NCBI RefSeq assembly: GCF_040782645.1
Contig: NZ_CP160403.1
Coordinates: 558,001 to 622,000, forward strand
Direction of reading: 5' to 3'
DNA from: Streptomyces sp. HUAS ZL42
Lineage (GTDB): Bacteria > Actinomycetota > Actinomycetes > Streptomycetales > Streptomycetaceae
DNA: 64,000 bases
The notes below the pieces were generated by a model. It had not been told where the DNA came from and made no database searches. It saw only the letters and a program-made list of their open reading frames with translations. The position numbers and the translations under genes are program-made. Positions 1-64,000 of this stretch are shown piece after piece (positions within the stretch are counted from its first letter, which is position 1; every line of letters starts with the position of its first letter).

Positions 1-1895
<1,895 letters not shown>

Positions 1896-1899
1896 CCCT

Positions 1900-1928
1900 A
1901 TGGGCCCCGCCGCTCGTGCGGGGCCCAT
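1900..1928. terminator. Hairpin terminator after the xylanase gene
   Basis: Perfect 11-bp inverted repeat (ATGGGCCCCGC / GCGGGGCCCAT) with a 7-base loop, starting 4 bases after the xylanase stop. It lies between convergent genes and may serve both strands. Confidence 0.75.
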
Positions 1929-2006
1929 GCCCTGAGAGTCCGGGCACGGCGATGGCCGCAGTCGGTCTGCGCCCGAGACGCTGATGTGCGTGGCGGAGGG
2001 CAGTGT

Positions 2007-4694
2007 TCAAAGCCACCTGACCGTCCGCGCAACCCGGGTCACGACCGCCGCGTAGCCGACGCCGACCAACAGCGAGGCGAACAGGGCCGTGAGCGGGAAG
2101 TCCTCCTGCAGGTAGGGGTACACCTGGTAGTGCGTCAGGTAGATGTACAGGGAACTGCTCGCCAGGACACCCGCCAGCGCGTTGAGCGGGCCGAGGCTGG
2201 GCAGGGTCGGTACCCAGATCAGCAGGCCGAGGCCGGCGATCACGAGGGTCGTGCGCAGCGGCTGGTCCGCGAACAGGCCGGGCAGGGTGAGCAGCAGCAC
2301 CGCTGTCAGCAGCGCCCGTTGGCGCACGGTGCCGGCCCGCGCGGCCGCCCACCCCAGCGCGAACAGCCAGAACACGCCGGTGGGGCTCAGCTGGAGGTGC
2401 AGGGGCTGCAGGCCCAGCAGGTCGTATCGACCGGCCAGTCCGATCGCCGTGAGCGCCAGCGGCACGCCGAACACATACCGTCGCTCCAGCCGGTCCAGCA
2501 ACGGTACGGCCATGAGGACGGCGAGGACGATCAGGTAGTGGACCAGCGCCTCCAGGAACCAGTAGGCGAACTCGAAGCGTTCGGTCCCCTGGTCGATCAG
2601 GCTGTTGAGCAGCAGGGCGTTGGCCGGGTCGACGAAGTCGGTCAGGAGCACCGCGCCGGTGATCCACACGATGCTCGGTACCGCGATGCGCGTGATGCTG
2701 CGCCACAGGCGCCGTACGCGTTCGCGGCGTCCCGCGTCGGTCAGCCGGAAGCGGGCGAAGTTGTAGCCGGCGATGCCGAGGAGGATGTGTGCGCCGCCCT
2801 TGACGGTGAAGACCTCGATGTGCGAGCCGACGACGAGGACGATCCCGACGGCGCGCAGGGCGATGCTGGTCTCCAGGGTGCGGCGGGTCCGCCAGGACTT
2901 CGGGGCAGTCCAGGATCGCAGAGCTCTCCGGAGCCCGGAGACCGGCCGGACCGGCCGGTCCGGCCGCGGCTGCGTACCGTCCCGTCCTTGCGGCCCCTCA
3001 GCCGCGGGCGCCGCCATGGACCGCAGCTCACGGATTGTCCTCGTGTGCCAGTCGGCGGGCAGGTGACCCAGCGACTCCTCCAGGCGCAGGGACATCTCGA
3101 CGTAGGACAGGGAGTCGCCGCCCAGGCTGACGAAGCTGCTGTCCTCGGTGACGTCGGCGCGGTCGAGGATCTCCCCGTAGAGGCAGGCCAGATCGTCAGC
3201 CGGGTCGGGCGTCGTCTCCGCGGAGGGGCGCGTCAGCCGTCGTACGGCCTCGTAGTCGGGCTTTCCCGTGACCAGCCGGGGCAGTTCGGCGAGGGATCGG
3301 ACCCGTACGGCGCGGGGTGGGAGCCCGCACTCCTCCGCGACCAGTTGTCGGATCCGTGCCTCCGCGTCGGCGTCCGCGCGGGCGGCCACGGCCAGCGCCT
3401 CCCCGTCTGCTGCGCAGTGCGCGGCGACTCCATGTTCCTCCAGCAGGGTCTCGACGCGTTGCGGGTCGATCCGCAGCCCGAGGATTTTCGCGAAGCGGCT
3501 GCTGCGGCCCACGATCTCGTACAGCCCGTCGGGCGCGCGGCGGGCGAGGTCGCCGGTGTGCAGGTCCTCGACGGTCCGGCCGAGGGCGAGGTCGGCAGGG
3601 CTCTCGGCGTAGCCGAGCATCACGTTCGGTCCCGAGTAGACCAGTTCGCCGGCATCCGGACCGTGACCGTCGACGGGCTCCAGCCGGAAGGAGCCGCCGG
3701 GTATCGGCACGCCGATGGCCTGCGGGCGTTGGGCGGCGAGGTGCGGCGGGAGGTAGGCCATGCGGGCCGTGGCCTCGGTCTGCCCGTACATCACGAACAG
3801 CTCCCAGCCGGAAGTGAGGCCCAACCGGGCGTAGCGGGCGACGCGTTCGGGTGCGAGTCGGCCCCCGGCCTGGGTGACGCGGCGCAGGTGCGGCAGGTCC
3901 ATCCGTGCGAACCCGATCCGGTCGAGCAGGTCGAACGTGTACGGCACGCCGGCCAGCGAGGTGCCGCGGCCGGTGCGGAACTCCTCCCAGAAGGCGGTGT
4001 CGGACACCGACCGTTCGGTGAGGACGAGCCCGGCGCCGCGCAGCAGGTGGCTGTGGATGACGGACAGGCCGTAGCAGTAGTGCATGGGCAGCGTGGTGGC
4101 GGCCCGGTCGGTGTCGTCGATGCCGAGGTAGGTGGCGATGGACTCGGCGTTGGCCTGGAGGTTGTCGTGGGAGAGCCGCACCAGTTTCGGTGAGCCGGTC
4201 GAACCGGAGGTGCTCAGCAGCAGGGCCAGGTCCGGGTGAAGGGTGTGGGCGCTCGTGGGGTGCCGTTCGTCGAGCGTCCAGGTTCCGTCGGTGTGCGGGC
4301 GGGCGACGACGTCGGGGGCGTACGCCTCGGTCAGCGAGTGGACAGTGCTGTCGCTGTCGCCCGGGACGAGCAGGACGGGGTGGCCGGCGGACAGGGCGGC
4401 CAGGTGTGTGACGAGGGCGTCGGTGCGGTTGGCGCCGGCCAGTAGTACCAGTCGACGTACCGGCCCCAGGCGCTCGGCGGTGACGGCCACCCGGTCGGCC
4501 AGTTGGCCGTACGACAGTTCTCCGTCCGAAGTGATGAGCGCCACGCGGTCACCGTGCGCCGCCAGTTCACGTGCGAACGGAACTGCCTTCGGCCACCGGA
4601 GCGGCGGGGTGGGCGTGGCGGGTTGGAGGGCGGAGGAGTCCCTCGGACGGGGAACGGGAAGCGGGACCGGGAGGGGCAGAGAGGAGTGGATCAC
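2007..4694 (-). CDS. Adenylation (acyl-CoA synthetase-like) - carrier protein - acyltransferase-3 membrane fusion
   Basis: An 895-residue three-part protein. Residues ~40-480 are an AMP-forming adenylation domain (STSGSTGSPKLVRLSHDN near residue 163; MYGQTEAT; TGDLARRAPDG). Residues ~500-575 are a carrier domain with LGGDSLSYVEM, phosphopantetheine Ser about 528. Residues ~600-895 form a hydrophobic multi-pass acyltransferase-3 (OafA-like) domain. This suggests that an acid is activated, loaded on the carrier and passed by the membrane domain to an unknown acceptor; the substrate cannot be read from sequence. I chose the GTG at 4694 because GGAAAGGG lies 9 bases upstream; a TTG at 4751 would lengthen it by 19 residues but would overlap the iron box. 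It is divergent from a ferric iron ABC importer and shares the iron box, so it is probably induced under iron limitation, but it is not a recognised siderophore synthetase. Confidence 0.85.
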   Translation of the reverse strand: MIHSSLPLPVPLPVPRPRDSSALQPATPTPPLRWPKAVPFARELAAHGDRVALITSDGELSYGQLADRVAVTAERLGPVRRLVLLAGANRTDALVTHLAALSAGHPVLLVPGDSDSTVHSLTEAYAPDVVARPHTDGTWTLDERHPTSAHTLHPDLALLLSTSGSTGSPKLVRLSHDNLQANAESIATYLGIDDTDRAATTLPMHYCYGLSVIHSHLLRGAGLVLTERSVSDTAFWEEFRTGRGTSLAGVPYTFDLLDRIGFARMDLPHLRRVTQAGGRLAPERVARYARLGLTSGWELFVMYGQTEATARMAYLPPHLAAQRPQAIGVPIPGGSFRLEPVDGHGPDAGELVYSGPNVMLGYAESPADLALGRTVEDLHTGDLARRAPDGLYEIVGRSSRFAKILGLRIDPQRVETLLEEHGVAAHCAADGEALAVAARADADAEARIRQLVAEECGLPPRAVRVRSLAELPRLVTGKPDYEAVRRLTRPSAETTPDPADDLACLYGEILDRADVTEDSSFVSLGGDSLSYVEMSLRLEESLGHLPADWHTRTIRELRSMAAPAAEGPQGRDGTQPRPDRPVRPVSGLRRALRSWTAPKSWRTRRTLETSIALRAVGIVLVVGSHIEVFTVKGGAHILLGIAGYNFARFRLTDAGRRERVRRLWRSITRIAVPSIVWITGAVLLTDFVDPANALLLNSLIDQGTERFEFAYWFLEALVHYLIVLAVLMAVPLLDRLERRYVFGVPLALTAIGLAGRYDLLGLQPLHLQLSPTGVFWLFALGWAAARAGTVRQRALLTAVLLLTLPGLFADQPLRTTLVIAGLGLLIWVPTLPSLGPLNALAGVLASSSLYIYLTHYQVYPYLQEDFPLTALFASLLVGVGYAAVVTRVARTVRWL

Positions 4695-4743
4695 GAGGGC
4701 GCGCCCTTTCCGCGGCAACGTCCGCTTTAACAACCCTTGACTG

Positions 4744-4762
4744 TTAGGCAAGGTTTACCTTA
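4744..4762. promoter_or_regulatory. Iron box (IdeR/DmdR-type operator)
   Basis: TTAGGCAAGGTTTACCTTA matches the streptomycete DmdR/IdeR consensus TTAGGTTAGGCTAACCTAA at 14 of 19 positions. It lies between the divergent adenylation-acyltransferase fusion (start 4694) and the iron importer (start 4880), placed to repress both when Fe(II)-loaded regulator binds. Confidence 0.8.
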
Positions 4763-4879
4763 TTCATAGCATGGTCGTAAACAAGCCACAGCAAAATCAC
4801 AGGACCGCTTCGCCCATCGCTCTCCACCGGACCACAGGACCGGCGGCGTGCAGGCGAGCCCCGCAGGAAGGCACACACC

Positions 4880-5926
4880 ATGCGACGCCCCACGGCTCGT
4901 CGGATCACCGCGCTGGCCACGGCCGGGCTGCTGTTCCCCGCACTCACCGCGTGCGGGACCGGCGACAAGGACAGCGAGGATCAGAGCGGGGGCTCCTCCC
5001 TCGTCATCTACTCCGGCCGCAACGAGAAGCTGGTCAAGCCACTTCTGGACAAGCTGGAGAAGGCTGTCGGCACCAAGGTCGAGGTTCGCTACGGCGACAG
5101 CGCGGAACTGGCCGCCCAGATCCTGGAGGAGGGCGACCGCACGAAGGCGGGGCTGTTCTTCTCCCAGGACGCAGGCGCACTGGGCGCCCTGTCCAAGGAA
5201 GGCATGCTGCAGAAGCTCCCGCAGGCCACCCTGGACGAAGTCGGCAACGCCTACCGTGGCTCCGACGGCGACTGGGTCGGCCTCTCGGGACGCGTCCGCG
5301 TGATCGCCTACAACCCGGACAAGGTCGGCGAGGGCGAGGTCCCGGACAGCGTGTTCGACGTGGTGAAGCCGCAGTGGAAGGGCCAGGTGGGCTTCGCGCC
5401 GACCAACGCCTCCTTCCAGGCGTTCGTCACCGGTATGCGGGTCCTCAAGGGCGACGACGTCACCCGCAAGTGGCTTGAGGACCTGAAGGCGAACGGCGCC
5501 AAGACGTACGCCCACAACCTCGCGACCCTGGACTCCGTCGAGTCCGGCGAGGTCTCCTTGGGCCTGGTCAACCACTACTACTGGTACGAGCGGGTCGCCG
5601 AGAAGGGCGAGGACAAGGTCAACGCCAAGCTCAAGTTCCTGCCCGGCAAGGACCCCGGTGCGCTGATCAACGTCGCCGGTGCCGGCATCCTCAAGGACAG
5701 CGGGCAGAGCGCGGCGGCGCAGAAGGCGGTGGACTACCTGCTGTCGAAGGAGGCGCAGGCCTACTTCGCGGACGAGACGAAGGAGTACCCGCTGGCCGCG
5801 GGAGTCACGAGCAAGGTCGAGGGCCTGCCGCCGTTCGAGTCCCTGGAGTCCCCCGACATCGACCTCGGCAAGCTGGAGTCCCTGCAGGAGACGCTGGCCA
5901 TGCTCCAGGACGTCGGACTGGTCTGA
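4880..5926 (+). CDS. Ferric iron ABC transporter substrate-binding lipoprotein
   Basis: Extracellular iron-binding receptor of an Fbp/Fut-type importer, 348 residues. The N terminus is a lipoprotein signal with lipobox LTAC (Cys25) after a basic start and hydrophobic core. The mature part begins LVIYSGRNEKLVKPLLDKLE, the typical start of type II periplasmic iron-binding proteins. A Tyr-Tyr pair in NHYYWYERV (about residues 232-238) is where this family places its Fe(III)-coordinating tyrosines. It is the first gene of a tight operon: the permease begins 6 bases after the stop. The iron box 118 bases upstream supports iron repression. Free Fe(III), not a siderophore complex, is the likely ligand, inferred from family and permease type. 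Confidence 0.9.
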   Translation: MRRPTARRITALATAGLLFPALTACGTGDKDSEDQSGGSSLVIYSGRNEKLVKPLLDKLEKAVGTKVEVRYGDSAELAAQILEEGDRTKAGLFFSQDAGALGALSKEGMLQKLPQATLDEVGNAYRGSDGDWVGLSGRVRVIAYNPDKVGEGEVPDSVFDVVKPQWKGQVGFAPTNASFQAFVTGMRVLKGDDVTRKWLEDLKANGAKTYAHNLATLDSVESGEVSLGLVNHYYWYERVAEKGEDKVNAKLKFLPGKDPGALINVAGAGILKDSGQSAAAQKAVDYLLSKEAQAYFADETKEYPLAAGVTSKVEGLPPFESLESPDIDLGKLESLQETLAMLQDVGLV

Positions 5927-5932
5927 CCTGCC

Positions 5933-7567
5933 GTGCCCACATCGCCGTCCTCCGCGCCCCCGACCGGAGCCCTCCTCGCCCGGGTCGGGGGCGAGCCCAC
6001 AAACGCGCCGGAGGGGAGTCGGAAACGAGCGGCTCGCCTGGCGCGACGATTCGTCACGGCCGGTCGCAGACCGCCCCTCGTCCTGCTCGTCCCTGCCTGC
6101 GTGGCCGCCCTGTTCGCTCTGCTGCCCCTCGGCTATCTCGCAGTGCGGGCCCTCGAACGTGGCCCTGCCTTCGCCTGGGACGTCGTTTCCGACGAACGCA
6201 CCCTGGACCTCCTCGGGCGCAGCCTCGGCCTGACCGTCGTGGTCGTGGCGTCCTGCCTGGTGCTGGGCATCTCGCTGGCCTGGCTCACCGTGCGTGCCGC
6301 GCTGCCCGGGGCACGCTTGTGGTCCGTGCTGGCCACGCTGCCGCTGGCCGTGCCCAGCTATGTCGCCGCCTTTGCCTGGCTGTCGGCCGAACCCGACCTC
6401 GCCGGTTTCGGCGGTGCCGCGCTGGCGCTGACCCTGGTCAGCTTCCCGTATGTGCATCTGCCGGTCGCCGCCGCGCTGCGGAGCATCGACCCGGCGCAGG
6501 AGGAGGCCGCGCGCTCCCTCGGCCACGGCCCGCTCGCCACGTTCCTGCGCGTCACCCTGCCGCAGCTGCGACCCGCCGCGGCGGGCGGCGCACTCCTCGT
6601 CGCGCTGTACGTGCTCTCCGACTTCGGCGCGGTCTCGCTGATGCGGTACGACACCTTCACCCGGGCCATCCACACCTCCTACCGCGCCTCCTTCGACCGC
6701 ACTCCGGCCGCCGCGCTCAGCGTGGTCCTGGTGGTGATGACCATCGCGCTGGTCGCCGCCGAGGCCCGTACGCGCGGCCGCGCCGGGCACGCCAGGACCG
6801 GAACGGGCACCGCCCGCCCGTTCGTTCGGGTCGCCCTCGGCCGGTGGCGGCCACTCGCCCTGCTGTGGTGCGGGACGGTCACAGCAGTCGCGGTCGGCTT
6901 CCCGCTGGGCACCCTCGGGTACTGGCTGGCCGTCGGCAACTCGGCCACCTGGGACCTGGGCGGGCTCGCCCAGACCGCGTGGGCCACGTTCGGGGTCGCG
7001 GCGGCGGGCGCGGGCCTCACCACACTCCTCGCCCTGCCGGTCGGGGTGATCGCCGCCCGGAACCGGGGGCGCGGCGCCCGGCTGCTGGAGCAGGCGGCCT
7101 ACGCCGGACACGCCCTGCCCGGCATCACGGTCGCCCTCGCGCTGGTGTTCTTCGCCGTGCGCTACGCCTACCCGCTCTACCAGCAACTCCCGCTGCTGGT
7201 CTGCGCGTACGCGGTGCTGTTCCTGCCCGTTGCGGTGGCCGCCACCCGCGCGGCCGTGCTCCAGGCGCCGCCCGTCCTGGAGGACGTCGCCCGCTCGCTG
7301 GGGCGACGGCCGTGGCAGGTGCTGCGCGAGGTCACCGTGCCGCTGGCCGCGCCCGGCGTGGCCGCGGGCGCCGCACTGACCTTCGTGGTCTGCATGAAGG
7401 AACTGCCCGCGACCCTGCTGCTGCGCCCCACCGGCATGGACACCCTCGCCACCCGGCTCTGGACGGAGACCGGCGCCGGATCGTTCGCGGCCGCCGCCCC
7501 CTACGCCGCCACGCTGATCCTGCTGGCCGCCATCCCCTCGTACCTCCTAGGCAGGCACCGGACATGA
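5933..7567 (+). CDS. Ferric iron ABC transporter permease (double-length)
   Basis: Inner-membrane permease of the iron importer, 544 residues. It is the double-length FbpB type: two similar halves, each with about six membrane spans and an EAA-loop signature for the ATPase (EEAARSLGHGPLATFLRVTLP in the first half, LEDVARSLGRRPWQVLREVTVP in the second). The GTG start is 6 bases after the receptor gene stop, and the 3' end overlaps the ATPase gene start by 4 bases (ATGA), so the three proteins are probably translationally coupled. The N-terminal ~30 residues are charged and disordered before the first span. Confidence 0.92.
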   Translation: MPTSPSSAPPTGALLARVGGEPTNAPEGSRKRAARLARRFVTAGRRPPLVLLVPACVAALFALLPLGYLAVRALERGPAFAWDVVSDERTLDLLGRSLGLTVVVVASCLVLGISLAWLTVRAALPGARLWSVLATLPLAVPSYVAAFAWLSAEPDLAGFGGAALALTLVSFPYVHLPVAAALRSIDPAQEEAARSLGHGPLATFLRVTLPQLRPAAAGGALLVALYVLSDFGAVSLMRYDTFTRAIHTSYRASFDRTPAAALSVVLVVMTIALVAAEARTRGRAGHARTGTGTARPFVRVALGRWRPLALLWCGTVTAVAVGFPLGTLGYWLAVGNSATWDLGGLAQTAWATFGVAAAGAGLTTLLALPVGVIAARNRGRGARLLEQAAYAGHALPGITVALALVFFAVRYAYPLYQQLPLLVCAYAVLFLPVAVAATRAAVLQAPPVLEDVARSLGRRPWQVLREVTVPLAAPGVAAGAALTFVVCMKELPATLLLRPTGMDTLATRLWTETGAGSFAAAAPYAATLILLAAIPSYLLGRHRT

Positions 7568-8607
7568 ACGAACTGCACGTCGAAGGGCTCACCAAGTCCT
7601 ACGGAGCCGGAGAACCGGTCCTGCGCGGGCTCGAACTCACCGTGCCCGCAGGCGCGTTGGCTGCCGTCCTTGGCCCCTCCGGCTGCGGCAAGACCACCCT
7701 CCTGCGGATCGCCGCCGGATTCCTGCACGCCGAGGCGGGCACCGTCCGCCTCGGCGACCGCATCCTCGTGGGCCCCGGCGTCCACGTGCCGCCGGAGCAC
7801 CGCCGCATCGGCATGGTGCCCCAGGAGGGCGCCCTCTTCCCGCACCTGAACGTCGCCCGCAACGTCGCCTTCGGGCTGACCGGCACCGACCGGGCCGAAC
7901 GACGACGACGCACCGAGGAGATGCTGGAACTGGTCGGCCTCGCCGGCTACGGCGACCGCATGCCGCACGAACTCTCCGGCGGCCAGCAGCAACGTGTCGC
8001 CCTGGCCCGCGCGCTCGCCCCTCGCCCCGAACTCGTGCTCCTGGACGAGCCGTTCAACGCCCTGGACAGCGCGCTGCGGACAGAAGTGCGGTCAGACGTA
8101 CGGGCCGCGTTGCGGGCGACCGGCGCCACGGCGGTCCTCGTCACCCACGACCAGCAGGAGGCCCTGTCCACCGCCGACCTCGTCGCCGTCGTACGGGACG
8201 GCCGCGTCGCCCAGTGCGACACCCCGCAAAACCTCTACCGCCGCCCCGCCGACCCCTGGATCGCCGACTTCGTCGGCGACGCCGTCCTGCTCCCCGCCAC
8301 CGTCGAGGCCGACGGCACAGCGAGGACCGCCCTGGGACCCGTACCCCTCGTCGCCCCACCTGCCGACCTCCGCGCCGGCACCGTCCTGCTCCGCCCGGAA
8401 CAGCTCCGCCTCACCGATGCGGACGCCAAGGGCGCGGTCAACGGAACGGTGACCGACATCTGCTACTACGGCCACGACGCCATGGTCAGCGTGACCGTCG
8501 AAGGCCACGACGCCCCGATCGCCATCCGGGTCGCTGGGCCCCTGCCGGTCGGTCCGGGGGAGGAGACGGGCGTCCGCGTCGTAGGCGAAGCCGGCCTCCA
8601 CGCGTAG
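7564..8607 (+). CDS. Ferric iron ABC transporter ATPase
   Basis: Cytoplasmic ATP-hydrolysing subunit, 347 residues. Walker A GPSGCGKTT (~residues 37-45), Q-loop in VPQEGALFPHLNV, signature LSGGQQQRVALARAL, Walker B LVLLDEPF and the H-loop VTHDQQEAL are all intact. The last ~110 residues are a TOBE-like regulatory domain, as in FbpC/PotA-type ATPases. The ATG lies within the end of the permease gene (ATGA overlap), closing the iron-uptake operon. Nothing in the sequence is unusual. Confidence 0.93.
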   Translation: MNELHVEGLTKSYGAGEPVLRGLELTVPAGALAAVLGPSGCGKTTLLRIAAGFLHAEAGTVRLGDRILVGPGVHVPPEHRRIGMVPQEGALFPHLNVARNVAFGLTGTDRAERRRRTEEMLELVGLAGYGDRMPHELSGGQQQRVALARALAPRPELVLLDEPFNALDSALRTEVRSDVRAALRATGATAVLVTHDQQEALSTADLVAVVRDGRVAQCDTPQNLYRRPADPWIADFVGDAVLLPATVEADGTARTALGPVPLVAPPADLRAGTVLLRPEQLRLTDADAKGAVNGTVTDICYYGHDAMVSVTVEGHDAPIAIRVAGPLPVGPGEETGVRVVGEAGLHA

Positions 8608-8774
8608 CGAGGGTTCCCCCCCGGGCCCGGCACCGCACAGGGAACCAGGGCTCGAGTTGCAGCCATCCGCCGCCTGCCACAGGGTCAAACGGCGGGCAGC
8701 GCAAGTGACTGTCCCCACGCACGGTCGAGGAGCGGGACCGCAGTGGCGAGGTCCTCCATCTGCGGACCGCGGGA

Positions 8775-9983
8775 GTGGACCTGGGCAAGCGGTTCCTGCT
8801 GGCCTGCGTGCGCACGTCCAGCACGAAGCGGTCGGGGACCTGGAGTTTGGAGACGGAGCGGTTCGGGACCACGCGGTCGGAGGTCCGTCGGTTGTTGACC
8901 TGGCTGTCCGAGCGTGAGGTTGAGGTGGTGGTCATGGAGGCCACCGCCGACTACTGGCGCGGTGTCTATTACGTTCTGCAGCCCCATCTGAGCCTGATGC
9001 TGGTCAACCCCGCTCATCTCAAGGGGATTCGGGGACGCAAGAGCGACCCCAGCGACGCGGCCATCCTCGCCCGGGCCGGCGCGTCCGGGATGGTGATGGC
9101 CTCGTTCGTCCCCGAGCGTGCGGTCCGGGAACTGCGGGATCTGACCCGCAGGCGTACCGAGCTCGTGCGAGCCGCGGGCTGGGAGGTTCAGCGGCTGGAG
9201 AAGGAGCTGGAGGACACCGGCATGAAGCTCACCTCGGTGCTGACGATGTCACGGGCGTGAGCGGCCGGGCGATCCTGGAGGCTCTCATCGCCGGGGAACA
9301 CCCCGGGCAGCTGGCCGGCCTCGCCGTCGGCAAGGCCCGCGCGAAGATCCCAGCCCTCATCGAGGCCCTGGACGGCGACTTCACCGCCCACCACGCGTTC
9401 ATGGTCCGCCACTACCTCAACAAGATCGACCGCTTCAAGAGCGCCGTCAGCGTGTTCGACACCCGGATCGCCGACCTTCCGGCCGAGCGCGAGCACGAAC
9501 TCGACCTGCTCGACTCGATCCCGGGAATCGGCCGGATGGCAGCGGAGATCATCCTGGCCGAGACCGGTGGTGACATGAACCGGTTTCCGACCGCCGGACA
9601 CCTCGCGTCGTGGATCGGTGTCTGGCCCCGGGCAGAACGAGTCCGCCGGAGTGAGCAAGTCCGGCACGACCCGACCGGGCAACAGCAACCTCAAACGGCT
9701 GCTCGGCGTCGCTGCCATGGCCGCGATCAGGAACAAGGACACCTACCTCGCCGCTTACTTCCGGCGCATCTCCGCACGCAGGGGAGGCAAACGCGCCATG
9801 GTCGCGGTCATGCACAAACTCACCATCGCGATCTGGCACGTCCTGCACGACGACGTCCCCTACCACGATCTCGGTGCCGACTATTTCACCAAGCGTGACC
9901 CCGAACGCGCCATGCGCCGCATCACCCGCCAGGCCAACGCCCTCGGATTCACCGTCCGCTTCGACCCCCTCGAGGCCGCATGA
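8775..9983 (+). pseudogene. IS110-family transposase, broken by two frameshifts
   Basis: DEDD transposase of the IS110/IS116/IS902 type in three pieces. The first frame (8775-9260) has GVDLGKRF at the start, VVMEATADYW and IRGRKSDPSDAAILARAG; it ends early at SVLTMSRA. The expected continuation DDVTGVSGRAILEALIAG is in another frame from ~9243. That frame carries LDLLDSIPGIGRMAAEIILAE and HLASWIGVWP, then shifts again near 9620-9645, after which the C-terminal catalytic-Ser part (SGTTRPGNSNLKRLL ... FRRISARRGGKRAMVAV) continues to 9983. A conventional start is not obvious; the frame is open to 8709 without a good start and ribosome site. IS110 elements lack long terminal inverted repeats, so I cannot place the ends. 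Confidence 0.85.
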
Positions 9984-10230
9984 ACACATCCCACCGATCA
10001 CCCCACTGACCTGGGGTCATCTTCATTTTCGGACCAGAGCCACGTTCACGTGTACCGCGACACCACGCTCTTTGCCAGCAGCGGCCCGAGGGGTGCCCAG
10101 CCGAACCGGTCTCGCTCAGGAGACATCACTGCGCCCCCCGGAGGGGGTGGTCAACTCCTCCTTCGGAGGCGGAGCATGGAGCGGATCCGTATCACGGCCA
10201 CGCTGTTTCGCTCGCGAAAGGACATCTGCT

Positions 10231-10800
10231 ATGCCGCACATCGCCATCGACAACGACGAGCCCGGGATCCGCGGGTTGATGACTCAGCGGCCGGACACGG
10301 CGGCCCCGCTCAGCCAGTTAGCAGAGACGCTCCTGCGCTCCCCCATGTCGCTCCCGCGCGGGGAGCGGGAGCTGATCGCCGCCTACGCGTCCCACCTCAA
10401 CTCCACGCCCTTCTGCTCCGGTTCACACGGGGCCTTCGCCGCCGCCCAGCTCGACGCCGGGCACACGGTCGTCGACGCCGTGCTCGCAAATCCGGACACC
10501 GCGCCGATCGCACCGCGGCTGCGGGCACTTCTGCTGATAGCAGCCGAGGTGTGCGGGCCGGTGCGGTCCCTCTCGGCCGACACGGTCGCCGCCGCGCGGG
10601 CGACCGGCGCCGACGACGCGCAGATCCACGACACCGTCCTGATCGCCGCCGCATTCTGCATGTACAACCGCTACGTCACCTGCCTCGACACCGAACTACC
10701 GGACAGGCCGGGCTACTTCGAGGAGGCGGCAAAGTGGATCGTCACCCAGGGATATGTCTCCGATACACCTGACGGCCCCGGCCCACGCCGCCGTGGTTAG
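10231..10800 (+). CDS. AhpD-like (carboxymuconolactone decarboxylase fold) protein
   Basis: A 189-residue small all-helical protein of the AhpD/peroxidase-related family. The family segment reads SLPRGERELIAAYASHLN then STPFCSGSHGAF; AhpD proper has CxxC followed by His two to three residues later, while here only the second Cys (in FCSGSH) is kept, so a disulfide redox cycle like that of AhpD is not expected. ATG at 10231 is preceded by GAAAGGAC at a good distance. It stands alone between a broken IS110 copy and a gene relic. A decayed second copy lies at 43399-43755 near the other end of the cluster. Its role is unknown; linkage to the enediyne locus is by position and by the duplicate. Confidence 0.75.
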   Translation: MPHIAIDNDEPGIRGLMTQRPDTAAPLSQLAETLLRSPMSLPRGERELIAAYASHLNSTPFCSGSHGAFAAAQLDAGHTVVDAVLANPDTAPIAPRLRALLLIAAEVCGPVRSLSADTVAAARATGADDAQIHDTVLIAAAFCMYNRYVTCLDTELPDRPGYFEEAAKWIVTQGYVSDTPDGPGPRRRG

Positions 10801-10869
10801 CCACGGTCCACCCATCCTGTGTGGAAACCGTGGGGCACCGGCACCATGGCGGCCGGGCACCGTGAATTC

Positions 10870-11140
10870 GGCGGTGCCAGGCCGTCAGCTCACCACACCC
10901 GGTCCGGATGTCGGTGACCGGGCTCACCAGCCAGCCCGCACCCTCGAGGCCCCGGGGCTCGCGCGGGACGATCACGGTCTCGCCCATGGTGCGGCCAGTG
11001 GACGTCGGTCGGTCCGGCGACGAGGTCTCGGCGCAGCAGTGCCGAGTCGCCCAGCAGTTCGCCGCCGACCGGGCCCAGGGCCGTGGTCGTGGCGATTCCC
11101 ATCCAGGGCGTGTCTCTCGTCGGCATGCTCGGCGGCGCCA
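10870..11140 (-). pseudogene. Relic of a carotenoid oxygenase C-terminal region
   Basis: Read on the minus strand, one frame gives GELLGDSALLRRDLVAGPTDVHWP and, after a shift near 10985, another gives GETVIVPREPRGLEGAGWLVSPVTDIRTG. These line up in order with the intact carotenoid oxygenase at 28769-30127 (GPALLRHDLLTGRVDRHDF, then GGEAVFVPRGADAPEADGWLLGVVHDTATN). No start, no metal-binding histidines and at least one frameshift remain. The surrounding ~500 bases hold no intact gene. Confidence 0.6.
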
Positions 11141-11299
11141 CCGTCCCCGATCAACTTGGGCACGCAGTGAGAAGCGAGGCCGCACACAGGACTGCAAGCT
11201 GGGGGGTGGGGACACGCGATGCGGCACGCCAGGGGCGGCCACGTTCCCGGCAGCAGTGTCAGCCCACTGATCCGACCTCCGCCGCACAGGGAGACCATC

Positions 11300-12637
11300 G
11301 TGGCCCCACCCCCGTCGATCGCCGCACATGCGCTGCTCGTCTTCCTCCTGCAGGTCGGCCTGCTGCTCTCGGTCGCGCTACTGCTCGGCCGGCTGGCCAG
11401 CCGCTTCGGGATGCCGGCCGTCGTGGGTGAGCTGTGTGCCGGGGTGATCTTCGGACCGACGGTGCTCGGCCATCTCGCGACGGGGGTGTCCGCGTGGCTG
11501 TTTCCCCGCACTACCGAGCAGTTCCACCTCCTGGACGCGATTGGGCAGATCGGCGTGGTGCTGTTCGTCGGCGTCACCGGCATCGAAGTCGATTGCGGGC
11601 TCGTGCGGCGCAAGGGCACCGTCGCGCTGCGGATCGGTGTCGCCGGACTGGTGATCCCACTGGCCGCGGGAGTCATCGCAGGGCTGCTGGCCCCGCGCTC
11701 GCTGCTGACCGGCTCAATGAATCGGGAGACCTTCGCACTCTTCGTCGGTGTGGCGATGTGCGTGAGTGCCCTGCCGGTCATCGCGAAGACACTTTCGGAC
11801 ATGAATCTGCTGCACAGGAATATCGGGCAGTTGACGATCGCTGCGGGCGTGGTCGACGACGTGGTCGGATGGCTGCTTCTCTCGATCGTCTCCGCGATGG
11901 CGACGGCCGGCGTGCGTGGTGGGACGGTGGCTTCCTCGGTGATCCTTCTCGCGATTGCCCTTCTTGTGACCGCGACCGTCGCCCGCCCACTCGTCCGCGG
12001 TGCCTTCGCACGGTGCCTGAGGTCGCCCGAGAACGGGCCGACGATCACAACCGCCGTCCTGATCATCGTACTGAGCGCAGCGGCGACCCAGGCCATGGGC
12101 TTCGAGGCGGCCTTCGGCGCCTTCCTCGGCGGCCTGTTGATCGGCTCGGCGAAGACCGCGGACCTCCGCCGACTGGCGCCGTTGCGCGCGGTGGTGGTTT
12201 CGGTGTTCGCTCCCCTGTTCTTCGCCACTGCCGGGCTCCGCGTGGACTTGACCATTCTCACCCATACGGTCCCGCTGCTCACCGCGGTGATTGCGCTGTT
12301 GATCGCGGTGGCAGGCAAGTTCGCCGGCGCGTACTTGGGTGCGCTGTCCAGCAAATTGACCAGGTGGGAGGCGCTGGCCCTCGCCGGCGGGATGAACGCC
12401 CGCGGAGTCATACAGATCGTCGTGGCCACCGTCGGGCTCCGCGTCGGCGTCCTCGATACGACCACGTACACCATCGTGATCCTGGTGGCGATCACCACTT
12501 CGCTGATGGCACCGCCGATCCTGCGACGCGCTATGCCGCACATCCTGCTGACCGAGGAGGAGATGGAGCGGCAGCAGGCCCTTGCCGTGTTCCGTGGCCC
12601 GCAGGCAAGTGCCGACCGGGGTTCCGAAGCCGCCTGA
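11300..12637 (+). CDS. CPA2-type monovalent cation/proton antiporter
   Basis: Integral membrane exchanger of the KefB/NhaP-like CPA2 superfamily, about 445 residues with ~12-13 hydrophobic spans. The start of the transport domain LASRFGMPAVVGELCAGVIFGP and the later GAFLGGLLIGS and AGGMNARGVIQIVVA segments are characteristic. I place the start at GTG 11300 (VAPPPSIAAH), 7 bases after GGGAG; an upstream GTG/ATG at 11219 would add 27 charged residues unlike the family. Antiporters of this kind sit in or beside several streptomycete antibiotic clusters and are sometimes assigned to self-protection or pH homeostasis, but here the link is positional only. Confidence 0.85.
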   Translation: MAPPPSIAAHALLVFLLQVGLLLSVALLLGRLASRFGMPAVVGELCAGVIFGPTVLGHLATGVSAWLFPRTTEQFHLLDAIGQIGVVLFVGVTGIEVDCGLVRRKGTVALRIGVAGLVIPLAAGVIAGLLAPRSLLTGSMNRETFALFVGVAMCVSALPVIAKTLSDMNLLHRNIGQLTIAAGVVDDVVGWLLLSIVSAMATAGVRGGTVASSVILLAIALLVTATVARPLVRGAFARCLRSPENGPTITTAVLIIVLSAAATQAMGFEAAFGAFLGGLLIGSAKTADLRRLAPLRAVVVSVFAPLFFATAGLRVDLTILTHTVPLLTAVIALLIAVAGKFAGAYLGALSSKLTRWEALALAGGMNARGVIQIVVATVGLRVGVLDTTTYTIVILVAITTSLMAPPILRRAMPHILLTEEEMERQQALAVFRGPQASADRGSEAA

Positions 12638-13172
12638 ATCCCAGCCGGACTTGACGCGACATCAGAGCCGCAGGAGGAGAGGGTGCCCCGCGTGTGAATC
12701 AGTGGGCTGTCGGCGTGCGGGCGTGCCAGGGGCCACGATCAAGTTCTACTTGTGCGAGGGATTTCCGTCGCACAGGTGAGCGAACCGCACGCAGCCAGGC
12801 TGGCTGCGGCCCGGGATCTTGCATGGGTGCGCCTGATCCGTGGCCTGATCGAGGCGTGCAGCTTACGCATCGGCGACACTCGCGCCAGGCTGGCCACACT
12901 CGACGCCGCGGTGCGAGCCTCCGTCGGAGTCATCCAAGCGGCACGCAGCGCCGTCACCAACTGAGCGCCCTCCGCGCCCGGAACCGCTGTGCTTGTTCTT
13001 TATGGTCTGACCTCGAACGATGCCCCGAACGTGATCGCTCGTACGAGGATTCCTAAGACGTGAACGCGGCCTCCGTATGGACCTGTGCTCGGACCAAAGA
13101 GGCACTTGACCAGCACGAAGGCCGTCGGGGTATGAGTCTGCTGCATCACGATGTCGGCGCTAACCCTTCGCG
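12638..13172. other. Intergenic stretch without a recognisable gene
   Basis: No frame gives a protein I can place. A 70-codon frame at 12752-12964 (helical, Ala/Arg-rich) has no convincing ribosome site, and I do not call it. Confidence 0.5.
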
Positions 13173-13530
13173 GTGGCGTCACACTTCCGGGATGACTTCT
13201 TCGACTGCCTGCCCGTGCACGGGGAGTTCGAGCTGACCGACGCGTTACTGCGTACGGACGGGCCGGTGACCACGCCGGTGCGGCAACGTCGACGTGCCGC
13301 GGCTGCGGCAGGTGGCTGGCCGGGCTGCCGCATCCCGGGGCCGCCGACGGACGCCTGGTCCTGGCGGTGGACGTACCCACCGGCTCCGGCCGGACTCCCC
13401 GACCGGCGCGGACCGCTTGTTCTGTCACGTCCATGGCCGCAGCGGACGCTCGCCGGACCAGTAGGTGCCCGGCTGGCCCTCCTCGTTCGTCGCCGCCCTG
13501 CCCACCGGCCGCGTCCTCGCACTGGTCGCG
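13173..13530 (+). pseudogene. Relic of an IS701/NF041680-like transposase
   Basis: The translation starts SHFRDDFFDCLPVHGEFELT then DALLRTDGPVTTPV, which is the N-terminal pattern of a large actinobacterial putative transposase family. Further on, other frames give NVDVPRLRQVAG, GADRLFCHVHGRSGRSPDQ, a stop, and PGWPSSFVAALPTGR, all in family order. There are internal deletions, frameshifts and a stop codon. From 13531 to 13821 I recognise nothing; one frame there is Gly/Ala-rich and hydrophobic (GLIFLAGAAAYSAV) but has no start. Confidence 0.7.
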
Positions 13531-13821
13531 CCGGCAAGGTGCCGGCTCGGGCCTCCCGGGTGTGGGCGCGCTGCGCAACCTCGCCGGTGCGTTCGGCACG
13601 GCTGCGGTCGGACGGCTGCCAGCGCCCATCCGGTTCGGGGACACGGCCCTTGGACGGGCTGGCCCGGCCATCGCCCCGGCCGGGCTGATCTTCCTGGCCG
13701 GGGCGGCGGCGTACTCCGCGGTACCGAGCCGCCGAAGCCCCGTCCAGTAAGACCTCTGCGACGCGGCGTACTCCATCCGCGACCACCGTGCCGCAGCGGG
13801 CAGGCATGGCCTGCTGAGGCA

Positions 13822-15195
13822 TCAGCCGCGCTGCACGGACATCCGCAGGCCGCCGCGCACCCGGAGCGAGAGCATCGGCTCGGGCACCACGGACGCGCCC
13901 TTCGGCAGCACCAGACGCAGTTCGCGCATGACCATCGCGATCACGAAGACCGCCTCCATCATTCCGAGGTGGTTTCCCACGCAGAAGCGCGGTCCGGCCC
14001 CGAAAGGAATGTATGCGTAGCGGGGACGCTGCGCGCGCCGCTGCCGGTCGAAGCGGTCCGGCTCAAAGCGGTCGGGCTGCTCCCAGAACGCGGGATGACG
14101 GTGCAACGTGTAGGGACACACCACCACGTCGGCTCCGGCCGGGATGTCGTATCCAGCGATGACATCAGGACCCTGAGCGATTCGGGAGAGCATCCAAACC
14201 GGCGGGTAGAGCCGCATGGTCTCCTCGACCACCATCGTCGTGTACGTCAGCCGTTGCAGGTCTCCGAACTCCGGCAGCCGGTCGCCGAGCACGCTCCGGG
14301 CCTCATCGCGCAGCCGCTCGACCACCTCGGGATTCTGATCTATGAGATGGAAGGCCCAGCTGAGGGTGCTGGCCGTAGTCTCGTGTCCGGCCAGCAGCAA
14401 TGTGACCAGCTCGTCGCGCAATCTGCGCCGCGCCACCCGCGGGTCCCGTTCGGCGTGCACGGATTCGAGCAGCCGGGAGAGCACGTCGTCCGTGTCTCCG
14501 CCGGAGCGCAACGCGCGGTGCGCCGCCAGCTGTTCGGTCACCTTCTGCAGCCGAGCTCGGGCGGCGCGGAAACGGAGCTGCTGGGGCAGCGGCAGGAACT
14601 GCGGGACCGCCCCGAGGGTGACGACCTCGAACATCGCCTGGTCCTGAACGGCCTCGAAGTCGTGGCCGATCGAGGTGTGACCGCTGAGGTCCTCGTCGAG
14701 CAGGGTGCGCCCGAGCACTCCCAGGGTCAGCTCGGTCATCTCCGCGGTGATGTCCACCGGCCCGGCCCCGGTTCTGGAGCGAAGTCGGCCGACCATCCGC
14801 GCCGCCTCCTCGGCCACGACCGAGGCCTGCGCCGCGATCCGCTTGGCCTGAAAGGCGGGCTGGATCACCCTGCGCTGTTCCCGCCAGAGCTCGCCCTCGC
14901 TGGTCAGCAGTCCGTCGCCGAGCGCCCGGCGGGCCTGGTGCAGGCCGATGCCCTTGTGGTAGTTCCCCGGGTTGTCGGTGAGCACGTACTTGGCGTAGTC
15001 GGGATGGTTGAAGAAGTAGAGCGTCTTGGGGCCGATCGCGACCCGCACGGCATCGCCGTAGCCGTCCGCGGCCGTGCGCATCAGTGCGAGCCGGTCGCGC
15101 AGCAGCATGTTGAGCAGCTTGAAGGTGGCGAATCGGGAGGGTCCGGGCGGGACCCGCCGCCGTGTCCCGGTCGCTCGGGCCTGGGTGACGGTCAC
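13822..15195 (-). CDS. Cytochrome P450 (enediyne E7-like candidate)
   Basis: Haem monooxygenase of 457 residues. The I-helix reads LLAGHETTAS, the K-helix ExxR is in EETMRLYPPVW (~residue 323), and the haem loop is FGAGPRFCVGNHLG with Cys405 as axial ligand. Its GTG start lies 3 bases after the DUF1702 gene stop, with GGAGGA inside the end of that gene, so it is the last gene of the leftward enediyne run. Nine-membered enediyne loci carry a P450 called E7 in this set; position and company suggest that role, but the substrate is not visible from sequence. The overall look (FEVVTLGAVPQFLPLPQQ) is closer to the long-chain/CYP102-CYP110-like bacterial P450s than to macrolide hydroxylases. Confidence 0.9.
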   Translation of the reverse strand: MTVTQARATGTRRRVPPGPSRFATFKLLNMLLRDRLALMRTAADGYGDAVRVAIGPKTLYFFNHPDYAKYVLTDNPGNYHKGIGLHQARRALGDGLLTSEGELWREQRRVIQPAFQAKRIAAQASVVAEEAARMVGRLRSRTGAGPVDITAEMTELTLGVLGRTLLDEDLSGHTSIGHDFEAVQDQAMFEVVTLGAVPQFLPLPQQLRFRAARARLQKVTEQLAAHRALRSGGDTDDVLSRLLESVHAERDPRVARRRLRDELVTLLLAGHETTASTLSWAFHLIDQNPEVVERLRDEARSVLGDRLPEFGDLQRLTYTTMVVEETMRLYPPVWMLSRIAQGPDVIAGYDIPAGADVVVCPYTLHRHPAFWEQPDRFEPDRFDRQRRAQRPRYAYIPFGAGPRFCVGNHLGMMEAVFVIAMVMRELRLVLPKGASVVPEPMLSLRVRGGLRMSVQRG

Positions 15196-15198
15196 TGC

Positions 15199-16173
15199 TC
15201 AGTCCTCCGCACCGGGGGCTAGCCGCTCGGCGATCCGGCAGCGCCAGACCTCGTAGGCCGGCGTGCCGTCGTCCACGCAGGGATCGGGCAGCGACTCCTG
15301 GCAGACGAGCATGGCCTGCTCGGGAGTGGTGCCGCACAGCACGTCGGTGGCCAGCACGGTGTGCTCGTTGCCCAGCCCCGCCTCGAGGCGCGCGGTGGCG
15401 GCGAACGCAGAACCCTGGGCGACCCATTGCCGGTGCTTCCCGGCCCGCTCCTGGAGGAGCTGCAGTTCTGCCTTGCCGGCGCCCCCGGCGTACGTGGCGG
15501 CCAGTCCGGCCCCCGCGTACAGGTCCGCGTGCCGTTCCTCGGAGAACGAATCGATCATTGAAGTGATCCGCTCGACGTCCGTCCCGCCGACGAACCACAT
15601 GGCACGGCCGATCCCCTGGTCGATGACCCGGTCGGCGTACCAGGACCACTGGACGCCGGGCCAGGGGAAGTGGGGCTCCTGATACTGTCCGCGCACGTAC
15701 TTGTCGGTGCGAAAGTACGCCTGGTGGAAGCCGTAGCCATCGAGCACGAGCCAGCGCAGCAACGGGTCGGCGGTGTACATCCGGGACCAGCGGAACCGCG
15801 GTATCCTGGCCATGGCCCAGCCCACTCCCACATAGACCATGTACGCGTGTTTCGCGGCCTCGCCACGCAAGAAGTGCTCCACGTGCCGGTTGCCGCCGAT
15901 CGGCAGCCCGTCGCGCACCGCCATCCCCATGGCGGCACCCTCGTACGCGAACCCCCGGAACTGTGGCGGCACGGTCTCGAGTTGGACCTCGGCATCCGCG
16001 GTCGAGGAGGCCGCGGCAGCGTAGGCGTAGCCGGTCAGGAAGGACGCACCGACCGTTTCGAGCCGTTCTCGTGCCTCGGGACTCTTCTCGTGGAAGCCGC
16101 GGGTGGACAGCTTCGTCTCGTTCATGCTCGGGGTCAGCAGGCGGCTGCGGAGCCGGCCGAACTGATTCGCCAT
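15199..16173 (-). CDS. DUF1702 enediyne-associated protein (E2-like)
   Basis: A 324-residue DUF1702 protein. The family is known almost only from enediyne loci and has no proven biochemical role. The family segments FRGFAYEGAAMGMAVRDGL, YMVYVGVGWAMARIPRF, LDGYGFHQAYF, DQGIGRAMWFVGG and ERHADLYAGAGLAATYAGGA are all present. No membrane span or cofactor motif is evident. The ATG has AGGAG just upstream and begins 2 bases after the stop of a second DUF1702 gene; the two are clear paralogues in tandem, as in nine-membered enediyne clusters. The P450 follows after 3 bases. I number it E2-like only by its order. Confidence 0.88.
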   Translation of the reverse strand: MANQFGRLRSRLLTPSMNETKLSTRGFHEKSPEARERLETVGASFLTGYAYAAAASSTADAEVQLETVPPQFRGFAYEGAAMGMAVRDGLPIGGNRHVEHFLRGEAAKHAYMVYVGVGWAMARIPRFRWSRMYTADPLLRWLVLDGYGFHQAYFRTDKYVRGQYQEPHFPWPGVQWSWYADRVIDQGIGRAMWFVGGTDVERITSMIDSFSEERHADLYAGAGLAATYAGGAGKAELQLLQERAGKHRQWVAQGSAFAATARLEAGLGNEHTVLATDVLCGTTPEQAMLVCQESLPDPCVDDGTPAYEVWRCRIAERLAPGAED

Positions 16174-16175
16174 CT

Positions 16176-17174
16176 CTACTCCTCGTGGGAAGGGGCGACG
16201 ACCGCGCTCATGAAGTGCGCGCGGATGTTCCGGCGCCACAGCTCGTACTGCGGCACGGGGCCGGTGCCGGTGTGCTCGACCTCGGTGCGGTCGGCCAGAT
16301 CCACGGCCTCGTCGATGACCAGTCCGGTCAGCTCGAACGCGGCCGTGACCGTGTGCTCGGGCACCAACTCCGCGTAGTGCCTGGCCTTGATCGCGAATAC
16401 CGCGCCGATCGCGAGGTCTGCGGCGTAGCCGGCCCGGGCGGCCGTGTCCCGCAGCCCGGCGAGCTCCGTGGCCGTCGCGCCGCCCGCGAACGTCGCAGCG
16501 AGACCGACGCCGCTCCAAAGGTCGGCCCGCCGGTCCTCGGTGAAGCGCCCCACGGCCGCGGCCACCGCGGGGGCGCGGCCGCCGTGGATGAACCACAGCG
16601 CGCGTCCGATCCCCTGGTCCACGGCCCGCAGGAAGTACCCGGGATGCCCGTCCCACGGGTACGGGGCGGGCCGGTGCTGCCCGTCGACCCACCGTGCCGT
16701 GTCGAAGTACGCGCGGTCGAAGCCGTACCCGTCGACGGCCAGCCAGCTCATCGTGGGGTGGAAAGGGATTTCGCCGAGATCGGGCAATACCTTGCGCCAC
16801 AGCGGACGAGGCAACCGTGCCATGGCGAAGCCGATGCCGATGTAGGCCAGGAAGAAGTGCGGGCGGCCGGATCCGAGAATCAGCTCCCTGGTCCGATGCC
16901 CGCGCACCGCGTCGCGCACGGTGAACGCCATGACGGCCCCCTCGTACGCGAACCCTCGCAACTCAGGTTCGACCATCGCCAGCCGCCGTTCGACCTCCGC
17001 AGTCCCGCGGGTCTCGATGCCCCATTCGAAGCCGACGGCCACCGACTGGGGAATCGCCTCAAGCCGCGCCGTGGCCGGCGTCGGTGTGACCGGAAATTCC
17101 CGGCCGGCGAAGCTGACCGAGTGCAGCGAAGGGGCGAGCAGAAGCCTGCGCAACGAACCGAGCGGGGTGGCCAT
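16176..17174 (-). CDS. DUF1702 enediyne-associated protein (UnbL/E3-like)
   Basis: A 332-residue paralogue of the next gene. Matching landmarks are LRGFAYEGAVMAFTVRDAV, FLAYIGIGFAMARLPRPLW, VDGYGFDRAYFDTARW, DQGIGRALWFIHGG and RRADLWSGVGLAATFAGGA. It starts with ATG at 17174 after GGGAGAG. It is the first gene after a ~490-base gap with a strong hairpin, so it may have its own promoter and head a three-gene unit (DUF1702, DUF1702, P450). The function of UnbL/E3 proteins in warhead assembly is unresolved; they are thought to act after polyene release. Confidence 0.88.
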   Translation of the reverse strand: MATPLGSLRRLLLAPSLHSVSFAGREFPVTPTPATARLEAIPQSVAVGFEWGIETRGTAEVERRLAMVEPELRGFAYEGAVMAFTVRDAVRGHRTRELILGSGRPHFFLAYIGIGFAMARLPRPLWRKVLPDLGEIPFHPTMSWLAVDGYGFDRAYFDTARWVDGQHRPAPYPWDGHPGYFLRAVDQGIGRALWFIHGGRAPAVAAAVGRFTEDRRADLWSGVGLAATFAGGATATELAGLRDTAARAGYAADLAIGAVFAIKARHYAELVPEHTVTAAFELTGLVIDEAVDLADRTEVEHTGTGPVPQYELWRRNIRAHFMSAVVAPSHEE

Positions 17175-17565
17175 CTGGCAACTCTCCCTTGGCTGTCGGT
17201 CTCGACGGTCCGGTCCGGGCCGATTTCGCCTCGAACACCTCTGTCAGGCATCATCGCAACCGTCCGGGCGGGCCAGCCACTTCCGGAGTGCGCCGTCGCC
17301 ACCGGCCCGGAAGACCCGCAACGGCTGTGGGCGCTGTCGGCATCCTGGCCCCGGCCGTAGGCGGATACGACGTCGCTGCCCTGCAGCGGCAGGCGGCGGG
17401 TCGATTCCCGTTACCCGACGGTGCCCGGCGATCTGGCGGACCCTGCCTGGTGACCTGAGACAGAAGGTCGTCGTTGGATCTGCTCGGCGGTCCACTCCGA
17501 AACCCGACGTACAGCGCCGCAGTCGCCGGAGCGCTCGCTGACCATCAGGCCGCTCGAACGCAACA

Positions 17566-17603
17566 CCGGCCTTCACCGCCCCGAACCGGGCGGTGAAGGC
17601 CGG
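17566..17603 (-). terminator. 16-bp hairpin after the flavin reductase gene
   Basis: Perfect 16-bp inverted repeat (CCGGCCTTCACCGCCC / GGGCGGTGAAGGCCGG) with a 6-base loop, 65 bases beyond the flavin reductase stop. It divides the leftward enediyne run into two parts. No gene is visible in the rest of 17175-17668. Confidence 0.8.
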
Positions 17604-17668
17604 CGCCACACTCGGCAGCCTCTCCCGACCGTGTCCCCGCCGGCAGGAAACAGTCCCTGCCATGAGCG

Positions 17669-18220
17669 TCAGACGGAGAGCCGGTGGAAGCCGCCGCCGA
17701 AGTACAACAGCGGGTCGTCGGTCTCCTTGCGCCCGATGTCGAGCACCGAGCCCAGGAAGATCGAGTGGTCGCCGCCGTCGTAGACCGCCGCAAGACTGCA
17801 TTCCAGCCATGCCTGCGCGTCGGCCAGGACGGGAGTTCCGGTGTGCTGTCCGGGCGTGGTGTCGACCGTCTCGAACTCACGTGGACCTCGTGGCCTGCTG
17901 CGGTCCGCGAAGTACTTGGCCACGTCCTGCTGATGGCCTGAGAGGACCGAGACCGCGAAGGCCTCCTCCGTCAGGATCACGTCGTGGACCGCTGCCGTGC
18001 GCCCCACGCACACCAGGATCAGCGGTGGTTCGAGCGAGACGGAGGTGAAGGAGTTCGCGGTCATGCCTCGGGGGGTGTCCCGGCCCGCGGTGAGGACGGT
18101 GACCCCAGTGGCGAAGCGTCCCAGCACGCCGCGCAGTTCGCTGAGGACGTGATCCGGCCGCGGCAGGTCGGCCACACACAGGGGGCGATGACGTGGCTTC
18201 AGCCGGTCTGCGGTGGTCAT
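17669..18220 (-). CDS. Flavin reductase (enediyne E6-like)
   Basis: A 183-residue NAD(P)H:flavin oxidoreductase of the short-chain flavin reductase (HpaC/ActVB) family. Residues ~30-180 include LGRFATGVTVLTA, RGMTANSFTSVSLEPPLILVCV and CSLAAVYDGGDHSIFLGSV, the usual FMN/FAD-binding pattern. Such enzymes supply reduced flavin to a partner oxygenase; C-1027-type clusters contain one called E6, whose partner is a flavin-dependent monooxygenase. Possible partners here are the acyl-CoA-dehydrogenase-like flavoprotein at 49435 or an enzyme outside the window. The ATG overlaps the thioesterase stop by 4 bases (ATGA), implying coupled translation with TEBC. Confidence 0.9.
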   Translation of the reverse strand: MTTADRLKPRHRPLCVADLPRPDHVLSELRGVLGRFATGVTVLTAGRDTPRGMTANSFTSVSLEPPLILVCVGRTAAVHDVILTEEAFAVSVLSGHQQDVAKYFADRSRPRGPREFETVDTTPGQHTGTPVLADAQAWLECSLAAVYDGGDHSIFLGSVLDIGRKETDDPLLYFGGGFHRLSV

Positions 18221-18690
18221 GTCCTGGCCCCGCTCGTCGTGTCGACGAGTTGTACACCTTGCCGCGCCGAGTAGGGCGCCAGCGCAGTGCGTAGCGCCTC
18301 CGGCACCCGGGCCGGACGGGTGTCGTTGTTCGGGCCGCGCATGCACGCGATCCGTTGCTGTCCCCGAGCCACAAGGTCCTCGGTTCCGTCCTGCCGCACG
18401 CGGACGTAGTCGAAACTGAAGGCCACCTGGGTCTGAGTCAGGTCGTCGAGGCGCATGCGGATCGACAGCTCGTCGAACGCCGTGATCTCCGCAAAGAACT
18501 CGCAGTCGACCTTGAGGGTGAAGAGTTTCAGGTCGTCCTGGATGTCCGCGAGCACGTCGGGCGCGTGGTCCCGCAGGAACATCTCACGGCACCGCCCCTG
18601 CCAACGAAGGTAGTTGACGTAGTAGACGTTGCCGACCAGGTTGGTGTCCTCGAAACCGACCAGGTGGCGGTACTCGTAGTACGGCTGCAT
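18217..18690 (-). CDS. Enediyne hot-dog thioesterase TEBC (E10-like)
   Basis: A 157-residue single hot-dog-fold thioesterase that releases the polyene from the enediyne PKS. The family start YYEYRHLVGFEDTNLVGNVY and YVNYLRWQGRCREMFL are intact. Like CalE7/DynE7 it lacks the acidic catalytic residue of ordinary 4-hydroxybenzoyl-CoA thioesterases; Asn17 and Arg35 sit where the structurally studied members use Asn and Arg. The ATG is 2 bases after the PKS stop with GGAACGA upstream, and its own stop overlaps the flavin reductase ATG. Family identity with the enediyne TEBC clade is clear from both sequence and its place directly after the PKS. Confidence 0.95.
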   Translation of the reverse strand: MQPYYEYRHLVGFEDTNLVGNVYYVNYLRWQGRCREMFLRDHAPDVLADIQDDLKLFTLKVDCEFFAEITAFDELSIRMRLDDLTQTQVAFSFDYVRVRQDGTEDLVARGQQRIACMRGPNNDTRPARVPEALRTALAPYSARQGVQLVDTTSGART

Positions 18691-18692
18691 CG

Positions 18693-21600
18693 TCAGTCGT
18701 TCCTCTCCATGGTCTGCGCCATGAGCGCGAAGACAACGGGATCGCCGGCCCCTTCCAGGACGGTTGGGAAGGTCGCGATCCGGGCCGCGCCCGAGCGCAG
18801 CACCACCCAGTGCTTCTCCGCCCCGGGCGTGCTGTCGACCGTGAGTGCCGTGAGTGCGCGGCCGTTCTTGCGCAGACACTCGATCGCGCTCCACACCCTG
18901 GTGGCCGCGACGGACAACTCTTCGTCGTGCTCGGTCGCGATCAGCCGGGCGAGGGCGGTTCCCTCCGGCCCCAGCAGCCCCTCCCATTCCTCGAGGGAGC
19001 GGGGCTCGGCCGGCTGTACGTCGCAGGCCACCGGTGTCTCGCCGGCCACCACGAAGGTCACCCCTGCGCCGTGCGAGGCGGAGACCTGCGGCCCGCCCGC
19101 GACCTCGGGCCTGCCGTCCGGACGGTAGGCCACCACCGTCTGACGGCCCAGGGCCCAACTGGCTGCCTGTGCCGTGGACTTACGGCGTGCAGCCAATCCT
19201 TCCGCGGGTGCCTCGTCGTCGGGCCGCACGACGCAGCGTACGGCCTCGGGCAGAAGCCGCTCGGCGCGACGCTCCAGGTAAGGGCCGAGCAGAGCGGGCT
19301 GCCAGGGCCCGGTTCCGTCCTGCTTGCGTACCGCCTGCAGAACCAGCCCCTCCCAGCGTTCGACCAGCATGCCCGACTGGTCGCGGACGTCGAGGTTGTA
19401 GACGTAGGTGTCGCCGGTGCGGGAGCGCTCTCGCGCGTGCAGCGTCACCTGCTTCTCGTCGCGCGCGGCGGTGGGGTCGGTCAGGTGGAGGCGCTCGATG
19501 CTCACCGGGAGCAGCGTGGCGTCCGGCACGCAGCACTGGATCGAGTGCATCAGAGCGTCCCGGGTTCCCGGGTCGGCCAGTACGAGTTCGGCAGGCAAAT
19601 GCCGCGCGAACCAGGGGAGCGTGGCCGCGTCGGAGATCTCCGCGACACACTCCCTGGCGGCCAGTTCCCGGTAGCCGACGAGGCGTTGGAAGCGCAGCCC
19701 TTGGAAGAGGACCGGTCCGTAGAGGTCGCGTGCGGGATCCAGCGGGATCCGCGGTGCGTCGTCGGGGACGGGTGCGGGCCCGGTGTCCTCCGGCTCCGGG
19801 CAGTCGTAGCGGAGCGTGGCGCGGAAGTGGTCGGCCTGGAAGCCGGTCTCGCTGCTGCGGATGACGGCCCGTACTGCACCGACATTCTCGGCCAGCACCG
19901 CGACCCTGATGGTGGTCTGCCCGTCCGGAGGTATGACGATCGGGCGCAGGAACTCCACGTCCACCAGCGTTGGTGTGCCCTCGAACCCCGTGAGCGCCGT
20001 AGCCGCCTGGGCCATGGCCTCCATGCCGAGGACCGCCGGGAACAACAGGTCGCCGTCGAGCTCATGGTCGGCCAGGTAGGGGTCACCCGAGGCGCTCAGG
20101 TCGGAGTCGACGACCAGTTCGATGCCCGGATAGTGGGCTTGCGGGCGGTCGACGAAGCGCAGCAGCGGGAGGTCGGCTGTCTCGAGTGTCAGCGTCGGCA
20201 GGCCGCCGGCACGTCCCATCACGACCAGGGCGGACGGCGTCTGCGGCTCGGCGAGCAACTGCTTGAGCAGGGCCACGCCCTCCTCGGTGGGGATCGGCTC
20301 GATCCCCTCCCGGACCAGCGACTCCAGCACGCCGAGCCGCTCGCCCATCCCGGACCCGGACCACACGGACCACTCCAGAGCGATGCACCGGCAGTTGGGG
20401 TGGTCGTTCTGAACCTGCTGGGTCAGGTCGGTGAGCCAGTCGTTGGCGGTGGCGTAGTCCCCCTCGCCGCGCAGGCCGGCCCGGCCGATGATGCTGCCGA
20501 AGGTGACGAGGAGCCGCAGGGCCGCCGGATCAACCGCGGTGAGCACGTTCTCCAGGCCGGTGATCTTCGTGGCGAGGGTGCGGCGGAACGACGCCTCGTC
20601 CAGGTTGGCGAGTGCGTGCGGTTCGTTGCGCCCCGCGCCGTGAAGCACGGCGGTGACCGGCCCGAGCGCATCGCGGATCTCGTCGACCGCCGCCTTGACC
20701 TCGTCGGCGGACGTGACATCGGCGCTCACGTAGCGGAAGTTGACACCCGCCGCGGTCATCCGGCGGAGGTTGGCCCGCAGTTCGGGATCGGTGGCCGGGT
20801 CCGATCGGCCGAGCAGACCGACACCGGCTCCGGTACCCGCGGCGAGGGCGAGGGCACATTCGGCGGTGATGCCCTTGCCGCCGCCGGTCACCAGCAGGAC
20901 GTCCTCGGTGTCGAGCGCGTGCTCCGCCCCGGAGGTCGCGCCACTCACACCGGCCGGGGAAGCGAGCGGCAGCGCACGCAGCACGGGCACGGTGCGGCGG
21001 TCGTCCGCCCCGTAGTGGACCTCGCTGAACCCACTGGTCGCCGAGACGTCGGTGACGATGCGGGCGCTCAGTTCCCGTGCGCGTTCCGCCGGCATCCGGT
21101 CCGGCAGTGGCAAGGTGACCACCGTGGTCGCGATACGCGGTGCCTCCAGGTGCAGAGTCTTTGCCAGGCCCGCCGCACCCCGCCGGTCACCGACCGCGAC
21201 GAACCGGGAGGCGCCGGTGCGGGACAGCGCGGCACGGGCAGCGGCGATCATGAGCGCCGTGTGGTTCTCGTCGCAGTCCCTGGGCAGGCACAGCAGCACG
21301 CCGTCGCCGAGCCCCCCGATGCGCAGTGCCTCGTGGAGCGCGGGCGCGAGCGGGTGCCGTTCGGGTGCGAACAGCTCCCAGTCCCCGTCGCCGGCGGACT
21401 CGGGTACGGTCGCGGGGCCCGGCTCCGCCGGCACCAGATCGACGGCGAAGGCCCGTACCCACGGGGCCACGCCCAGGGGCACCTGGGGCTGTGCCGCATC
21501 GCCATTGGCCGTCTCGTCCAACCCGTCCAGCAGTTCCGCGAGCTCGGCCAGCGTGGAGGTGGCGAACGCCGTGGTCACCATCGGTGCGGTGATGCCGAGT

Positions 21601-24584
21601 TCCTGGGCGGCGCGGTTCATGATCTGAGCCACGGTGATGGAGCTCAGATGCAGCTCATCGAGTGGGTTGCTGTGCGGGTCGACTGCCTCCAGGGGCAGTT
21701 CGGCACGCTCCGCGGCCAAGCGCAGGACCACCGAGAGGCTGTCGCGGTCCCCGGCCACTGCGGCGGCCGGCAGCTCGTCTGCCGGAACGGAGACAGGCGG
21801 TGCGTCCAAGCGCACGTCGGCGAAGGACAGATCGACTTCGGGAGTCGACTCACACGGGCTGGCGAAGAAGCGGAACTCCTTGTCCAGGGGCAACGGCCGG
21901 GTGAAGCGGTCCTGGAACAGCGCGGCGTGCCGCAGGCGCGCGCCGAGGGTGTACGCGGCCGCGGTCGCGGTCAGCAGTCCGGACAGAGAAGTGCTGTCCG
22001 CGTCGAGCGAGACGACGGGCACGCCGGGGGCGATGTCCGCGACCAGGCCCTGCAGGATTTTCCCCGGGCCGACCTCAAGCAGCAGGTCCACCTCCGTGGA
22101 CAGGGTCTGGACCGCCTCGGCGAAACGCACCGGCTCCAGCACCTGTCGGGTCAGCAGCTCCGGCACATCGGTGTCGGCCGTGACCTCGCCCGCCGTCACC
22201 GTGGAGATCATGCGACGGGCCAGCGGGGCGAACTCCTGTGTCCGCAGGTAGGCCCCGAAGCCTTCGGCCGCGGGGGCGACGGCCTCGGAGTGGAACGCGT
22301 GCGAGACATTGATCGCCGCCGTGCCCAGGCCCTGGGCGGAGGCGGCGGCGCAGACTCGCTGGACGGCGTCCGCCGGTCCGGAGATCACGGTCTGCCGGGG
22401 ACCGTTGTAGCCGGCGACCACGACCGGTTCCCCGGCCAGCAGCGGTTCGACGTCGGCGGGAGGAGCCGCGATGCCCGCCATGCCTCCACCGCCCTCGCTC
22501 GCCTCCGCCATGAGCCGGCCGCGCTCCGCGGCGATCCGCAGCACCGAGGCTTCGTCCATCGCTCCGGCCCAGTGCAGGGCGGTGACTTCACCGAGGCTGT
22601 GTCCGGCCGCAACCACCGCCTCGATACCCAGAGTGGAAAGCACCCGCAGGGCGGCGAGGGAGGAGGTGACGATGCGCGGCTGCGCCACTGCGGTGTCGAC
22701 CTGGTCGCCGTCGGTGGGCAGCGGGTGCGCGCGGTACAGCTCGTCTACCGAGGTGAAGCGTCGGCGTATCGCACCGCCGTCGCCCCGTCGGCCGGCGCCC
22801 TGGCCGGGGAAGAGGAACCCGATGCGGGCATGTGGCGTCGCGCTGCCCAGGAACACCCCTCCCGCGATGTCGAGCGCCGACCGTGCCCCGCCGTCCAGCA
22901 GCGTGAGCAGCTTGGTGAAGCGCTGCTCCGCCTGTTCCGGGGTGGCCGCGACGACGGCGGCCCGGATCGGCCGGCCGTCGAGGTCGCTTTGCAGCGTGGC
23001 GGCAAGGTCGCCGAGTTCCGCGAAGGACAGTCTCGGGACGAAAGCGGCCAGGCGGGTGGCCTTGCCGCGCAGCTCGGCCATCGTCTCGGCGTCGAGCAGC
23101 AGCAGCTCCACGTCCTGCCGGGACCGAACAAGCTGTCGGGTGACCCGGCCGACGGCCTCCTTGCGCACTCCGTCGGCGTGTTCGACCACGATGTGCGCAT
23201 TGATACCGCCGAACCCCATGGAGGAGACACCCGCGCGGATGGGGGCATCCTTGGGCCACAGCTCCGCCTCGCTGGGGACTCGCAGGGCCGGCCGGTCGCC
23301 GGTGAGTTCGGGATGCGGGTCCACATGACTGGTCGCGGGCGGAATGACCTGGTGGCGTACGGCGAGGACGGCCTTGATGAGCCCGGCGACCCCTGCCGCC
23401 GCCTTGGTGTGCCCGAAGTTGCCCTTCACCGTGCTGATGGCGGCGGGCGCCGCGTCCGGGTCGGCGGCCCGGCGCGATTCCGAGAAGGCGCGCAGCTCGG
23501 TGGCATCGCCCACGGCGGTACCAGTGCCGTGACCTTCGAAGTAGCCCACCGTTTCGATGCCGAACCCGGCGGCGGCATAGGCGCGCTGCAGGGCGAGGCG
23601 GTGTCCGCCGGCCTCGGGCCGGGTGATCCCGCCGCGGCCGTCGGAGGAGTAACCCCAGCCGGCGACGCTCGCATACCGGAACCTGCCCTGCGCGACAGCG
23701 TCCTGGTCGCGCATGAGCACGAGCATGCCGCAGCCCTCGCCGGGCCAGAAACCGTTGGAACCACGGTCGTAGACGCGCATCTCACCGGTGGCGAGAGCAC
23801 CCGTCTTGGCGAACCCAATCACTTCGAAGGGGTCGATGCTGAGGTCCACACCGCCGACGACGGCGACGTCGAGCCGTCCGTCGGCCAGGGCGTCGCATGC
23901 GGTGGCGACGGAGAGCAGCGACGAGGAGCAGGCCCCGTCGACGGTGAACCCACCGCCCTTGAGGTCGAAGTGGTTGCAGATCCGTCCGGCGATGGTGTTG
24001 GCGAGACCGCCGGCCAGGGTGTCCTCGCCAATCGGAGGGAAGGGACTCTTGTAGCGCTCCTCGAGTTTTTCCAGGAACACGGCCAGGGTGGCGTCGTCCC
24101 AGCCCTGCTCGCGCAGCGCCGCTGCGACGGTGCGGCGCACATAGGGCCAGCGCAGCCGCATCAGGTTGGCCCGGCTGAACTCGCCGGTGAGGGTGTTGCC
24201 GATGATGACCCCGGTGTTGAGGTCGCCGAGGCCCTCCCCGAAGGGGAAGCCGGCGTCCTCGAGGGCCTGTGCGGCGGTGTCGAGCGCGAGCCAGTGCGTC
24301 ATGTCGGTGGCGCGGAAGGTACTGCCCGCGACCCGGTACTTGACCCGGTCGAACTCGAAGCCGTCCAGGACGGCGGCCTTGCTGGAGTAGAAGCGGTCCG
24401 GAGCCGCGGAGTCGGGCGAGTAGTAGTCCTCGGCGCGCATCCGCTCGTCCGGCAGCCGGCGGAAGGCCCGTCGGCCGGCCAGGACGTTCTGCCACAGCTG
24501 CTCATGGGTGTCCGCGTCGGGGTAACGGCAGGCGATGCCGACGACGGCGATCCCGGCGGGGTGGGTACGGGAGGAGGACGTCAT
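18693..24584 (-). CDS. pksE: Enediyne iterative type I polyketide synthase
   Basis: The defining gene of the locus, 1963 residues. Domains in order: KS (~10-430; DGACSSSLLS with Cys219, and HGTGTAVGD), AT (~560-850; GHSLGE with Ser663), an ACP (~930-1000; LHLSSI, phosphopantetheine Ser about 982), KR (~1225-1440; VTGGGKGITAECALALAAG), DH (~1490-1700; ADHELDGDLLFPAVLG), and a C-terminal phosphopantetheinyl transferase-like region (~1820-1960; VACDVQPAEP, then a W-IE-L-K pattern). There is no ER or terminal TE. This is the PKSE architecture that makes a linear polyene from acetate and malonate units and activates its own ACP. The ATG at 24584 overlaps the UnbU stop (ATGA). An upstream in-frame start would add 38 residues inside unbU and is unlikely. 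Whether the warhead is nine- or ten-membered cannot be read from the PKS alone by eye. Confidence 0.97.
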   Translation of the reverse strand: MTSSSRTHPAGIAVVGIACRYPDADTHEQLWQNVLAGRRAFRRLPDERMRAEDYYSPDSAAPDRFYSSKAAVLDGFEFDRVKYRVAGSTFRATDMTHWLALDTAAQALEDAGFPFGEGLGDLNTGVIIGNTLTGEFSRANLMRLRWPYVRRTVAAALREQGWDDATLAVFLEKLEERYKSPFPPIGEDTLAGGLANTIAGRICNHFDLKGGGFTVDGACSSSLLSVATACDALADGRLDVAVVGGVDLSIDPFEVIGFAKTGALATGEMRVYDRGSNGFWPGEGCGMLVLMRDQDAVAQGRFRYASVAGWGYSSDGRGGITRPEAGGHRLALQRAYAAAGFGIETVGYFEGHGTGTAVGDATELRAFSESRRAADPDAAPAAISTVKGNFGHTKAAAGVAGLIKAVLAVRHQVIPPATSHVDPHPELTGDRPALRVPSEAELWPKDAPIRAGVSSMGFGGINAHIVVEHADGVRKEAVGRVTRQLVRSRQDVELLLLDAETMAELRGKATRLAAFVPRLSFAELGDLAATLQSDLDGRPIRAAVVAATPEQAEQRFTKLLTLLDGGARSALDIAGGVFLGSATPHARIGFLFPGQGAGRRGDGGAIRRRFTSVDELYRAHPLPTDGDQVDTAVAQPRIVTSSLAALRVLSTLGIEAVVAAGHSLGEVTALHWAGAMDEASVLRIAAERGRLMAEASEGGGGMAGIAAPPADVEPLLAGEPVVVAGYNGPRQTVISGPADAVQRVCAAASAQGLGTAAINVSHAFHSEAVAPAAEGFGAYLRTQEFAPLARRMISTVTAGEVTADTDVPELLTRQVLEPVRFAEAVQTLSTEVDLLLEVGPGKILQGLVADIAPGVPVVSLDADSTSLSGLLTATAAAYTLGARLRHAALFQDRFTRPLPLDKEFRFFASPCESTPEVDLSFADVRLDAPPVSVPADELPAAAVAGDRDSLSVVLRLAAERAELPLEAVDPHSNPLDELHLSSITVAQIMNRAAQELGITAPMVTTAFATSTLAELAELLDGLDETANGDAAQPQVPLGVAPWVRAFAVDLVPAEPGPATVPESAGDGDWELFAPERHPLAPALHEALRIGGLGDGVLLCLPRDCDENHTALMIAAARAALSRTGASRFVAVGDRRGAAGLAKTLHLEAPRIATTVVTLPLPDRMPAERARELSARIVTDVSATSGFSEVHYGADDRRTVPVLRALPLASPAGVSGATSGAEHALDTEDVLLVTGGGKGITAECALALAAGTGAGVGLLGRSDPATDPELRANLRRMTAAGVNFRYVSADVTSADEVKAAVDEIRDALGPVTAVLHGAGRNEPHALANLDEASFRRTLATKITGLENVLTAVDPAALRLLVTFGSIIGRAGLRGEGDYATANDWLTDLTQQVQNDHPNCRCIALEWSVWSGSGMGERLGVLESLVREGIEPIPTEEGVALLKQLLAEPQTPSALVVMGRAGGLPTLTLETADLPLLRFVDRPQAHYPGIELVVDSDLSASGDPYLADHELDGDLLFPAVLGMEAMAQAATALTGFEGTPTLVDVEFLRPIVIPPDGQTTIRVAVLAENVGAVRAVIRSSETGFQADHFRATLRYDCPEPEDTGPAPVPDDAPRIPLDPARDLYGPVLFQGLRFQRLVGYRELAARECVAEISDAATLPWFARHLPAELVLADPGTRDALMHSIQCCVPDATLLPVSIERLHLTDPTAARDEKQVTLHARERSRTGDTYVYNLDVRDQSGMLVERWEGLVLQAVRKQDGTGPWQPALLGPYLERRAERLLPEAVRCVVRPDDEAPAEGLAARRKSTAQAASWALGRQTVVAYRPDGRPEVAGGPQVSASHGAGVTFVVAGETPVACDVQPAEPRSLEEWEGLLGPEGTALARLIATEHDEELSVAATRVWSAIECLRKNGRALTALTVDSTPGAEKHWVVLRSGAARIATFPTVLEGAGDPVVFALMAQTMERND

Positions 24585-25576
24585 GCGGCCACCGCCTCGC
24601 TCGTGGTCTTGTCGCCGAGCGCCGTGCTCGGACCCCCGGCATGGTCGCTCCCGGAGGTCCCCGAGGCGTTCCGGCGCTGGACGAGGTGGGCGACCCACCA
24701 GCCGATGCCGCGCAGTGCGCAGACCGCGGTGGTGGCGAAGAAGAGGGTGTAGACGACGTTGAAGAGCATCATGATGCCGTAGACGGTGGCGACGGACGCC
24801 CCGAAGACGAACTGGTTGCGCCCCTTGGTGGGGGTGGTGCCCGGGTCAGTGATCATGTAGTTGGTGAACAGGACGAAGGCCACACCGCTCATCGGTCCGA
24901 GCGCGGAGGCCAGGGCCACGTCCCAGAACCAGTGCCGGATCAGGGCCTGGATCACGAAGCCGCCGAGCCAGCCGACGATCAGTGCGGTCCGCTTCGTGAG
25001 CGCCGTGTTGATGATCGTTCCGGCGGTGGCGATGATCAGCGGGATCGCCACCCGGAAGAACGTGTTGGCGTTCTCGGTGAACTCGTAGGGCGGCGCGATG
25101 CTCACCCATGATCCGAAGCAGACCAGCGAGAGGGTGATCCCGAAGTTGGACGGGTTCATGTAGTGCCGCATACGGCCCGCGATGGGGGCCTGCAGCGCGT
25201 GCTTGCCCGCGACACCCACGAACACCCCGAAGAGCACCGGCAGGATCTGGTTGTTCGCGTACAGCAGCATGTTCACGGCCAGTGCCGTGATGTGGGATGG
25301 CAGGAGGAACTCGTAGACGCCGCGGAATCCGCTGCCCAGGAAGCGCGGCGAGCGGCGCTGGGCCCAGGCGCTCAGCAGCTCGAGGAGGATCTCGGTCGTG
25401 TAGCCGGTGACGGCCGCGATGATGGGCCACAGCCATGGCTGCTCGAAGCCGAGCACGCTGTACCCGATAATGTTGAACACGCTCATCGAGATGGCGAAGT
25501 TGCGCAGCGCGAGGTAGCGCGGGTCGCGCTTGGCCGCCGGCGGGGCACCGGCTGGTGAAGAGGCAACGGCGGTCAT
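24581..25576 (-). CDS. unbU: UnbU enediyne membrane protein (E5-like)
   Basis: A 331-residue polytopic membrane protein with about nine hydrophobic spans, of the UnbU family conserved beside enediyne PKS genes. Landmarks: LALRNFAISMSVFNIIGYSV, EFLLPSHITALAVNMLLYAN, MRHYMNPSNFGITLSLVCFG and VLFTNYMITDPGTTPTKGRN. The MNPSNFGI and MITDPGTTP stretches resemble those of RnfD/NqrB-type electron-transfer membrane subunits, hinting at an origin in a redox membrane complex (inference from pattern only). The last ~45 residues are polar and disordered. The ATG overlaps the UnbV stop and its stop overlaps the PKS ATG, so the three are coupled. Confidence 0.93.
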   Translation of the reverse strand: MTAVASSPAGAPPAAKRDPRYLALRNFAISMSVFNIIGYSVLGFEQPWLWPIIAAVTGYTTEILLELLSAWAQRRSPRFLGSGFRGVYEFLLPSHITALAVNMLLYANNQILPVLFGVFVGVAGKHALQAPIAGRMRHYMNPSNFGITLSLVCFGSWVSIAPPYEFTENANTFFRVAIPLIIATAGTIINTALTKRTALIVGWLGGFVIQALIRHWFWDVALASALGPMSGVAFVLFTNYMITDPGTTPTKGRNQFVFGASVATVYGIMMLFNVVYTLFFATTAVCALRGIGWWVAHLVQRRNASGTSGSDHAGGPSTALGDKTTSEAVAA

Positions 25577-27558
25577 CGGTTGGCAACCTCCTGCGCGGTG
25601 TCGGTCAGCATGAACGTGTGAGTGCCGGGGGTGAGCTTCTGGGTCGTGCGGTGCCTTCCGCCGTCCGCGTCCCGCCACGACAGTTCCACGGTTGCCGGCC
25701 CGTGGTACGAGCCGAGTCCGAAGTGCACGTCGAAGCTGCGGAAACCGCTGTGACCGCCGCCGCCGTCGAGCTGGGAGACCTGGGTGCCGGCGGGCGTCGT
25801 GACCTTGACGGTGGCGCCGTAGGCGGGCGCGCCGGTGTTCGCGATGCCCTTGCCCGCGTCCTGGCCGGAGCCGGCAGCGGGCCGGTACAGGCGCAGGCCG
25901 AGGTACTGGCCCTTGTCGGCGGCCTGGTTGGCGTAGAAGGCCGGCGGGCCCCACTGTCGCGCGACGGCGAAGTCGAGAGTGCCGGTCCCGGTGGTGTCCC
26001 CGGTGGCGAGCGCCCGGCTGGGGATTTTCACGTCCAGCCCCAGCTGCTTGGACACGTTGGCGTACTTTCCGCTCTCGGTCCGCGCGTAGAAGCCGAGTAT
26101 GTCGTCGCCGGCGATGTCGTCACCGGGCTGGACGTTGGGCCACATGGCCGGGTTGGACAACAGGTCGTCGTTGGTCATGGCCATCTCCTGCAGCCAGGGC
26201 CAGCGGTCGATCTCGCCCTTCACGAAACCGGTGGCCTGCAGGATCGACAGCTCGCCGTTGTTGAGGAAGTCGGCCATCTTGGTGTCCCAGCCCCAGCCGG
26301 TCCAGGCGACACCGTGCTGCTGTGCCTCCTGTGTGAACGGCGCCTCGCCGGCGGCCAGCTTGCGGGCCATGTCGGCCTCGTTCCTGGCTTTGTTCATCCA
26401 GAGGAAGTTGCTCTCCTCCAGGCCCCAGTCGACGGTGATGTTGCTGACCATCATGTCGAAGCGGCCGTTGTGGTCGACGTCGGCGAAGTCGATTCCCATG
26501 CCCTTGAAAGAGCCCTTGCCGAGCACGAAGGACTTGGGCGTGGTCGGCGTGCGCTTCCCGGTGGCCTCGGTGTACTTGATGTGCCCGGGGGTCGACCGGT
26601 TGTAGAGCAGGTGGTCGTGGCCGAAGTCGTTGGCGACGTACATCTCGGGCAGGTCGTCGCCGGTGAGGTCGGCCCCGGAGATCGCGAGCGTCCAGCCGAT
26701 GGACGCATCGTAGGGGATGGCTTCCTTCTCCTCCACGAAGGAGACGGTGGGTTCGTCGCCGGTGCTCGCGCCCGTCCAGCGCAGGACGTGGTCGCCGCCG
26801 GCGTTCTTCGAGTTGGACAGCGAGTCGTTCATTCCCACGTTGTCGAGACCCCGCGGGTCGAGCACGTCCGAGTCCCGGAAGTAGTTCCCCACCACGATCG
26901 ACGGGTGTCCGCTACCGTCCAGGTCGCCGACGTAGAGCGCGTCGGTGTTCCAGCGGGGGCCGTGGTACGCGCCGTCGGAGCTCTGCGTCGCCACCACCTC
27001 GCGTGGCACGTACGCGTCCGGCGACAGGGTGGTCGCACTCTCCTTGGCCATGAAGGCGATGGGGGTACGGCCCCAGTACGAGACCAACAGGTCCATCCTG
27101 CCGTCACCGTTGAAGTCGCCCGGGGCACAGCCGGTGGGTGCCATGGCGTCGTCCATCGGGAGCGGGGCCGCGTCGAGGACGAACGGAGTGAACCGGTCCT
27201 CCTTCACGGCGGTCGGCGTGTACGTCACGACGACCTGGTCGGTACGGGTGTCGACGATGCACATCCCGTCGGCCTTCCCATGGCCGATCAGGTCGTTGAC
27301 GGCTATCCCGGCGCCGACCGACGAGATCCAGGACCGTATCTTCTGATAGGCCGGATTTACCTTGCGAACCGAGTTCATATGTTGCGAGTTGTAGCCGGGC
27401 GGCAGCGCGATGGGCATTTCCTCGAACTTGTACCTGGTGGCTGCCTGGTCACCCCCGGCCACGGCGACGGAAGTCCGGACCGCAGAGAACAGGGACGCGG
27501 CCACCAGCAGTGTCACCACACCTGGCGTCATTCTGCGAAATCGCTCGCGTAGATTCAT
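25573..27558 (-). CDS. unbV: UnbV enediyne protein with FG-GAP repeats (E4-like)
   Basis: A 661-residue exported protein of the CRTAC1/UnbV family. Residues 1-36 are a signal peptide (basic start, TPGVVTLLVAASLFSAV core). The body has at least five FG-GAP/VCBS-like calcium-loop repeats: GDFNGDGRMDLLVS, GDLDGSGHPSIVVG, ADLTGDDLPEMYVANDFG, ADVDHNGRFDMMVSN and GDTTGTGTLDFAVAR, consistent with a beta-propeller. The C-terminal ~100 residues are the ASPIC/UnbV domain ending in HFGLGSYHGPATVELSWRD. The ATG at 27558 has GGGGGAG 4 bases upstream. It is the first gene of the PKS operon. An extracytoplasmic protein conserved in enediyne loci is notable; its job is unknown. Confidence 0.93.
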   Translation of the reverse strand: MNLRERFRRMTPGVVTLLVAASLFSAVRTSVAVAGGDQAATRYKFEEMPIALPPGYNSQHMNSVRKVNPAYQKIRSWISSVGAGIAVNDLIGHGKADGMCIVDTRTDQVVVTYTPTAVKEDRFTPFVLDAAPLPMDDAMAPTGCAPGDFNGDGRMDLLVSYWGRTPIAFMAKESATTLSPDAYVPREVVATQSSDGAYHGPRWNTDALYVGDLDGSGHPSIVVGNYFRDSDVLDPRGLDNVGMNDSLSNSKNAGGDHVLRWTGASTGDEPTVSFVEEKEAIPYDASIGWTLAISGADLTGDDLPEMYVANDFGHDHLLYNRSTPGHIKYTEATGKRTPTTPKSFVLGKGSFKGMGIDFADVDHNGRFDMMVSNITVDWGLEESNFLWMNKARNEADMARKLAAGEAPFTQEAQQHGVAWTGWGWDTKMADFLNNGELSILQATGFVKGEIDRWPWLQEMAMTNDDLLSNPAMWPNVQPGDDIAGDDILGFYARTESGKYANVSKQLGLDVKIPSRALATGDTTGTGTLDFAVARQWGPPAFYANQAADKGQYLGLRLYRPAAGSGQDAGKGIANTGAPAYGATVKVTTPAGTQVSQLDGGGGHSGFRSFDVHFGLGSYHGPATVELSWRDADGGRHRTTQKLTPGTHTFMLTDTAQEVANR

Positions 27559-28046
27559 CGCACTCCCCCTCACTTACCACAAAGAGCTGGACGGCTGTTC
27601 GGCGTGGGTTCGCGTTCCGAGAATGAGCGACAGCAGCTCGCACTGCCTCTCCGACATTGCCTGAAACGGGCGACAGCTCAGCGGACTGCTCAGTTTCGGC
27701 GGAAAACAGCACTCTCGAAGGAGGCTCACCGCCGGGAAGCCGTGACGCCGGGTCACACGACCGACGCGGTCCCGCTGCTTCAGAATCGACGGCGCGCGGC
27801 ACACTCCACGGCCCAGGTGCATGTCCCCGGCCGGCCCGGCTCGGTCGGACAACAGTAGCCTGATGCGGCACCAGAAACGGCCCGTCATCCCTGACGGATC
27901 AGCACGGGTGCGGTTCACCGGACAGGTGTCCGCTCCCCGTCGGTGCCGAGTGTCTTCCGCCCATGGCGGCGCGGCCGCCCTCATTCCCCCTCGGAATGGG
28001 CGCCGACGGCTTCACGTCGAATGTCGGGGCGGCCGCGGCGGGCCGC
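27559..28046. other. Promoter-bearing gap between unbV and a TetR gene
   Basis: 488 bases without a gene I can support. It must hold the promoter of the leftward unbV-unbU-PKS-TEBC operon. I found no StrR-box-like inverted repeat in it. Confidence 0.5.
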
Positions 28047-28691
28047 TCAACGGTCGGTACCGCCGCGGCGCCCCCTCAGCGCGGCGATCACCGCGTCCCG
28101 GTCCGCGCCGACGCTCACGAGAAGACCGGTCACCTGGGCTTCAAAACAGACATCCGCGTCGTAGGGCGCGACCAGGTAGCCCCCGAGTTCGAGGGTGACG
28201 AGACCGTGCAGCGCGACCCACATCTGATGGGCCACGAGGTACTCGTCACCGGTGTCCAACCTGCGCATCTCCATGCCGCGTTCCACCGCCCGCACCAGGA
28301 CGTTCAGTGTGTAGCGGCCATGCTGACGGTCCTCCTCGGTCAGCGAGAAGCCACCCAGGCTCGCACCGCCGAACATCACACCGTAGAGGTGGCGGTGCTC
28401 CAGCGCGTTGCGCCGGTATGCCGCCCCGAGGGCGCAGATGTCCGCGACCGGGTCCGACGACTCCCCCACGTCCCTCAGGCGTCGGTCAAGCAGTCGGAAG
28501 CCCTCCTGCACCATGGCTCTGACCAGGTCGTTCTTCCCCCCGAAGTGCGTGTACACCGCCGTCGTGGAGGTACCCACCGCCGCGGCCAGGCGACGTGTCG
28601 ACAGTGCGGCGGGGCCTTCTTCGGCAAGCAACTGTGCCGCAGCCTCGAGGAGTTGTACGCCAAGGGCTGGATTCGTCGTCCGTGGGCTCAC
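28047..28691 (-). CDS. TetR/AcrR-family repressor
   Basis: A 214-residue one-component repressor. The N-terminal helix-turn-helix reads LLEAAAQLLAEEGPAALSTR then RLAAAVGTSTTAVYTHFGGK, followed by a ligand domain of the TetR C-terminal WHG type (HQMWVALHGLVTLELGGYL). GTG at 28691 (VSPRTTNPAL) is chosen because AGAGGG lies 8 bases upstream; longer versions would overlap the operator. It is divergent from the carotenoid oxygenase, and overlapping palindromes in the 77-base gap are likely operators for both genes. Confidence 0.88.
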   Translation of the reverse strand: MSPRTTNPALGVQLLEAAAQLLAEEGPAALSTRRLAAAVGTSTTAVYTHFGGKNDLVRAMVQEGFRLLDRRLRDVGESSDPVADICALGAAYRRNALEHRHLYGVMFGGASLGGFSLTEEDRQHGRYTLNVLVRAVERGMEMRRLDTGDEYLVAHQMWVALHGLVTLELGGYLVAPYDADVCFEAQVTGLLVSVGADRDAVIAALRGRRGGTDR

Positions 28692-28725
28692 CGTTGACAC
28701 CCTCTCATGCCGGTGCGATTCTGGC

Positions 28726-28744
28726 GTAACGATGTTACATAACA
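28726..28744. promoter_or_regulatory. Overlapping palindromes, probable TetR operator
   Basis: GTAACGATGTTAC (28726-28738) is an inverted repeat with 5-bp arms; TGTTACATAACA (28733-28744) is a second one sharing TGTTAC. Both lie between the divergent TetR gene (start 28691) and the carotenoid oxygenase gene (start 28769), the usual place for self-regulation by a TetR protein. Confidence 0.65.
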
Positions 28745-28768
28745 GTGATTTCGTGAGGATGGACAGCG

Positions 28769-30127
28769 ATGCCCGCTCATCACCGGAACAGCACGTCACA
28801 TCTGCTGAGCAGCGGTTACCGGCCGGTCACCGAGGAGGTAACGCTCCCCTTCCCGACGGTGCGCGGAGAACTGCCCACCGAGCTCGACGGCACCTTCCTG
28901 CGGATCGGCCCCAACGCGCTGGGCGGCCACGACCCGGCCCACGACCACTCCTTCGCCGGTGACCCGATGGTGCACGGCCTGCGGCTGCGCGACGGCCGGG
29001 CCGAGTGGTACCGCAACCGCTGGGTGCGCACGGACCGGGTGGCACGTGCACTCGGTGAGCTCCCCACGCCCGGACCGCGCCACGGCCTGTCGGACAACAC
29101 CAACTGCGCCATCGTCCGGCACGCCGGGCACACGTTCGCGCTCGGTGACGGCGGAGCACTGCCGACACGGCTCGGTGACCGGCTCGAGACGCTCGACCGG
29201 GTCGACTTCGACGGCACCCTGCCCGGCGGCTTCAGCGCCCACCCCGTCCTGGATCCGCTCACCCAGGAGATGCACGCGGTGGCGTACGAGCCGGGCCGCC
29301 CCGGCGTCGACCACCTGACGCTGGACGCGTCCGGCCGGGTACGACGATGCGAGAACATCACGGTGAAGGACACCCCGATGATGCACGCCTTCTCGCTGAC
29401 GGACCGTGACGCGATCATCTACGACCTGCCGGTCACCTACAGCGCCCGCGCCGCGGCCGCAGGCTCACGCGTCCCCTACACGTGGAACGACAGCCACGGC
29501 GCCCGCCTCGGCGTGCTGCCCCGGGAGGGCGGGGACGCCGACGTGCGGTGGATGGACATCGCACCCTGCTTCGTCTTCCATCCCGTCAACGCGTACGGAC
29601 AGGGCCGCCACATCATCGTCGACGTCATTCGCCACGAGCGCGCCTTCGATCGCGACCCCCTGCATCCCAGCGAGTCCTCGCCCACCCTGTGGCGCTGGAC
29701 CGTGGACCGGACCAGCGGCACCGTGACCGAAGCCCAACTGTCCAACCAGGTCGAGGAGTTCCCTCGTATCGACGACCGGTACACGGGCTCCCCGTACCGC
29801 TATGCCTTCACGGTGGGTCTGCGCCCCGGTCAGGGCGCCGCACTCGCCGGACCCGCACTGCTGCGCCATGACCTCTTGACCGGCCGTGTCGACAGGCACG
29901 ACTTCGGCGCTGGACGTGAAGGCGGCGAAGCGGTCTTCGTGCCGCGCGGCGCCGACGCCCCCGAGGCGGACGGCTGGCTGCTCGGTGTCGTCCACGACAC
30001 CGCCACCAACCGCAGCGAACTCGTCGTCATCGACACCGCGGACTTCACCGGGCCGCCGGTCGCGGCAGTCCGCCTGCCGGTGCGCATTCCGCACGGCCTC
30101 CACGCACAGTGGACGGCTGGCGACTGA
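28769..30127 (+). CDS. Carotenoid oxygenase family dioxygenase
   Basis: A 452-residue non-haem iron dioxygenase of the carotenoid/lignostilbene cleavage family. It starts TVRGELPTELDGTFLRIGPN, the family signature. Iron-binding His candidates occur in SAHPVLDP, MMHAFSLTDRDAIIYDLPV, CFVFHPVNAYGQG and RIPHGLHAQW, so all four positions seem filled. The substrate could be a carotenoid, stilbene or other conjugated alkene. In this locus an attack on the PKS-derived polyene is possible but speculative. It is probably controlled by the divergent TetR. A decayed fragment of a similar gene lies at 10870-11140. Confidence 0.88.
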   Translation: MPAHHRNSTSHLLSSGYRPVTEEVTLPFPTVRGELPTELDGTFLRIGPNALGGHDPAHDHSFAGDPMVHGLRLRDGRAEWYRNRWVRTDRVARALGELPTPGPRHGLSDNTNCAIVRHAGHTFALGDGGALPTRLGDRLETLDRVDFDGTLPGGFSAHPVLDPLTQEMHAVAYEPGRPGVDHLTLDASGRVRRCENITVKDTPMMHAFSLTDRDAIIYDLPVTYSARAAAAGSRVPYTWNDSHGARLGVLPREGGDADVRWMDIAPCFVFHPVNAYGQGRHIIVDVIRHERAFDRDPLHPSESSPTLWRWTVDRTSGTVTEAQLSNQVEEFPRIDDRYTGSPYRYAFTVGLRPGQGAALAGPALLRHDLLTGRVDRHDFGAGREGGEAVFVPRGADAPEADGWLLGVVHDTATNRSELVVIDTADFTGPPVAAVRLPVRIPHGLHAQWTAGD

Positions 30128-30321
30128 CGGTGCATCACACCGGCGCCGCCCTCGATCATCGAGGAACGACAGACCGGTACGCACGGACATGCCTGGACAG
30201 ATCAGGCAGCGGGCATCGGAAGGAATTGCACGCGGCAATCCACCGGTGGTTTGTTGACGGCGGGTTCGTGCGGGAGTAGGCCGTGAGGTGAAGGCGTCAA
30301 CTACGGCCTGGGGCGCCCGAG

Positions 30322-30545
30322 ATGACGAAGCGGCTGCCGTGTCCGCCCGCGCCCGGTCCGCTGGAAGGGTACGCCGCCGGGATCGATGATCTCTTCGGGA
30401 CGCTGGCCCAGCGGCGTGGGTTTCGCGAGTACCTGGCCGGGCTGCTGCTGCCCCGTGATCGCAACAAGACGCTGACCTGCCTGGCCGGTACGGAACCGGT
30501 GGCCGGTGCCCAGCACGCGGCGGTGCAGCGGCTGCCGTTTCCGCC
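30322..30545 (+). pseudogene. N-terminal fragment of an IS701-family transposase
   Basis: ATG-started frame LEGYAAGIDDLFGTLAQRRG, FREYLAGLLLPRDRNKTLTC and AVQRLPF is the intact beginning of an IS701-type transposase, which then ends abruptly where unrelated kinase-like sequence begins in another frame. The DDE core is absent. Confidence 0.75.
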
Positions 30546-30872
30546 GAAATCGAGGACCTGCTCTCCGCCCCCGTCGCCCGCCTGGAGGAGTTGGACGGGC
30601 ACCCGTGGGCGTTTCGCGCCCAACTCGCCGATGGCCGCACCCGCATCGTCAAACGCCTCCGCCCCGGGGGCTACGGGCTGCGCTCCGCCGCACAACTGAT
30701 GCCTTCCGAGCGGGCCGCGCTGGAGCTGCTCCACGAGGACTTGGGCCTCGCCGATTCGGGCCCGCGGCTGCTGGCCGCAGCGCCCGACACTCGGATGCTG
30801 GTGATCGAGGACCTCGCTCCACGCGTCGAGCTCGCCAAACTTCAGGCCGACGCGGCAGCCACCACCGGCTGA
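30545..30872 (+). pseudogene. Phosphotransferase-like N-terminal fragment
   Basis: From the junction the frame reads EIEDLLSAPVARLEELDG, HPWAFRAQLADGRTRIVKRL, SERAALELLHEDLG and TRMLVIEDLAP. This matches the N-lobe of aminoglycoside-phosphotransferase/fructosamine-kinase-like proteins (conserved Lys in RIVKRL, the hinge VIEDLAP), but it stops after ~105 residues, before the catalytic loop, and has no start of its own. Most likely a gene truncated at both ends by IS activity. Confidence 0.55.
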
Positions 30873-30886
30873 AGCGGTCGTTCTCA

Positions 30887-31228
30887 CTACGAGGGCTTTC
30901 CGGCCAGCCGGCCGCCGTCATCACCATCGGGGGCCGACGGCCCACCGGGCTCTCCGTCGAGCACCTCGTCGAACCCGGTGAGTGCCAGCAGCAGCCGCAG
31001 CCGTGTCCCCACGCCCTGGAGAACGAAATCCCGGCCGGCGCGCCGGGTGGTCAACCTTAACCGGGCAAGGTGGTCAAGATCGGCCGCGCGCGGCTGGTCA
31101 ACGGCGGACACGTCACAGACGACGACCGCGGCGTCCGGCCGGGCGGTCAGCAACGCGGCCAGTTGGCCGGCAAGGTATGCCCCCGAGCCAGACGGGAGTG
31201 AACTGAGGGAGAACGTGACGGCTTCCAT
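30887..31228 (-). CDS. STAS-domain protein (anti-sigma factor antagonist-like)
   Basis: A 113-residue single STAS domain. The core DAAVVVCDVSAVDQPRAADL and DHLARLRLTTRRAGRDFVLQ then LRLLLALTGFDEVLDGE follow the SpoIIAA/STAS beta-alpha pattern, but the phosphorylatable Ser of classic antagonists (D-S/T-G) is replaced by QPRAAD, so regulation by the usual kinase is doubtful. The gene has an ATG at 31228 and a Gly/Asp-rich tail. No partner anti-sigma kinase gene is adjacent. Confidence 0.7.
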   Translation of the reverse strand: MEAVTFSLSSLPSGSGAYLAGQLAALLTARPDAAVVVCDVSAVDQPRAADLDHLARLRLTTRRAGRDFVLQGVGTRLRLLLALTGFDEVLDGEPGGPSAPDGDDGGRLAGKPS

Positions 31229-32042
31229 ACCGCGTCAGACCTCCGAGCGGGCCGGAACTCATCGGCACAGCATGACCAACCTTGCGGATGCACCCATCCG
31301 CTCCCGCACGGAATTCCGATGTCCCACGGAAAAACACGGTGGCACCGCCAGCGCGCGAACACGCGGCGGTACGGCCGAGCGATCTCCTGCACCTTCGCGA
31401 GGGCCGTCCGCTTCGCCGCGAGCGCGCGAGCCAGGCATCGGCATCACCCCGTTCAGTGGTGGTTCTCGTAACCGTTCGTCGATCCAGGACGAACGACCCC
31501 GCCGCCCCCGGCCACCGGTGGCCGGGGGCGGCGGACTTCTCCCCGCATTTCATCGGTCGCCATGTCGATTCCGGCCGCGGCCCCTTCGTCGTAGGGATGA
31601 CATGCCGGAGCCGCCGCGGGACAGGCGGCCCCACCCCACCTCAGACGAGGACCCGACAATGTCGCGCAACGCCGCCCGTCAGGCCTCCGCCCCGCTGCTG
31701 CTGGTGATCGACGCGAGTGCCGATCCGATCCCCGGCCTGGCCGTGGCGCTCGCCGAGCTCCCGCCGGAGCAGGTGGTGATTACCCGTCCTTCCCTCCTGA
31801 GCACGATCAGCAGGCGCCGGCCATGAGGGCCTGGTGGCGGTGGCTGAACTCCGGCCATGCGAAGAGCACCGGCAGGTCGAAGACACTGCTGTGACGCAGG
31901 GTGATGTCGAGTACGAGGACCTTCCCGAACTAGACGGTGATCGCAGGGCAGTTCCCATGAGCATGCGACGCTGCCCGCCGGGCGAGTATCCACGACTTCC
32001 GGGACATCACCGACGCCCTGGACGAGGACAGCCGACTGCTGG
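31229..32042. other. Gap with a large palindrome, no clear gene
   Basis: About 810 bases. A frame from ATG 31659 (APLLLVIDASADPIPGLAVA, ending 31826) is short, looks like a broken fragment and I cannot place it. Nothing else resembles a known protein in any frame. The 36-bp palindrome at 31499-31534 is listed separately. Confidence 0.45.
31499..31534. repeat. Perfect 36-bp GC-rich palindrome
   Basis: An 18-base arm (31499-31516) is followed at once by its exact reverse complement (31517-31534) with no spacer. In RNA it would fold as a stem of about 16 bp with a 4-base loop on either strand. It may be a bidirectional terminator left from a lost gene, or a cruciform-prone junction. Confidence 0.7.
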
Positions 32043-32840
32043 CTACGGCGCAAACTGACCCGGCGTCCGCCCGGCTCCGCTCGGTCCCCGGTAGGCCTGG
32101 GCGATGCTCAGCCACTGCTCGGCCCTGGCTCCCTCGGCCCGCACCGCGAGGTCAGCGTGGTGGCGGCGACGGGAAACCAGCAGCGCGAAGTCGGCGGCCG
32201 GCCCTGTGACCCGGTCGACGGCTTCCTCCGGCCCGAAGGTCCAGGTGGTCGCGCCGGAGGGGGCGGTCAACTCGAAGCGGAACTCCTCGCTCGGCGGGAC
32301 CAGTCCATGCGCCTGGTAGCCGAAGTCCCGGGTGTGCACGCCGAACCAGGCCAGGTGTCCGACCCGGTCGGTGTACTCCCGGCGTACGCCGAGCGCATCC
32401 GCGATGTCCTGACCGTGTGCGAAGACCTCCATCATGCCGGCCGCGGCCAGCACCGACGGTGGCAGGGGGTTGACCAGCCAAGGCACCGTGCCCTTCTGGT
32501 CGGCCGCCGCGAGCCCGGCCACGGCGGCGGCCAGCTCCTCACGCCAGCGTGCCCTCGCCGCCTTGGGACCCTCGGCGAGGAACTGGGCGAGCGCCGCGTC
32601 CACCGCCGCCTGGAAGCCGTTCCTGGCCTGCGCCGCGTACTCCGCGAAGCGCTGCGGGTCGCGCGCGGAAGTGGCGGCGAGATGGCAGACGAAAGCGAGA
32701 TGAGCGACCTGGTGCGCCACCGTCCAACCCGGGGCGGGCGTGGGCAACTGCCACTGCTGTTCGTCCAGGCTGTCGAGCAGCGCGTCGATCTCCTCGCCCT
32801 CAGCTACCAGATCCGAATATACGTCAAGGGATTTCGTCAT
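32043..32840 (-). CDS. TIGR03084 family protein (DinB/maleylpyruvate isomerase-like fold)
   Basis: A 265-residue protein of the TIGR03084 group in the DinB/MDMPI superfamily, which often uses mycothiol and a His3 metal site. The motif TVAHQVAHLAFVCHLAA (~residues 41-57) and EVFAHGQDIADALG (~140) supply the metal-binding histidines. The C-terminal part FRFELTAPSGATTWTFGPEE and VSRRRHHADLAV matches the family. ATG 32840 has AGGAC upstream. It is divergent from the DUF5987-GMC-AhpD operon. Mycothiol-linked chemistry on a reactive intermediate is possible but unproven. A decayed copy lies at 40274-40985. Confidence 0.82.
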   Translation of the reverse strand: MTKSLDVYSDLVAEGEEIDALLDSLDEQQWQLPTPAPGWTVAHQVAHLAFVCHLAATSARDPQRFAEYAAQARNGFQAAVDAALAQFLAEGPKAARARWREELAAAVAGLAAADQKGTVPWLVNPLPPSVLAAAGMMEVFAHGQDIADALGVRREYTDRVGHLAWFGVHTRDFGYQAHGLVPPSEEFRFELTAPSGATTWTFGPEEAVDRVTGPAADFALLVSRRRHHADLAVRAEGARAEQWLSIAQAYRGPSGAGRTPGQFAP

Positions 32841-33091
32841 GGGCGGTCCTTCCCGGGACACGGGGTTCCTGCGCACGCCGATCAAAGCGGCGAATCGAGT
32901 CTGTTGCCGGACCCGGCATCTGTCTTCTTGTCCGTTGCCCGGTGCGGATCCCGACGTCGGTGCGGAACTCGACAGGCAGTCACGAAGATGCGCGGACCAC
33001 CGCACCCACCCAAAATCGTCCACGTCACACGTACCCAAGCGCACTGACACAGACCGCCAGACGGCTTTCGCCGCGTCCGAGGGAGTCCGCC

Positions 33092-33652
33092 ATGCCAGAT
33101 CCGGAAGACCCGGAGTCGAGAAACGCAGTCCTCGAAGCTTTCGCCGACACGATTATCCCCGGTGAGAAGCGCCATCCGGACGACCGTACGGTGGCCGGCG
33201 TGAGCGCGGGCGGGGGCGCGGTGGCGTCAGGCGTGATCGCCGTGCTCGAAACGCCCGAGGGCGGGATGGCCCCGGCACTCGACGACCTGGCCCGAACGCT
33301 CGACGAACACGCCGTCCGGTTCCGCACCGAACACGGATTGCCCCCCGACGAGCGTGAGCCTTTCGTCGGACTCCGCTACGACGAAAGGCTGGCGCTGGTC
33401 GGTGAGTTGCTCGCGCCCGAACACCCGGAGCGCGCGATGTGGGCCGGCCTGGCGATGTTCAGCTTCATGGCCTTCGACACGGGTGCGCACATGCACACCG
33501 CGGACGCCATCGCCGCCGGCCACCCGGGCCTGGCAACCCTCGGTTTCGCCCCGCCCGGCGAGGACGGGCTGTGGCGCTTCCCGGCCTATTCCTACGGTCG
33601 GCAACTGGCCGACATACACCCCGATACCGACCCCACCGGGAGCCCCGTGTGA
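33092..33652 (+). CDS. DUF5987 protein (enediyne E8-like candidate)
   Basis: A 186-residue protein of DUF5987, related in pattern to the small subunits (gluconate dehydrogenase subunit 3-like) that accompany GMC oxidoreductases: FADTIIPGEKRHPDDRTVAG near the start, and MFSFMAFDTGAHMHTADAIA towards the end. No cofactor motif is visible. ATG 33092 follows GAGGGAG. Its stop overlaps the GTG of the GMC oxidoreductase gene (GTGA), so the two are translationally coupled and probably form a complex. Its length and place fit the C-1027 gene called E8, as I remember that cluster; not aligned. Confidence 0.8.
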   Translation: MPDPEDPESRNAVLEAFADTIIPGEKRHPDDRTVAGVSAGGGAVASGVIAVLETPEGGMAPALDDLARTLDEHAVRFRTEHGLPPDEREPFVGLRYDERLALVGELLAPEHPERAMWAGLAMFSFMAFDTGAHMHTADAIAAGHPGLATLGFAPPGEDGLWRFPAYSYGRQLADIHPDTDPTGSPV

Positions 33653-35301
33653 ACGCCACCGAAAGCACGGATGTCCTGATCGTCGGCAGCGGCTTCGGCG
33701 GCGCGATCACCGCCTACCATCTCGCCGCGGGCGGGGCGCGGGTGACGGTACTGGAGCGCGGGCCCTGGTTGCGCGCCGAGGACTTCGACCACGATTTCAA
33801 GTTCGGCTCCTCGGCCACCCGTGTGTTCGACTTCGTGGTCGGTGACGGGATGAGCGTGCTCGGCGGCAACTGCGTGGGCGGCGGCAGCGTCGTCTACTTC
33901 GCCACCATGCCGCGCGCCCCGCGTTTCGTCTTCGAGCGGCACGGCTCCATCGGCCGGCGGATGTGGCCGGCCGTGATCGACCGCGACGCCCTCGAACCCT
34001 GGTACGACCGGGTGGCCGAGGCCCTGCCGGTCACCCCCACCTCGTGGAACGAGGTGCCGTACATCGGCGGGGTCTTCGCCGCGGCGTGCAAGGCCGCCGG
34101 GCACACCACGAACCCCTCGCCGTCCGCCGTGGACACCAGTCTGTGCACCAACTGCAACTGGATGATGTCCGGCTGCCGGTTCGACGCCAAGCGGTCCCTG
34201 CTGCTCAACTACCTGCCCGCTGCCCTTTCGCACAATGCCGAGATCAGGCCTCTGCACGAGGTGCAGAAGATCACTGGGCTGGACACCGGCGGCTACCGGG
34301 TGCACTACAACACGATCCACGAGGTCGACTACCGGCAGCAGACCGGCTCCGGCGCCATCGACGCGAAGGTCGTGATCCTCGCGGCCGGCACCGCGGCCAC
34401 CCCTGTCATCCTGCAGCGCTCCGAGGCCGAGCTCGGCCCGATGCCGCACGCGGTCGGCCGCTACTTCTCCGGCAACGGCGAACGGCTGAACACCGCAGTG
34501 CTCGAGGAGGACAAGGTCAGGGAGCTGCTCGGGCTCTCCCGCGACGAAGAGAACGCGTACGGCGCCTATCAGATCGGCCGCGGACCGGTCGTCGCGTCCT
34601 GGGACCGCCTCGACGCGGAGCTACCCGAGTACGAGCGATTCTCCCTGGAGCAGCTGTACTTCCCGCCCGGCTTCGGCACCATACTGGCGCAGGTCCCGGA
34701 CGCGACGGGCCCGACCTGGTACGGGCCGGAGAAGAAGGAGATGCTGCGCAAGTGGCGCTCCTGGCTGACGGTCTTCACCATGTCGGAGGACGACAACGAG
34801 GGGGTGTTCGGTCCGCCGCCGCCGACCGGTAACTCGGAGCGGCTTTCGCAGCAGTTGCTGGGCTTCGGCCGCCTGCGCTACCGGCCCACCGCGAACACGC
34901 TGCGGGGCTGGGAGGTTTCGGACGCGGCGGTCCGGCAGATCCTCGAGCACAACGGACTGTCCCGGGTGATGCCATGGACCAACGACGTGATCGGCGCGTA
35001 CACCGTGCACCCGCTCTCGTCGTGCCGGATCGGCGACGACCCGGCGACCTCGGCGCTCGACGACCGCCACGAGCTGCGCGGGCACCCGGGCATCTTCGTC
35101 ACCGACGGCTCGGCCGTACCCGGGGCCCTGACGGTGAACCCGGCCTTCACCATCGCGGCACTCGCCGAACGGGCGGTGCCCGGGATCGTGCACGCGCTGC
35201 GGGAACGCGGGGTCGAGGTCCGCTACGGTGCGCCCGCGCCGGACGGCGGGGGCGCGGCCCGGCGCGGCACGGCGGCGGCCGCCCGCGCGGTCCTGGGGTG
35301 A
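33649..35301 (+). CDS. GMC-family FAD oxidoreductase (enediyne E9-like candidate)
   Basis: A 550-residue flavoprotein of the GMC/cholesterol oxidase-like family. It opens with the ADP-binding fold DVLIVGSGFGGAITAYHLAA and ERGPW. The flavin-contact segment is VLGGNCVGGGSVVYFATMPR; a Cys cluster CTNCNWMMSGC lies near residue 165, of a kind found in GMC dehydrogenases partnered by small subunits. The C-terminal active-site region HPLSSCRIGDD and DGSAVPGALTVNPAFTIAAL is intact. GTG 33649 overlaps the DUF5987 stop and its own stop overlaps the next GTG. E9 of nine-membered enediyne loci is an oxidoreductase of about this size; likely the same role, the exact step unknown. Confidence 0.9.
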   Translation: MNATESTDVLIVGSGFGGAITAYHLAAGGARVTVLERGPWLRAEDFDHDFKFGSSATRVFDFVVGDGMSVLGGNCVGGGSVVYFATMPRAPRFVFERHGSIGRRMWPAVIDRDALEPWYDRVAEALPVTPTSWNEVPYIGGVFAAACKAAGHTTNPSPSAVDTSLCTNCNWMMSGCRFDAKRSLLLNYLPAALSHNAEIRPLHEVQKITGLDTGGYRVHYNTIHEVDYRQQTGSGAIDAKVVILAAGTAATPVILQRSEAELGPMPHAVGRYFSGNGERLNTAVLEEDKVRELLGLSRDEENAYGAYQIGRGPVVASWDRLDAELPEYERFSLEQLYFPPGFGTILAQVPDATGPTWYGPEKKEMLRKWRSWLTVFTMSEDDNEGVFGPPPPTGNSERLSQQLLGFGRLRYRPTANTLRGWEVSDAAVRQILEHNGLSRVMPWTNDVIGAYTVHPLSSCRIGDDPATSALDDRHELRGHPGIFVTDGSAVPGALTVNPAFTIAALAERAVPGIVHALRERGVEVRYGAPAPDGGGAARRGTAAAARAVLG

Positions 35302-36401
35302 CCGGCGTGGCCCGGATCTCCGCGCGCGCCATGCGCGGACTCGCGCTCGCTCAGATCCGCCTTGTCACCCCGGTCCGGCCGGGCGACGCGGACGGGCTCA
35401 CCGCCCAGGTGTACCGGCAGATGGAGCGGGAGTTCGGCGTACTGGCGCCGCCGGTGGCGCTGCACTCCCCCGCTCCCGAGGTGATGACCGCGGCATGGCT
35501 GATGCTCCGGGAGACTCTCATCGCCCCGGGCCTGGTCGACCGCGCGGTGCGGGAGGCGGTGGCCGCGGCTGTCTCGGCGGTGAATACGTGCCCGTACTGC
35601 GTGTCCGTGCACAGCGCCACGCTGCACGGCCTGGTCGGCGGCCAGGACGCGCGGACCATCGCCGCCGGGCGGGTCGCGGAGGTGGCCGGGACGCGGCTGC
35701 GCGAGGCAGCGGTCTGGGCAACGGCAGCTGCCCTGCGGCCGCGAGCGGGCGAGGGCCCGCGCGTACCGTTCACTCCGGAGGAGGCTCCCGAGTACGCCGG
35801 TGTGGCGGTGGTCTTCCACTACCTCAACAGGATGGTGAACACCTTCCTGGAGGACGCGCCGATGCCGGCGAGCGCGCCGCGGGCCGGGCTCGGCATGGTG
35901 CAGCGTGTGCTCAGCCACATGATCCGCGGGACGAGTCGGAGGATCGGCGAGGCCGGCGCCTCACTGGATCTGCTGCCGCAGGCGCCGGTGCCGGCCGATC
36001 TCGCCTGGGCCAGGTCGCACCGGACGATCGCGCAGGCCTTCGCCCGAGCCGCCGGCGCGGTGGACCGGGCAGCGCGGCAGGTGGTAGCCCCGAGTGTCTT
36101 GGACTTGCTTGACATGGAGCTCAAGGTTTGGGACGGCCTGCCGCGCGGGCTCAGCCGCAGCTGGGTGGAATCCCCGCTCGCAGCTCTGCCGCCGGCCGAC
36201 CGCCCGGCGGGCCGGCTCGCCCTGCTCGTCGCCTTCGCCTCGCACCAGATCGACGCCACGGTCGTCGAGGCCTACCGAAAGGACCGGCCGGACGACGCCG
36301 ACCTGGTGGCGCTGGCCTCCTGGGCGGCGCTTTCCGCGGCCCGCCGGACCGGGAGCTGGTTCCCGGTGGAACTCGCCACGAAAGACGGGCATGAAGCTTG
36401 A
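35298..36401 (+). CDS. Long AhpD-like protein (carboxymuconolactone decarboxylase fold), enediyne-associated
   Basis: A 367-residue protein with an AhpD-type core: EAVAAAVSAVNTCPYCVSVH, giving Cys98-x-x-Cys101 and His105, the redox dyad and proton-relay His of AhpD-like alkyl hydroperoxidases. A second half-domain (TVVEAYRKDRPDDADLVALA) follows. The GTG start overlaps the GMC gene stop (GTGA), so three genes are coupled. A full-length paralogue lies at 46103-47212. Company and order suggest the E11/M type proteins of nine-membered enediyne loci, from memory. A disulfide-cycling or peroxidase role is inferred from CxxC only. Confidence 0.85.
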   Translation: MTGVARISARAMRGLALAQIRLVTPVRPGDADGLTAQVYRQMEREFGVLAPPVALHSPAPEVMTAAWLMLRETLIAPGLVDRAVREAVAAAVSAVNTCPYCVSVHSATLHGLVGGQDARTIAAGRVAEVAGTRLREAAVWATAAALRPRAGEGPRVPFTPEEAPEYAGVAVVFHYLNRMVNTFLEDAPMPASAPRAGLGMVQRVLSHMIRGTSRRIGEAGASLDLLPQAPVPADLAWARSHRTIAQAFARAAGAVDRAARQVVAPSVLDLLDMELKVWDGLPRGLSRSWVESPLAALPPADRPAGRLALLVAFASHQIDATVVEAYRKDRPDDADLVALASWAALSAARRTGSWFPVELATKDGHEA

Positions 36402-36544
36402 TCCCGATGCTGGACCTTCCGTTTCCGTGGTTGGCGGGGCGGCGCCCGGCGGCCCTAAGACGTTACCGACCCTCACCCCCACGCAGGTGAACCTCCCACC
36501 GGATACGGGCGGGCCGCATCAGCGCTCCGGGACGTTCTTGAACG

Positions 36545-37089
36545 TCAGCGCATCAGAACGATCTTGAGTGAGATGATCAGCAGGCCGAGCAGCAGGTTGA
36601 CCAGCGCGGAGGGGGTCAGCTGGGCCTGTGAGGCACCGGCCCCAACCGCCGCGGCGATCGACCAGCCCACCTGCCCGGCCACGGCCCGGCGAGCCACACG
36701 GCTCCTTGCACGTCCAGGCCCAGCAGTGGGCTGACGGCCGGCGGGATCGCGGCCTTGAGGATCGGCCACTCGTCGCGACACACATGTCGAACGGTCCGCC
36801 GGTCCAGGGCTCGCTGCGCCATGCACGCCCCGAACAACTGGGCGTGCACGTGCGAGATCCAGAAGTCCGCGCCCGTCACGATGAGCAGCGCCACCAGCTC
36901 CGCACGCGGGAACGAGCCCAGCGTACCCGCGCCGATCACCACGGAGGCGGCGAGCATGGAGCCGTATCGGGCGGCCAGTTGGGCGATCCGTCGCTCGGTC
37001 CGGAGGCGGCGTCGGTCACCGCCGGCGGGACCATCTCGGCCAGGCCCGTCGCCATCCGGGGATCCCGGCCGCGGCGTGTTGCTGCCCAC
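36545..37089 (-). pseudogene. Small integral membrane protein interrupted by a frameshift
   Basis: One frame reads RIAQLAARYGSMLAASVVIG, FPRAELVALLIVTGADFWIS and PPAVSPLLGLDVQGAVWLA; near 36685 it runs into a different frame, and the hydrophobic end GQVGWSIAAAVGAG then LLLGLLIISLKIVLMR is in the next frame, stopping at 36545. Together they make a plausible ~170-residue membrane protein with four or five spans of no family I know. A single-base indel or a sequencing error would explain it. Confidence 0.5.
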
Positions 37090-37523
37090 GATGGCAGGCG
37101 GCCTCGGCCGCTCGACACGGAGGAGCGAGGAGCAGGGAGTACGCCTCCCAGAACACCGCCTGCTGCGGCACGCTCAGGTCGGCCCATGGCTCGGTGTGGG
37201 TCCCCGACGAACTGCACGAGACGGCACCAGACGGTTCCGTGGGTCTGCGCCTCGTGCCGCGCTCGACGCCGATCTGTCCCTGCGGATACTGGGGTTCATG
37301 TTGGGCCACCTCGGGACAATTCGGAGACAGGTAGAGCCTTTGGCCAAGGCTGCGTCTGCCGGGAGGGGCTGTGCATCTTGTGGTGTGCCGTACCACAGCA
37401 TGCAGCCACAACGGCAAGTGCCCGAAGTAGCGCGATCGGTTGCCAGACGTGACCCGGATCTTCTAGTTTCGCCCGGGTCGGGACGGTGGCGTGGAGACCA
37501 GTGTCACGGAAAGAGAGATCGCT

Positions 37524-37835
37524 ATGAGCTCCAGGCAGTGGACGGCGGCCGACGCGCCGGACCAGACCGGTCGAACCGCGGTCGTGACCGGGGGCAGTTC
37601 GGGCATCGGGCTCGAGACGGCCCGGGACCTGGGCAGTTGACCGCGGTGCGGAAGGCGGCCAAGGAGCTGCTGCACCGTACTGAGCGGATCGATCTGCTGA
37701 TCAACAACGCCGGTGTGATGTGGAGAACCGGTGCGTTCACGGACGACGGCTCCGATCCGCAGCTCGCCGTGACTCACCTGGGGCACTTCCCCCCATCATC
37801 TGCACAGGCTGGCGTCCTTGAGAGCCCGGGTTATC
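37524..37835 (+). pseudogene. Short-chain dehydrogenase remnant with internal deletion
   Basis: From ATG 37524 the frame reads GRTAVVTGGSSGIGLETARD, the Rossmann TGxxxGIG start of an SDR, then hits a stop at about 37640. Directly after, another frame gives VRKAAKELLHRTERIDLLIN and NNAGVM, the usual next block. About 40 residues between them are missing and the catalytic YxxxK region is absent. From 37090 to 37523 I see no gene. Confidence 0.75.
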
Positions 37836-38098
37836 GACACCGGGCGCCGTGCAGGAGTCCGAGCGACTGACGGGCATCAGCCATCTGTAGTCACGGGTCT
37901 GTTTGCGCATCTCACGGAGCGATTCATTCCGAAAGGACTAGCCAGAGTTGCCGCTTCGGATCGTCGAGCGCTTACAGAGAACCGGGTAACGGGTATGTTC
38001 GGATCGTGGCTTGCTCACTGAGCCAACCCGGCCCGCCCGGTTTGGTGATAGGCCGGCAACTCGTTTCGAAGGGACCTGTGAGGGGCATCGCTGCAAAA

Positions 38099-39079
38099 AT
38101 GAGGGAACAACCGCCTTACTTCACGCAGCCCATACACGTGAAAGACCTCTCACCCGCGGATTCTCCGCGGCTGAACGGGGTCGACGAAGCTCACGCGCAG
38201 CACCTTGCCGAAGTCTACCCATCGCTGCCACCAATACTGGTTCATCGCCCTTCCATGCGGGTAATCGACGGAATGCATCGCGTCAGGGCGGCGGTTATAC
38301 TCGGACTGGATACGGTCGATTCCCAATTCTTCGACGGCTGCGAGGCCGAGGCATTCATCCAGTCGGTCACCCGGAACATCGCAGACGGTCTGCTCTTATC
38401 GCTCGCCGACCGCAGGGCGGCTGTCCGCCGCATCCTCACCAGCTTTCCCACCATGTCCGACCGGAGCATCGCCGTCTACACCGGCCTCGATGTCGGAGTC
38501 GTAACCGAGATTCGTGCGGCTGCCGATCCATCGCGGCTGAACCTCCCCGTCGGCGACGGTGGCAGATTGCCTCCGCCGGCCTGCACCGCCGAGCGCGGAC
38601 ACGCCGCCGATCCCGTGGCCAACACCCCCGAGAGACCGCTGAGACCGATTGCACAGGAGACGGGGCTGTCGTCGCTGGGCAATGCCCATAGCGTGCGGGA
38701 GGGCCTGTGCAGGGACAAGGAGCAGACCGCCGGCGCTCAGCCGCGCATGGTGCCCTCGCGCACGCCCACTGCTCGGAATGCCCAAGTGCGCTCCGCCCGG
38801 CCCACGATGGCGCGCGCATCTCGGGACCTCTTGCGGATTCTGCGCAACAATCCGTTGCTCAGGGACTCGCAATCCGGGCGGGATTTCCTCCGCTGGCTCC
38901 ACGGCCATTTCATCACCGATGAGGCCTGGAAAGAACTCGTAGAGACCGTCCCTCCACACTGCACGGAGACCGTGGCGCAAATCGCCATGAAGTGCTCGGA
39001 CACCTGGCGGCGCTTCGCCGAGGAACTCTCGGACAAGAAGAGGATCCATCCGGTGCCCGCGGTCCGTTCCCGCGGCTGA
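38099..39079 (+). CDS. StrR-like (ParB-fold) cluster activator, with TTA codon
   Basis: A pathway-specific activator of the StrR/NovG type, about 326 residues. The N-terminal ParB-like domain reads HVKDLSPADSPRLNGVDEAH, PPILVHRPSMRVIDGMHRVR and AEAFIQSVTRNIADGLLLSL; next is a helix-turn-helix region (MSDRSIAVYTGLDVGVVTEI) and a C-terminal helical part DLLRILRNNPLLRDSQSGRD. ATG 38099 is my choice; GTG 38078, just after GAAGGGAC, is an alternative. A TTA Leu codon at 38396-38398 makes translation dependent on the bldA tRNA. It is 19 bases upstream of the AraC-like gene. C-1027 carries the same type (SgcR1), so it is the best candidate for switching on the enediyne genes. Confidence 0.88.
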   Translation: MREQPPYFTQPIHVKDLSPADSPRLNGVDEAHAQHLAEVYPSLPPILVHRPSMRVIDGMHRVRAAVILGLDTVDSQFFDGCEAEAFIQSVTRNIADGLLLSLADRRAAVRRILTSFPTMSDRSIAVYTGLDVGVVTEIRAAADPSRLNLPVGDGGRLPPPACTAERGHAADPVANTPERPLRPIAQETGLSSLGNAHSVREGLCRDKEQTAGAQPRMVPSRTPTARNAQVRSARPTMARASRDLLRILRNNPLLRDSQSGRDFLRWLHGHFITDEAWKELVETVPPHCTETVAQIAMKCSDTWRRFAEELSDKKRIHPVPAVRSRG

Positions 39080-39098
39080 AGTCTTCGAAGGGATACCT

Positions 39099-39950
39099 AT
39101 GACCACTGCCTCCATGGAGAGGGCAATCCTCCGGGTCATCAACGATATGCATGATCGCCTTGATCAGGACCTGACCATCGACGACCTGGCCAGGACTGCG
39201 AGATTCAGCAAATTCCACTTCACCCGGGTTTTCCGGGAGATGACCGGCACTTCCCCGGGACGCTTCTTATCCGCGCTCCGCATCCAGGAGGCAAAGTGCC
39301 TTCTTGTCAGTACCGACCGCAGCGTAGCAGATATCAGCGCCCAGGTCGGGTACAGCAGTGTGGGGACATTCAGTTCACGATTCAAAGAATGCGTCGGTCT
39401 GTCGCCAAGCAGATTCCGAGAGCTCGACGGGGACTTCAGGAACCTGAGCGCACAGCCGTCACGTGGGAGCGGCGCCGGCCCCGGTGCGGCCCCGTCCCTC
39501 TCCGTGCAAGGTCGCATCGTGCTGCCCGGGGACCGGCCCCTGGGCCAGGTCTTCGTGGGGCTCTTCGCGAGCCCCATCCCTCAGGGCAACCCCGTTCAGT
39601 GCACCATCATGGACGGGCCCGGACCGTTCGAACTGCACGATGTCAGGCCGGGCACTTGGTATCTGTTGGCGGCCTCCGTTCCCTACGGAAGTCCGTCCGC
39701 CCTGGCCGGACGCGGACGGGGGGCCCCGGAGAACCTTTCCGTTGGACGATACGGGCCCGTCACGGTCCGGCCCGGGGTGTTGCTGATGCCTGCCGACGTC
39801 GTCCTTCGCCCGGCGAGCCTGTTGGATCCGCCGGTGCTGATCGCCGTGCCCGGCAGCACGGCAGGTACCACGTCCGGGGCAGCGAGCCGGCGGCGAGTGG
39901 CGGCCGCGATCAGTGGGCCTGTGCCCCAGTCATCGGCAGCCGGTCTGTGA
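39099..39950 (+). CDS. AraC-family regulator with C-terminal beta-sandwich, TTA codon
   Basis: A 283-residue regulator. Unusually, the AraC DNA-binding domain is at the N terminus (residues ~8-108): DLTIDDLARTARFSKFHFTR, FREMTGTSPGRFLSALRI and DISAQVGYSSVGTFSSRF. Residues ~130-240 look like a transthyretin-like beta-sandwich (LGQVFVGLFASPIPQGNPVQ, PGTWYLLAASVPYG), a possible ligand or interaction domain. ATG 39099 follows GAAGGGA. A TTA codon at 39267-39269 suggests bldA control. It is probably co-transcribed with the StrR-like gene, like the sgcR1/sgcR2 pair of C-1027. A close paralogue without a TTA codon lies at 47964-48764. Confidence 0.88.
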   Translation: MTTASMERAILRVINDMHDRLDQDLTIDDLARTARFSKFHFTRVFREMTGTSPGRFLSALRIQEAKCLLVSTDRSVADISAQVGYSSVGTFSSRFKECVGLSPSRFRELDGDFRNLSAQPSRGSGAGPGAAPSLSVQGRIVLPGDRPLGQVFVGLFASPIPQGNPVQCTIMDGPGPFELHDVRPGTWYLLAASVPYGSPSALAGRGRGAPENLSVGRYGPVTVRPGVLLMPADVVLRPASLLDPPVLIAVPGSTAGTTSGAASRRRVAAAISGPVPQSSAAGL

Positions 39951-40273
39951 CCGGTTCCTCCTCCGGCCGGCCCCGCGCGCACACGCGCCCTCCGGGCCCG
40001 CGCCGCCGTTCGGCTTACGGCTGAACGCAACCTGATCAGCCCGATGATGCCCTCCCCATTCCGGTCCGGCCGGCGGCGGTCGACGGCTCGCTGGGGACGG
40101 CCCCGCGCCAGCGTGGTGTCGTCCCGACGTGGGGACCGAGCCCGATGGCACCCATCGCCGTCAGCCCAGCCGCCGGGCTGCAGCTCACCAGCCACGGCGG
40201 CTTGTCACCGGTGCGCGGCGCCACTGATCCAGCGCTGCGGCCGGCGGCTCAACAGCAGATGCCGCGAGCCCTC

Positions 40274-40985
40274 TCAGGGCGCGAAACAGCAAAACACCGG
40301 CACGGCAGGCCCCGTTGCCGTGACGTTGCCGCGGCGGACAAGACCTGCAGAGCTGCCGGGGGACGGCCCGATCCACCGGGTGGATGCCGCGGCCCAGTCC
40401 TCCACGGGTACGAACTGGCCGGGTTTGCGGCCTTCGCCGGCGGGGCCGCGGTAGGTCTGCGCGATGTCCAGCCACTGCTCGGCGTCCTCGCCGGCGGCGG
40501 TCAGGGCAAGGTCGTCGCGGTGGCGGCGCCGGGTGACCAGCAGGCAGAAGTCATGCGCGGGGCCGCTGATCGTCTGCGCGTCCTCACGACCAATGGTCCA
40601 CGGCTCGCCCGAAGGTGCGGTGAGCTCGAAGCGGAAGGGCGCGGCGGGCGGGGTCAGGCCATGGGACTCGTATCCGAGATCCCGGTCAGGAAGGCGAAGT
40701 TGACCAGGTGGCACAGCCGGTCGGTGGGAGGCCGATGCTTACCGAGGGCGTCGGCGATGTCTTGTCCGTGCCCGAAGAGATGATCTCTGCGCAGGCCAGT
40801 ACCACCGGCGGCAGCGGGTTGACCAGTCAGGGGACGGTCTTCCCGGCGGGCACGACGGCGAGGGCTCCGACAGACGCCTCACCTTTCGGCACGGAACCGG
40901 GCGAGCAGCTGCTGCGGCGGCAGGCGGTTGAATGCTGCAGGGGCGGCGTTGACAGCGCCGTTGAAGTCGCCCACGACCGCCCGCC
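40274..40985 (-). pseudogene. Decayed second copy of the TIGR03084 gene
   Basis: On the minus strand, successive frames give ALGKHRPPTDRLCHLVNFAF after LFGHGQDIAD, then (after a shift near 40690) DLGYESHGLTPPAAPFRFEL, HDFCLLVTRRRHRDDLAL and EQWLDIAQTYRGPAGEGRKP. These follow the intact protein at 32043-32840 segment by segment. The N-terminal metal-site helix is lost, there are at least two frameshifts and internal stops, and no start. The 320 bases between the AraC gene and this relic hold nothing recognisable. Confidence 0.8.
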
Positions 40986-41045
40986 GTGAGCTTCGAGGCC
41001 GTCCATGTCGGTCTCTTGTCAGGTTCGGATCATGTGGGTCCGGGC

Positions 41046-42347
41046 TCAGCGGATGCGGTGCACCAGGACGTCTTCATCGGAGACCACGCGGTAGTACTCG
41101 TCATACTGCAGCGCGCCAAGTGTGCGATCACGACCCGGCTGCCGCGTGCGCAAGGGCATTCGCTCACGCTGCAGCAAGCAAGAGCCCTCCCGTCGCGGGG
41201 CGGAGCTGAGCACGCGGTATGCGTAAGCCGCTGACACCAGGGTCATGTGATGGTGCCACCCGGGGTAGGAACGCCCCTCGAAGTCGAGCAGGCCGACATG
41301 CTCCTCCATGTCCCGCACCGCCCCTGCCGTGCGGGACAGCATTCCTGCCAAAGCGAGTACATCCTCGGTAGGGGTGTCCAGCATGTTGGTGAGCCACAGC
41401 TGAGCCGAGCGGCCCTTCGCCCCGTTCCGCACCGCGAGCAGCCGGTACGTGCGCCGGGCTGCTCCGGGACCCTGTTCGGGCACGTGCACGAAACAGGACG
41501 TCACTGTCTCGGCGCTGAGGTGACCGATCCCGGCCACATCCTCCGTGCGGACCTGGAAGCCCGGGTCGCGCTGATGGAGGCTGTAGGCCGGCAGGAGCGG
41601 CCCACGGACGGGGGCGCTGACATGGCAGTGCACCCTCGGGCAGCACCCGAACACAATCTTGAGGTTTCCCGGAACGGCAATGACGAACTCGCGCTCCTTC
41701 AGGGCGAGTCGGCCGATCGCCACGCTCGCACCCGATGAGCTGTCCAGGTCGGCCACAACAGGCAGTCTCGACCGGGCACCTGTGGCGCCCGGGTCGGCCA
41801 GTTCCAGCACATGCGTCGCGAACGGCCAGGCCCGCGCCTCGTCCGGTATGCGGGCGCGCGCCCGCCGGAGCGGATCCGCGGTCCACACCCGGGGAAGCAG
41901 CAGGCTCCAGTCAACTGGAAGAGCGGCGTCGTCGGACGCCAGGAAGGCCCCGACGCCCACCTGACAGGTCACCGAGCGCCCTGTGGAAGCCAGGTAGCGG
42001 CGGTGCACGCCGCAGGAGTGCTGCCCGCGCTTGCGCAGGATGGCCTGGTCGATCACCATCGCCCGCAGGGGCAGTTGCTGCTCGACCCAACGGGTCAGTT
42101 TCTCCCGGACGGGCATCCAGTCCCACGGGCTCGTGTTGACGAACTTCTGCAGCGACTGGGCGGCTGTGGGAGATTCCGAGGCCGCCGCGGCAATACGCCG
42201 CACCGACTTCTTTCCCGGCGCAGTGAGCAGACCTTCCAGATAGATGTGCGCCCAGCGGCGTTGGTCTGCCCTCGGCAGGTGCTCGAATAACCTCCTGGCG
42301 AACGCGGGCAGTGAGGCCTGCGTCAGAGTCGTGGCAGGCGTCTCCAT
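41046..42347 (-). CDS. IS701-family transposase, intact frame
   Basis: A 433-residue DDE transposase. The N-terminal pattern FARRLFEHLPRADQRRWAHI, YLEGLLTAPGKKSVRRIA and SLQKFVNTSPWDW is typical. Candidate catalytic acids are Asp in RAMVIDQAIL, Asp in PVVADLDSS and Glu in LLDFEGRSYPGWHHH. ATG 42347 has GGGGGAG upstream. I see no obvious flanking inverted repeats or target duplication, and proteins of this type are found as single genes inside many streptomycete antibiotic clusters, so it may be resident rather than a recent insertion. Confidence 0.85.
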   Translation of the reverse strand: METPATTLTQASLPAFARRLFEHLPRADQRRWAHIYLEGLLTAPGKKSVRRIAAAASESPTAAQSLQKFVNTSPWDWMPVREKLTRWVEQQLPLRAMVIDQAILRKRGQHSCGVHRRYLASTGRSVTCQVGVGAFLASDDAALPVDWSLLLPRVWTADPLRRARARIPDEARAWPFATHVLELADPGATGARSRLPVVADLDSSSGASVAIGRLALKEREFVIAVPGNLKIVFGCCPRVHCHVSAPVRGPLLPAYSLHQRDPGFQVRTEDVAGIGHLSAETVTSCFVHVPEQGPGAARRTYRLLAVRNGAKGRSAQLWLTNMLDTPTEDVLALAGMLSRTAGAVRDMEEHVGLLDFEGRSYPGWHHHMTLVSAAYAYRVLSSAPRREGSCLLQRERMPLRTRQPGRDRTLGALQYDEYYRVVSDEDVLVHRIR

Positions 42348-42391
42348 GGCATCTCCCCCATCCTTGCAAGAGCAAGCATCTGCCGAGATGC

Positions 42392-42419
42392 AAAAATAAG
42401 ACGGGTACCCTCATTTTTT
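42392..42419. promoter_or_regulatory. Near-palindromic site, possible autoregulator-receptor operator
   Basis: A central GGGTACCC palindrome is flanked by A-rich and T-rich arms (AAAAATAAGAC left, TCATTTTTT right). It lies just upstream of the transposase gene and ~230 bases before the gamma-butyrolactone-receptor-like TetR gene. The A/T-flanked GC-core layout recalls ARE sites but the match is by eye only. Confidence 0.35.
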
Positions 42420-42645
42420 CTAGTCCGCGTCAGGGGCAACGTTCCCGCTTCGCCACCTCGGTACATGCCAAGCACCGACATAGAAGTATTCGGCTACGCA
42501 AAAGTAAGCAAGTGGATAAGATCCAGTAATGGCTTGCTGGTTCTGCGAACCAGCACGTAACTGGGCGACTTGGCCTGCGGACGGGCCTGCTGGCTTGGAC
42601 CCACACCTCCCTGCATCCACCAACAAGCACCCACCCGGAGAAAAT

Positions 42646-43242
42646 ATGGTGAAACAGGACAGAGCTCTACGGACGCGTACTGCCATCATCCGGGCCGCGG
42701 CCGTCGAGTTCGACCAGGGCGGCTATGACGGTACTTCGTTCTCCCGAATCAGCAAGGCCGCAGGCGTATCCATGGGCTCATTAAGCTTCCATTTCACGAC
42801 AAAGGCCCAGATGGCGGATGCCGTGCAGGAAGAGGGCCGCATTCTCATAAAGGCCGCCGTACAGCACGTGATCGCGCGGACGGCACCACCGCTCACCCGG
42901 GTCGCCGACCTCACACTCGACCTGGTCCGACTCCTGGAGGCAGAGCCCTCGGTCCGTGCCGCCGCTCGTCTCGCCCGGGAACGGACTGCTCCGTCGTCAT
43001 GGCCGAACAGCTGGCTCCCCGCCGTCCAGAAGCTCCTCGACGAGGCCCACACAGCCGGCCAGCTCCGTAGCAGCGCCCCGCCCGAGGACGTCACCGCCCT
43101 GGTGGAGTACCTGACCAATGGCGCCGAGGCACATCTGCGCACCAGGCCGAAGACCGAGCCCGGGTGCGGAGGGACCGTGAAACAGCTCGAACGTCTGTGG
43201 CACCTGGCCCTGACGGGCGTGTCAGCGGAACAATCGGCCTGA
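42646..43242 (+). CDS. Gamma-butyrolactone receptor-like TetR regulator (TTA codon)
   Basis: A 198-residue TetR protein of the ScbR/ArpA type. The N terminus MVKQDRALRTRTAIIRAAAV and EFDQGGYDGTSFSRISKAAG then GSLSFHFTTKAQMADAVQEE is the typical receptor start. The ligand domain has the family's LVRLLEAEPSVRAAARLARE. ATG 42646 has CGGAG 5 bases upstream. A TTA codon at 42781-42783 suggests bldA dependence. No butenolide synthase (AfsA/ScbA) gene is next to it, so it could be a pseudo-receptor that senses the cluster's product, as known for several such proteins. Confidence 0.85.
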   Translation: MVKQDRALRTRTAIIRAAAVEFDQGGYDGTSFSRISKAAGVSMGSLSFHFTTKAQMADAVQEEGRILIKAAVQHVIARTAPPLTRVADLTLDLVRLLEAEPSVRAAARLARERTAPSSWPNSWLPAVQKLLDEAHTAGQLRSSAPPEDVTALVEYLTNGAEAHLRTRPKTEPGCGGTVKQLERLWHLALTGVSAEQSA

Positions 43243-43398
43243 GACACCACCGTCCGGCAAACAGGGACACGTGGAGGCTCCCAGTGGGCGTTCTGTGAAG
43301 GCCCGTGGCGAGGTTCCGCACTTTGGGAGTTGGCCGCCCATCAGCGGGTTTCGACGATGAAGGGCCCGTCCGCACAGCGGCAGACAAGGACGAAACCC

Positions 43399-43755
43399 AT
43401 GCCCCACATCGAGATCGCCCATGAGCGGTGCCTCGCCGCTCTGCCCGGGCGAGCGCGCGCTGATCGCCGCCTACGTGTCGCACCTCAACCGCACCGCCTT
43501 CTGCGCCGGTTCGCACAGCGCGTTCGAGGCCGCACAACTCGACAGGCGGGGCGGAACGGGTCGCCGCAGCACGATCCGAGGGAGCCACGGACGCCCATAT
43601 CCACGACATGGTCCTGATCGCCGCCACTTTGTGGTCGGCGCGGTTCGTGGACCTGATCATCGGTGCCAACGTCGAGGAGACCCTGCCGGGCCGCGCCGCC
43701 AAAGACACTCCGATCGCCGGCGTCCTGGCGGGCCTGGCCGCCGCGCTGCCTGATA
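43399..43755 (+). pseudogene. Decayed second copy of the AhpD-like gene
   Basis: ATG 43399 opens MPHIEIAHE, like the MPHIAIDNDE of the gene at 10231. After shifts the frames give PGERALIAAYVSHLNRTAFC then AGSHSAFEAAQLD, and later DAHIHDMVLIAATLWSARFV and GANVEETLPGRAAKD. The order matches the intact gene but with deletions and at least two frame changes. Its right end meets the group II intron fragment. Confidence 0.75.
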
Positions 43756-43933
43756 GCTCGCAAAGGCTGAAAGACAAGCTCATACGTGGTTCGCGTTCCT
43801 CAGTACCCGGATCTCGCCTCGGGGATCCCCCAGACGCCATCTCACGATGGCGCCCTTGCCTCCGGCTCGGGGTTAGCACCTCCTCCCCCAGGGGACTCCC
43901 ACCCCGAAGCAATCGCCCATGCTGGGCGCACAC
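43755..43933 (-). mobile_element. 5' fragment of a group II intron (domain I)
   Basis: On the minus strand from 43933 the RNA begins GUGUGCGCCCAGCAUGGGCG, a group II 5' boundary and first stem. Characteristic blocks follow: GGGUGGGAGUCCCC, GCAAGGGCGCCAUCGUGAG with AUGGCGUCUG, and CUGAGGAACGCGAACCACGU then AUGAGC. This order is that of domain I of bacterial group II introns. No reverse transcriptase frame and no domains V-VI are present, so about 180 nt of a ~2 kb element remain. Left boundary approximate. Confidence 0.7.
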
Positions 43934-43987
43934 GCCAGTCGCCCCATCGATAGTCGACAGGGGCGATTCCGCAATCCGCGCCGCGGC

Positions 43988-45397
43988 CTATGCCGCCGCC
44001 TTCTGCGCGGACCAGGTCTCCACCGGGCGGATCGGCACCAGCGGCGGCGGCGTTGGACTCTTGGCCGGTCCGCGCAGCGCGTTCCACAGCACTCGCGCTA
44101 TGAACGCGGGTTTCTGCAGCGACTCGGGCCTGTCGATCAAGCCGGCCGTGCGCATGTACGCGGCGGCGACCTTCTTGTCGCGGGTCGCGGCGATCTGAAC
44201 CAGCTTCAGGAACTTCTGCGCCGCCTTGACCTGCAGTGTGCGCTCGCCCTCGACCCCGGGGAAGCTCAGGTCGATGATGTTGGTCATCTCCCAGGCCAGG
44301 TCGATGACGTTCTTCGCCAGGTCCTGGAAGTACAGCAGCGGCTGCGGGGCGGCCCCGCTGTGCAGGTGTCCGCGCAGGGTCAGCGCCGACAGCGCCGCCA
44401 CCGTCATGCCCTGCGCGTACACCGGGTTGAAGCAGGTCACCGCGTCACCGACGACGACCAGGCCGTTGGGGAAGCGAGTCAGCTTCTCGTAGCGGCGGCG
44501 CAGCGTGGTGGGGAAGCGGAAGGCGACCGGCTCGTCCAGCGGCTCGGCGTGCTGCAGCGTCTCCCAGATCTCCGGCGCGGCGAGGGTCTTCACGAAGTCG
44601 TAGAAGCCCTGCTGGTCGGTCGGCGGGTGGTCGCCGAGGATGCCGTAGGCGGTCAGCTCGACGCGGCCGCCGTCGGTCTTGGTGAAGATCGCGCCGCGCG
44701 GCAGCTTGGCGTTGGCGACCGGGTTGATCGACAGGTCGTGGCCGTACGGGTCGGCCTTGAGCTTGTAGTGCTGGGTGACGTAGCCGAGGCCGACCTTCTT
44801 GCTCTCCTCCTCGACCGTTTCGTAGCCCAGCTCCTGCAGCCACACCGGGGTGCGCGACCCGCGGCCGGTGGCGTCGACCACCAGGTCGGCCTCGATGGTG
44901 TGCTCGTGCTTGTGGCCGTGTTCCAGCACCCGCACGCCGACGACGGTGCCCCGGTCCGGGGTGGTCGCCAGGCCGAGGATGCCGTGCTCCTCCACGAACA
45001 CCACGTTCGGCAGCGCCGCGGTGCGCCGGCGGATGTGCTTCTCCAGCATCGGGCGGCTGGCCGCCACGCAAGTCAGACCCGCGTCCTCCTGCTCGATGCG
45101 CACGCCGTTGAAGTACCAGCGGACGTCGCCGCACAGATCGCCGGTGGGCACCCCGTCGGCGAAGATCTCCTGCGTGATCCCGGGATAGAACTCCTCCATG
45201 ACCAGCTGGCCGCGGGCCAGCAGGCCGTTGATGTGCTTGCCCTGCGGGCAGCTGCGCCGCGGCTCCTCGGCGCCGAGCAGCCTGTCGCGGTCGATGATCT
45301 GCACCTCGTCGTAGGCGTCGGCGAGCACCCTGGCCGCGAACAGGCCCGCAATGCTGCCACCCAATACCACCGCGCGGGATTTTGTAGAGTCGCTCAC
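43988..45397 (-). CDS. FAD-dependent monooxygenase/epoxidase-like protein
   Basis: A 469-residue flavoprotein. The dinucleotide fold is SRAVVLGGSIAGLFAARVLA, with VVDATGRGSR and the second flavin motif GLVVVGDAVTCFNPVYAQGM. This pattern is seen in squalene-epoxidase-like and tetracycline-hydroxylase-like single-component monooxygenases of secondary metabolism. I moved the start to GTG 45397 (VSDSTKSRAV), 4 bases after GGAGA. Oxidation or epoxidation of the core or a side group is the likely role; the substrate cannot be told. It is alone on this strand; its 3' end lies ~55 bases from the intron fragment. Confidence 0.85.
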   Translation of the reverse strand: MSDSTKSRAVVLGGSIAGLFAARVLADAYDEVQIIDRDRLLGAEEPRRSCPQGKHINGLLARGQLVMEEFYPGITQEIFADGVPTGDLCGDVRWYFNGVRIEQEDAGLTCVAASRPMLEKHIRRRTAALPNVVFVEEHGILGLATTPDRGTVVGVRVLEHGHKHEHTIEADLVVDATGRGSRTPVWLQELGYETVEEESKKVGLGYVTQHYKLKADPYGHDLSINPVANAKLPRGAIFTKTDGGRVELTAYGILGDHPPTDQQGFYDFVKTLAAPEIWETLQHAEPLDEPVAFRFPTTLRRRYEKLTRFPNGLVVVGDAVTCFNPVYAQGMTVAALSALTLRGHLHSGAAPQPLLYFQDLAKNVIDLAWEMTNIIDLSFPGVEGERTLQVKAAQKFLKLVQIAATRDKKVAAAYMRTAGLIDRPESLQKPAFIARVLWNALRGPAKSPTPPPLVPIRPVETWSAQKAAA

Positions 45398-45524
45398 GGA
45401 TTCTCCAAATGGGTGTGTCAGGTTGCCAGCCGTTGCGTCCATCGTTCCGCTGTGCCACGTGCGCCTGCATCTCCGCAATTGCCAGGAGACGACAGGGGAT
45501 CGAACGCATGCGCCTCATCGCCCC

Positions 45525-45790
45525 TGATCGATGCCGGCGTCCTTGGGCCGCCGAAGGATCGGCCTCGCGAGAACGGGCAAGGCGCTGGCCATCATCCCGA
45601 CGACGCACACCCAGGCGCGTCCCGGTCTCCGACGACCCGGCCCAGAAAGCCTCCGCGCAATCCGCCGACCAGCATCATGCCCCACATCAGGCACCGCATG
45701 GCGGAGTTCGTCCGCCCGCGCAGTCCTGGCGGGCGGACGGCCTGGCGGTAGGTGACCTGCGCGACGTTCCGGAAGCAGTTGCCGACCATG
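45525..45790 (-). pseudogene. C-terminal relic of an MFS transporter
   Basis: On the minus strand: NCFRNVAQVTYRQAVRPPGL, RTNSAMRCLMWGMMLVGGLR and GGFLGRVVGDRDA, then in another frame CVVGMMASALPVLARPIL. This is the last two transmembrane segments of a common drug-exporter type; the rest of the gene is gone. The remaining bases up to 46102 hold nothing I recognise. Confidence 0.65.
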
Positions 45791-46102
45791 CAGGCCGTGT
45801 AACAGCTTCGGGAGGCCGAGCACCTCGAGCGCCGCTGTCGCCGGCCACGCCCGTGTGCGGGCTACCGCTCGGCTCTCGGCATGAGGTGGTTTTCGAAGAT
45901 GAACCCGCAGCTCATGGCACCCGATGATGCACGCGTGCCCTGATGCCGTCCGCACGACATGACAGGCGCACCGGAGAACGTTTGCCGACGCGGCGCGCGT
46001 GGCAGTTGCCTGATACCAGAATTCCCGCGTGTTCGGCGGGAGGACGGGAGCGTTGGGCTTGCCCTGGACCTGCCGCTGCGGCCTGAAGGGAAGGCAATCA
46101 GT

Positions 46103-47212
46103 GTGAGCGGCGACTTCATCCGTCGACGGCTGCGCGCGGGTTCGTTCGCGCAGGTCCGATACGTGACCCCGATCCGTTTCCGCGAAGCGCGGGGCGTCGT
46201 CGCCGACGTCTACCGGGGCGTGGAGCACGACTTCGGGGTGCTGGCCCCGCCGATCCTGCTCCACGCCCCCTGCCCGGATCTGCTGGCGGCGAGTTGGGTG
46301 ATGATGCGCGAGGCGCTGCTGGCGTCACGCCGCGCCAGTCGCAGCGTCAAGGAGGCGGTGGCGGCCGCAGTGTCGGTCAGCAACACCTGCCCATTCTGCG
46401 TGACGGTCCACAGCGCCACCCTCCACGGCCTGATCCGTGGCCGCGCGGCGGCGGCCGTCGCCGCGGACCGGCCCAGCTCGGTCGACGACAGCCGGCTGCA
46501 GGACGTGGCGACCTGGGCTATGGGGGCCGCCGGCACGCTGTGCGCGGCGACGGGCGGCGACGCGAAGCCGCCCTTTCCCCCGGAGCAGACCTGCGAACTC
46601 GTCGCGGTGGCGACGCTGTTCCACTACCTCAACCGGATGGTGAACATTTTTCTCGGCAGCGCGCCGCTGCCGCCCCGGGTCCCCAGCAGGGCCCTGCGAC
46701 CGGTGGCGGCCTTGCTCAGCAGCCTGATCCGGGCGGCGGCGTCGGGGGTCGGCGACCCCGGGGAGTCGCTGGACCTGCTGCCGTCGGCGCCGCTGCCGCC
46801 GGACATGGCCTGGGCCCTGGGCGACGACGTGGTGGCACAGGCCTTCGCGCGGGCCGCGGCGGCTGCCGACCTCGCGGGCGAGGCTTCCGTGCCGCCTCGA
46901 GTCCAGGAGCTGGTACGGCAGTTGGTCGACGCCTCCGACGGGCTGCCGAGCGCCGACGGTCGGGCGGTGGTGGAGGCGGCCGTCGAGACGATGTCAGAGC
47001 GCGAGCGAGACGTCGGGCGGTTGGCGCTTCTCACGGCTCTGGCTTCCTACCAGGTGGAGGAGTCCGTCGTGGGGCGGTTCCGGGAGCGGCAGGGCTCTGA
47101 TGCGGCCTTGATCGAGGTCACCGCCTGGGCGAGCATGGTCGCCGCCCGGCGGGAGGCCGGGCGGCTGTGGACCGGTGCCTGTCCGACACGGTGCGAGTAC
47201 CGGCGGGCCTGA
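46103..47212 (+). CDS. Long AhpD-like protein, paralogue of the gene at 35298
   Basis: A 369-residue protein closely similar along its full length to the one at 35298-36401: VTPIRFREARGVVADVYRGV, HDFGVLAPPILLHAPCPDLL, VKEAVAAAVSVSNTCPFCVT (Cys96-x-x-Cys99 with His nearby), LFHYLNRMVNIFLGSAPLP and ASYQVEESVVGRFRERQGSD. GTG 46103 follows AAGGGAAGG. It stands alone, without GMC or DUF5987 partners. Enediyne loci of the nine-membered type contain more than one protein of this sort (E11 and M in C-1027, from memory), so both copies may be needed. Confidence 0.85.
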   Translation: MSGDFIRRRLRAGSFAQVRYVTPIRFREARGVVADVYRGVEHDFGVLAPPILLHAPCPDLLAASWVMMREALLASRRASRSVKEAVAAAVSVSNTCPFCVTVHSATLHGLIRGRAAAAVAADRPSSVDDSRLQDVATWAMGAAGTLCAATGGDAKPPFPPEQTCELVAVATLFHYLNRMVNIFLGSAPLPPRVPSRALRPVAALLSSLIRAAASGVGDPGESLDLLPSAPLPPDMAWALGDDVVAQAFARAAAAADLAGEASVPPRVQELVRQLVDASDGLPSADGRAVVEAAVETMSERERDVGRLALLTALASYQVEESVVGRFRERQGSDAALIEVTAWASMVAARREAGRLWTGACPTRCEYRRA

Positions 47213-47309
47213 CCCGCCGCGGCATCGCGCCGGCACTCACCGAACGCTCACCGAATCAGCTGATCTTCCCGGCCCAGCCGACTGTCCGACAGGCTCCGTG
47301 TCCAGGGGA

Positions 47310-47795
47310 ACGGCCGAGCCGTGGTCTCGCCAGGCCGGGTCGGTCCTGCCGGTCGAAACGGCCCGCAAAATCGGCCTCGACCGGGCCCTCTCCGCAGCGC
47401 TCGCCCCCTGGCGCAACCGTGGGCCGTCCACGACCCCGGGGCCGGCCGTGTTCGGGCCGGTGGCCTCCGGCCCGACGGTCTCCCGCCTGATCGACACCCT
47501 CGCCACCGCCGGGGAGGAAGGCACTGGCCGCGATCCGCGCGGCTCGGGCCGAAGTCGCCGGCTGCGTCTGGAGGTTGGCCGCAGGTCGGGCTCCGGACGC
47601 CGACGGGCGGGTGACCGTGGACCTGGACGGAGTGCTGGTCGTAGCGCACTCGGACAAACAGGACGCCGCCCCGGCCTGGAAGAAGACCTACGGCCGTCAT
47701 CCGCTGGCGGGCTTCGTCGACCACGGAGCGGGCGGAACCGGCGAGGCCGTCGCGGCCCTGCTGAGTGCCCTCGAACAGCTCACCCTCCTACCGAA
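47310..47795 (+). pseudogene. IS1380-family transposase relic
   Basis: Frames in order give ETARKIGLDRALSAALAPWR, VFGPVASGPTVSRLIDTLAT, then GRVTVDLDGVLVVAHSDKQD and AAPAWKKTYGRHPLAGFVDH with GAGGTGEAVAALL. This is the N-terminal half of an IS1380 transposase, including the DGVLVVAHS catalytic Asp block, with frameshifts and deletions and no C-terminal half. Confidence 0.8.
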
Positions 47796-47963
47796 CTTCC
47801 GCTGACGGATTCGCCTGTCCCTACGAAAAGAGGTCCCGGCCTGGAGCAGTGGAACCCGGCGCCCACCCGACGCGACACTCGGGCCGCCACCATGCCCACC
47901 ATCAGCCACAGAAAGCGAAACGGTCCACCGACTCCGTCGACGGACCGTCATGCAAGATCGAGG

Positions 47964-48764
47964 CTAACCGACGTCCCGCGTCCCCAGCCGGGAAGCCAGA
48001 GTGCGGGCATCGGGCACCGCCAGCAGCACCGGCGGATCCATTATCCGTGCCGAGTTCAGCAGCACGTCGACCTTCCGCACCGTCTGGTTCCCGCCGCGGC
48101 CGGTGACGATCGGCCCCCTCGACCCGACCATCATCGGTTCGGGCCCCGCGGCCGCGACTGCCCGCGACGGGTTGGGCACGTCTTGCGCGAGCCGGTGTGC
48201 GTGGACGTACCACGATCCCTTCGGCACCCGGTGCAGCTGATAGTAGCCGGGGCGCTCCAACAGCGTGCTGCGAACCGGCGTCCCCTCGGGGAGCCTTCCG
48301 GGGAACAGGCCGACGAACACCGGTCCGCCGCGCTCCTCGTGCGCACGCACCACGCCCTCCACCAACGACGCAGACGTGTCGAGGGCGGACTCCGTGGACT
48401 CCGGCGGGGCGGGGGCGGGGAGGTGGGTGGCGAAGCCGCCCTGCTTCCGGTACTGGGACGGGGACATTCCAACGCTGCGGCTGAAGCGCGAGCTGAAGGT
48501 GCCGACGCTGTTGAAGCCGACCAGGAAGCTGATGTCCGCGACATTCAGGTCGGTGGACACCAGGAGCTGCTTGGCCCGCTGCAGGCGGATCGCCGACAGG
48601 AACCGGCCCGGTGACAGGCCGGTTACCCGTTGGAAGACCCGGGTGAAGTGGAACTTGCTGAACATGGCGGCCTTCGCCATGTCGTCCAGAGTCACCGGCT
48701 CTCCGAGCCGGTCATGCATCGTGGTGATGGCACGCTGCACCGCCTGTTCCACGGTCTCGTCCAT
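47964..48764 (-). CDS. AraC-family regulator, paralogue of the gene at 39099
   Basis: A 266-residue protein with the same unusual layout: N-terminal AraC domain (PVTLDDMAKAAMFSKFHFTR, VTGLSPGRFLSAIRLQRAKQ, DISFLVGFNSVGTFSSRFSR), then a beta-rich C-terminal part (GGPVFVGLFPGRLPEGTPVR, PKGSWYVHAHRLAQ, DPPVLLAVPDA). ATG 48764. It has no TTA codon, unlike its paralogue. It faces away from the flavoprotein/SgcJ-like pair across a 670-base gap. Two such regulators in one cluster suggest either layered control or control of two product-specific parts. Confidence 0.87.
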   Translation of the reverse strand: MDETVEQAVQRAITTMHDRLGEPVTLDDMAKAAMFSKFHFTRVFQRVTGLSPGRFLSAIRLQRAKQLLVSTDLNVADISFLVGFNSVGTFSSRFSRSVGMSPSQYRKQGGFATHLPAPAPPESTESALDTSASLVEGVVRAHEERGGPVFVGLFPGRLPEGTPVRSTLLERPGYYQLHRVPKGSWYVHAHRLAQDVPNPSRAVAAAGPEPMMVGSRGPIVTGRGGNQTVRKVDVLLNSARIMDPPVLLAVPDARTLASRLGTRDVG

Positions 48765-49434
48765 GGCATGGCTCCGATTCCTCAGTGTGACGGTCGCCGT
48801 CGGCGGAGCCCGGGCAGGTCCGGCGCCCCGGTGCTTCCGAGAACGGCGAAGTGGGGCGGTCCGGTGAGGCCTGGGGCGTCGGCGGACCGACCCTGGGTGT
48901 TCAGGTCTTGGGCTCGGCGATATGCGGGTGGATCGGTGGTTCTCAATGCGGATCAGTGCAGGTGCTTGGTGCGAGTCGCCGCGGCGTCGCCTGGTCCGTG
49001 GTCACGGGTCGGCGCGGCGCGGGCGGTGGGGCGCCCGCCGTGCTGGTTGCGACGGCCGGCTGGGGTCGGCGCACGGCAGGCGAAATGATTCGCCGAAATG
49101 TCCCGTCGGTGCTCAAGCTCTGCGCATCAGCATGCAGAGACCCTTTGTCGAGAACTTCTCCCGGAATGCCGTTGTCGGGCTGGAGCGGCTCTGGTGCTGG
49201 TGAGAGGTCCTGAGGTCAGCACTCTGAGACATGGAATCGCCGGGACCTGAGGCGGGCAGGCGCCCCGGTCGGCGCCGGCAATTTCGGAGACGACACGGCG
49301 ATGTCAGGGCTCTTAACGTCAGGGATCATTCCGGCCCATCGTGAGGGGCGTGTGGTTCACCGCGCGGGGCCTGGACACCGTGCCGTTGGCGGCTGGTCCC
49401 AGACGACAGATCCCCCTTCTCCAGGAGGTGTCCC
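48765..49434. other. Regulatory gap between the AraC gene and the flavoprotein gene
   Basis: 670 bases with no supported gene. It should contain the divergent promoters of the AraC-like gene and of the acyl-CoA-dehydrogenase-like gene, whose ribosome site CCAGGAGG is clear. Confidence 0.5.
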
Positions 49435-50616
49435 GTGTCCGACATCGAAGTACCGACCAGACAGGAAATGGTTCGCCGGGTGGCTGAGCTGGCGCCGCTG
49501 CTGCGCGGGCACGCCGCCTGGAACGAGGAGCACCGGCGCGTCCACGACGAGTCGATCGAGGCGCTGGCCGACGCCGGCGTCTTCAAGCTGCGCGTCCCGA
49601 CCCGCTATGGCGGTTTCGAGGCGGACAGCGCGACCCTGGTCGACGTCGCCACCGAGCTGGGCCGCGCGGACGGCTCCACGGCCTGGGTGGCCTCGGTCTA
49701 CTGGATCCCCGGCTGGATGGCCTGCCTGTTCCCCGACGAGGTCCAGGACGAGGTCTTCGCTCGCCCGGACGCCCGGGTGTGCGGGACCCTGAGCCCGTCG
49801 GCGACCGCCACCACCGCAAAGGGCGGTGTGGTCGTGAACGGCAAGTGGGGCTTCCAAAGCGGTTCTCAGCACGCGCACTGGCAGGAGATCATCGCGATCC
49901 TGGTGCCGCCGGAGGGCCAGCCCTACCCAATCGTCGCGCTGGTGCCGATGACGGACTTGCTGATCGTGGACGACTGGCACACCACCGGGCTGAAGGGCAC
50001 CGGCAGCGTCAGCACGGTGGCGCAAGACGTGTTCATCCCGGCCGAGCGGGTACTGCCGCTGCCGGCGATCCTGGACGCCCAGTCCGCGTCCAAGCTGAAC
50101 GCCGACTCGGTGATCTACCGCGCACCGCTACTCCCGGTGGCCTCGGCCTCCGCCGTGGGACCACTGGTCGGCATGGCCCGCGGTGCGATGGACGCCTTCG
50201 TCAAGCGGTTGCCCGACCGCAAGATCACCTACACCGCGTACGAGAAGCAGTCCGAAGCGCCGATCACCCACCTGCAGATCGCCGAGGCGGCGATGAAGAT
50301 CGACGAGGCGGCGTTCCACGCGCACCGGCTGTCGGCCACCCTCGACGCCAAATGCGCCGAGGGCTCGGCGTGGGACGTCGGCGAGCGTGCACTGGCCCGA
50401 GCCGACCTCGGCGCAACCGGTCGGCTGGCCAAGGAAGCGGCGGACATCCTCGGCACCGCCAGCGGCGGTTCCTCGATCTACACCAGTGTGCCGATCCAGC
50501 GCTATGTCAGGGACCTGAACGCGGTCACGCTCCACGCCCTGATGCACCCGAACACGAACGCAGAGCTCTACGGACGCGTGCTGTGCGGCCTTGACCCGAA
50601 CACCGCCTACATCTGA
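49435..50616 (+). CDS. Acyl-CoA dehydrogenase-fold flavin monooxygenase-like protein
   Basis: A 393-residue flavoprotein of the acyl-CoA dehydrogenase superfamily, in the HsaA/HpaB-C2/DszC-like branch that uses reduced flavin and oxygen rather than acyl-CoA. Segments: RVPTRYGGFEADSATLVDVA, GSTAWVASVYWIPGWMACLF, VNGKWGFQSGSQHAHWQEII and DWHTTGLKGTGSVSTVAQDV; C-terminal helices include KEAADILGTASGGSSIYTSV. The GTG start has AGGAGG. The SgcJ-like gene follows 15 bases later. The E6-like flavin reductase at 17669 could supply its FADH2. Hydroxylation of a side-chain or core carbon is plausible; not proven. Confidence 0.85.
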   Translation: MSDIEVPTRQEMVRRVAELAPLLRGHAAWNEEHRRVHDESIEALADAGVFKLRVPTRYGGFEADSATLVDVATELGRADGSTAWVASVYWIPGWMACLFPDEVQDEVFARPDARVCGTLSPSATATTAKGGVVVNGKWGFQSGSQHAHWQEIIAILVPPEGQPYPIVALVPMTDLLIVDDWHTTGLKGTGSVSTVAQDVFIPAERVLPLPAILDAQSASKLNADSVIYRAPLLPVASASAVGPLVGMARGAMDAFVKRLPDRKITYTAYEKQSEAPITHLQIAEAAMKIDEAAFHAHRLSATLDAKCAEGSAWDVGERALARADLGATGRLAKEAADILGTASGGSSIYTSVPIQRYVRDLNAVTLHALMHPNTNAELYGRVLCGLDPNTAYI

Positions 50617-50631
50617 GACAGGAGTGAGCAT

Positions 50632-51096
50632 ATGAGTACGGACACCAAGACCGAGTCGAGTGCCGCCGCGCCCGAGGCGGACATGGCGGCGATCGCCGCG
50701 CTGACCCAGAAGGTGATCGCGGCCTGGGCCTACAACGACGCCGAGTCCTTCGCCAACGTCTTCGTCGAGGACGGCACGATGATCCTGCCCGGCATGTACC
50801 TCAAGGGCCGAGACGCGATCCACGCCTACCTGATCGAGTCCTTCGCCGGGCAGTACAAGGGCACCCAGGTCACCGGACGCCCGCTGGACTTGCGCCTGCT
50901 CAGCGCGGACTCCGGCATCCTGATCACCCAGGGCGGGGTGCTGCCAGCCGGCCACACCGAGGTGCCGGACGAGCAGTCGATCCGGGCGTCCTGGGTGGTG
51001 GTCAAGCGAGACGGGGAGTGGCGGCTGGCCGCCTACCAGAACAGCCACGCGCAGCTGAAGCTGCCCGCCCCGGGCGGGGCTGCCTCAGTACGGTGA
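50632..51096 (+). CDS. SgcJ/EcaC-family SnoaL-like protein
   Basis: A 154-residue small alpha+beta-barrel protein of the SgcJ/EcaC family (NTF2/SnoaL-like): AIAALTQKVIAAWAYNDAES, FANVFVEDGTMILPGMYLKG and WVVVKRDGEWRLAAYQNSHA. SgcJ of C-1027 is one of the conserved nine-membered enediyne proteins; its reported contribution is to polyene/core formation with PKS and thioesterase, with no fixed reaction. The gene is 15 bases downstream of the flavoprotein gene with AGGAG upstream. Its presence supports a nine-membered-type warhead. Confidence 0.88.
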   Translation: MSTDTKTESSAAAPEADMAAIAALTQKVIAAWAYNDAESFANVFVEDGTMILPGMYLKGRDAIHAYLIESFAGQYKGTQVTGRPLDLRLLSADSGILITQGGVLPAGHTEVPDEQSIRASWVVVKRDGEWRLAAYQNSHAQLKLPAPGGAASVR

Positions 51097-51429
51097 CTTC
51101 GCATGACCGAGATCGAGATCACCACAACCTGGTACGCGACCCGCTGCAGGAGCAACTTCCGGACCTTGCAGGGCTGACCATGTCGTCGTGGCGGCATGCG
51201 GTGATCTCCGAGCCGCGCGCCGGGCGGGCGGTGGAGGTCCACAACAGCCGCCCCTTGAGATCGGTCAGGCCGATGACCAGCAGCCCGTGCCGCTGGTGCT
51301 TCGCTGACCAGCGGCAGCCGGCGCTTGGAGGCAAACTCGGTGTGGTCCCCCGGCCGGGGTAGTTGTGGTAGGCATACCTCATCAACTCGGGCCGGGGCCC
51401 GCTTGGTTACGGGGCCGGGGCAGGCGCAT

Positions 51430-52060
51430 CACGGCCGGGCGGTGAAGGTGCCGTTGGCAGCTTGTGCAGCCGGCCGCGGGCGGCCAGCTTCGACAGCTTC
51501 CCGCGCATCCCAGCCGGCCCGGCACCGAGTGTCGATACCCAACTCGGCGCCGACGTCCTTGACCATCAACGGCCGCCCGCAGCCTGCACGATTTTCAGCA
51601 TGCGCTGGTGGTTGTCGGCGTACACACGAACTTGCTCGCGAACGCCGACAGTAGTCCCCGAGCAGCGCGGCCGCGTCCGACACCTCGCCGCAGTGGGGCA
51701 CCTTCAGCACCGACCGGCCCGCGACCTGCACCCGCAACTCCGCCCCGGTAGCGGCCCCGACGGCGGCTCAGCTTCCTGCTCGGACAGACGCCGTAGCATC
51801 CGCTCCACGACCGCGAGTTCCTCGCGCTTGCCATCCACTTCGGCCAGCTGCCTGGTCAGCGCCTCACGGCGCACGAAGGGTGCGATGAACGCTTTCGGGA
51901 CCGCCTTCGACGGGCGCCTTTCCGCCGCCCAGGTACAGGGCGAACAGCCCACACAATCGACGCCCGGGACTAGCTCACCGTCTTCCAGCTGCCGACCTCC
52001 GCACCCGACCTCGGCTCGGTCGAAGGCACCTGGTCCATCATCCGCCGACCCCGGCCTCAT
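51430..52060 (-). pseudogene. Degenerate DNA-binding-type protein gene, unrecognised family
   Basis: On the minus strand: REALTRQLAEVDGKREELAV and VERMLRRLSEQEAE (helical, coiled-coil-like), then in other frames LRVQVAGRSVLKVPHCGE, and GRPLMVKDVGAELGIDT with a tail ANGTFTARP that looks like a winged-helix end. I recall similar small conserved proteins of unknown function beside streptomycete IS elements. Frameshifts separate the parts. The rest of 51097-52207 has no gene. Confidence 0.5.
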
Positions 52061-52150
52061 ACTCACGACATCACGCCAACAAGGTCCGTAACGACTGAAA
52101 TCAGCTCGATGAACCGCCGGATGAGTGACCCGCATGTGGTGGTACGGAGG

Positions 52151-52173
52151 GGGGGCCGGGTCGCCCGGCCCCC
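52151..52173 (-). terminator. Hairpin after the alpha/beta hydrolase-like gene
   Basis: 10-bp perfect stem GGGGGCCGGG / CCCGGCCCCC with a 3-base loop, ~35 bases beyond the stop of the leftward gene. Confidence 0.65.
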
Positions 52174-52207
52174 TACCCCCTATTTGTGGGGAACGGCCCT
52201 GAGGTCG

Positions 52208-53062
52208 TCAGAGCTCGAGCATCGCCTTGGCGACCTCGTCGGCGGACGCGGTGGGGATCGCGGTCGCGGCCTGCTCGAGCACGAGCAGCCGCGCGCCGGG
52301 GATCTCGCGCGCGAGGGCCTCGCCACAGCCGACCGGGAAGAACCGGTTGCGACGACCGTGCACCACGAGCGTCGGCACCGCGAGTTCGGGCAGGCGCTCG
52401 CGCCAGCGGGGCGCGCAGTCGAGGCTGGCGAACACGATGCCAAGCTGGTTGGCCATCTGGACAGAGCGCGATGTGCCCGGCGTACGGTCGAAGATCCGCC
52501 CGGCGGTGGTCCGTGCCGCGTCGGGATCGTCACCGAAGACCGCGGCTCCGGCAGCTGCCCACTCGGCCACCGAGGCACGGTCGGACCAGTCGGGCTTCGG
52601 GAGTTGGAACCGTTCCTTCATCGCCGCCTGGTCATGGTCGGGCAGGTCGTCGTCGACCGGGCCGGGGGCGACGGACCGCGTCCCGGCGAGGGTCAGCGCG
52701 GAGAACGCCTTCGGGTGGTCGAGGGCAGCCACCTGGGCGACCATCCCACCGACGCCGATGCCCGCCAGGTGCGCGGGGCGGTCGTCGAGCCCGCGGGCGA
52801 GCGCGGCCGCGTCGGCGGCGAGGTCCCGGAGCGTGTACGCGGGCGCGCCGGGGTCGACGGTCGTCGACGCGCCGGCGTCGCGCAGGTCGTAGCGGACGAC
52901 GTGACGTCCGCCGCGGGCGAGCGCCTCGCAGAGCGCGTCGGGCCAGGACAACATGGTCGTGCCGCCCGCGAGCAGCACCAGGGGCGCCGCCTCGTTGCCG
53001 AAGTGCTCGACGCCGAGCGTGACGCCTTCGGACGTGCGGAACGTGTCAACTGTCGATTTCAT
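52208..53062 (-). CDS. Alpha/beta hydrolase-fold protein lacking the catalytic triad
   Basis: A 284-residue alpha/beta hydrolase of the RdmC/epoxide-hydrolase-like group by fold: PLVLLAGGTTMLSWPDALCE, RHVVRYDLRDAGASTTVDPG and AHLAGIGVGGMVAQVAALDH. The nucleophile elbow normally reads GxSxG; here it is GIGVGG, Gly in place of Ser. The acid position (VVHGRRNRFFPVGCGEAL) has Arg/Asn for Asp, and the usual C-terminal His is absent (LEQAATAIP). All three triad residues therefore seem lost while the frame is intact. ATG 53062 has TGGAGG. It may be a non-hydrolytic cyclase, binding or protection protein. It lies downstream of the exporter, past a hairpin. Confidence 0.8.
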   Translation of the reverse strand: MKSTVDTFRTSEGVTLGVEHFGNEAAPLVLLAGGTTMLSWPDALCEALARGGRHVVRYDLRDAGASTTVDPGAPAYTLRDLAADAAALARGLDDRPAHLAGIGVGGMVAQVAALDHPKAFSALTLAGTRSVAPGPVDDDLPDHDQAAMKERFQLPKPDWSDRASVAEWAAAGAAVFGDDPDAARTTAGRIFDRTPGTSRSVQMANQLGIVFASLDCAPRWRERLPELAVPTLVVHGRRNRFFPVGCGEALAREIPGARLLVLEQAATAIPTASADEVAKAMLEL

Positions 53063-53135
53063 CGTCAACCTCCAGGACTGCCGGTGCCGGCGGCATCGGC
53101 TGTCCATCGATGTAATGGTTTTCAACCGCCGGAAG

Positions 53136-53180
53136 ACGGCCTTGCCGACGAGGTGGGAGACACCACGTCGGCAAGGCCGT
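53136..53180 (-). terminator. 15-bp hairpin between the exporter and hydrolase-like genes
   Basis: Perfect 15-bp arms (ACGGCCTTGCCGACG / CGTCGGCAAGGCCGT) around a 15-base loop that can itself pair GGTG with CACC. It follows the exporter gene on the minus strand and probably ends or attenuates that operon. Confidence 0.75.
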
Positions 53181-53187
53181 GCTCGCC

Positions 53188-54645
53188 CTATGCGGCCCCC
53201 GGCTCCGGGGCCGGTTCCCCTTCCGGGGGCCCTGCCGGCGCCTGGCGGGGCATCAGGGTGACGAAGGGGATACTCAGGGCCGTGGCGGCCAGGACGACGA
53301 CGAGAGTGACCTTCATCGCGTGGCCGTATCCGGAGGCCGCGTATCCGAAGAAGATCGACGAGACCGCGGCCGAGCCGATCGCCGTGGAGAGCTGCTGCAT
53401 CGAGCTGAGCGAGCCGCTGGCGCTGCCCGCCTCTTCAGGCTTCGCGTCGCCGAGGGCGACGGTCGGGATCGTGGTGTAGCACAGGCCGGTGCCGATGCCG
53501 ATGACCAGGAACGCCGGGGCCAGCTCCCAGAGGCTGACGCGCGTTCCGGCGTGGTTGACGAGTGCCAGGACCCAGCCGCTGCCGACGATGCTGATGCCCA
53601 GGCCGATGAAGACGAGCGTGCGGCCGAGCTTGGTGACCAGGCCGCCCATGGCGGCGAACGTGGAGATGATGAGCCCCGCGGTGAGCGGCACCACGCTGAG
53701 CGCGGCGGTCCGCGGGCTGGCGTGCAGCCCCTCCTGCAAGAACAGCGACAGCACGAAGAACAGGCCGGTGCCCGCGGCGAACGAGACCAGGCCCACGAGC
53801 ATTCCGGAGGTGAAACCCCGGTTCTTCAACAGCGAGGGCACGATGAGCGGGTGGGCCGCGGTGCGCTGACGGTAGGCGAAGGCGGCGAAAAGCAGGACAC
53901 CCGCGGCGATCGAGGCGACGGAGACGGCTTTCCAGCCGTTGGTCGAGCCCTCGATCAGGCCGTACAGCAGCCCGAACATGGCCAGCCCGAGCAGGCCGGA
54001 GGCCCAGCCGTCGATGACGGTGGACCGGTCGCCGTCGTCGCGCGGCAGGAGCTTGGCGGCCACGAGCAGCCCGGCAACGCCGAGAATGATGTTGAGAAGG
54101 AAGATCGGGCGCCAGTCCAGGCCGAACAGGTTCGCGTCGATGATGACGCCGGCGAGGACCGGGCCGACGACAGCGGAAATACCGAGAACCGGGCCGAACA
54201 GGCCGAATGCCTTGGCGAGCATTTCGGGGCTGAACACCTTCGTCATGATCGCCATGCCCTGCGGGATGAGCAGAGCCCCGAACGCCCCTTGGGCGACCCG
54301 GGCGATGATGATCAGGACCGGGTCGGAGGCGAACCCGGCCAGTGCCGAGGCCAGGGTGAACCCGCCGATGCCGATCAGGAAGAGCTTGCGTTGCCCGAAC
54401 TTGTCACCCAGCCGTCCGCCGACCAGGAGCAGGACGCCCATGGCGAGCATGTACGCCGGCCCCAACCACTTGATCAGGCTCACTCCGCCGTGGAGATCGG
54501 CGGCGATGGTGGGGGCCGCGATGTTCGTGATCGTCCCATCGATCACATCGAGAGCGTCAACAAGCAGCACCAGCCCCAGGATCGCCCACATCCGGCGGCT
54601 GGAAACGCGTGCGGTGTCCGTGGCCGAATTCTGTAAACTAGTCAA
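53188..54645 (-). CDS. DHA2-family MFS drug exporter (TTA codon 4)
   Basis: A 485-residue exporter with ~14 membrane spans. Family motifs: LDVIDGTITNIAAPTIAADL, GGRLGDKFGQRKLFLIG and RVAQGAFGALLIPQG; the Pro/Glu-rich tail is cytoplasmic. The TTG start at 54645 is preceded by GAGGGAC; its fourth codon is TTA, so production may need bldA tRNA. It is the likely self-resistance/export gene for the product, like SgcB-type exporters in C-1027. It follows the thioesterase gene by 115 bases on the same strand. Confidence 0.88.
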   Translation of the reverse strand: MTSLQNSATDTARVSSRRMWAILGLVLLVDALDVIDGTITNIAAPTIAADLHGGVSLIKWLGPAYMLAMGVLLLVGGRLGDKFGQRKLFLIGIGGFTLASALAGFASDPVLIIIARVAQGAFGALLIPQGMAIMTKVFSPEMLAKAFGLFGPVLGISAVVGPVLAGVIIDANLFGLDWRPIFLLNIILGVAGLLVAAKLLPRDDGDRSTVIDGWASGLLGLAMFGLLYGLIEGSTNGWKAVSVASIAAGVLLFAAFAYRQRTAAHPLIVPSLLKNRGFTSGMLVGLVSFAAGTGLFFVLSLFLQEGLHASPRTAALSVVPLTAGLIISTFAAMGGLVTKLGRTLVFIGLGISIVGSGWVLALVNHAGTRVSLWELAPAFLVIGIGTGLCYTTIPTVALGDAKPEEAGSASGSLSSMQQLSTAIGSAAVSSIFFGYAASGYGHAMKVTLVVVLAATALSIPFVTLMPRQAPAGPPEGEPAPEPGAA

Positions 54646-54760
54646 GAGAAACGTCCCTCTCGGTTCCGTCAGGTGCGCCCGTCCTGGGCGCTCTCAGCCT
54701 CTGCGAACACTACTGGGCCGTCCGACACCGCCTGGCGATGTTTTTGCGACGCGTGCCGAT

Positions 54761-55567
54761 TCAGTGGCTGTCTGTCACCTCCGCAAGCACGAACGTGGCC
54801 AGCTCCGGCGTCACGGCGTCGGGCCGGTGCGCGGGCGGCGGCGGTGTGACTCGGCACCGTTCCGGGAGGCTCCCGGGCAGCACGAAGCCGGGCTCGTCGG
54901 ACAGCACCGAAATCGCGACCGCGCCGGAGGGCACCTTCAAGGGCTGGTCGTTGCGGCAGGCTAGCAGGAAGGCCAGCCAGGTCCGGTACGACACCAGCAG
55001 CTCGGAGAAGGCCAAAGGGGCCTTGCTGAGGCCAAGCCGCGTCGCCACTGCCGCCAGGTCCTCGCTCATGAGCTGCTCCATCCCGGCGATGCAGGACCAC
55101 GGATCGCCGTCCAGGTCAGGACAGGGACGGCGGCCCGCGCCCAACTTCCCCTGGAACTCGGCGAAAATCTCGGTGACGTGGTCCGTGTCGGGCCAGGTCG
55201 GCTGCACCAGGATGGCGGTGACCTCCCGCTCCCCGGCCAGCCGGTCGGCGATCCGCAGGGACAGGGCGGCGGAGCTGCAGTGGGCCACGACGAACACCCG
55301 CTGGTCAGGCGCCGCGGAGGATTCGCCGGCGCGGAAGACGGCAGCGGCCTCGTCAGCCAGGTCCGGCAGGGCGGCATAGAGCCGGTCGCCGGACAGCGCA
55401 CCGCGCGGATCCACCTGGTAGACGGAGTGACCGACGGCCGCGTCACCGACCAGCCTGCTGAGCCGCGGCGCCGAGGTGAGTGGCTGGAAGTCGGCAACCA
55501 GGACGGCCGCTCCGTCCCCGGAGCTGAGCCGGCTGCACAGGGGTTTGGTACCAACGACGGCCTGCAT
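54761..55567 (-). CDS. NRPS/PKS thioesterase-like alpha/beta hydrolase
   Basis: A free-standing 268-residue thioesterase-type protein. The order RLSSGDGAAVLVADFQPLTS, YQVDPRGALSGDRLYAALPD and VFVVAHCSSAALSLRIADRL matches the start and nucleophile elbow of NRPS/PKS thioesterase domains (consensus G-x-S-x-G-G). Aligning A-H-C-S-S-A to it puts Cys at the nucleophile position, with Ser next to it. A catalytic His is not obvious near the C terminus. It lies between the MbtH-condensation gene (33 bases upstream) and the exporter. Release or proofreading of the carrier-bound acyl group is the likely job. Confidence 0.75.
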   Translation of the reverse strand: MQAVVGTKPLCSRLSSGDGAAVLVADFQPLTSAPRLSRLVGDAAVGHSVYQVDPRGALSGDRLYAALPDLADEAAAVFRAGESSAAPDQRVFVVAHCSSAALSLRIADRLAGEREVTAILVQPTWPDTDHVTEIFAEFQGKLGAGRRPCPDLDGDPWSCIAGMEQLMSEDLAAVATRLGLSKAPLAFSELLVSYRTWLAFLLACRNDQPLKVPSGAVAISVLSDEPGFVLPGSLPERCRVTPPPPAHRPDAVTPELATFVLAEVTDSH

Positions 55568-55600
55568 TGACGTTTCCTTCCCGGTTCGCGCGCTGGATTC

Positions 55601-57175
55601 CTACTTCGGCAATGCCGCATCCGGGGACTTCAGCGACGCGAGCAGCAGCTCCCGGTACTCGTCGACCATCGCGACGATGGTTGGCAGGTCGAAATCGAGG
55701 CTGTTGTACTTCACTACGCCCACCACGTCCCCGTCCGGGTGCAGGTCCAGTTCCCACAGGTTGCCATCCGGGATCTCCGACACGTCGACAAGTGATGTCA
55801 GGCGCCGGCGGAGCGCGGAGAAGCGGAGGCCGCCGATGTCGTCCGCTTCCGTTTCCGGCGGGAACTGGGAGATCTGGAACGCGGAGACGACGCTGCTCAC
55901 ATTCATGATCGGACCCGCCATCAGCTCCGGTTCGGACTTGGCGATGATCTCGCCGAACGGGAGCTCGTAGGAGTACGCCTCAAGCAACGAAGCCCGGGTC
56001 CGGCGCACCAGGTCGGCGAAGCTCGCACAGCCGGACACGTCGGTCCGGATCGGCAGGAAGTTGAACAGCGTCCCCACCGTGTCCTCGAAACCGGGCTCGG
56101 TGCGGCCGGATGTGATGACGGGAGAGACGATGTCGGTCACGCCTGTCCTGCGGTGCAGGAACAGGTTGAAACAGGCGAACAGGACCATGAACGGCGAGCT
56201 GTGCAGCGACTTCGCCAGCGCCGTGGTGGCGCCGGCCAGCTCCTGGTCGAGCACGAACCGGTACACCGAATAGACCGGTGGGACGTCCAACCGCCTGGGC
56301 CGGTCGGTGGGGAGGATGAGCATCTCCCCGCCCGACAGCGTGTCCTGCCAGTACTCGCGCGCGATCGCGGCGGACTCGCTGTTGCGGATCTCCTGCTGCC
56401 AGTAGGCGTACTCGCCGAGCTGGCGCATCACCGGCAACTCGGGAGCGGGCAGCCCCCGACGGGTCGCGTAGCAGATGGCGAAGTCACGCATGAGCACGTG
56501 CATGGACCAGCCGTCACTGGCCAGGTGGTTGGTGACGAGCACGAACACCGCGTCGTCGTCGTCGAACCGCGCCAGGGTGGCTTGCAGCAGCGGCAGCTCC
56601 GTGGCGCCGAGCCTGCCGTCCCGGTCGACCTCGTCGAGGAACTCGTGCGCCTGGCGCTCGCGGTCGGCCTCCCCCTCTGCTGACGGAAGGTCGACGACGG
56701 TGAGGGCCACCGGACACGGCGGGGAGACGCGGGCGTAGGGGGCGTCCTTGTCCCTGATGATGGTCGTGCGGAGCGCCTCATGCCTCGCGACGACATCGTC
56801 CAACGCGAGCTGCACGGTCGCCACGTCCAACCGCCCGCGAAGGCGCCAGCCGGCCAGGACGATCCCCCGCGGGCCGAACACGCCGAGGTCGTCACCCCGG
56901 TCGAAGGCACACATGAATTCCTCATTGGCCGAAAGCGGGCGCCGCGCGGACGCGTCGTCGGCCTTCCGGGTCCGTTGAGCCTGGACAAGGCTGTTGGGAC
57001 GCATGTCAGCCCCCTGCGCTTCCACATACTCCAGGCAGTTCGAGCGGGAGTCCGCGTGGTGCGCCGTGACCCAGCCGGTCGGAACGGCGATGTCGGCGGG
57101 CCACAGGCTGTATTGCCCTTCGGAGTTCACAAGGACCCGGTACGGGGCGTCGGCGTCCTCGAACGGATTGGACAC
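55601..57175 (-). CDS. MbtH-like domain fused to an NRPS condensation domain
   Basis: A 524-residue protein. Residues 1-65 are an MbtH-like domain: NPFEDADAPYRVLVNSEGQY then SLWP, PTGW, CLEYVE and DMRPNSL. Of the three hallmark tryptophans, Trp25 and Trp35 are present but position 55 is Gly. After a ~25-residue linker, residues ~90-520 are a condensation domain; its HHxxxDG motif is NHLASDG (~residue 218), keeping the second, catalytic His. Other blocks: YWQDTLSG, FMVLFACFNLFLHRRTGVTD and GTLFNFLPIRTD. GTG 57175 follows GAGG. MbtH proteins normally chaperone adenylation domains, and none is in this window, so the partner must be encoded elsewhere. Confidence 0.87.
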   Translation of the reverse strand: MSNPFEDADAPYRVLVNSEGQYSLWPADIAVPTGWVTAHHADSRSNCLEYVEAQGADMRPNSLVQAQRTRKADDASARRPLSANEEFMCAFDRGDDLGVFGPRGIVLAGWRLRGRLDVATVQLALDDVVARHEALRTTIIRDKDAPYARVSPPCPVALTVVDLPSAEGEADRERQAHEFLDEVDRDGRLGATELPLLQATLARFDDDDAVFVLVTNHLASDGWSMHVLMRDFAICYATRRGLPAPELPVMRQLGEYAYWQQEIRNSESAAIAREYWQDTLSGGEMLILPTDRPRRLDVPPVYSVYRFVLDQELAGATTALAKSLHSSPFMVLFACFNLFLHRRTGVTDIVSPVITSGRTEPGFEDTVGTLFNFLPIRTDVSGCASFADLVRRTRASLLEAYSYELPFGEIIAKSEPELMAGPIMNVSSVVSAFQISQFPPETEADDIGGLRFSALRRRLTSLVDVSEIPDGNLWELDLHPDGDVVGVVKYNSLDFDLPTIVAMVDEYRELLLASLKSPDAALPK

Positions 57176-57290
57176 GGCAACCTCATTCCCATTGGCACGA
57201 TCCAGCCGGTAATTGCCACCACGGTCGCCCGGCGTCACGACGGACGCTTCGCGCGGTGGGCATCCTTCGCGACGGTCAACTCGTAGCGGT

Positions 57291-58652
57291 CTACGGGTGA
57301 TCCGGGGCGGAGAAGGCCGCCGCCCTTTCGGATCGGCTGCGGTTCCATGCCTGCTGTGGCCTGTCGGCCACCGCCAGGACCAGCTCGACGAAGTCGGAGC
57401 CCCAGCTGTCGACCGTGCCGGCGTCCACCGAGTCGGGTTCGTACTCGATGACGCAGCGGAAGTCGCCCCCGGGAACGACGAGGAAGGTCCAGATGATCAC
57501 GCCGCGGCGGAACGAGGCGGGCTCCTCTTCCGGCAGGGTCACCGGTTCGACGCTGGTGGTGAAATCAGTGTCCTGGTGGTCCGCCGGCGCACTGATGTAG
57601 TTGAAACCGGCCGGCAGGAGCATCGGATCGCCGGGAGGGTTCATCAGGGTGGGGTACATCCCGAGGAGCGACTCGGTGGGCAGCTGGTGCTGCTGGGCCT
57701 CGGCGCTCGCCTTGCGGGCACAGAGCATGAGGTCGAGGAAGGTCTTGCAGTCGTCGAACTCCAGCCGGACGGGGACGAGGTTGGCGAAGAACCCGATGGT
57801 GTTGTAGTACTCCCTGGCAGGCCGACCACTGTTCACGGTCATCAGCGTGATGTCGGTCTGGCCGGAGATCTTCTCCATCAGCACCATGTACGCCGCCAGG
57901 CAGACATGCCAGATGCTGCACCGGTTCCGGGCCGCGCCGGCGGTGACCTTCGCGAGGGTGTCGGGATCGATCGAGAAGTTCCGCACCGCGCTGCGCGCCG
58001 ACTGGTTCTCGGGGTTGTAAGGCCGGTCGGTCGGCATCGTACACATCGCGGCGCCGGCCAGCTTGTCCTTCCAGTAGCCGCGCGCCTCCGCCGCCTTGTC
58101 GCTCTGCAGGAACTCCTGCTCCCAGGAGGCGAACCCGCTGTACGGAACCGGGCTCGGCAGCGTGTGCGGCACCCCGGTCACCCTGGCCCGGTAGCAGGCC
58201 GCGATTTCGCTGCGGAGAACGCCGACCGACCAGCCGTCACTGTAGAGGTGGTGGCTAAGGAGGGTGAGCACGGCGTCCTGGTCGTCGAATCGGTGCAGGA
58301 CGGCGCGCAACGACGGCGCCTGCAAGAAGTCCATCGACTCTTCGTTCACGTCGTGGAGCAGCTCGGCGGCGATCTCGTCGCGGGATCGGCCGGGGGTCTC
58401 CGGAACGTCGTGCACGGCGAGCGGGACCGGCATCGGCGGCAGCACTTCCAGAGATCCGTTCATGCCGCTCTCGTCGTAGTGGACCCGGCTGCGCAGGGAT
58501 TCCTGTCGTGCCACCACATCGTCGAGCGCGCCCTTGAGCGCGTCGACGTTCAGTTCGCCCTTGATGCGAAGCACGTGTGCGCAGACGTGCTTCGGTGAGC
58601 GCTGGATGCCCATCGGGTCTTTCTGCCGGGAACTCAGCGGATACATGTCCAC
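57291..58652 (-). CDS. Free-standing NRPS condensation protein
   Basis: A 453-residue single condensation domain. It begins MYPLSSRQKDPMGIQ; VVARQESLRSRVHYDESG; the active-site motif HHLYSDG (~residue 135) is complete; later YWKDKLAGAAMCTMPTDRPY, HVCLAAYMVLMEKISGQTDI and NTIGFFANLVPVRLEFDD. The GTG start at 58652 is 7 bases after GGAG. Free condensation enzymes such as SgcC5 join a carrier-bound aminoacyl group to an enediyne core; this could act likewise with the carrier protein next door. It is 75 bases downstream of the carrier gene and 115 bases upstream of the MbtH-condensation gene. Confidence 0.88.
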   Translation of the reverse strand: MDMYPLSSRQKDPMGIQRSPKHVCAHVLRIKGELNVDALKGALDDVVARQESLRSRVHYDESGMNGSLEVLPPMPVPLAVHDVPETPGRSRDEIAAELLHDVNEESMDFLQAPSLRAVLHRFDDQDAVLTLLSHHLYSDGWSVGVLRSEIAACYRARVTGVPHTLPSPVPYSGFASWEQEFLQSDKAAEARGYWKDKLAGAAMCTMPTDRPYNPENQSARSAVRNFSIDPDTLAKVTAGAARNRCSIWHVCLAAYMVLMEKISGQTDITLMTVNSGRPAREYYNTIGFFANLVPVRLEFDDCKTFLDLMLCARKASAEAQQHQLPTESLLGMYPTLMNPPGDPMLLPAGFNYISAPADHQDTDFTTSVEPVTLPEEEPASFRRGVIIWTFLVVPGGDFRCVIEYEPDSVDAGTVDSWGSDFVELVLAVADRPQQAWNRSRSERAAAFSAPDHP

Positions 58653-58727
58653 GGTGACACTCCAAAATCTGTCGAGCAGGGTCGGGTGATTGCCAGCCGT
58701 CAGGTCGTACTCGGCACCGGCCCGTCG

Positions 58728-59267
58728 TCAGACCTCGGTGCTCAGCGTGTCCAGGAGCCGGTCGAGCTCCGCGACAGTGGGCGCGTCGAAGACTTCGTTC
58801 ATCGATATCTCCAGGCCGACCGCCAGGCCGACGCGGCTGGCGATCAGCATGGCGTCGATGGACTCGCCGCCCATGATGAAGAAGTCGTCGTCCAGGCCGC
58901 ACCGGGTCCTGGCGAGCACCTCGGCGAAGATCGTGCACAGCACTTCCTGGCGGGCCGATTCCGGCGACCGGTAGGGCATCAGGCCACGCAGATCAGGTGC
59001 CGGCAGCGCCTGCGGCTGCGGCGTCCCGTCGGAGGCCACCGGCATGGCGTCGACGACCACGATCGCCGCCGGCACCGCTGCGCCGGGCAGCGCCCCCCTG
59101 AGGTACGTGTGCAGCGCGGCCAGATCGAAGCCGGGGCTGCCAGGCACGACGTAGGCCACATGGACCGGGCCGGCGGGATCCTGAACATGTGTCAGGACGG
59201 CGACGTCCGCGAGGTCGGGGTAGGCGGCCAGCACGTCTCGCACGTCCTGGATCGCAGCAACAGCCAT
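58728..59267 (-). CDS. Carrier protein with an adenylation C-terminal stump
   Basis: A 179-residue protein. Residues ~1-95 look like the small C-terminal subdomain of an adenylation enzyme: VRDVLAAYPDLADVAVLTHV, VHVAYVVPGSPGFDLAALHT, VPAAIVVVDAMPVASDG. The usual NGKxDR catalytic Lys segment reads DGTPQPQALPAP, so the Lys is missing. Residues ~105-179 are a carrier domain with FFIMGGESIDAMLIASRVGL; Ser136 is the phosphopantetheine site. The large adenylation subdomain is absent and nothing upstream encodes it. ATG 59267 follows AGGTGAG. It heads the leftward operon carrier-C-MbtH/C-TE-exporter. Confidence 0.82.
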   Translation of the reverse strand: MAVAAIQDVRDVLAAYPDLADVAVLTHVQDPAGPVHVAYVVPGSPGFDLAALHTYLRGALPGAAVPAAIVVVDAMPVASDGTPQPQALPAPDLRGLMPYRSPESARQEVLCTIFAEVLARTRCGLDDDFFIMGGESIDAMLIASRVGLAVGLEISMNEVFDAPTVAELDRLLDTLSTEV

Positions 59268-59455
59268 CAGTCGCTCACCTTCCATGCAGGCTCCGAGCGT
59301 TCCCCCGCAACCTTCGCAGCCCCGGACTCGGCGGCAATCTTCTCAATTGCTCAAATCGAGCCCAGCTCAGGCAATGGAAGAGATGCGCCTCAACCGGCCC
59401 ACCGGAAGAGTGGTGACCAAGCCTGTGGACGAGTCCGGAACTGGGAGATATCGCG

Positions 59456-60115
59456 ATGGCTTTGCCCAAAGTTGTGTCACGAGATGAATGGTTCGCGGCG
59501 CGTCTGCCCCTCCTCGCCAAGGAGAAGGAGCACAGCCGTGTACGGGATGCACTGCATGCTGAGCGGCAGAGCCTGCCGATGTTCCTCGTCGACAAGGATT
59601 ACGGCTTCGACACACCCGACGGCAAGCGGAGCCTGCTCGAGCTGTTCGACAGCCGGCGACAGCTGATCATCTACCACTTCATGCTGCCGTCCGACACCGG
59701 CGGCAGCTTCTGCGTCGGCTGCTCGTTCTGGGTCGACAACATGCCCCACCACCTCGAGCACCTGCACGCCCGCGACACCTCGCTGGCGGTGGACTGCCCG
59801 GTGCCCCTGGCCGACTTCGTCGCGCACAAGGAGCGAATGGGCTGGACGGTCCCCGTGGTCTCCTCGTTCGGCAGCAGCTTCTATGACGACTTCAACTTCG
59901 AGCTCGTCCCGGGAGCGACGAAGATACCGGGAATCAGCGTCTTCCTGCGCGGCGACGATGACGAGGTCTACTGCACCTATTCGACTGCCTTCCGCGGCAC
60001 CGATCTCGTCAACAACACCTACAACTATCTCGACCTGACATTCCTCGGGCGGCAGGAAGCCGATCTGCCCTTCAAGTGGGCCTGGTTGCGGTATCACGAC
60101 CAGTACGAGAACTGA
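59456..60115 (+). CDS. DUF899 thioredoxin-fold family protein
   Basis: A 219-residue DUF899 protein. Typical blocks: VVSRDEWFAARLPLLAKEKE, RQLIIYHFMLPSDTGGSFCV with GCSFWVDNM (a Cys-x-x-Cys in SFCVGCSFW), and FNFELVPGATKIPGISVFLR; the end LDLTFLGRQEADLPFKWAWL is family-like. The fold is thioredoxin-like; the reaction of the family is not established. ATG 59456 follows GGGAG. It starts ~190 bases from the divergent carrier-protein gene and is closed by a shared terminator. Confidence 0.85.
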   Translation: MALPKVVSRDEWFAARLPLLAKEKEHSRVRDALHAERQSLPMFLVDKDYGFDTPDGKRSLLELFDSRRQLIIYHFMLPSDTGGSFCVGCSFWVDNMPHHLEHLHARDTSLAVDCPVPLADFVAHKERMGWTVPVVSSFGSSFYDDFNFELVPGATKIPGISVFLRGDDDEVYCTYSTAFRGTDLVNNTYNYLDLTFLGRQEADLPFKWAWLRYHDQYEN

Positions 60116-60160
60116 GCCGACCCCCGGGGGCCCGGCCGTTCGCCTGGCACAGGACCCTCA

Positions 60161-60194
60161 ATGTGGCCGGTACCCCGCGGGGTGCCGGCCACAT
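60161..60194. terminator. Bidirectional hairpin between convergent genes
   Basis: ATGTGGCCGG / CCGGCCACAT arms, followed inward by one T-G mismatch and ACCCC / GGGGT around a GC turn. It lies between the stops of the DUF899 and MetX-like genes. Confidence 0.75.
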
Positions 60195-60218
60195 GTCATA
60201 TCCGGACGTCGGCGCCGA

Positions 60219-61259
60219 TCAGGACTTCAGCACCTCGGCCAGTGCGTCGTCGATGGCGGCCGCGTCCTCGGGGATCAGGCCGAACATGGTGAAGTGCCCC
60301 AGCGGGCCTTCGATCACCCGCAGCCGAGCGTTGCGGATCATGGCCGCGTCTCGCTCGTGATCCTCGACCGGGAACAGGAGGTCGTCGCCGAACGCGAAGA
60401 CGAAGAACTCGGCGGTGATCCGGCCGAGCGCCACCTTCATGTCTCCGCCGGTGCAGAGGCTGACGTCCGCGGCGCGCCACTTCGCCGCCTGGCGGAGCAG
60501 GTTGTTCGGATCCATCGGCTGGAAGTGGCCGCGGGTGAATCCCAGGGTGAACTCCTCGGCGGCGGCGAATCCGATCCGGCGCCACACCTCGTCGCGGAAG
60601 AACCGGTAGCTGGTGCTGGTCGCGGCCCAGGCCATGGCGTGCCTGCCCAGACCGAGATGCACATCGTCGGAGTCGGTGTAGAAGCCGTCTGCGAACGCGG
60701 GATCCGAGCGGAGGAGTTCACACTGCACATCGAGCTGCAGCTGGTTCTGGACCGGGGTCTTCGCGGTGGCCGCGAACACGGCCGCCCGCAGCACCATCTC
60801 CGGGTGGCGCACCGCCCATTCGTAGGTCTGTTGACCGCCCATCGACCAGCCGAGCACCGTGTGCAGGGCCGTGATCCCGAACTGCTCGGTCACCAACCGG
60901 TGCTGGGCCCGTACGTCGTCGGCGATGGTCACCGCGGGGAAGTGGCCGCGGCCGAACGGCGCCGGCGTGTTGCTCGGCGACGACGACAAGCCACTGCCGA
61001 ACTGGTCGGGCAGGATGAGAAAGTACCGAGAAGGGTCGAGCGCGCGGCCCTCACCGATGAGCATCTGCATCGAGGCGGACGTGCCCGAGTACATGTGCGG
61101 CACGAGCACCGCGTTGTCCTTGGCCGCGTTCAGGCGGCCCAGCGTCCGGTACGCCAACCGCGCGGCGGGCAGCGTGTCCCCGCTGTCCAGCGTGTACGGA
61201 CCGAGTTCGAAGTACTCATGCGGACCTTGCACCGCGGCAGAATAGTATTCGGCGCCCAA
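60219..61259 (-). CDS. MetX-like (homoserine O-acetyltransferase family) alpha/beta hydrolase
   Basis: A 346-residue protein of the MetX family. It has NAVLVPHMYSGTSASMQMLI, LDPSRYFLILPDQFGSGLSS, the nucleophile elbow GWSMGGQQTYEWAVRHPEMV and the C-terminal His in EGPLGHFTMFG. In true MetX the sequence after the elbow includes further homoserine-binding residues; this is a divergent member and could acylate a hydroxyl or hydrolyse an ester instead. I chose TTG 61259 because GGAGG lies 5 bases upstream; an ATG further out would add 29 residues. It faces the DUF899 gene and lies back to back with the monooxygenase gene. Confidence 0.8.
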   Translation of the reverse strand: MGAEYYSAAVQGPHEYFELGPYTLDSGDTLPAARLAYRTLGRLNAAKDNAVLVPHMYSGTSASMQMLIGEGRALDPSRYFLILPDQFGSGLSSSPSNTPAPFGRGHFPAVTIADDVRAQHRLVTEQFGITALHTVLGWSMGGQQTYEWAVRHPEMVLRAAVFAATAKTPVQNQLQLDVQCELLRSDPAFADGFYTDSDDVHLGLGRHAMAWAATSTSYRFFRDEVWRRIGFAAAEEFTLGFTRGHFQPMDPNNLLRQAAKWRAADVSLCTGGDMKVALGRITAEFFVFAFGDDLLFPVEDHERDAAMIRNARLRVIEGPLGHFTMFGLIPEDAAAIDDALAEVLKS

Positions 61260-61461
61260 TGTGACCTCCCAAGGAATGGCTCCACACACGACTGTCCCGC
61301 CGACGGCAGTGACCGTCTTCTCCACCCGTGCGTGCTTCCCGAGCACCGCAATTGAGGAGAATCCGAACCGTCCACCCTCGCCAATAATCGGGAACGCCGT
61401 TGTCGTCAGCGGTCAAGGCGTATTGGGTGCCACCATCCACGGTTGCGGAGGATTGATACAC

Positions 61462-63066
61462 ATGGCCAGCGCGGCAGAGGAACTCGATGCGGTTGTGGTG
61501 GGGGCCGGCTTCTCCGGTCTCTACATGCTTCACAAGCTCCGGGAAAAGGGGCTGTCGGTCAGGGTTTTCGAAGCGGGCGCCGACATCGGCGGCACGTGGT
61601 ACTGGAACAAGTACCCCGGCGCCCGGTGCGACGTGGAGAGCATGGACTATTCGTACTCGTTCGATCCCGAGCTGGAGCAGGAATGGGAATGGACGGAGAA
61701 GTACCCGAGCCAGCCCGAGATCCTGTCCTATCTCAAGCACGTCGCCGACCGGCACGACTTGCGGAAAGACGTGGTCTTGCGGACCCGGGTGACGCAGGCG
61801 GGCTTCGACGAGAGCACGTCCCGGTGGACCGTCCGGACCGATCAGGGCCACGAGGTGTCCGCGCGGTACTGCATCATGGCGACCGGCTGCCTGTCGGTGC
61901 CCAAGTTCCCGGAGGTGCCCGGCCTGGACAGGTTCTCGGGCCCCTGGTATCACACCGGCCTGTGGCCGGACAGCGCCGTCGACTTCAGCGGGCAGCGCGT
62001 CGGCGTGATCGGCACCGGCTCGTCGGGCATCCAGGTCATCCCGTTCGTCGCCGACCAAGCCGCCGATCTGACGGTGTTCCAGCGCACGCCGAACTACGTC
62101 CTGTCCTCGTTCAACGGGCCCATCGACCAGGACCGGGTCGCCGCCGTCAAGGCGAACTACCGGCAGGCACGCGAGGCGGCGCGGCAGTCCATCTTCGGCA
62201 TCGCGGTGGACATGCCGACGAAGTCGGCGCTCGAGGTGAGCGACGAGGAGCGCCGGAAGGTCTACCAGAAGGGCTGGGAGCGCGGACACCTGAACGCGAT
62301 CATCCAGGCCTACACCGACCTGATCTTCAACGAGGAGTCCAACGAGACCGCCGCGGAGTTCATCCGGGAGCAGGTCCGCGCCAAGGTCACCGACCCGGCG
62401 ACGGCGGCGAAGCTCGAGCCGCGCGGCTACCCGTACGGCACGAAGCGCCCCTGCCTCGACACCAGGTACTACGAGACGTTCAACCGCGAGAACGTCCACC
62501 TCGTCGATCTGCGGGAAGAAGCGCTCGTCGAGATCACGGAGACGGGCGTCCGAACCACCGCGGGCGAGTACGCGTTCGACACGCTGGTGATCGCCACGGG
62601 CTTCGACGCCATGACGGGCGCGCTCCTGGGCATCGACATCACCGGCAAGGGCGGCGTGTCGGTGCGCAAGAAGTGGCGTGACGGCCCGGACACCTACCTC
62701 GGTCTGGCGCTCTCTGGTTTCCCGAACCTGTTCATGATCACCGGTCCCGGCAGCCCGTCCGTGCTCAGCAACATGATCGTCTCGATCGAGCAGCACGTCG
62801 AGTGGATCAGTGACCTGATCGACCACATGGCCGCCAACGGCCACTCGGTCATCGAGGCGGACGCCACCGCGGAGAAGGAGTGGACGGACCACGTCCGCGC
62901 CGTCGGCGACATGACGCTGTTCCCCAAGGCGGATTCGTACTACGTCGGTGCCAACGTCCCCGGCAAGGCCCGCGTCCTCATGCCGTACGTCGGCGGCGTC
63001 GCGGGCTACCGGCAAAAGTGCGACGAGGTCGCGAGCGCCGGCTACGCCGGGTTCGAGCTGCGGTGA
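61462..63066 (+). CDS. Type I Baeyer-Villiger monooxygenase
   Basis: A 534-residue FAD/NADPH enzyme. Motifs: first Rossmann VVVGAGFSGLYMLHKLREKG, then GGTWYWNKYPGARCDVES, the Baeyer-Villiger fingerprint FSGPWYHTGLWP (~residue 165, matching FxGxxxHxxxW), and second Rossmann VGVIGTGSSGIQVIPFVADQ. Such enzymes insert oxygen next to a ketone to make an ester or lactone. ATG 61462 follows CGGAGG. It is monocistronic, ending in a strong hairpin. It may tailor the NRPS-like moiety or the polyketide; substrate unknown. Confidence 0.92.
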   Translation: MASAAEELDAVVVGAGFSGLYMLHKLREKGLSVRVFEAGADIGGTWYWNKYPGARCDVESMDYSYSFDPELEQEWEWTEKYPSQPEILSYLKHVADRHDLRKDVVLRTRVTQAGFDESTSRWTVRTDQGHEVSARYCIMATGCLSVPKFPEVPGLDRFSGPWYHTGLWPDSAVDFSGQRVGVIGTGSSGIQVIPFVADQAADLTVFQRTPNYVLSSFNGPIDQDRVAAVKANYRQAREAARQSIFGIAVDMPTKSALEVSDEERRKVYQKGWERGHLNAIIQAYTDLIFNEESNETAAEFIREQVRAKVTDPATAAKLEPRGYPYGTKRPCLDTRYYETFNRENVHLVDLREEALVEITETGVRTTAGEYAFDTLVIATGFDAMTGALLGIDITGKGGVSVRKKWRDGPDTYLGLALSGFPNLFMITGPGSPSVLSNMIVSIEQHVEWISDLIDHMAANGHSVIEADATAEKEWTDHVRAVGDMTLFPKADSYYVGANVPGKARVLMPYVGGVAGYRQKCDEVASAGYAGFELR

Positions 63067-63071
63067 GTTGA

Positions 63072-63110
63072 GCCCCGCGCCGCCGATCGGTCGGATCGGC
63101 GGCGCGGGGC
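63072..63110 (+). terminator. 17-bp hairpin after the Baeyer-Villiger gene
   Basis: Perfect 17-bp inverted repeat (left arm 63072-63088, right arm 63094-63110, both GC-rich) with a 5-base loop, 6 bases after the stop. Confidence 0.85.
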
Positions 63111-63206
63111 ACCATCCTGGCAAGCAGGAAGAATACGACCGGCCTGATCGGACCATAGCCTGGTCGCATCCACCTTGCGGAAACGGCTACGAGGGAGCGG
63201 ATCCTG

Positions 63207-64000
63207 ATGGAGAAGCGTTGTCCCGTGTTGGATAAGTCGGGTCGGGATATCCACGCCGAAGCAGCGACGCTGCGGGCGCTCGGACCGGCCGCCCAGGTCG
63301 AACTGCCCGGCGGCGTCGTGGTCTGGTCGGTGACCTCCCACCGCGTCATCAAGGAGCTGCTGTCCAACCCGAAGGTCACCAAGAGCGCACGCAACCACTG
63401 GCCGACCTTCTACAACGGCGAGCTGGCGCCGGACTGGGAAATGATCAGCTGGGTGGCCATGGACAACGTGTCCACCTCCTACGGCAAGGACCACGTGCGA
63501 CTGCGCAAGCTCATCGGCAAGGCGTTCACCCCGCGCCGCACCGAAGCCATCCGCCCGCTGGTCGTCGGCCTGACCACGATGCTGCTCGACGCGCTCGAGG
63601 CGGCCCCCGCCGGAGAGGTCGTCGACCTCAAGGAACGGTTCTGCTACCCGCTGCCGGGCATGCTGGTCGCCGAGCTGATCGGCATGGGCGAGGAGCAGCG
63701 CGCCGCCACCGCAAAGGTCATCGACATGATGATCGACACCACGGTGACCCCGGAGGTCGCGCAGGGCATCCTGCAGGGCTGGCGCGGCGCGATGGCGGAC
63801 CTGATCGCCGAGAAGCGCGCCAATCCGGGCGAAGACATCACGAGCGACCTCATCGCCGCCCGCGACGAGGACGGCTCACGGCTGACCGAGCAGGAGCTGG
63901 CCGACACCATCTTCGCCATCCTCGGCGCCGGCTCGGAGACCACGATCAACTTCTTCGACAACGCCATCACCGAGCTGCTGACCCACCCCGAGCAGCTCGC
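63207..64000 (+). CDS. Cytochrome P450 (3' end outside window)
   Basis: N-terminal ~264 residues of a P450 of the CYP107/CYP105-like actinobacterial type: VVWSVTSHRVIKELLSNPKV, DNVSTSYGKDHVRLRKLIGK with AFTPRRTEAIRPLV (C-helix), DLKERFCYPLPGMLVAELIG, and the I-helix FAILGAGSETTINFF. The ExxR and haem-Cys regions lie beyond the edge. ATG 63207 follows GAGGGAG. It is the second P450 of the window and, lying on the strand of the Baeyer-Villiger gene, is a probable tailoring enzyme of the same pathway. Confidence 0.9.
   Translation, partial: MEKRCPVLDKSGRDIHAEAATLRALGPAAQVELPGGVVVWSVTSHRVIKELLSNPKVTKSARNHWPTFYNGELAPDWEMISWVAMDNVSTSYGKDHVRLRKLIGKAFTPRRTEAIRPLVVGLTTMLLDALEAAPAGEVVDLKERFCYPLPGMLVAELIGMGEEQRAATAKVIDMMIDTTVTPEVAQGILQGWRGAMADLIAEKRANPGEDITSDLIAARDEDGSRLTEQELADTIFAILGAGSETTINFFDNAITELLTHPEQL

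Follow-up and report, generated by a model that had tools for sequence, protein, structure and literature searches.

An enediyne core operon of Streptomyces sp. HUAS ZL42 as a likely hybrid of ten-membered-type and nine-membered-type parts

The core operon and its flanks

The window analysed here, 64,000 nucleotides of Streptomyces sp. HUAS ZL42 (NZ_CP160403.1, positions 558,001 to 622,000), contains an enediyne core operon at 13822-27519 on the minus strand. All named core genes were found on this one strand, as the original prediction had read them, with intact frames, strong coding signal and mostly with Pfam matches; the Pfam search gave none for UnbU. The five genes of the enediyne PKS cassette, E3, E4 (UnbV), E5 (UnbU), E (PKSE) and E10 (TE) as defined in the sections of PMC5181780 that we consulted, are present together. 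The features of the operon are:

13822..15195, minus: cytochrome P450 (PF00067, 2e-83), operon tail half
15199..16173, minus: E3-type DUF1702 protein (PF08012, 3.2e-132), E3 branch of the DUF1702 tree
16176..17174 (start maybe 17042), minus: E2-type DUF1702 protein (PF08012, 1.8e-116), E2 branch of the same tree
17175..17668, no strand: likely hybrid junction, the trees conflicting on either side
17669..18175, minus: flavin reductase, SgcE6-like (PF01613, 2.6e-44; best PDB matches 4r82 and 4hx6)
18217..18690, minus: TEBC/E10 thioesterase (best PDB match 4i4j, 'ACP-polyene thioesterase', 1.4e-71)
18693..24584, minus: PKSE, 1963 aa, KS-AT-ACP-KR-DH-PPT (Pfam domains, motifs and trees)
24581..25576, minus: UnbU (E5-type), three hydrophobic stretches by hydropathy; 66 of 74 enediyne loci carry a homologue
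25573..27519, minus: UnbV (E4-type; PF07593 and FG-GAP, PF13517)

In PKSE, KS, AT, ACP, KR and DH were found by Pfam in that order, and their motifs are intact (KS Cys in DGACSS, AT GHSLG, ACP LHLSS, KR GGKGITA, DH HELDGDLLFP). The C-terminal stretch, without a Pfam match, carries CDV and WSAIECLRK, which we take to mark the PPT domain. Relatives of PKSE are encoded at 74 loci in species genomes, 70 of them aligning in one piece over more than half of its length, and a database search gave 3720 or more proteins at E <= 1e-300, so that a chance match is excluded. The protein groups with enediyne PKSEs, and its proposed enediyne identity holds; the tree of all loci comprised 68 rows including the window, after 7 of the 74 loci, with short PKSE frames, had been dropped. 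The PPT domain would arm the protein's own ACP, and PKSE would build a C15 polyene for release by the thioesterase, as is known for SgcE/CalE8. The thioesterase also matches CalE7 (1e-62) and DynE7 (7e-42); we take its best match, 4i4j, to be SgcE10, and 4r82 and 4hx6 to be SgcE6. The AlphaFold model of the E2-type protein has a pLDDT of 89.6.

Besides the operon the window has the following genes; percentages refer to Streptomyces sp. A1277 (NZ_SSBI01000009.1) and other named relatives:

28047..28799, minus: TetR regulator, divergent to RPE65 (PF00440; tree)
28769..30127, plus: RPE65/carotenoid-cleavage oxygenase (PF03055, 8e-103)
32043..33050, minus: MDMPI/DinB-type protein (PF11716)
33092..33652, plus: DUF5987 protein (PF19449, 1.4e-78, searched from the longer start 32549)
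33649..35301, plus: GMC oxidoreductase, nine-membered-type marker (PF00732/PF05199; tree)
35298..36401, plus: CMD-domain protein (PF02627)
39099..39950, plus: AraC regulator (PF12833)
43988..45478, minus: FAD-dependent monooxygenase-type protein (PF01494; A1277 93%, Haloechinothrix 74%)
45959..47212, plus: second CMD-domain protein (PF02627, slightly below cut-off)
47964..48764, minus: AraC regulator (PF12833), absent here in A1277
49435..50616, plus: acyl-CoA dehydrogenase family (PF08028; A1277 97%, Actinospica 75%)
50632..51096, plus: SgcJ-like SnoaL protein (TIGR02246; PDB 4i4k, 6.4e-47)
52208..53125, minus: alpha/beta hydrolase (PF00561; A1277 89%)
53188..54645, minus: MFS pump (PF07690)
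54761..55567, minus: 268-aa protein, no Pfam match (A1277 84%, Actinospica 78%)
55601..57238, minus: MbtH fused to an SgcC5-type free-standing condensation enzyme (PF03621 and PF00668)
57291..58652, minus: second free-standing condensation enzyme (PF00668)
58728..59285, minus: AMP-binding C-terminal subdomain and carrier protein (PF13193 and PF00550)
59456..60115, plus: DUF899 protein (PF05988; A1277 94%)
60219..61346, minus: alpha/beta hydrolase (PF00561)
61261..63066, plus: flavin monooxygenase-like protein (PF13738/PF00743)
63207..64000, plus: P450 running on into L010 (PF00067)

The SgcJ-like gene at 50632, already pointed out in the original prediction, has as its best structure one labelled SgcJ. 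For the MbtH-condensation fusion the best match, 4znm, presumably SgcC5, stands at 3.7e-108 and the next at 1.6e-36. The MFS pump likely serves export or self-protection. RPE65 is cluster-linked in 27 of 53 genomes. The two CMD genes are 66.9% identical in DNA over 729 bp, and 58728..59285 is a 97.6% DNA copy of L011:2887-3444. Mobile-element pieces lie at 8775-9898 (IS110), and DDE transposases at 41046-42347 and L010:11233-12123.

Ring-class markers

The published rule assigns E2 to nine-membered and R3 to ten-membered clusters (PMC5181780, sections consulted), a correlation drawn from few characterised clusters; R3 is taken as AarF/ABC1 from TnmR3, following the part of PMC9464397 that we used. 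The DUF1702 pair of the window consists of one E2-type and one E3-type gene in the DUF1702 tree, from which 3 short matches were dropped and whose E2 side of 31 rows includes one long-branch row (L066_5959) with an E2 status unsupported by bit score. The E2 query scores 648 bits against the E2-type gene and 179 against the E3-type gene; among genomes, E2-type matches (at least 329 bits) occur in 27 of 58, and every other match stays at or below 236 bits. No AarF/ABC1 gene was found in 558-662 kb of the chromosome, all 18 matches of a PF03109 search, run on the source genome alone, lying elsewhere. Because the pair is E2 plus E3 and no AarF/ABC1 gene is near, the rule predicts a cluster of nine-membered type. 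The nine-membered (C-1027) type had been proposed from the DUF1702 pair, whose E2 member supports a nine-membered class, from the SgcJ-like gene and from the flavin reductase, which does not tell the classes apart: its homologues occur in 66 of the 74 loci, in both ring classes.

Other genes follow the same division. ABC1 and the E3 gene lie no more than 21 kb apart in at least 15 genomes, all lacking E2, in searches whose thresholds varied (0.001, 1e-30, 1e-20), which covered 27 of the 41 loci classed E2 and which include several fragmented E2-positive genomes or metagenome bins where a linked R3 could sit on another contig. The GMC oxidoreductase (33649) is present in 26 of 27 E2-positive and in none of 26 E2-negative genomes, with up to 26 candidates scored per genome. 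In the fetched flanks, DUF5987 accompanies 26 E2 loci and no R3 locus; the MDMPI/DinB-type gene occurs at 22 E2 loci, one locus with neither marker and no R3 locus. Fifteen of the 41 E2 loci were classed by two DUF1702 genes at the locus rather than by genome search; 13 of the 74 have neither E2 nor R3 near, and 5, together with two PKSE rows (L033, L039), carry no class.

PKSE phylogeny had been suggested as a check of ring class, and it does not serve as one. E2-positive PKSEs do not form one clade (p-AU 1.5e-36): kinship among PKSEs is no guide to the class markers, and beyond the window's own trio the closest PKSEs with a class are of ten-membered type. This advises caution in predicting ring class from PKSE phylogeny. 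What sets nine- versus ten-membered rings is not known to be settled, and published work holds that the PKS does not decide it. Here the polyene would become the bicyclic nine-membered core through the joint action of E2, E3, UnbU, UnbV, the P450, the GMC oxidoreductase and DUF5987.

Conflicting trees within the operon

Two sets of relatives share different parts of the cluster. Streptomyces sp. R302 and Kitasatospora indigofera, K. paracochleata and Root107 share the PKS half (PKSE, UnbU, UnbV, TE and flavin reductase) at 71-84% and RPE65 at 70-77%, with no E2-type gene and no GMC match at 1e-150. ABC1/R3 adjoins the core in the three Kitasatospora genomes and is missing near it in R302. With neither E2 nor R3 near, R302, which is the closest relative beyond the trio, has no ring class by the rule. 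Actinospica durhamensis (L080, L105-L109; E2-positive) shares E2-E3-P450, GMC and DUF5987, and its NRPS, SgcC-like protein and aldolase are 75%, 85% and 85% identical, but its PKSE only 68%; it lacks RPE65, and for the hydroxymandelate-synthase-like gene it has no close match (33%). Identities (%) to R302, K. indigofera and Actinospica are:

PKSE: 79, 76, 68
UnbV: 80, 76, 68
Flavin reductase: 83, 77, 63
P450: 67, 65, 72
E3: 60, 61, 72
GMC oxidoreductase: none, none, 86

The careful PKSE tree (30 of the 68 rows) joins the window with R302 (100/100), then with K. paracochleata, K. indigofera and Root107 (95/94; 98/99 in a second run). For the tail and the GMC oxidoreductase, the window joins Actinospica in the P450 (100/99), E3 (100/99.5), E2 (99) and GMC (100/100, CB01249 left out) trees. 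In AU tests of 23-24 rows, with groupings picked after the first trees had been seen, PKSE with Actinospica was rejected (p-AU 4.4e-06), as was the Kitasatospora/R302 grouping for P450 (1.5e-05) and E3 (0.002). For the flavin reductase and UnbV the Actinospica grouping was rejected (0.027 and 0.001), while the Kitasatospora/R302 grouping was not the best tree and was not rejected (p 0.379 and 0.37). The TE tree, also proposed as a check, was uninformative, and the UnbU grouping is weak (75). The split was not seen in first-pass trees of E3 and P450 from which Actinospica was left out.

The disagreement between the family trees of its two halves makes it likely that the operon arose as a natural hybrid, and this view of it as a joining of ten-membered-type and nine-membered-type parts is what is new here. 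We consider it quite likely that a ten-membered-type PKS half (UnbV-UnbU-PKSE-TE) has been combined with a nine-membered-type tail (E2-E3-P450), with a nine-membered enediyne as the predicted product. The flavin reductase probably belongs to the PKS half, and the junction would then lie within the operon as first described, near 17175-17668, where the gap between PKS half and tail measures 494 bp, compared with 72 bp between gene models in CB01249. A hybrid of opposite-class halves, common to three strains, makes E2, the GMC oxidoreductase and DUF5987, with E3 and the P450, candidate ring-class genes. More tentatively, these five could form a movable set that carries ring class and is exchangeable against the PKS cassette, in which case a PKS half of ten-membered lineage would now supply a nine-membered warhead that bears a new decoration of mandelate/NRPS type.

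The hybrid would be unnecessary if the common ancestor had carried E2, the lineage of the window keeping the set by descent and its R3-positive neighbours losing E2 and GMC and gaining R3. E2 indeed occurs across a large part of the PKSE tree, its label needing only 6 changes compared with 21.1 for shuffled labels, and RPE65 occurs in both classes within the window's PKSE clade. We find this unlikely, because E3 and the P450, which occur in both classes, group with Actinospica rather than with the PKSE neighbours. A silent or decayed cluster, a remnant without product, is suggested by the IS110 pieces and DDE transposases noted above; with intact core frames and counterpart blocks 84-94% identical in DNA in A1277, it has a small chance of being right. 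Smaller still is the chance of a ten-membered product, as assumed for the PKSE neighbours: PKSE, UnbV and RPE65 have their nearest relatives in R302 and the R3-positive Kitasatospora clusters, but E2 and GMC are present, ABC1/R3 is absent, and PKSE kinship does not follow the class markers.

The wider cluster and its product

The likely hybrid operon is part of a cluster of about 83 kb and not a self-contained unit of C-1027 type. The operon's limits, first given as those of the locus, fall far short of this extent: by A1277 synteny and Pfam the cluster continues past the window through L010 and L011 to about 96917 in window numbering. Most genes from the P450 at 13822 to the SgcC-like L011:12917 are present on one 164-kb contig of A1277 (PKSE 91%, GMC 96% identity), where the matching blocks are arranged in another order. 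A1277 is without the MbtH-C fusion, and the 80 kb fetched from it hold no close counterpart of the second CMD gene and its AraC neighbour (45959-48764), of the IS110 and the L010 transposase, of a lectin-domain protein, or of L010:18337-19377, the one epimerase-type gene among the frames scanned for aminosugar genes.

Beyond the core the cluster contains a two-module NRPS, aldolase/acetaldehyde dehydrogenase/KASIII genes and a molybdopterin oxidoreductase. Its hydroxymandelate-synthase-like protein (L010:12095-13168) matches 2r5v, which we take to be HmaS, at 1e-95, against 1.4e-53 for the HPPD 1t47, although its best structure, 7yvv, is labelled HPPD and it passes the NCBIfam TIGR01263 (4HPPD) cut-off (332.8 vs 277). 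The SgcC-type hydroxylase (L011:12917) is nearest to 4oo2 (1.6e-258), presumably SgcC, and the flavin halogenase to 3e1t. Five parts of the periphery are recognised from their families and closest structures: A-PCP, hydroxylase, O-methyltransferase, halogenase and type II condensation enzyme. The likely hydroxymandelate synthase, A-PCP, SgcC-type hydroxylase with flavin reductase, O-methyltransferase and flavin halogenase would yield a chlorinated methoxy-mandelate or phenylglycine unit, to be attached by the SgcC5-type condensation enzyme.

These five families, together with E2, occur also in the cluster of amycolamycin (acm), a cycloaromatised enediyne, where they serve a route from p-hydroxyphenylpyruvate to a chlorinated methoxymandelate, according to the parts of PMC8037709 consulted. 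The periphery is likely of amycolamycin-like hydroxymandelate type, and the cluster has an NRPS arm besides, ring size and product remaining predictions. Very improbable is an already described cluster, whether C-1027, amycolamycin or a close copy. The acm-like periphery and, for nine-membered C-1027 (sgc), the best PDB matches (SgcJ and, as we take them, SgcE10, SgcE6, SgcC and SgcC5) speak for one. Against C-1027, the present cluster is without an MIO-type aminomutase (sole PF00221 genome match at 3.86 Mb) and a neocarzinostatin-family apoprotein (the sole genome match, within a frame of 876 aa, lies at 5.71 Mb), and has the hydroxymandelate-synthase-like gene instead. The acm cluster further encodes a 6-methylsalicylate synthase and contains aminosugar genes (PMC8037709, same parts), whereas PKSE is the only PKS match in 558-662 kb, hence no such synthase, and the NRPS, aldolase/acetaldehyde dehydrogenase/KASIII and molybdopterin oxidoreductase genes are found instead; the comparison with sgc and acm is one of gene content. 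The open-licence literature searched, including PMC5181780, PMC9464397, PMC10381858 and PMC8037709, describes no cluster of the same gene content and names no product for A1277, in keeping with the earlier suggestion of a possibly new product, and the periphery itself suggests one differing from described enediynes.

The core operon

Gene models built from coding statistics and Pfam recovered every core gene named in the original prediction. The window covers 558001-622000 of a one-contig genome (9.87 Mb), and the operon lies on its minus strand, in the order UnbV, UnbU, enediyne PKS (PKSE), thioesterase, flavin reductase, two DUF1702 genes and P450. The PKSE (1963 aa) has intact KS, AT, ACP, KR and DH motifs and a PPT-like C-terminal end. 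One scan of a species-genome collection gave 74 loci with PKSE relatives, the top matches being Streptomyces sp. A1277 (91%), CB01249 (88%) and R302 (79%), and a protein search returned at least 3720 relatives at E <= 1e-300, led by Streptomyces sp. MUM 16J (95%). This gene content, the intact motifs and these numbers mark the core as a genuine enediyne cassette, of a type that is very common.

Ring class markers

In the available text of PMC5181780, two DUF1702 subfamilies, E2 and E3, are set apart, a nine- or ten-membered product is predicted according to whether E2 or R3 is exclusively present, and strain CB01950 is predicted to make a ten-membered product. Our DUF1702 tree (88 rows) has two sides, of 55 and 31 rows, and two outliers. 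Since the single DUF1702 copy of CB01950 falls on the 55-row side, we called that side E3 and the other E2, which makes 15199-16173 of the window E3 and 16176-17174 E2. The E2 protein is modelled as compact and all-helical, has no PDB match at E <= 0.001, and contains the residues D148-G149-x-G151-F152-D153 and D186-Q187-G188-x-G190-R191, invariant in 26 sequences. Because TnmR3 is an AarF/ABC1 protein (PMC9464397, available text), PF03109 near a core was taken as R3.

A genome-wide search with the window E2 gave E2-type matches (at least 329 bits) in 27 of 58 genomes, the other 31 having weaker matches (236 bits or less) or none. In PF03109 searches, 15 genomes, CB01950 among them and all lacking E2, had an ABC1 gene no more than 21 kb from the E3 gene. 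None of the 27 E2+ genomes had one within 100 kb of its E2+ cluster on the same contig, and of 18 PF03109 matches in the window genome none falls in 558-662 kb. Of 53 genomes searched for the GMC oxidoreductase at 33649, 26 gave a match at E <= 1e-150 (26/27 E2+, 0/26 E2-), the lone E2+ genome without one being a metagenome bin. This tight E2-GMC pairing within the 53 genomes searched is new.

The nine-membered type proposed in the original prediction is thus retained: the window has E2 and GMC, lacks R3 and is assigned by the published rule, ring size and product being predictions. The flavin reductase, earlier offered as an argument for this class, occurs in 66 of 74 loci and in both classes, and that argument needs amending. 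The 74 loci comprise 41 with E2, 15 with R3, 13 with neither and 5 unclassed, so the rule is incomplete. The 13 include the R302 locus and Micromonospora/Salinispora loci, with E3 and without E2 or nearby ABC1, and one (L021) with no DUF1702 match at all. Four genomes (G003, G053, G019 and G059) carry, at a locus other than the fetched one, a DUF1702 gene with an ABC1 gene no more than 16 kb away; these are likely further enediyne-type clusters, and G003 and G053 are E2+.

Conflicting gene trees within the operon

PKSE phylogeny, suggested earlier as a check of ring class, did not track it, the E2+ PKSEs not being one clade. In trees of 68 and 30 rows the window, A1277 and CB01249 group with R302 (100/100, 30-row tree), are then joined by three R3+ Kitasatospora (95/94), and adjoin the R3+ CB01950/S. 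clavifer group (99/99); forcing all E2+ PKSEs into one clade (30-row tree) cost 320 log units (p-AU 1.5e-36). UnbU, UnbV, RPE65 and TetR trees place the three clusters with R302 and/or R3+ Kitasatospora (support 75 to 100), and the flavin reductase tree puts them inside a 17-row set otherwise made of R3+ rows and R302 (99). In trees including Actinospica they join that genus in P450 (99), E3 (97) and E2 (99), as do the window and A1277 in GMC (100/100). Sequence identities agree with this split. AU tests rejected grouping with Actinospica for PKSE (4.4e-06), flavin reductase (0.027) and UnbV (0.001), allowed grouping with Kitasatospora/R302 for the last two (0.379 and 0.37) and rejected it for P450 (1.5e-05) and E3 (0.002), p-values that are weakened because the groups were chosen after the trees were seen.

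The operon is therefore likely hybrid in origin, a new observation whose simplest reading would be a single recombination near 17175-17668, the flavin reductase/E2 gap, in the ancestor of the three Streptomyces-type clusters. Plain descent, in which the R3+ neighbours would have lost genes, is improbable: E3 and P450 are present in clusters of either class yet disagree strongly with the PKSE tree, and their placements would be left unexplained.

Cluster extent, periphery and putative product

The cluster, first drawn at 13822..27558, extends past the operon and past the window, into the rightward stretches L010 and L011. A1277 has counterparts for most genes from 13822 to L011:12917 (window coordinate ~96917), all on one 164-kb contig, in rearranged blocks of 84-94% DNA identity. 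Several genes lack a close counterpart within the 80 kb fetched from A1277: the second CMD gene with the adjacent AraC gene (45959-48764), across whose place that sequence is gapless, the DDE transposase L010:11233-12123, a ricin-B-type lectin-domain protein encoded within the cluster (L010:1816-3132), an epimerase-type gene (L010:18337-19377) and several small frames. The epimerase-type gene, also not found in the CB01249 stretch, has counterparts (69-70%) close to the cores of R302 and K. indigofera and may be a further remnant of the R3-side lineage. The NRPS arm and much of the periphery recur on the enediyne contig of Actinospica durhamensis. CB01249 has the core, GMC and DUF5987 in common with the window, but 110-270 kb of its contig contain no close counterpart of the window cluster's periphery. 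Another DDE transposase (41046-42347), also within the cluster, is present in A1277 and CB01249 too.

At the left edge lies an IS110 transposase in two frames (8775-9898). The CMD-domain protein at 9874-10800, with an antiporter gene between it and the core, is 74% identical to one adjoining RPE65 in the TSRI0107 enediyne cluster. Genes in 1-8607 (a GH10-GH62 two-domain protein, an A-PCP-acyltransferase fusion and a solute-binding ABC transporter set) have no close counterparts in enediyne loci.

Genes of the cluster beyond the window
P450 remainder, just beyond the window (L010)
Flavin halogenase, best PDB match 3e1t
Luciferase-like monooxygenase
NRPS, A-PCP-C-A-PCP
MbtH gene, L010:10851-11060
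HPPD/hydroxymandelate synthase (HmaS) family protein, after MbtH
Aminotransferase, Asp/Glu-racemase-like protein and GlcD-type FAD oxidase, after the HPPD/HmaS protein
Molybdopterin oxidoreductase, aminotransferase, SDR and KASIII, further on
4-hydroxy-2-oxovalerate aldolase, acetaldehyde dehydrogenase, O-methyltransferase and A-PCP, further on
HpaB protein, last of the set, best structure 4oo2 (1.6e-258)

We take 4oo2 to be SgcC of C-1027, and 4znm, the closest structure to the condensation part of 55601, to be SgcC5. For the HPPD/HmaS-family protein the best structure is 7yvv (labelled HPPD, presumably the R-hydroxymandelate synthase AcmP1), followed by 2r5v (1e-95; presumably HmaS), with 1t47, a true HPPD, at 1.4e-53. 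Hydroxymandelate is its likely, predicted product; speaking against this, the protein passes the cut-off of the NCBIfam 4HPPD model. The periphery matches the enzyme kinds listed for the chlorinated dimethoxymandelate of amycolamycin in the available text of PMC8037709. The cluster contains no aminomutase, making a beta-tyrosine unit, as in C-1027, unlikely, and no neocarzinostatin-type apoprotein. With the oxidase and aminotransferase, phenylglycine would be feasible in place of mandelate or alongside it.

Gene content, intact motifs, tree conflict and co-occurrence are observed. We infer a pathway in which PKSE and thioesterase would make and release a C15 polyene, which E2, E3, UnbU, UnbV, P450, GMC and DUF5987 would convert to the nine-membered core. 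The SgcC-type hydroxylase, probably partnered by the flavin reductase, may act with the halogenase and methyltransferase to tailor a carrier-protein-bound mandelate or phenylglycine unit, which the SgcC5-type enzyme would attach; export of the product would fall to the MFS protein.

The RPE65/carotenoid-cleavage oxygenase gene is divergent from, and overlaps, a TetR gene (28047-30127). In 27 of 53 genomes a homologue (at least 54% identity; that of G021 in two pieces) shares a contig with the enediyne core and lies close to it, and both ring classes are represented among the 27. Since enzymes of this type cut conjugated polyenes, a lead is that the PKSE polyene, or shunt products from it, may be its substrate; the enediyne papers searched do not mention 'carotenoid oxygenase'.

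A free-standing condensation enzyme (55601-57238) has MbtH fused in frame. This part copies the MbtH gene L010:10851-11060 at 88% DNA identity and falls at a gap in the A1277 alignment. An AMP-binding C-terminus plus PCP gene occurs as inverted copies at 58722-59354 and window-equivalent 86819-87450 (L011). The copies are 97.6% identical within the window strain and 99.5% within A1277, and ~86% between strains, which points to gene conversion between the copies.
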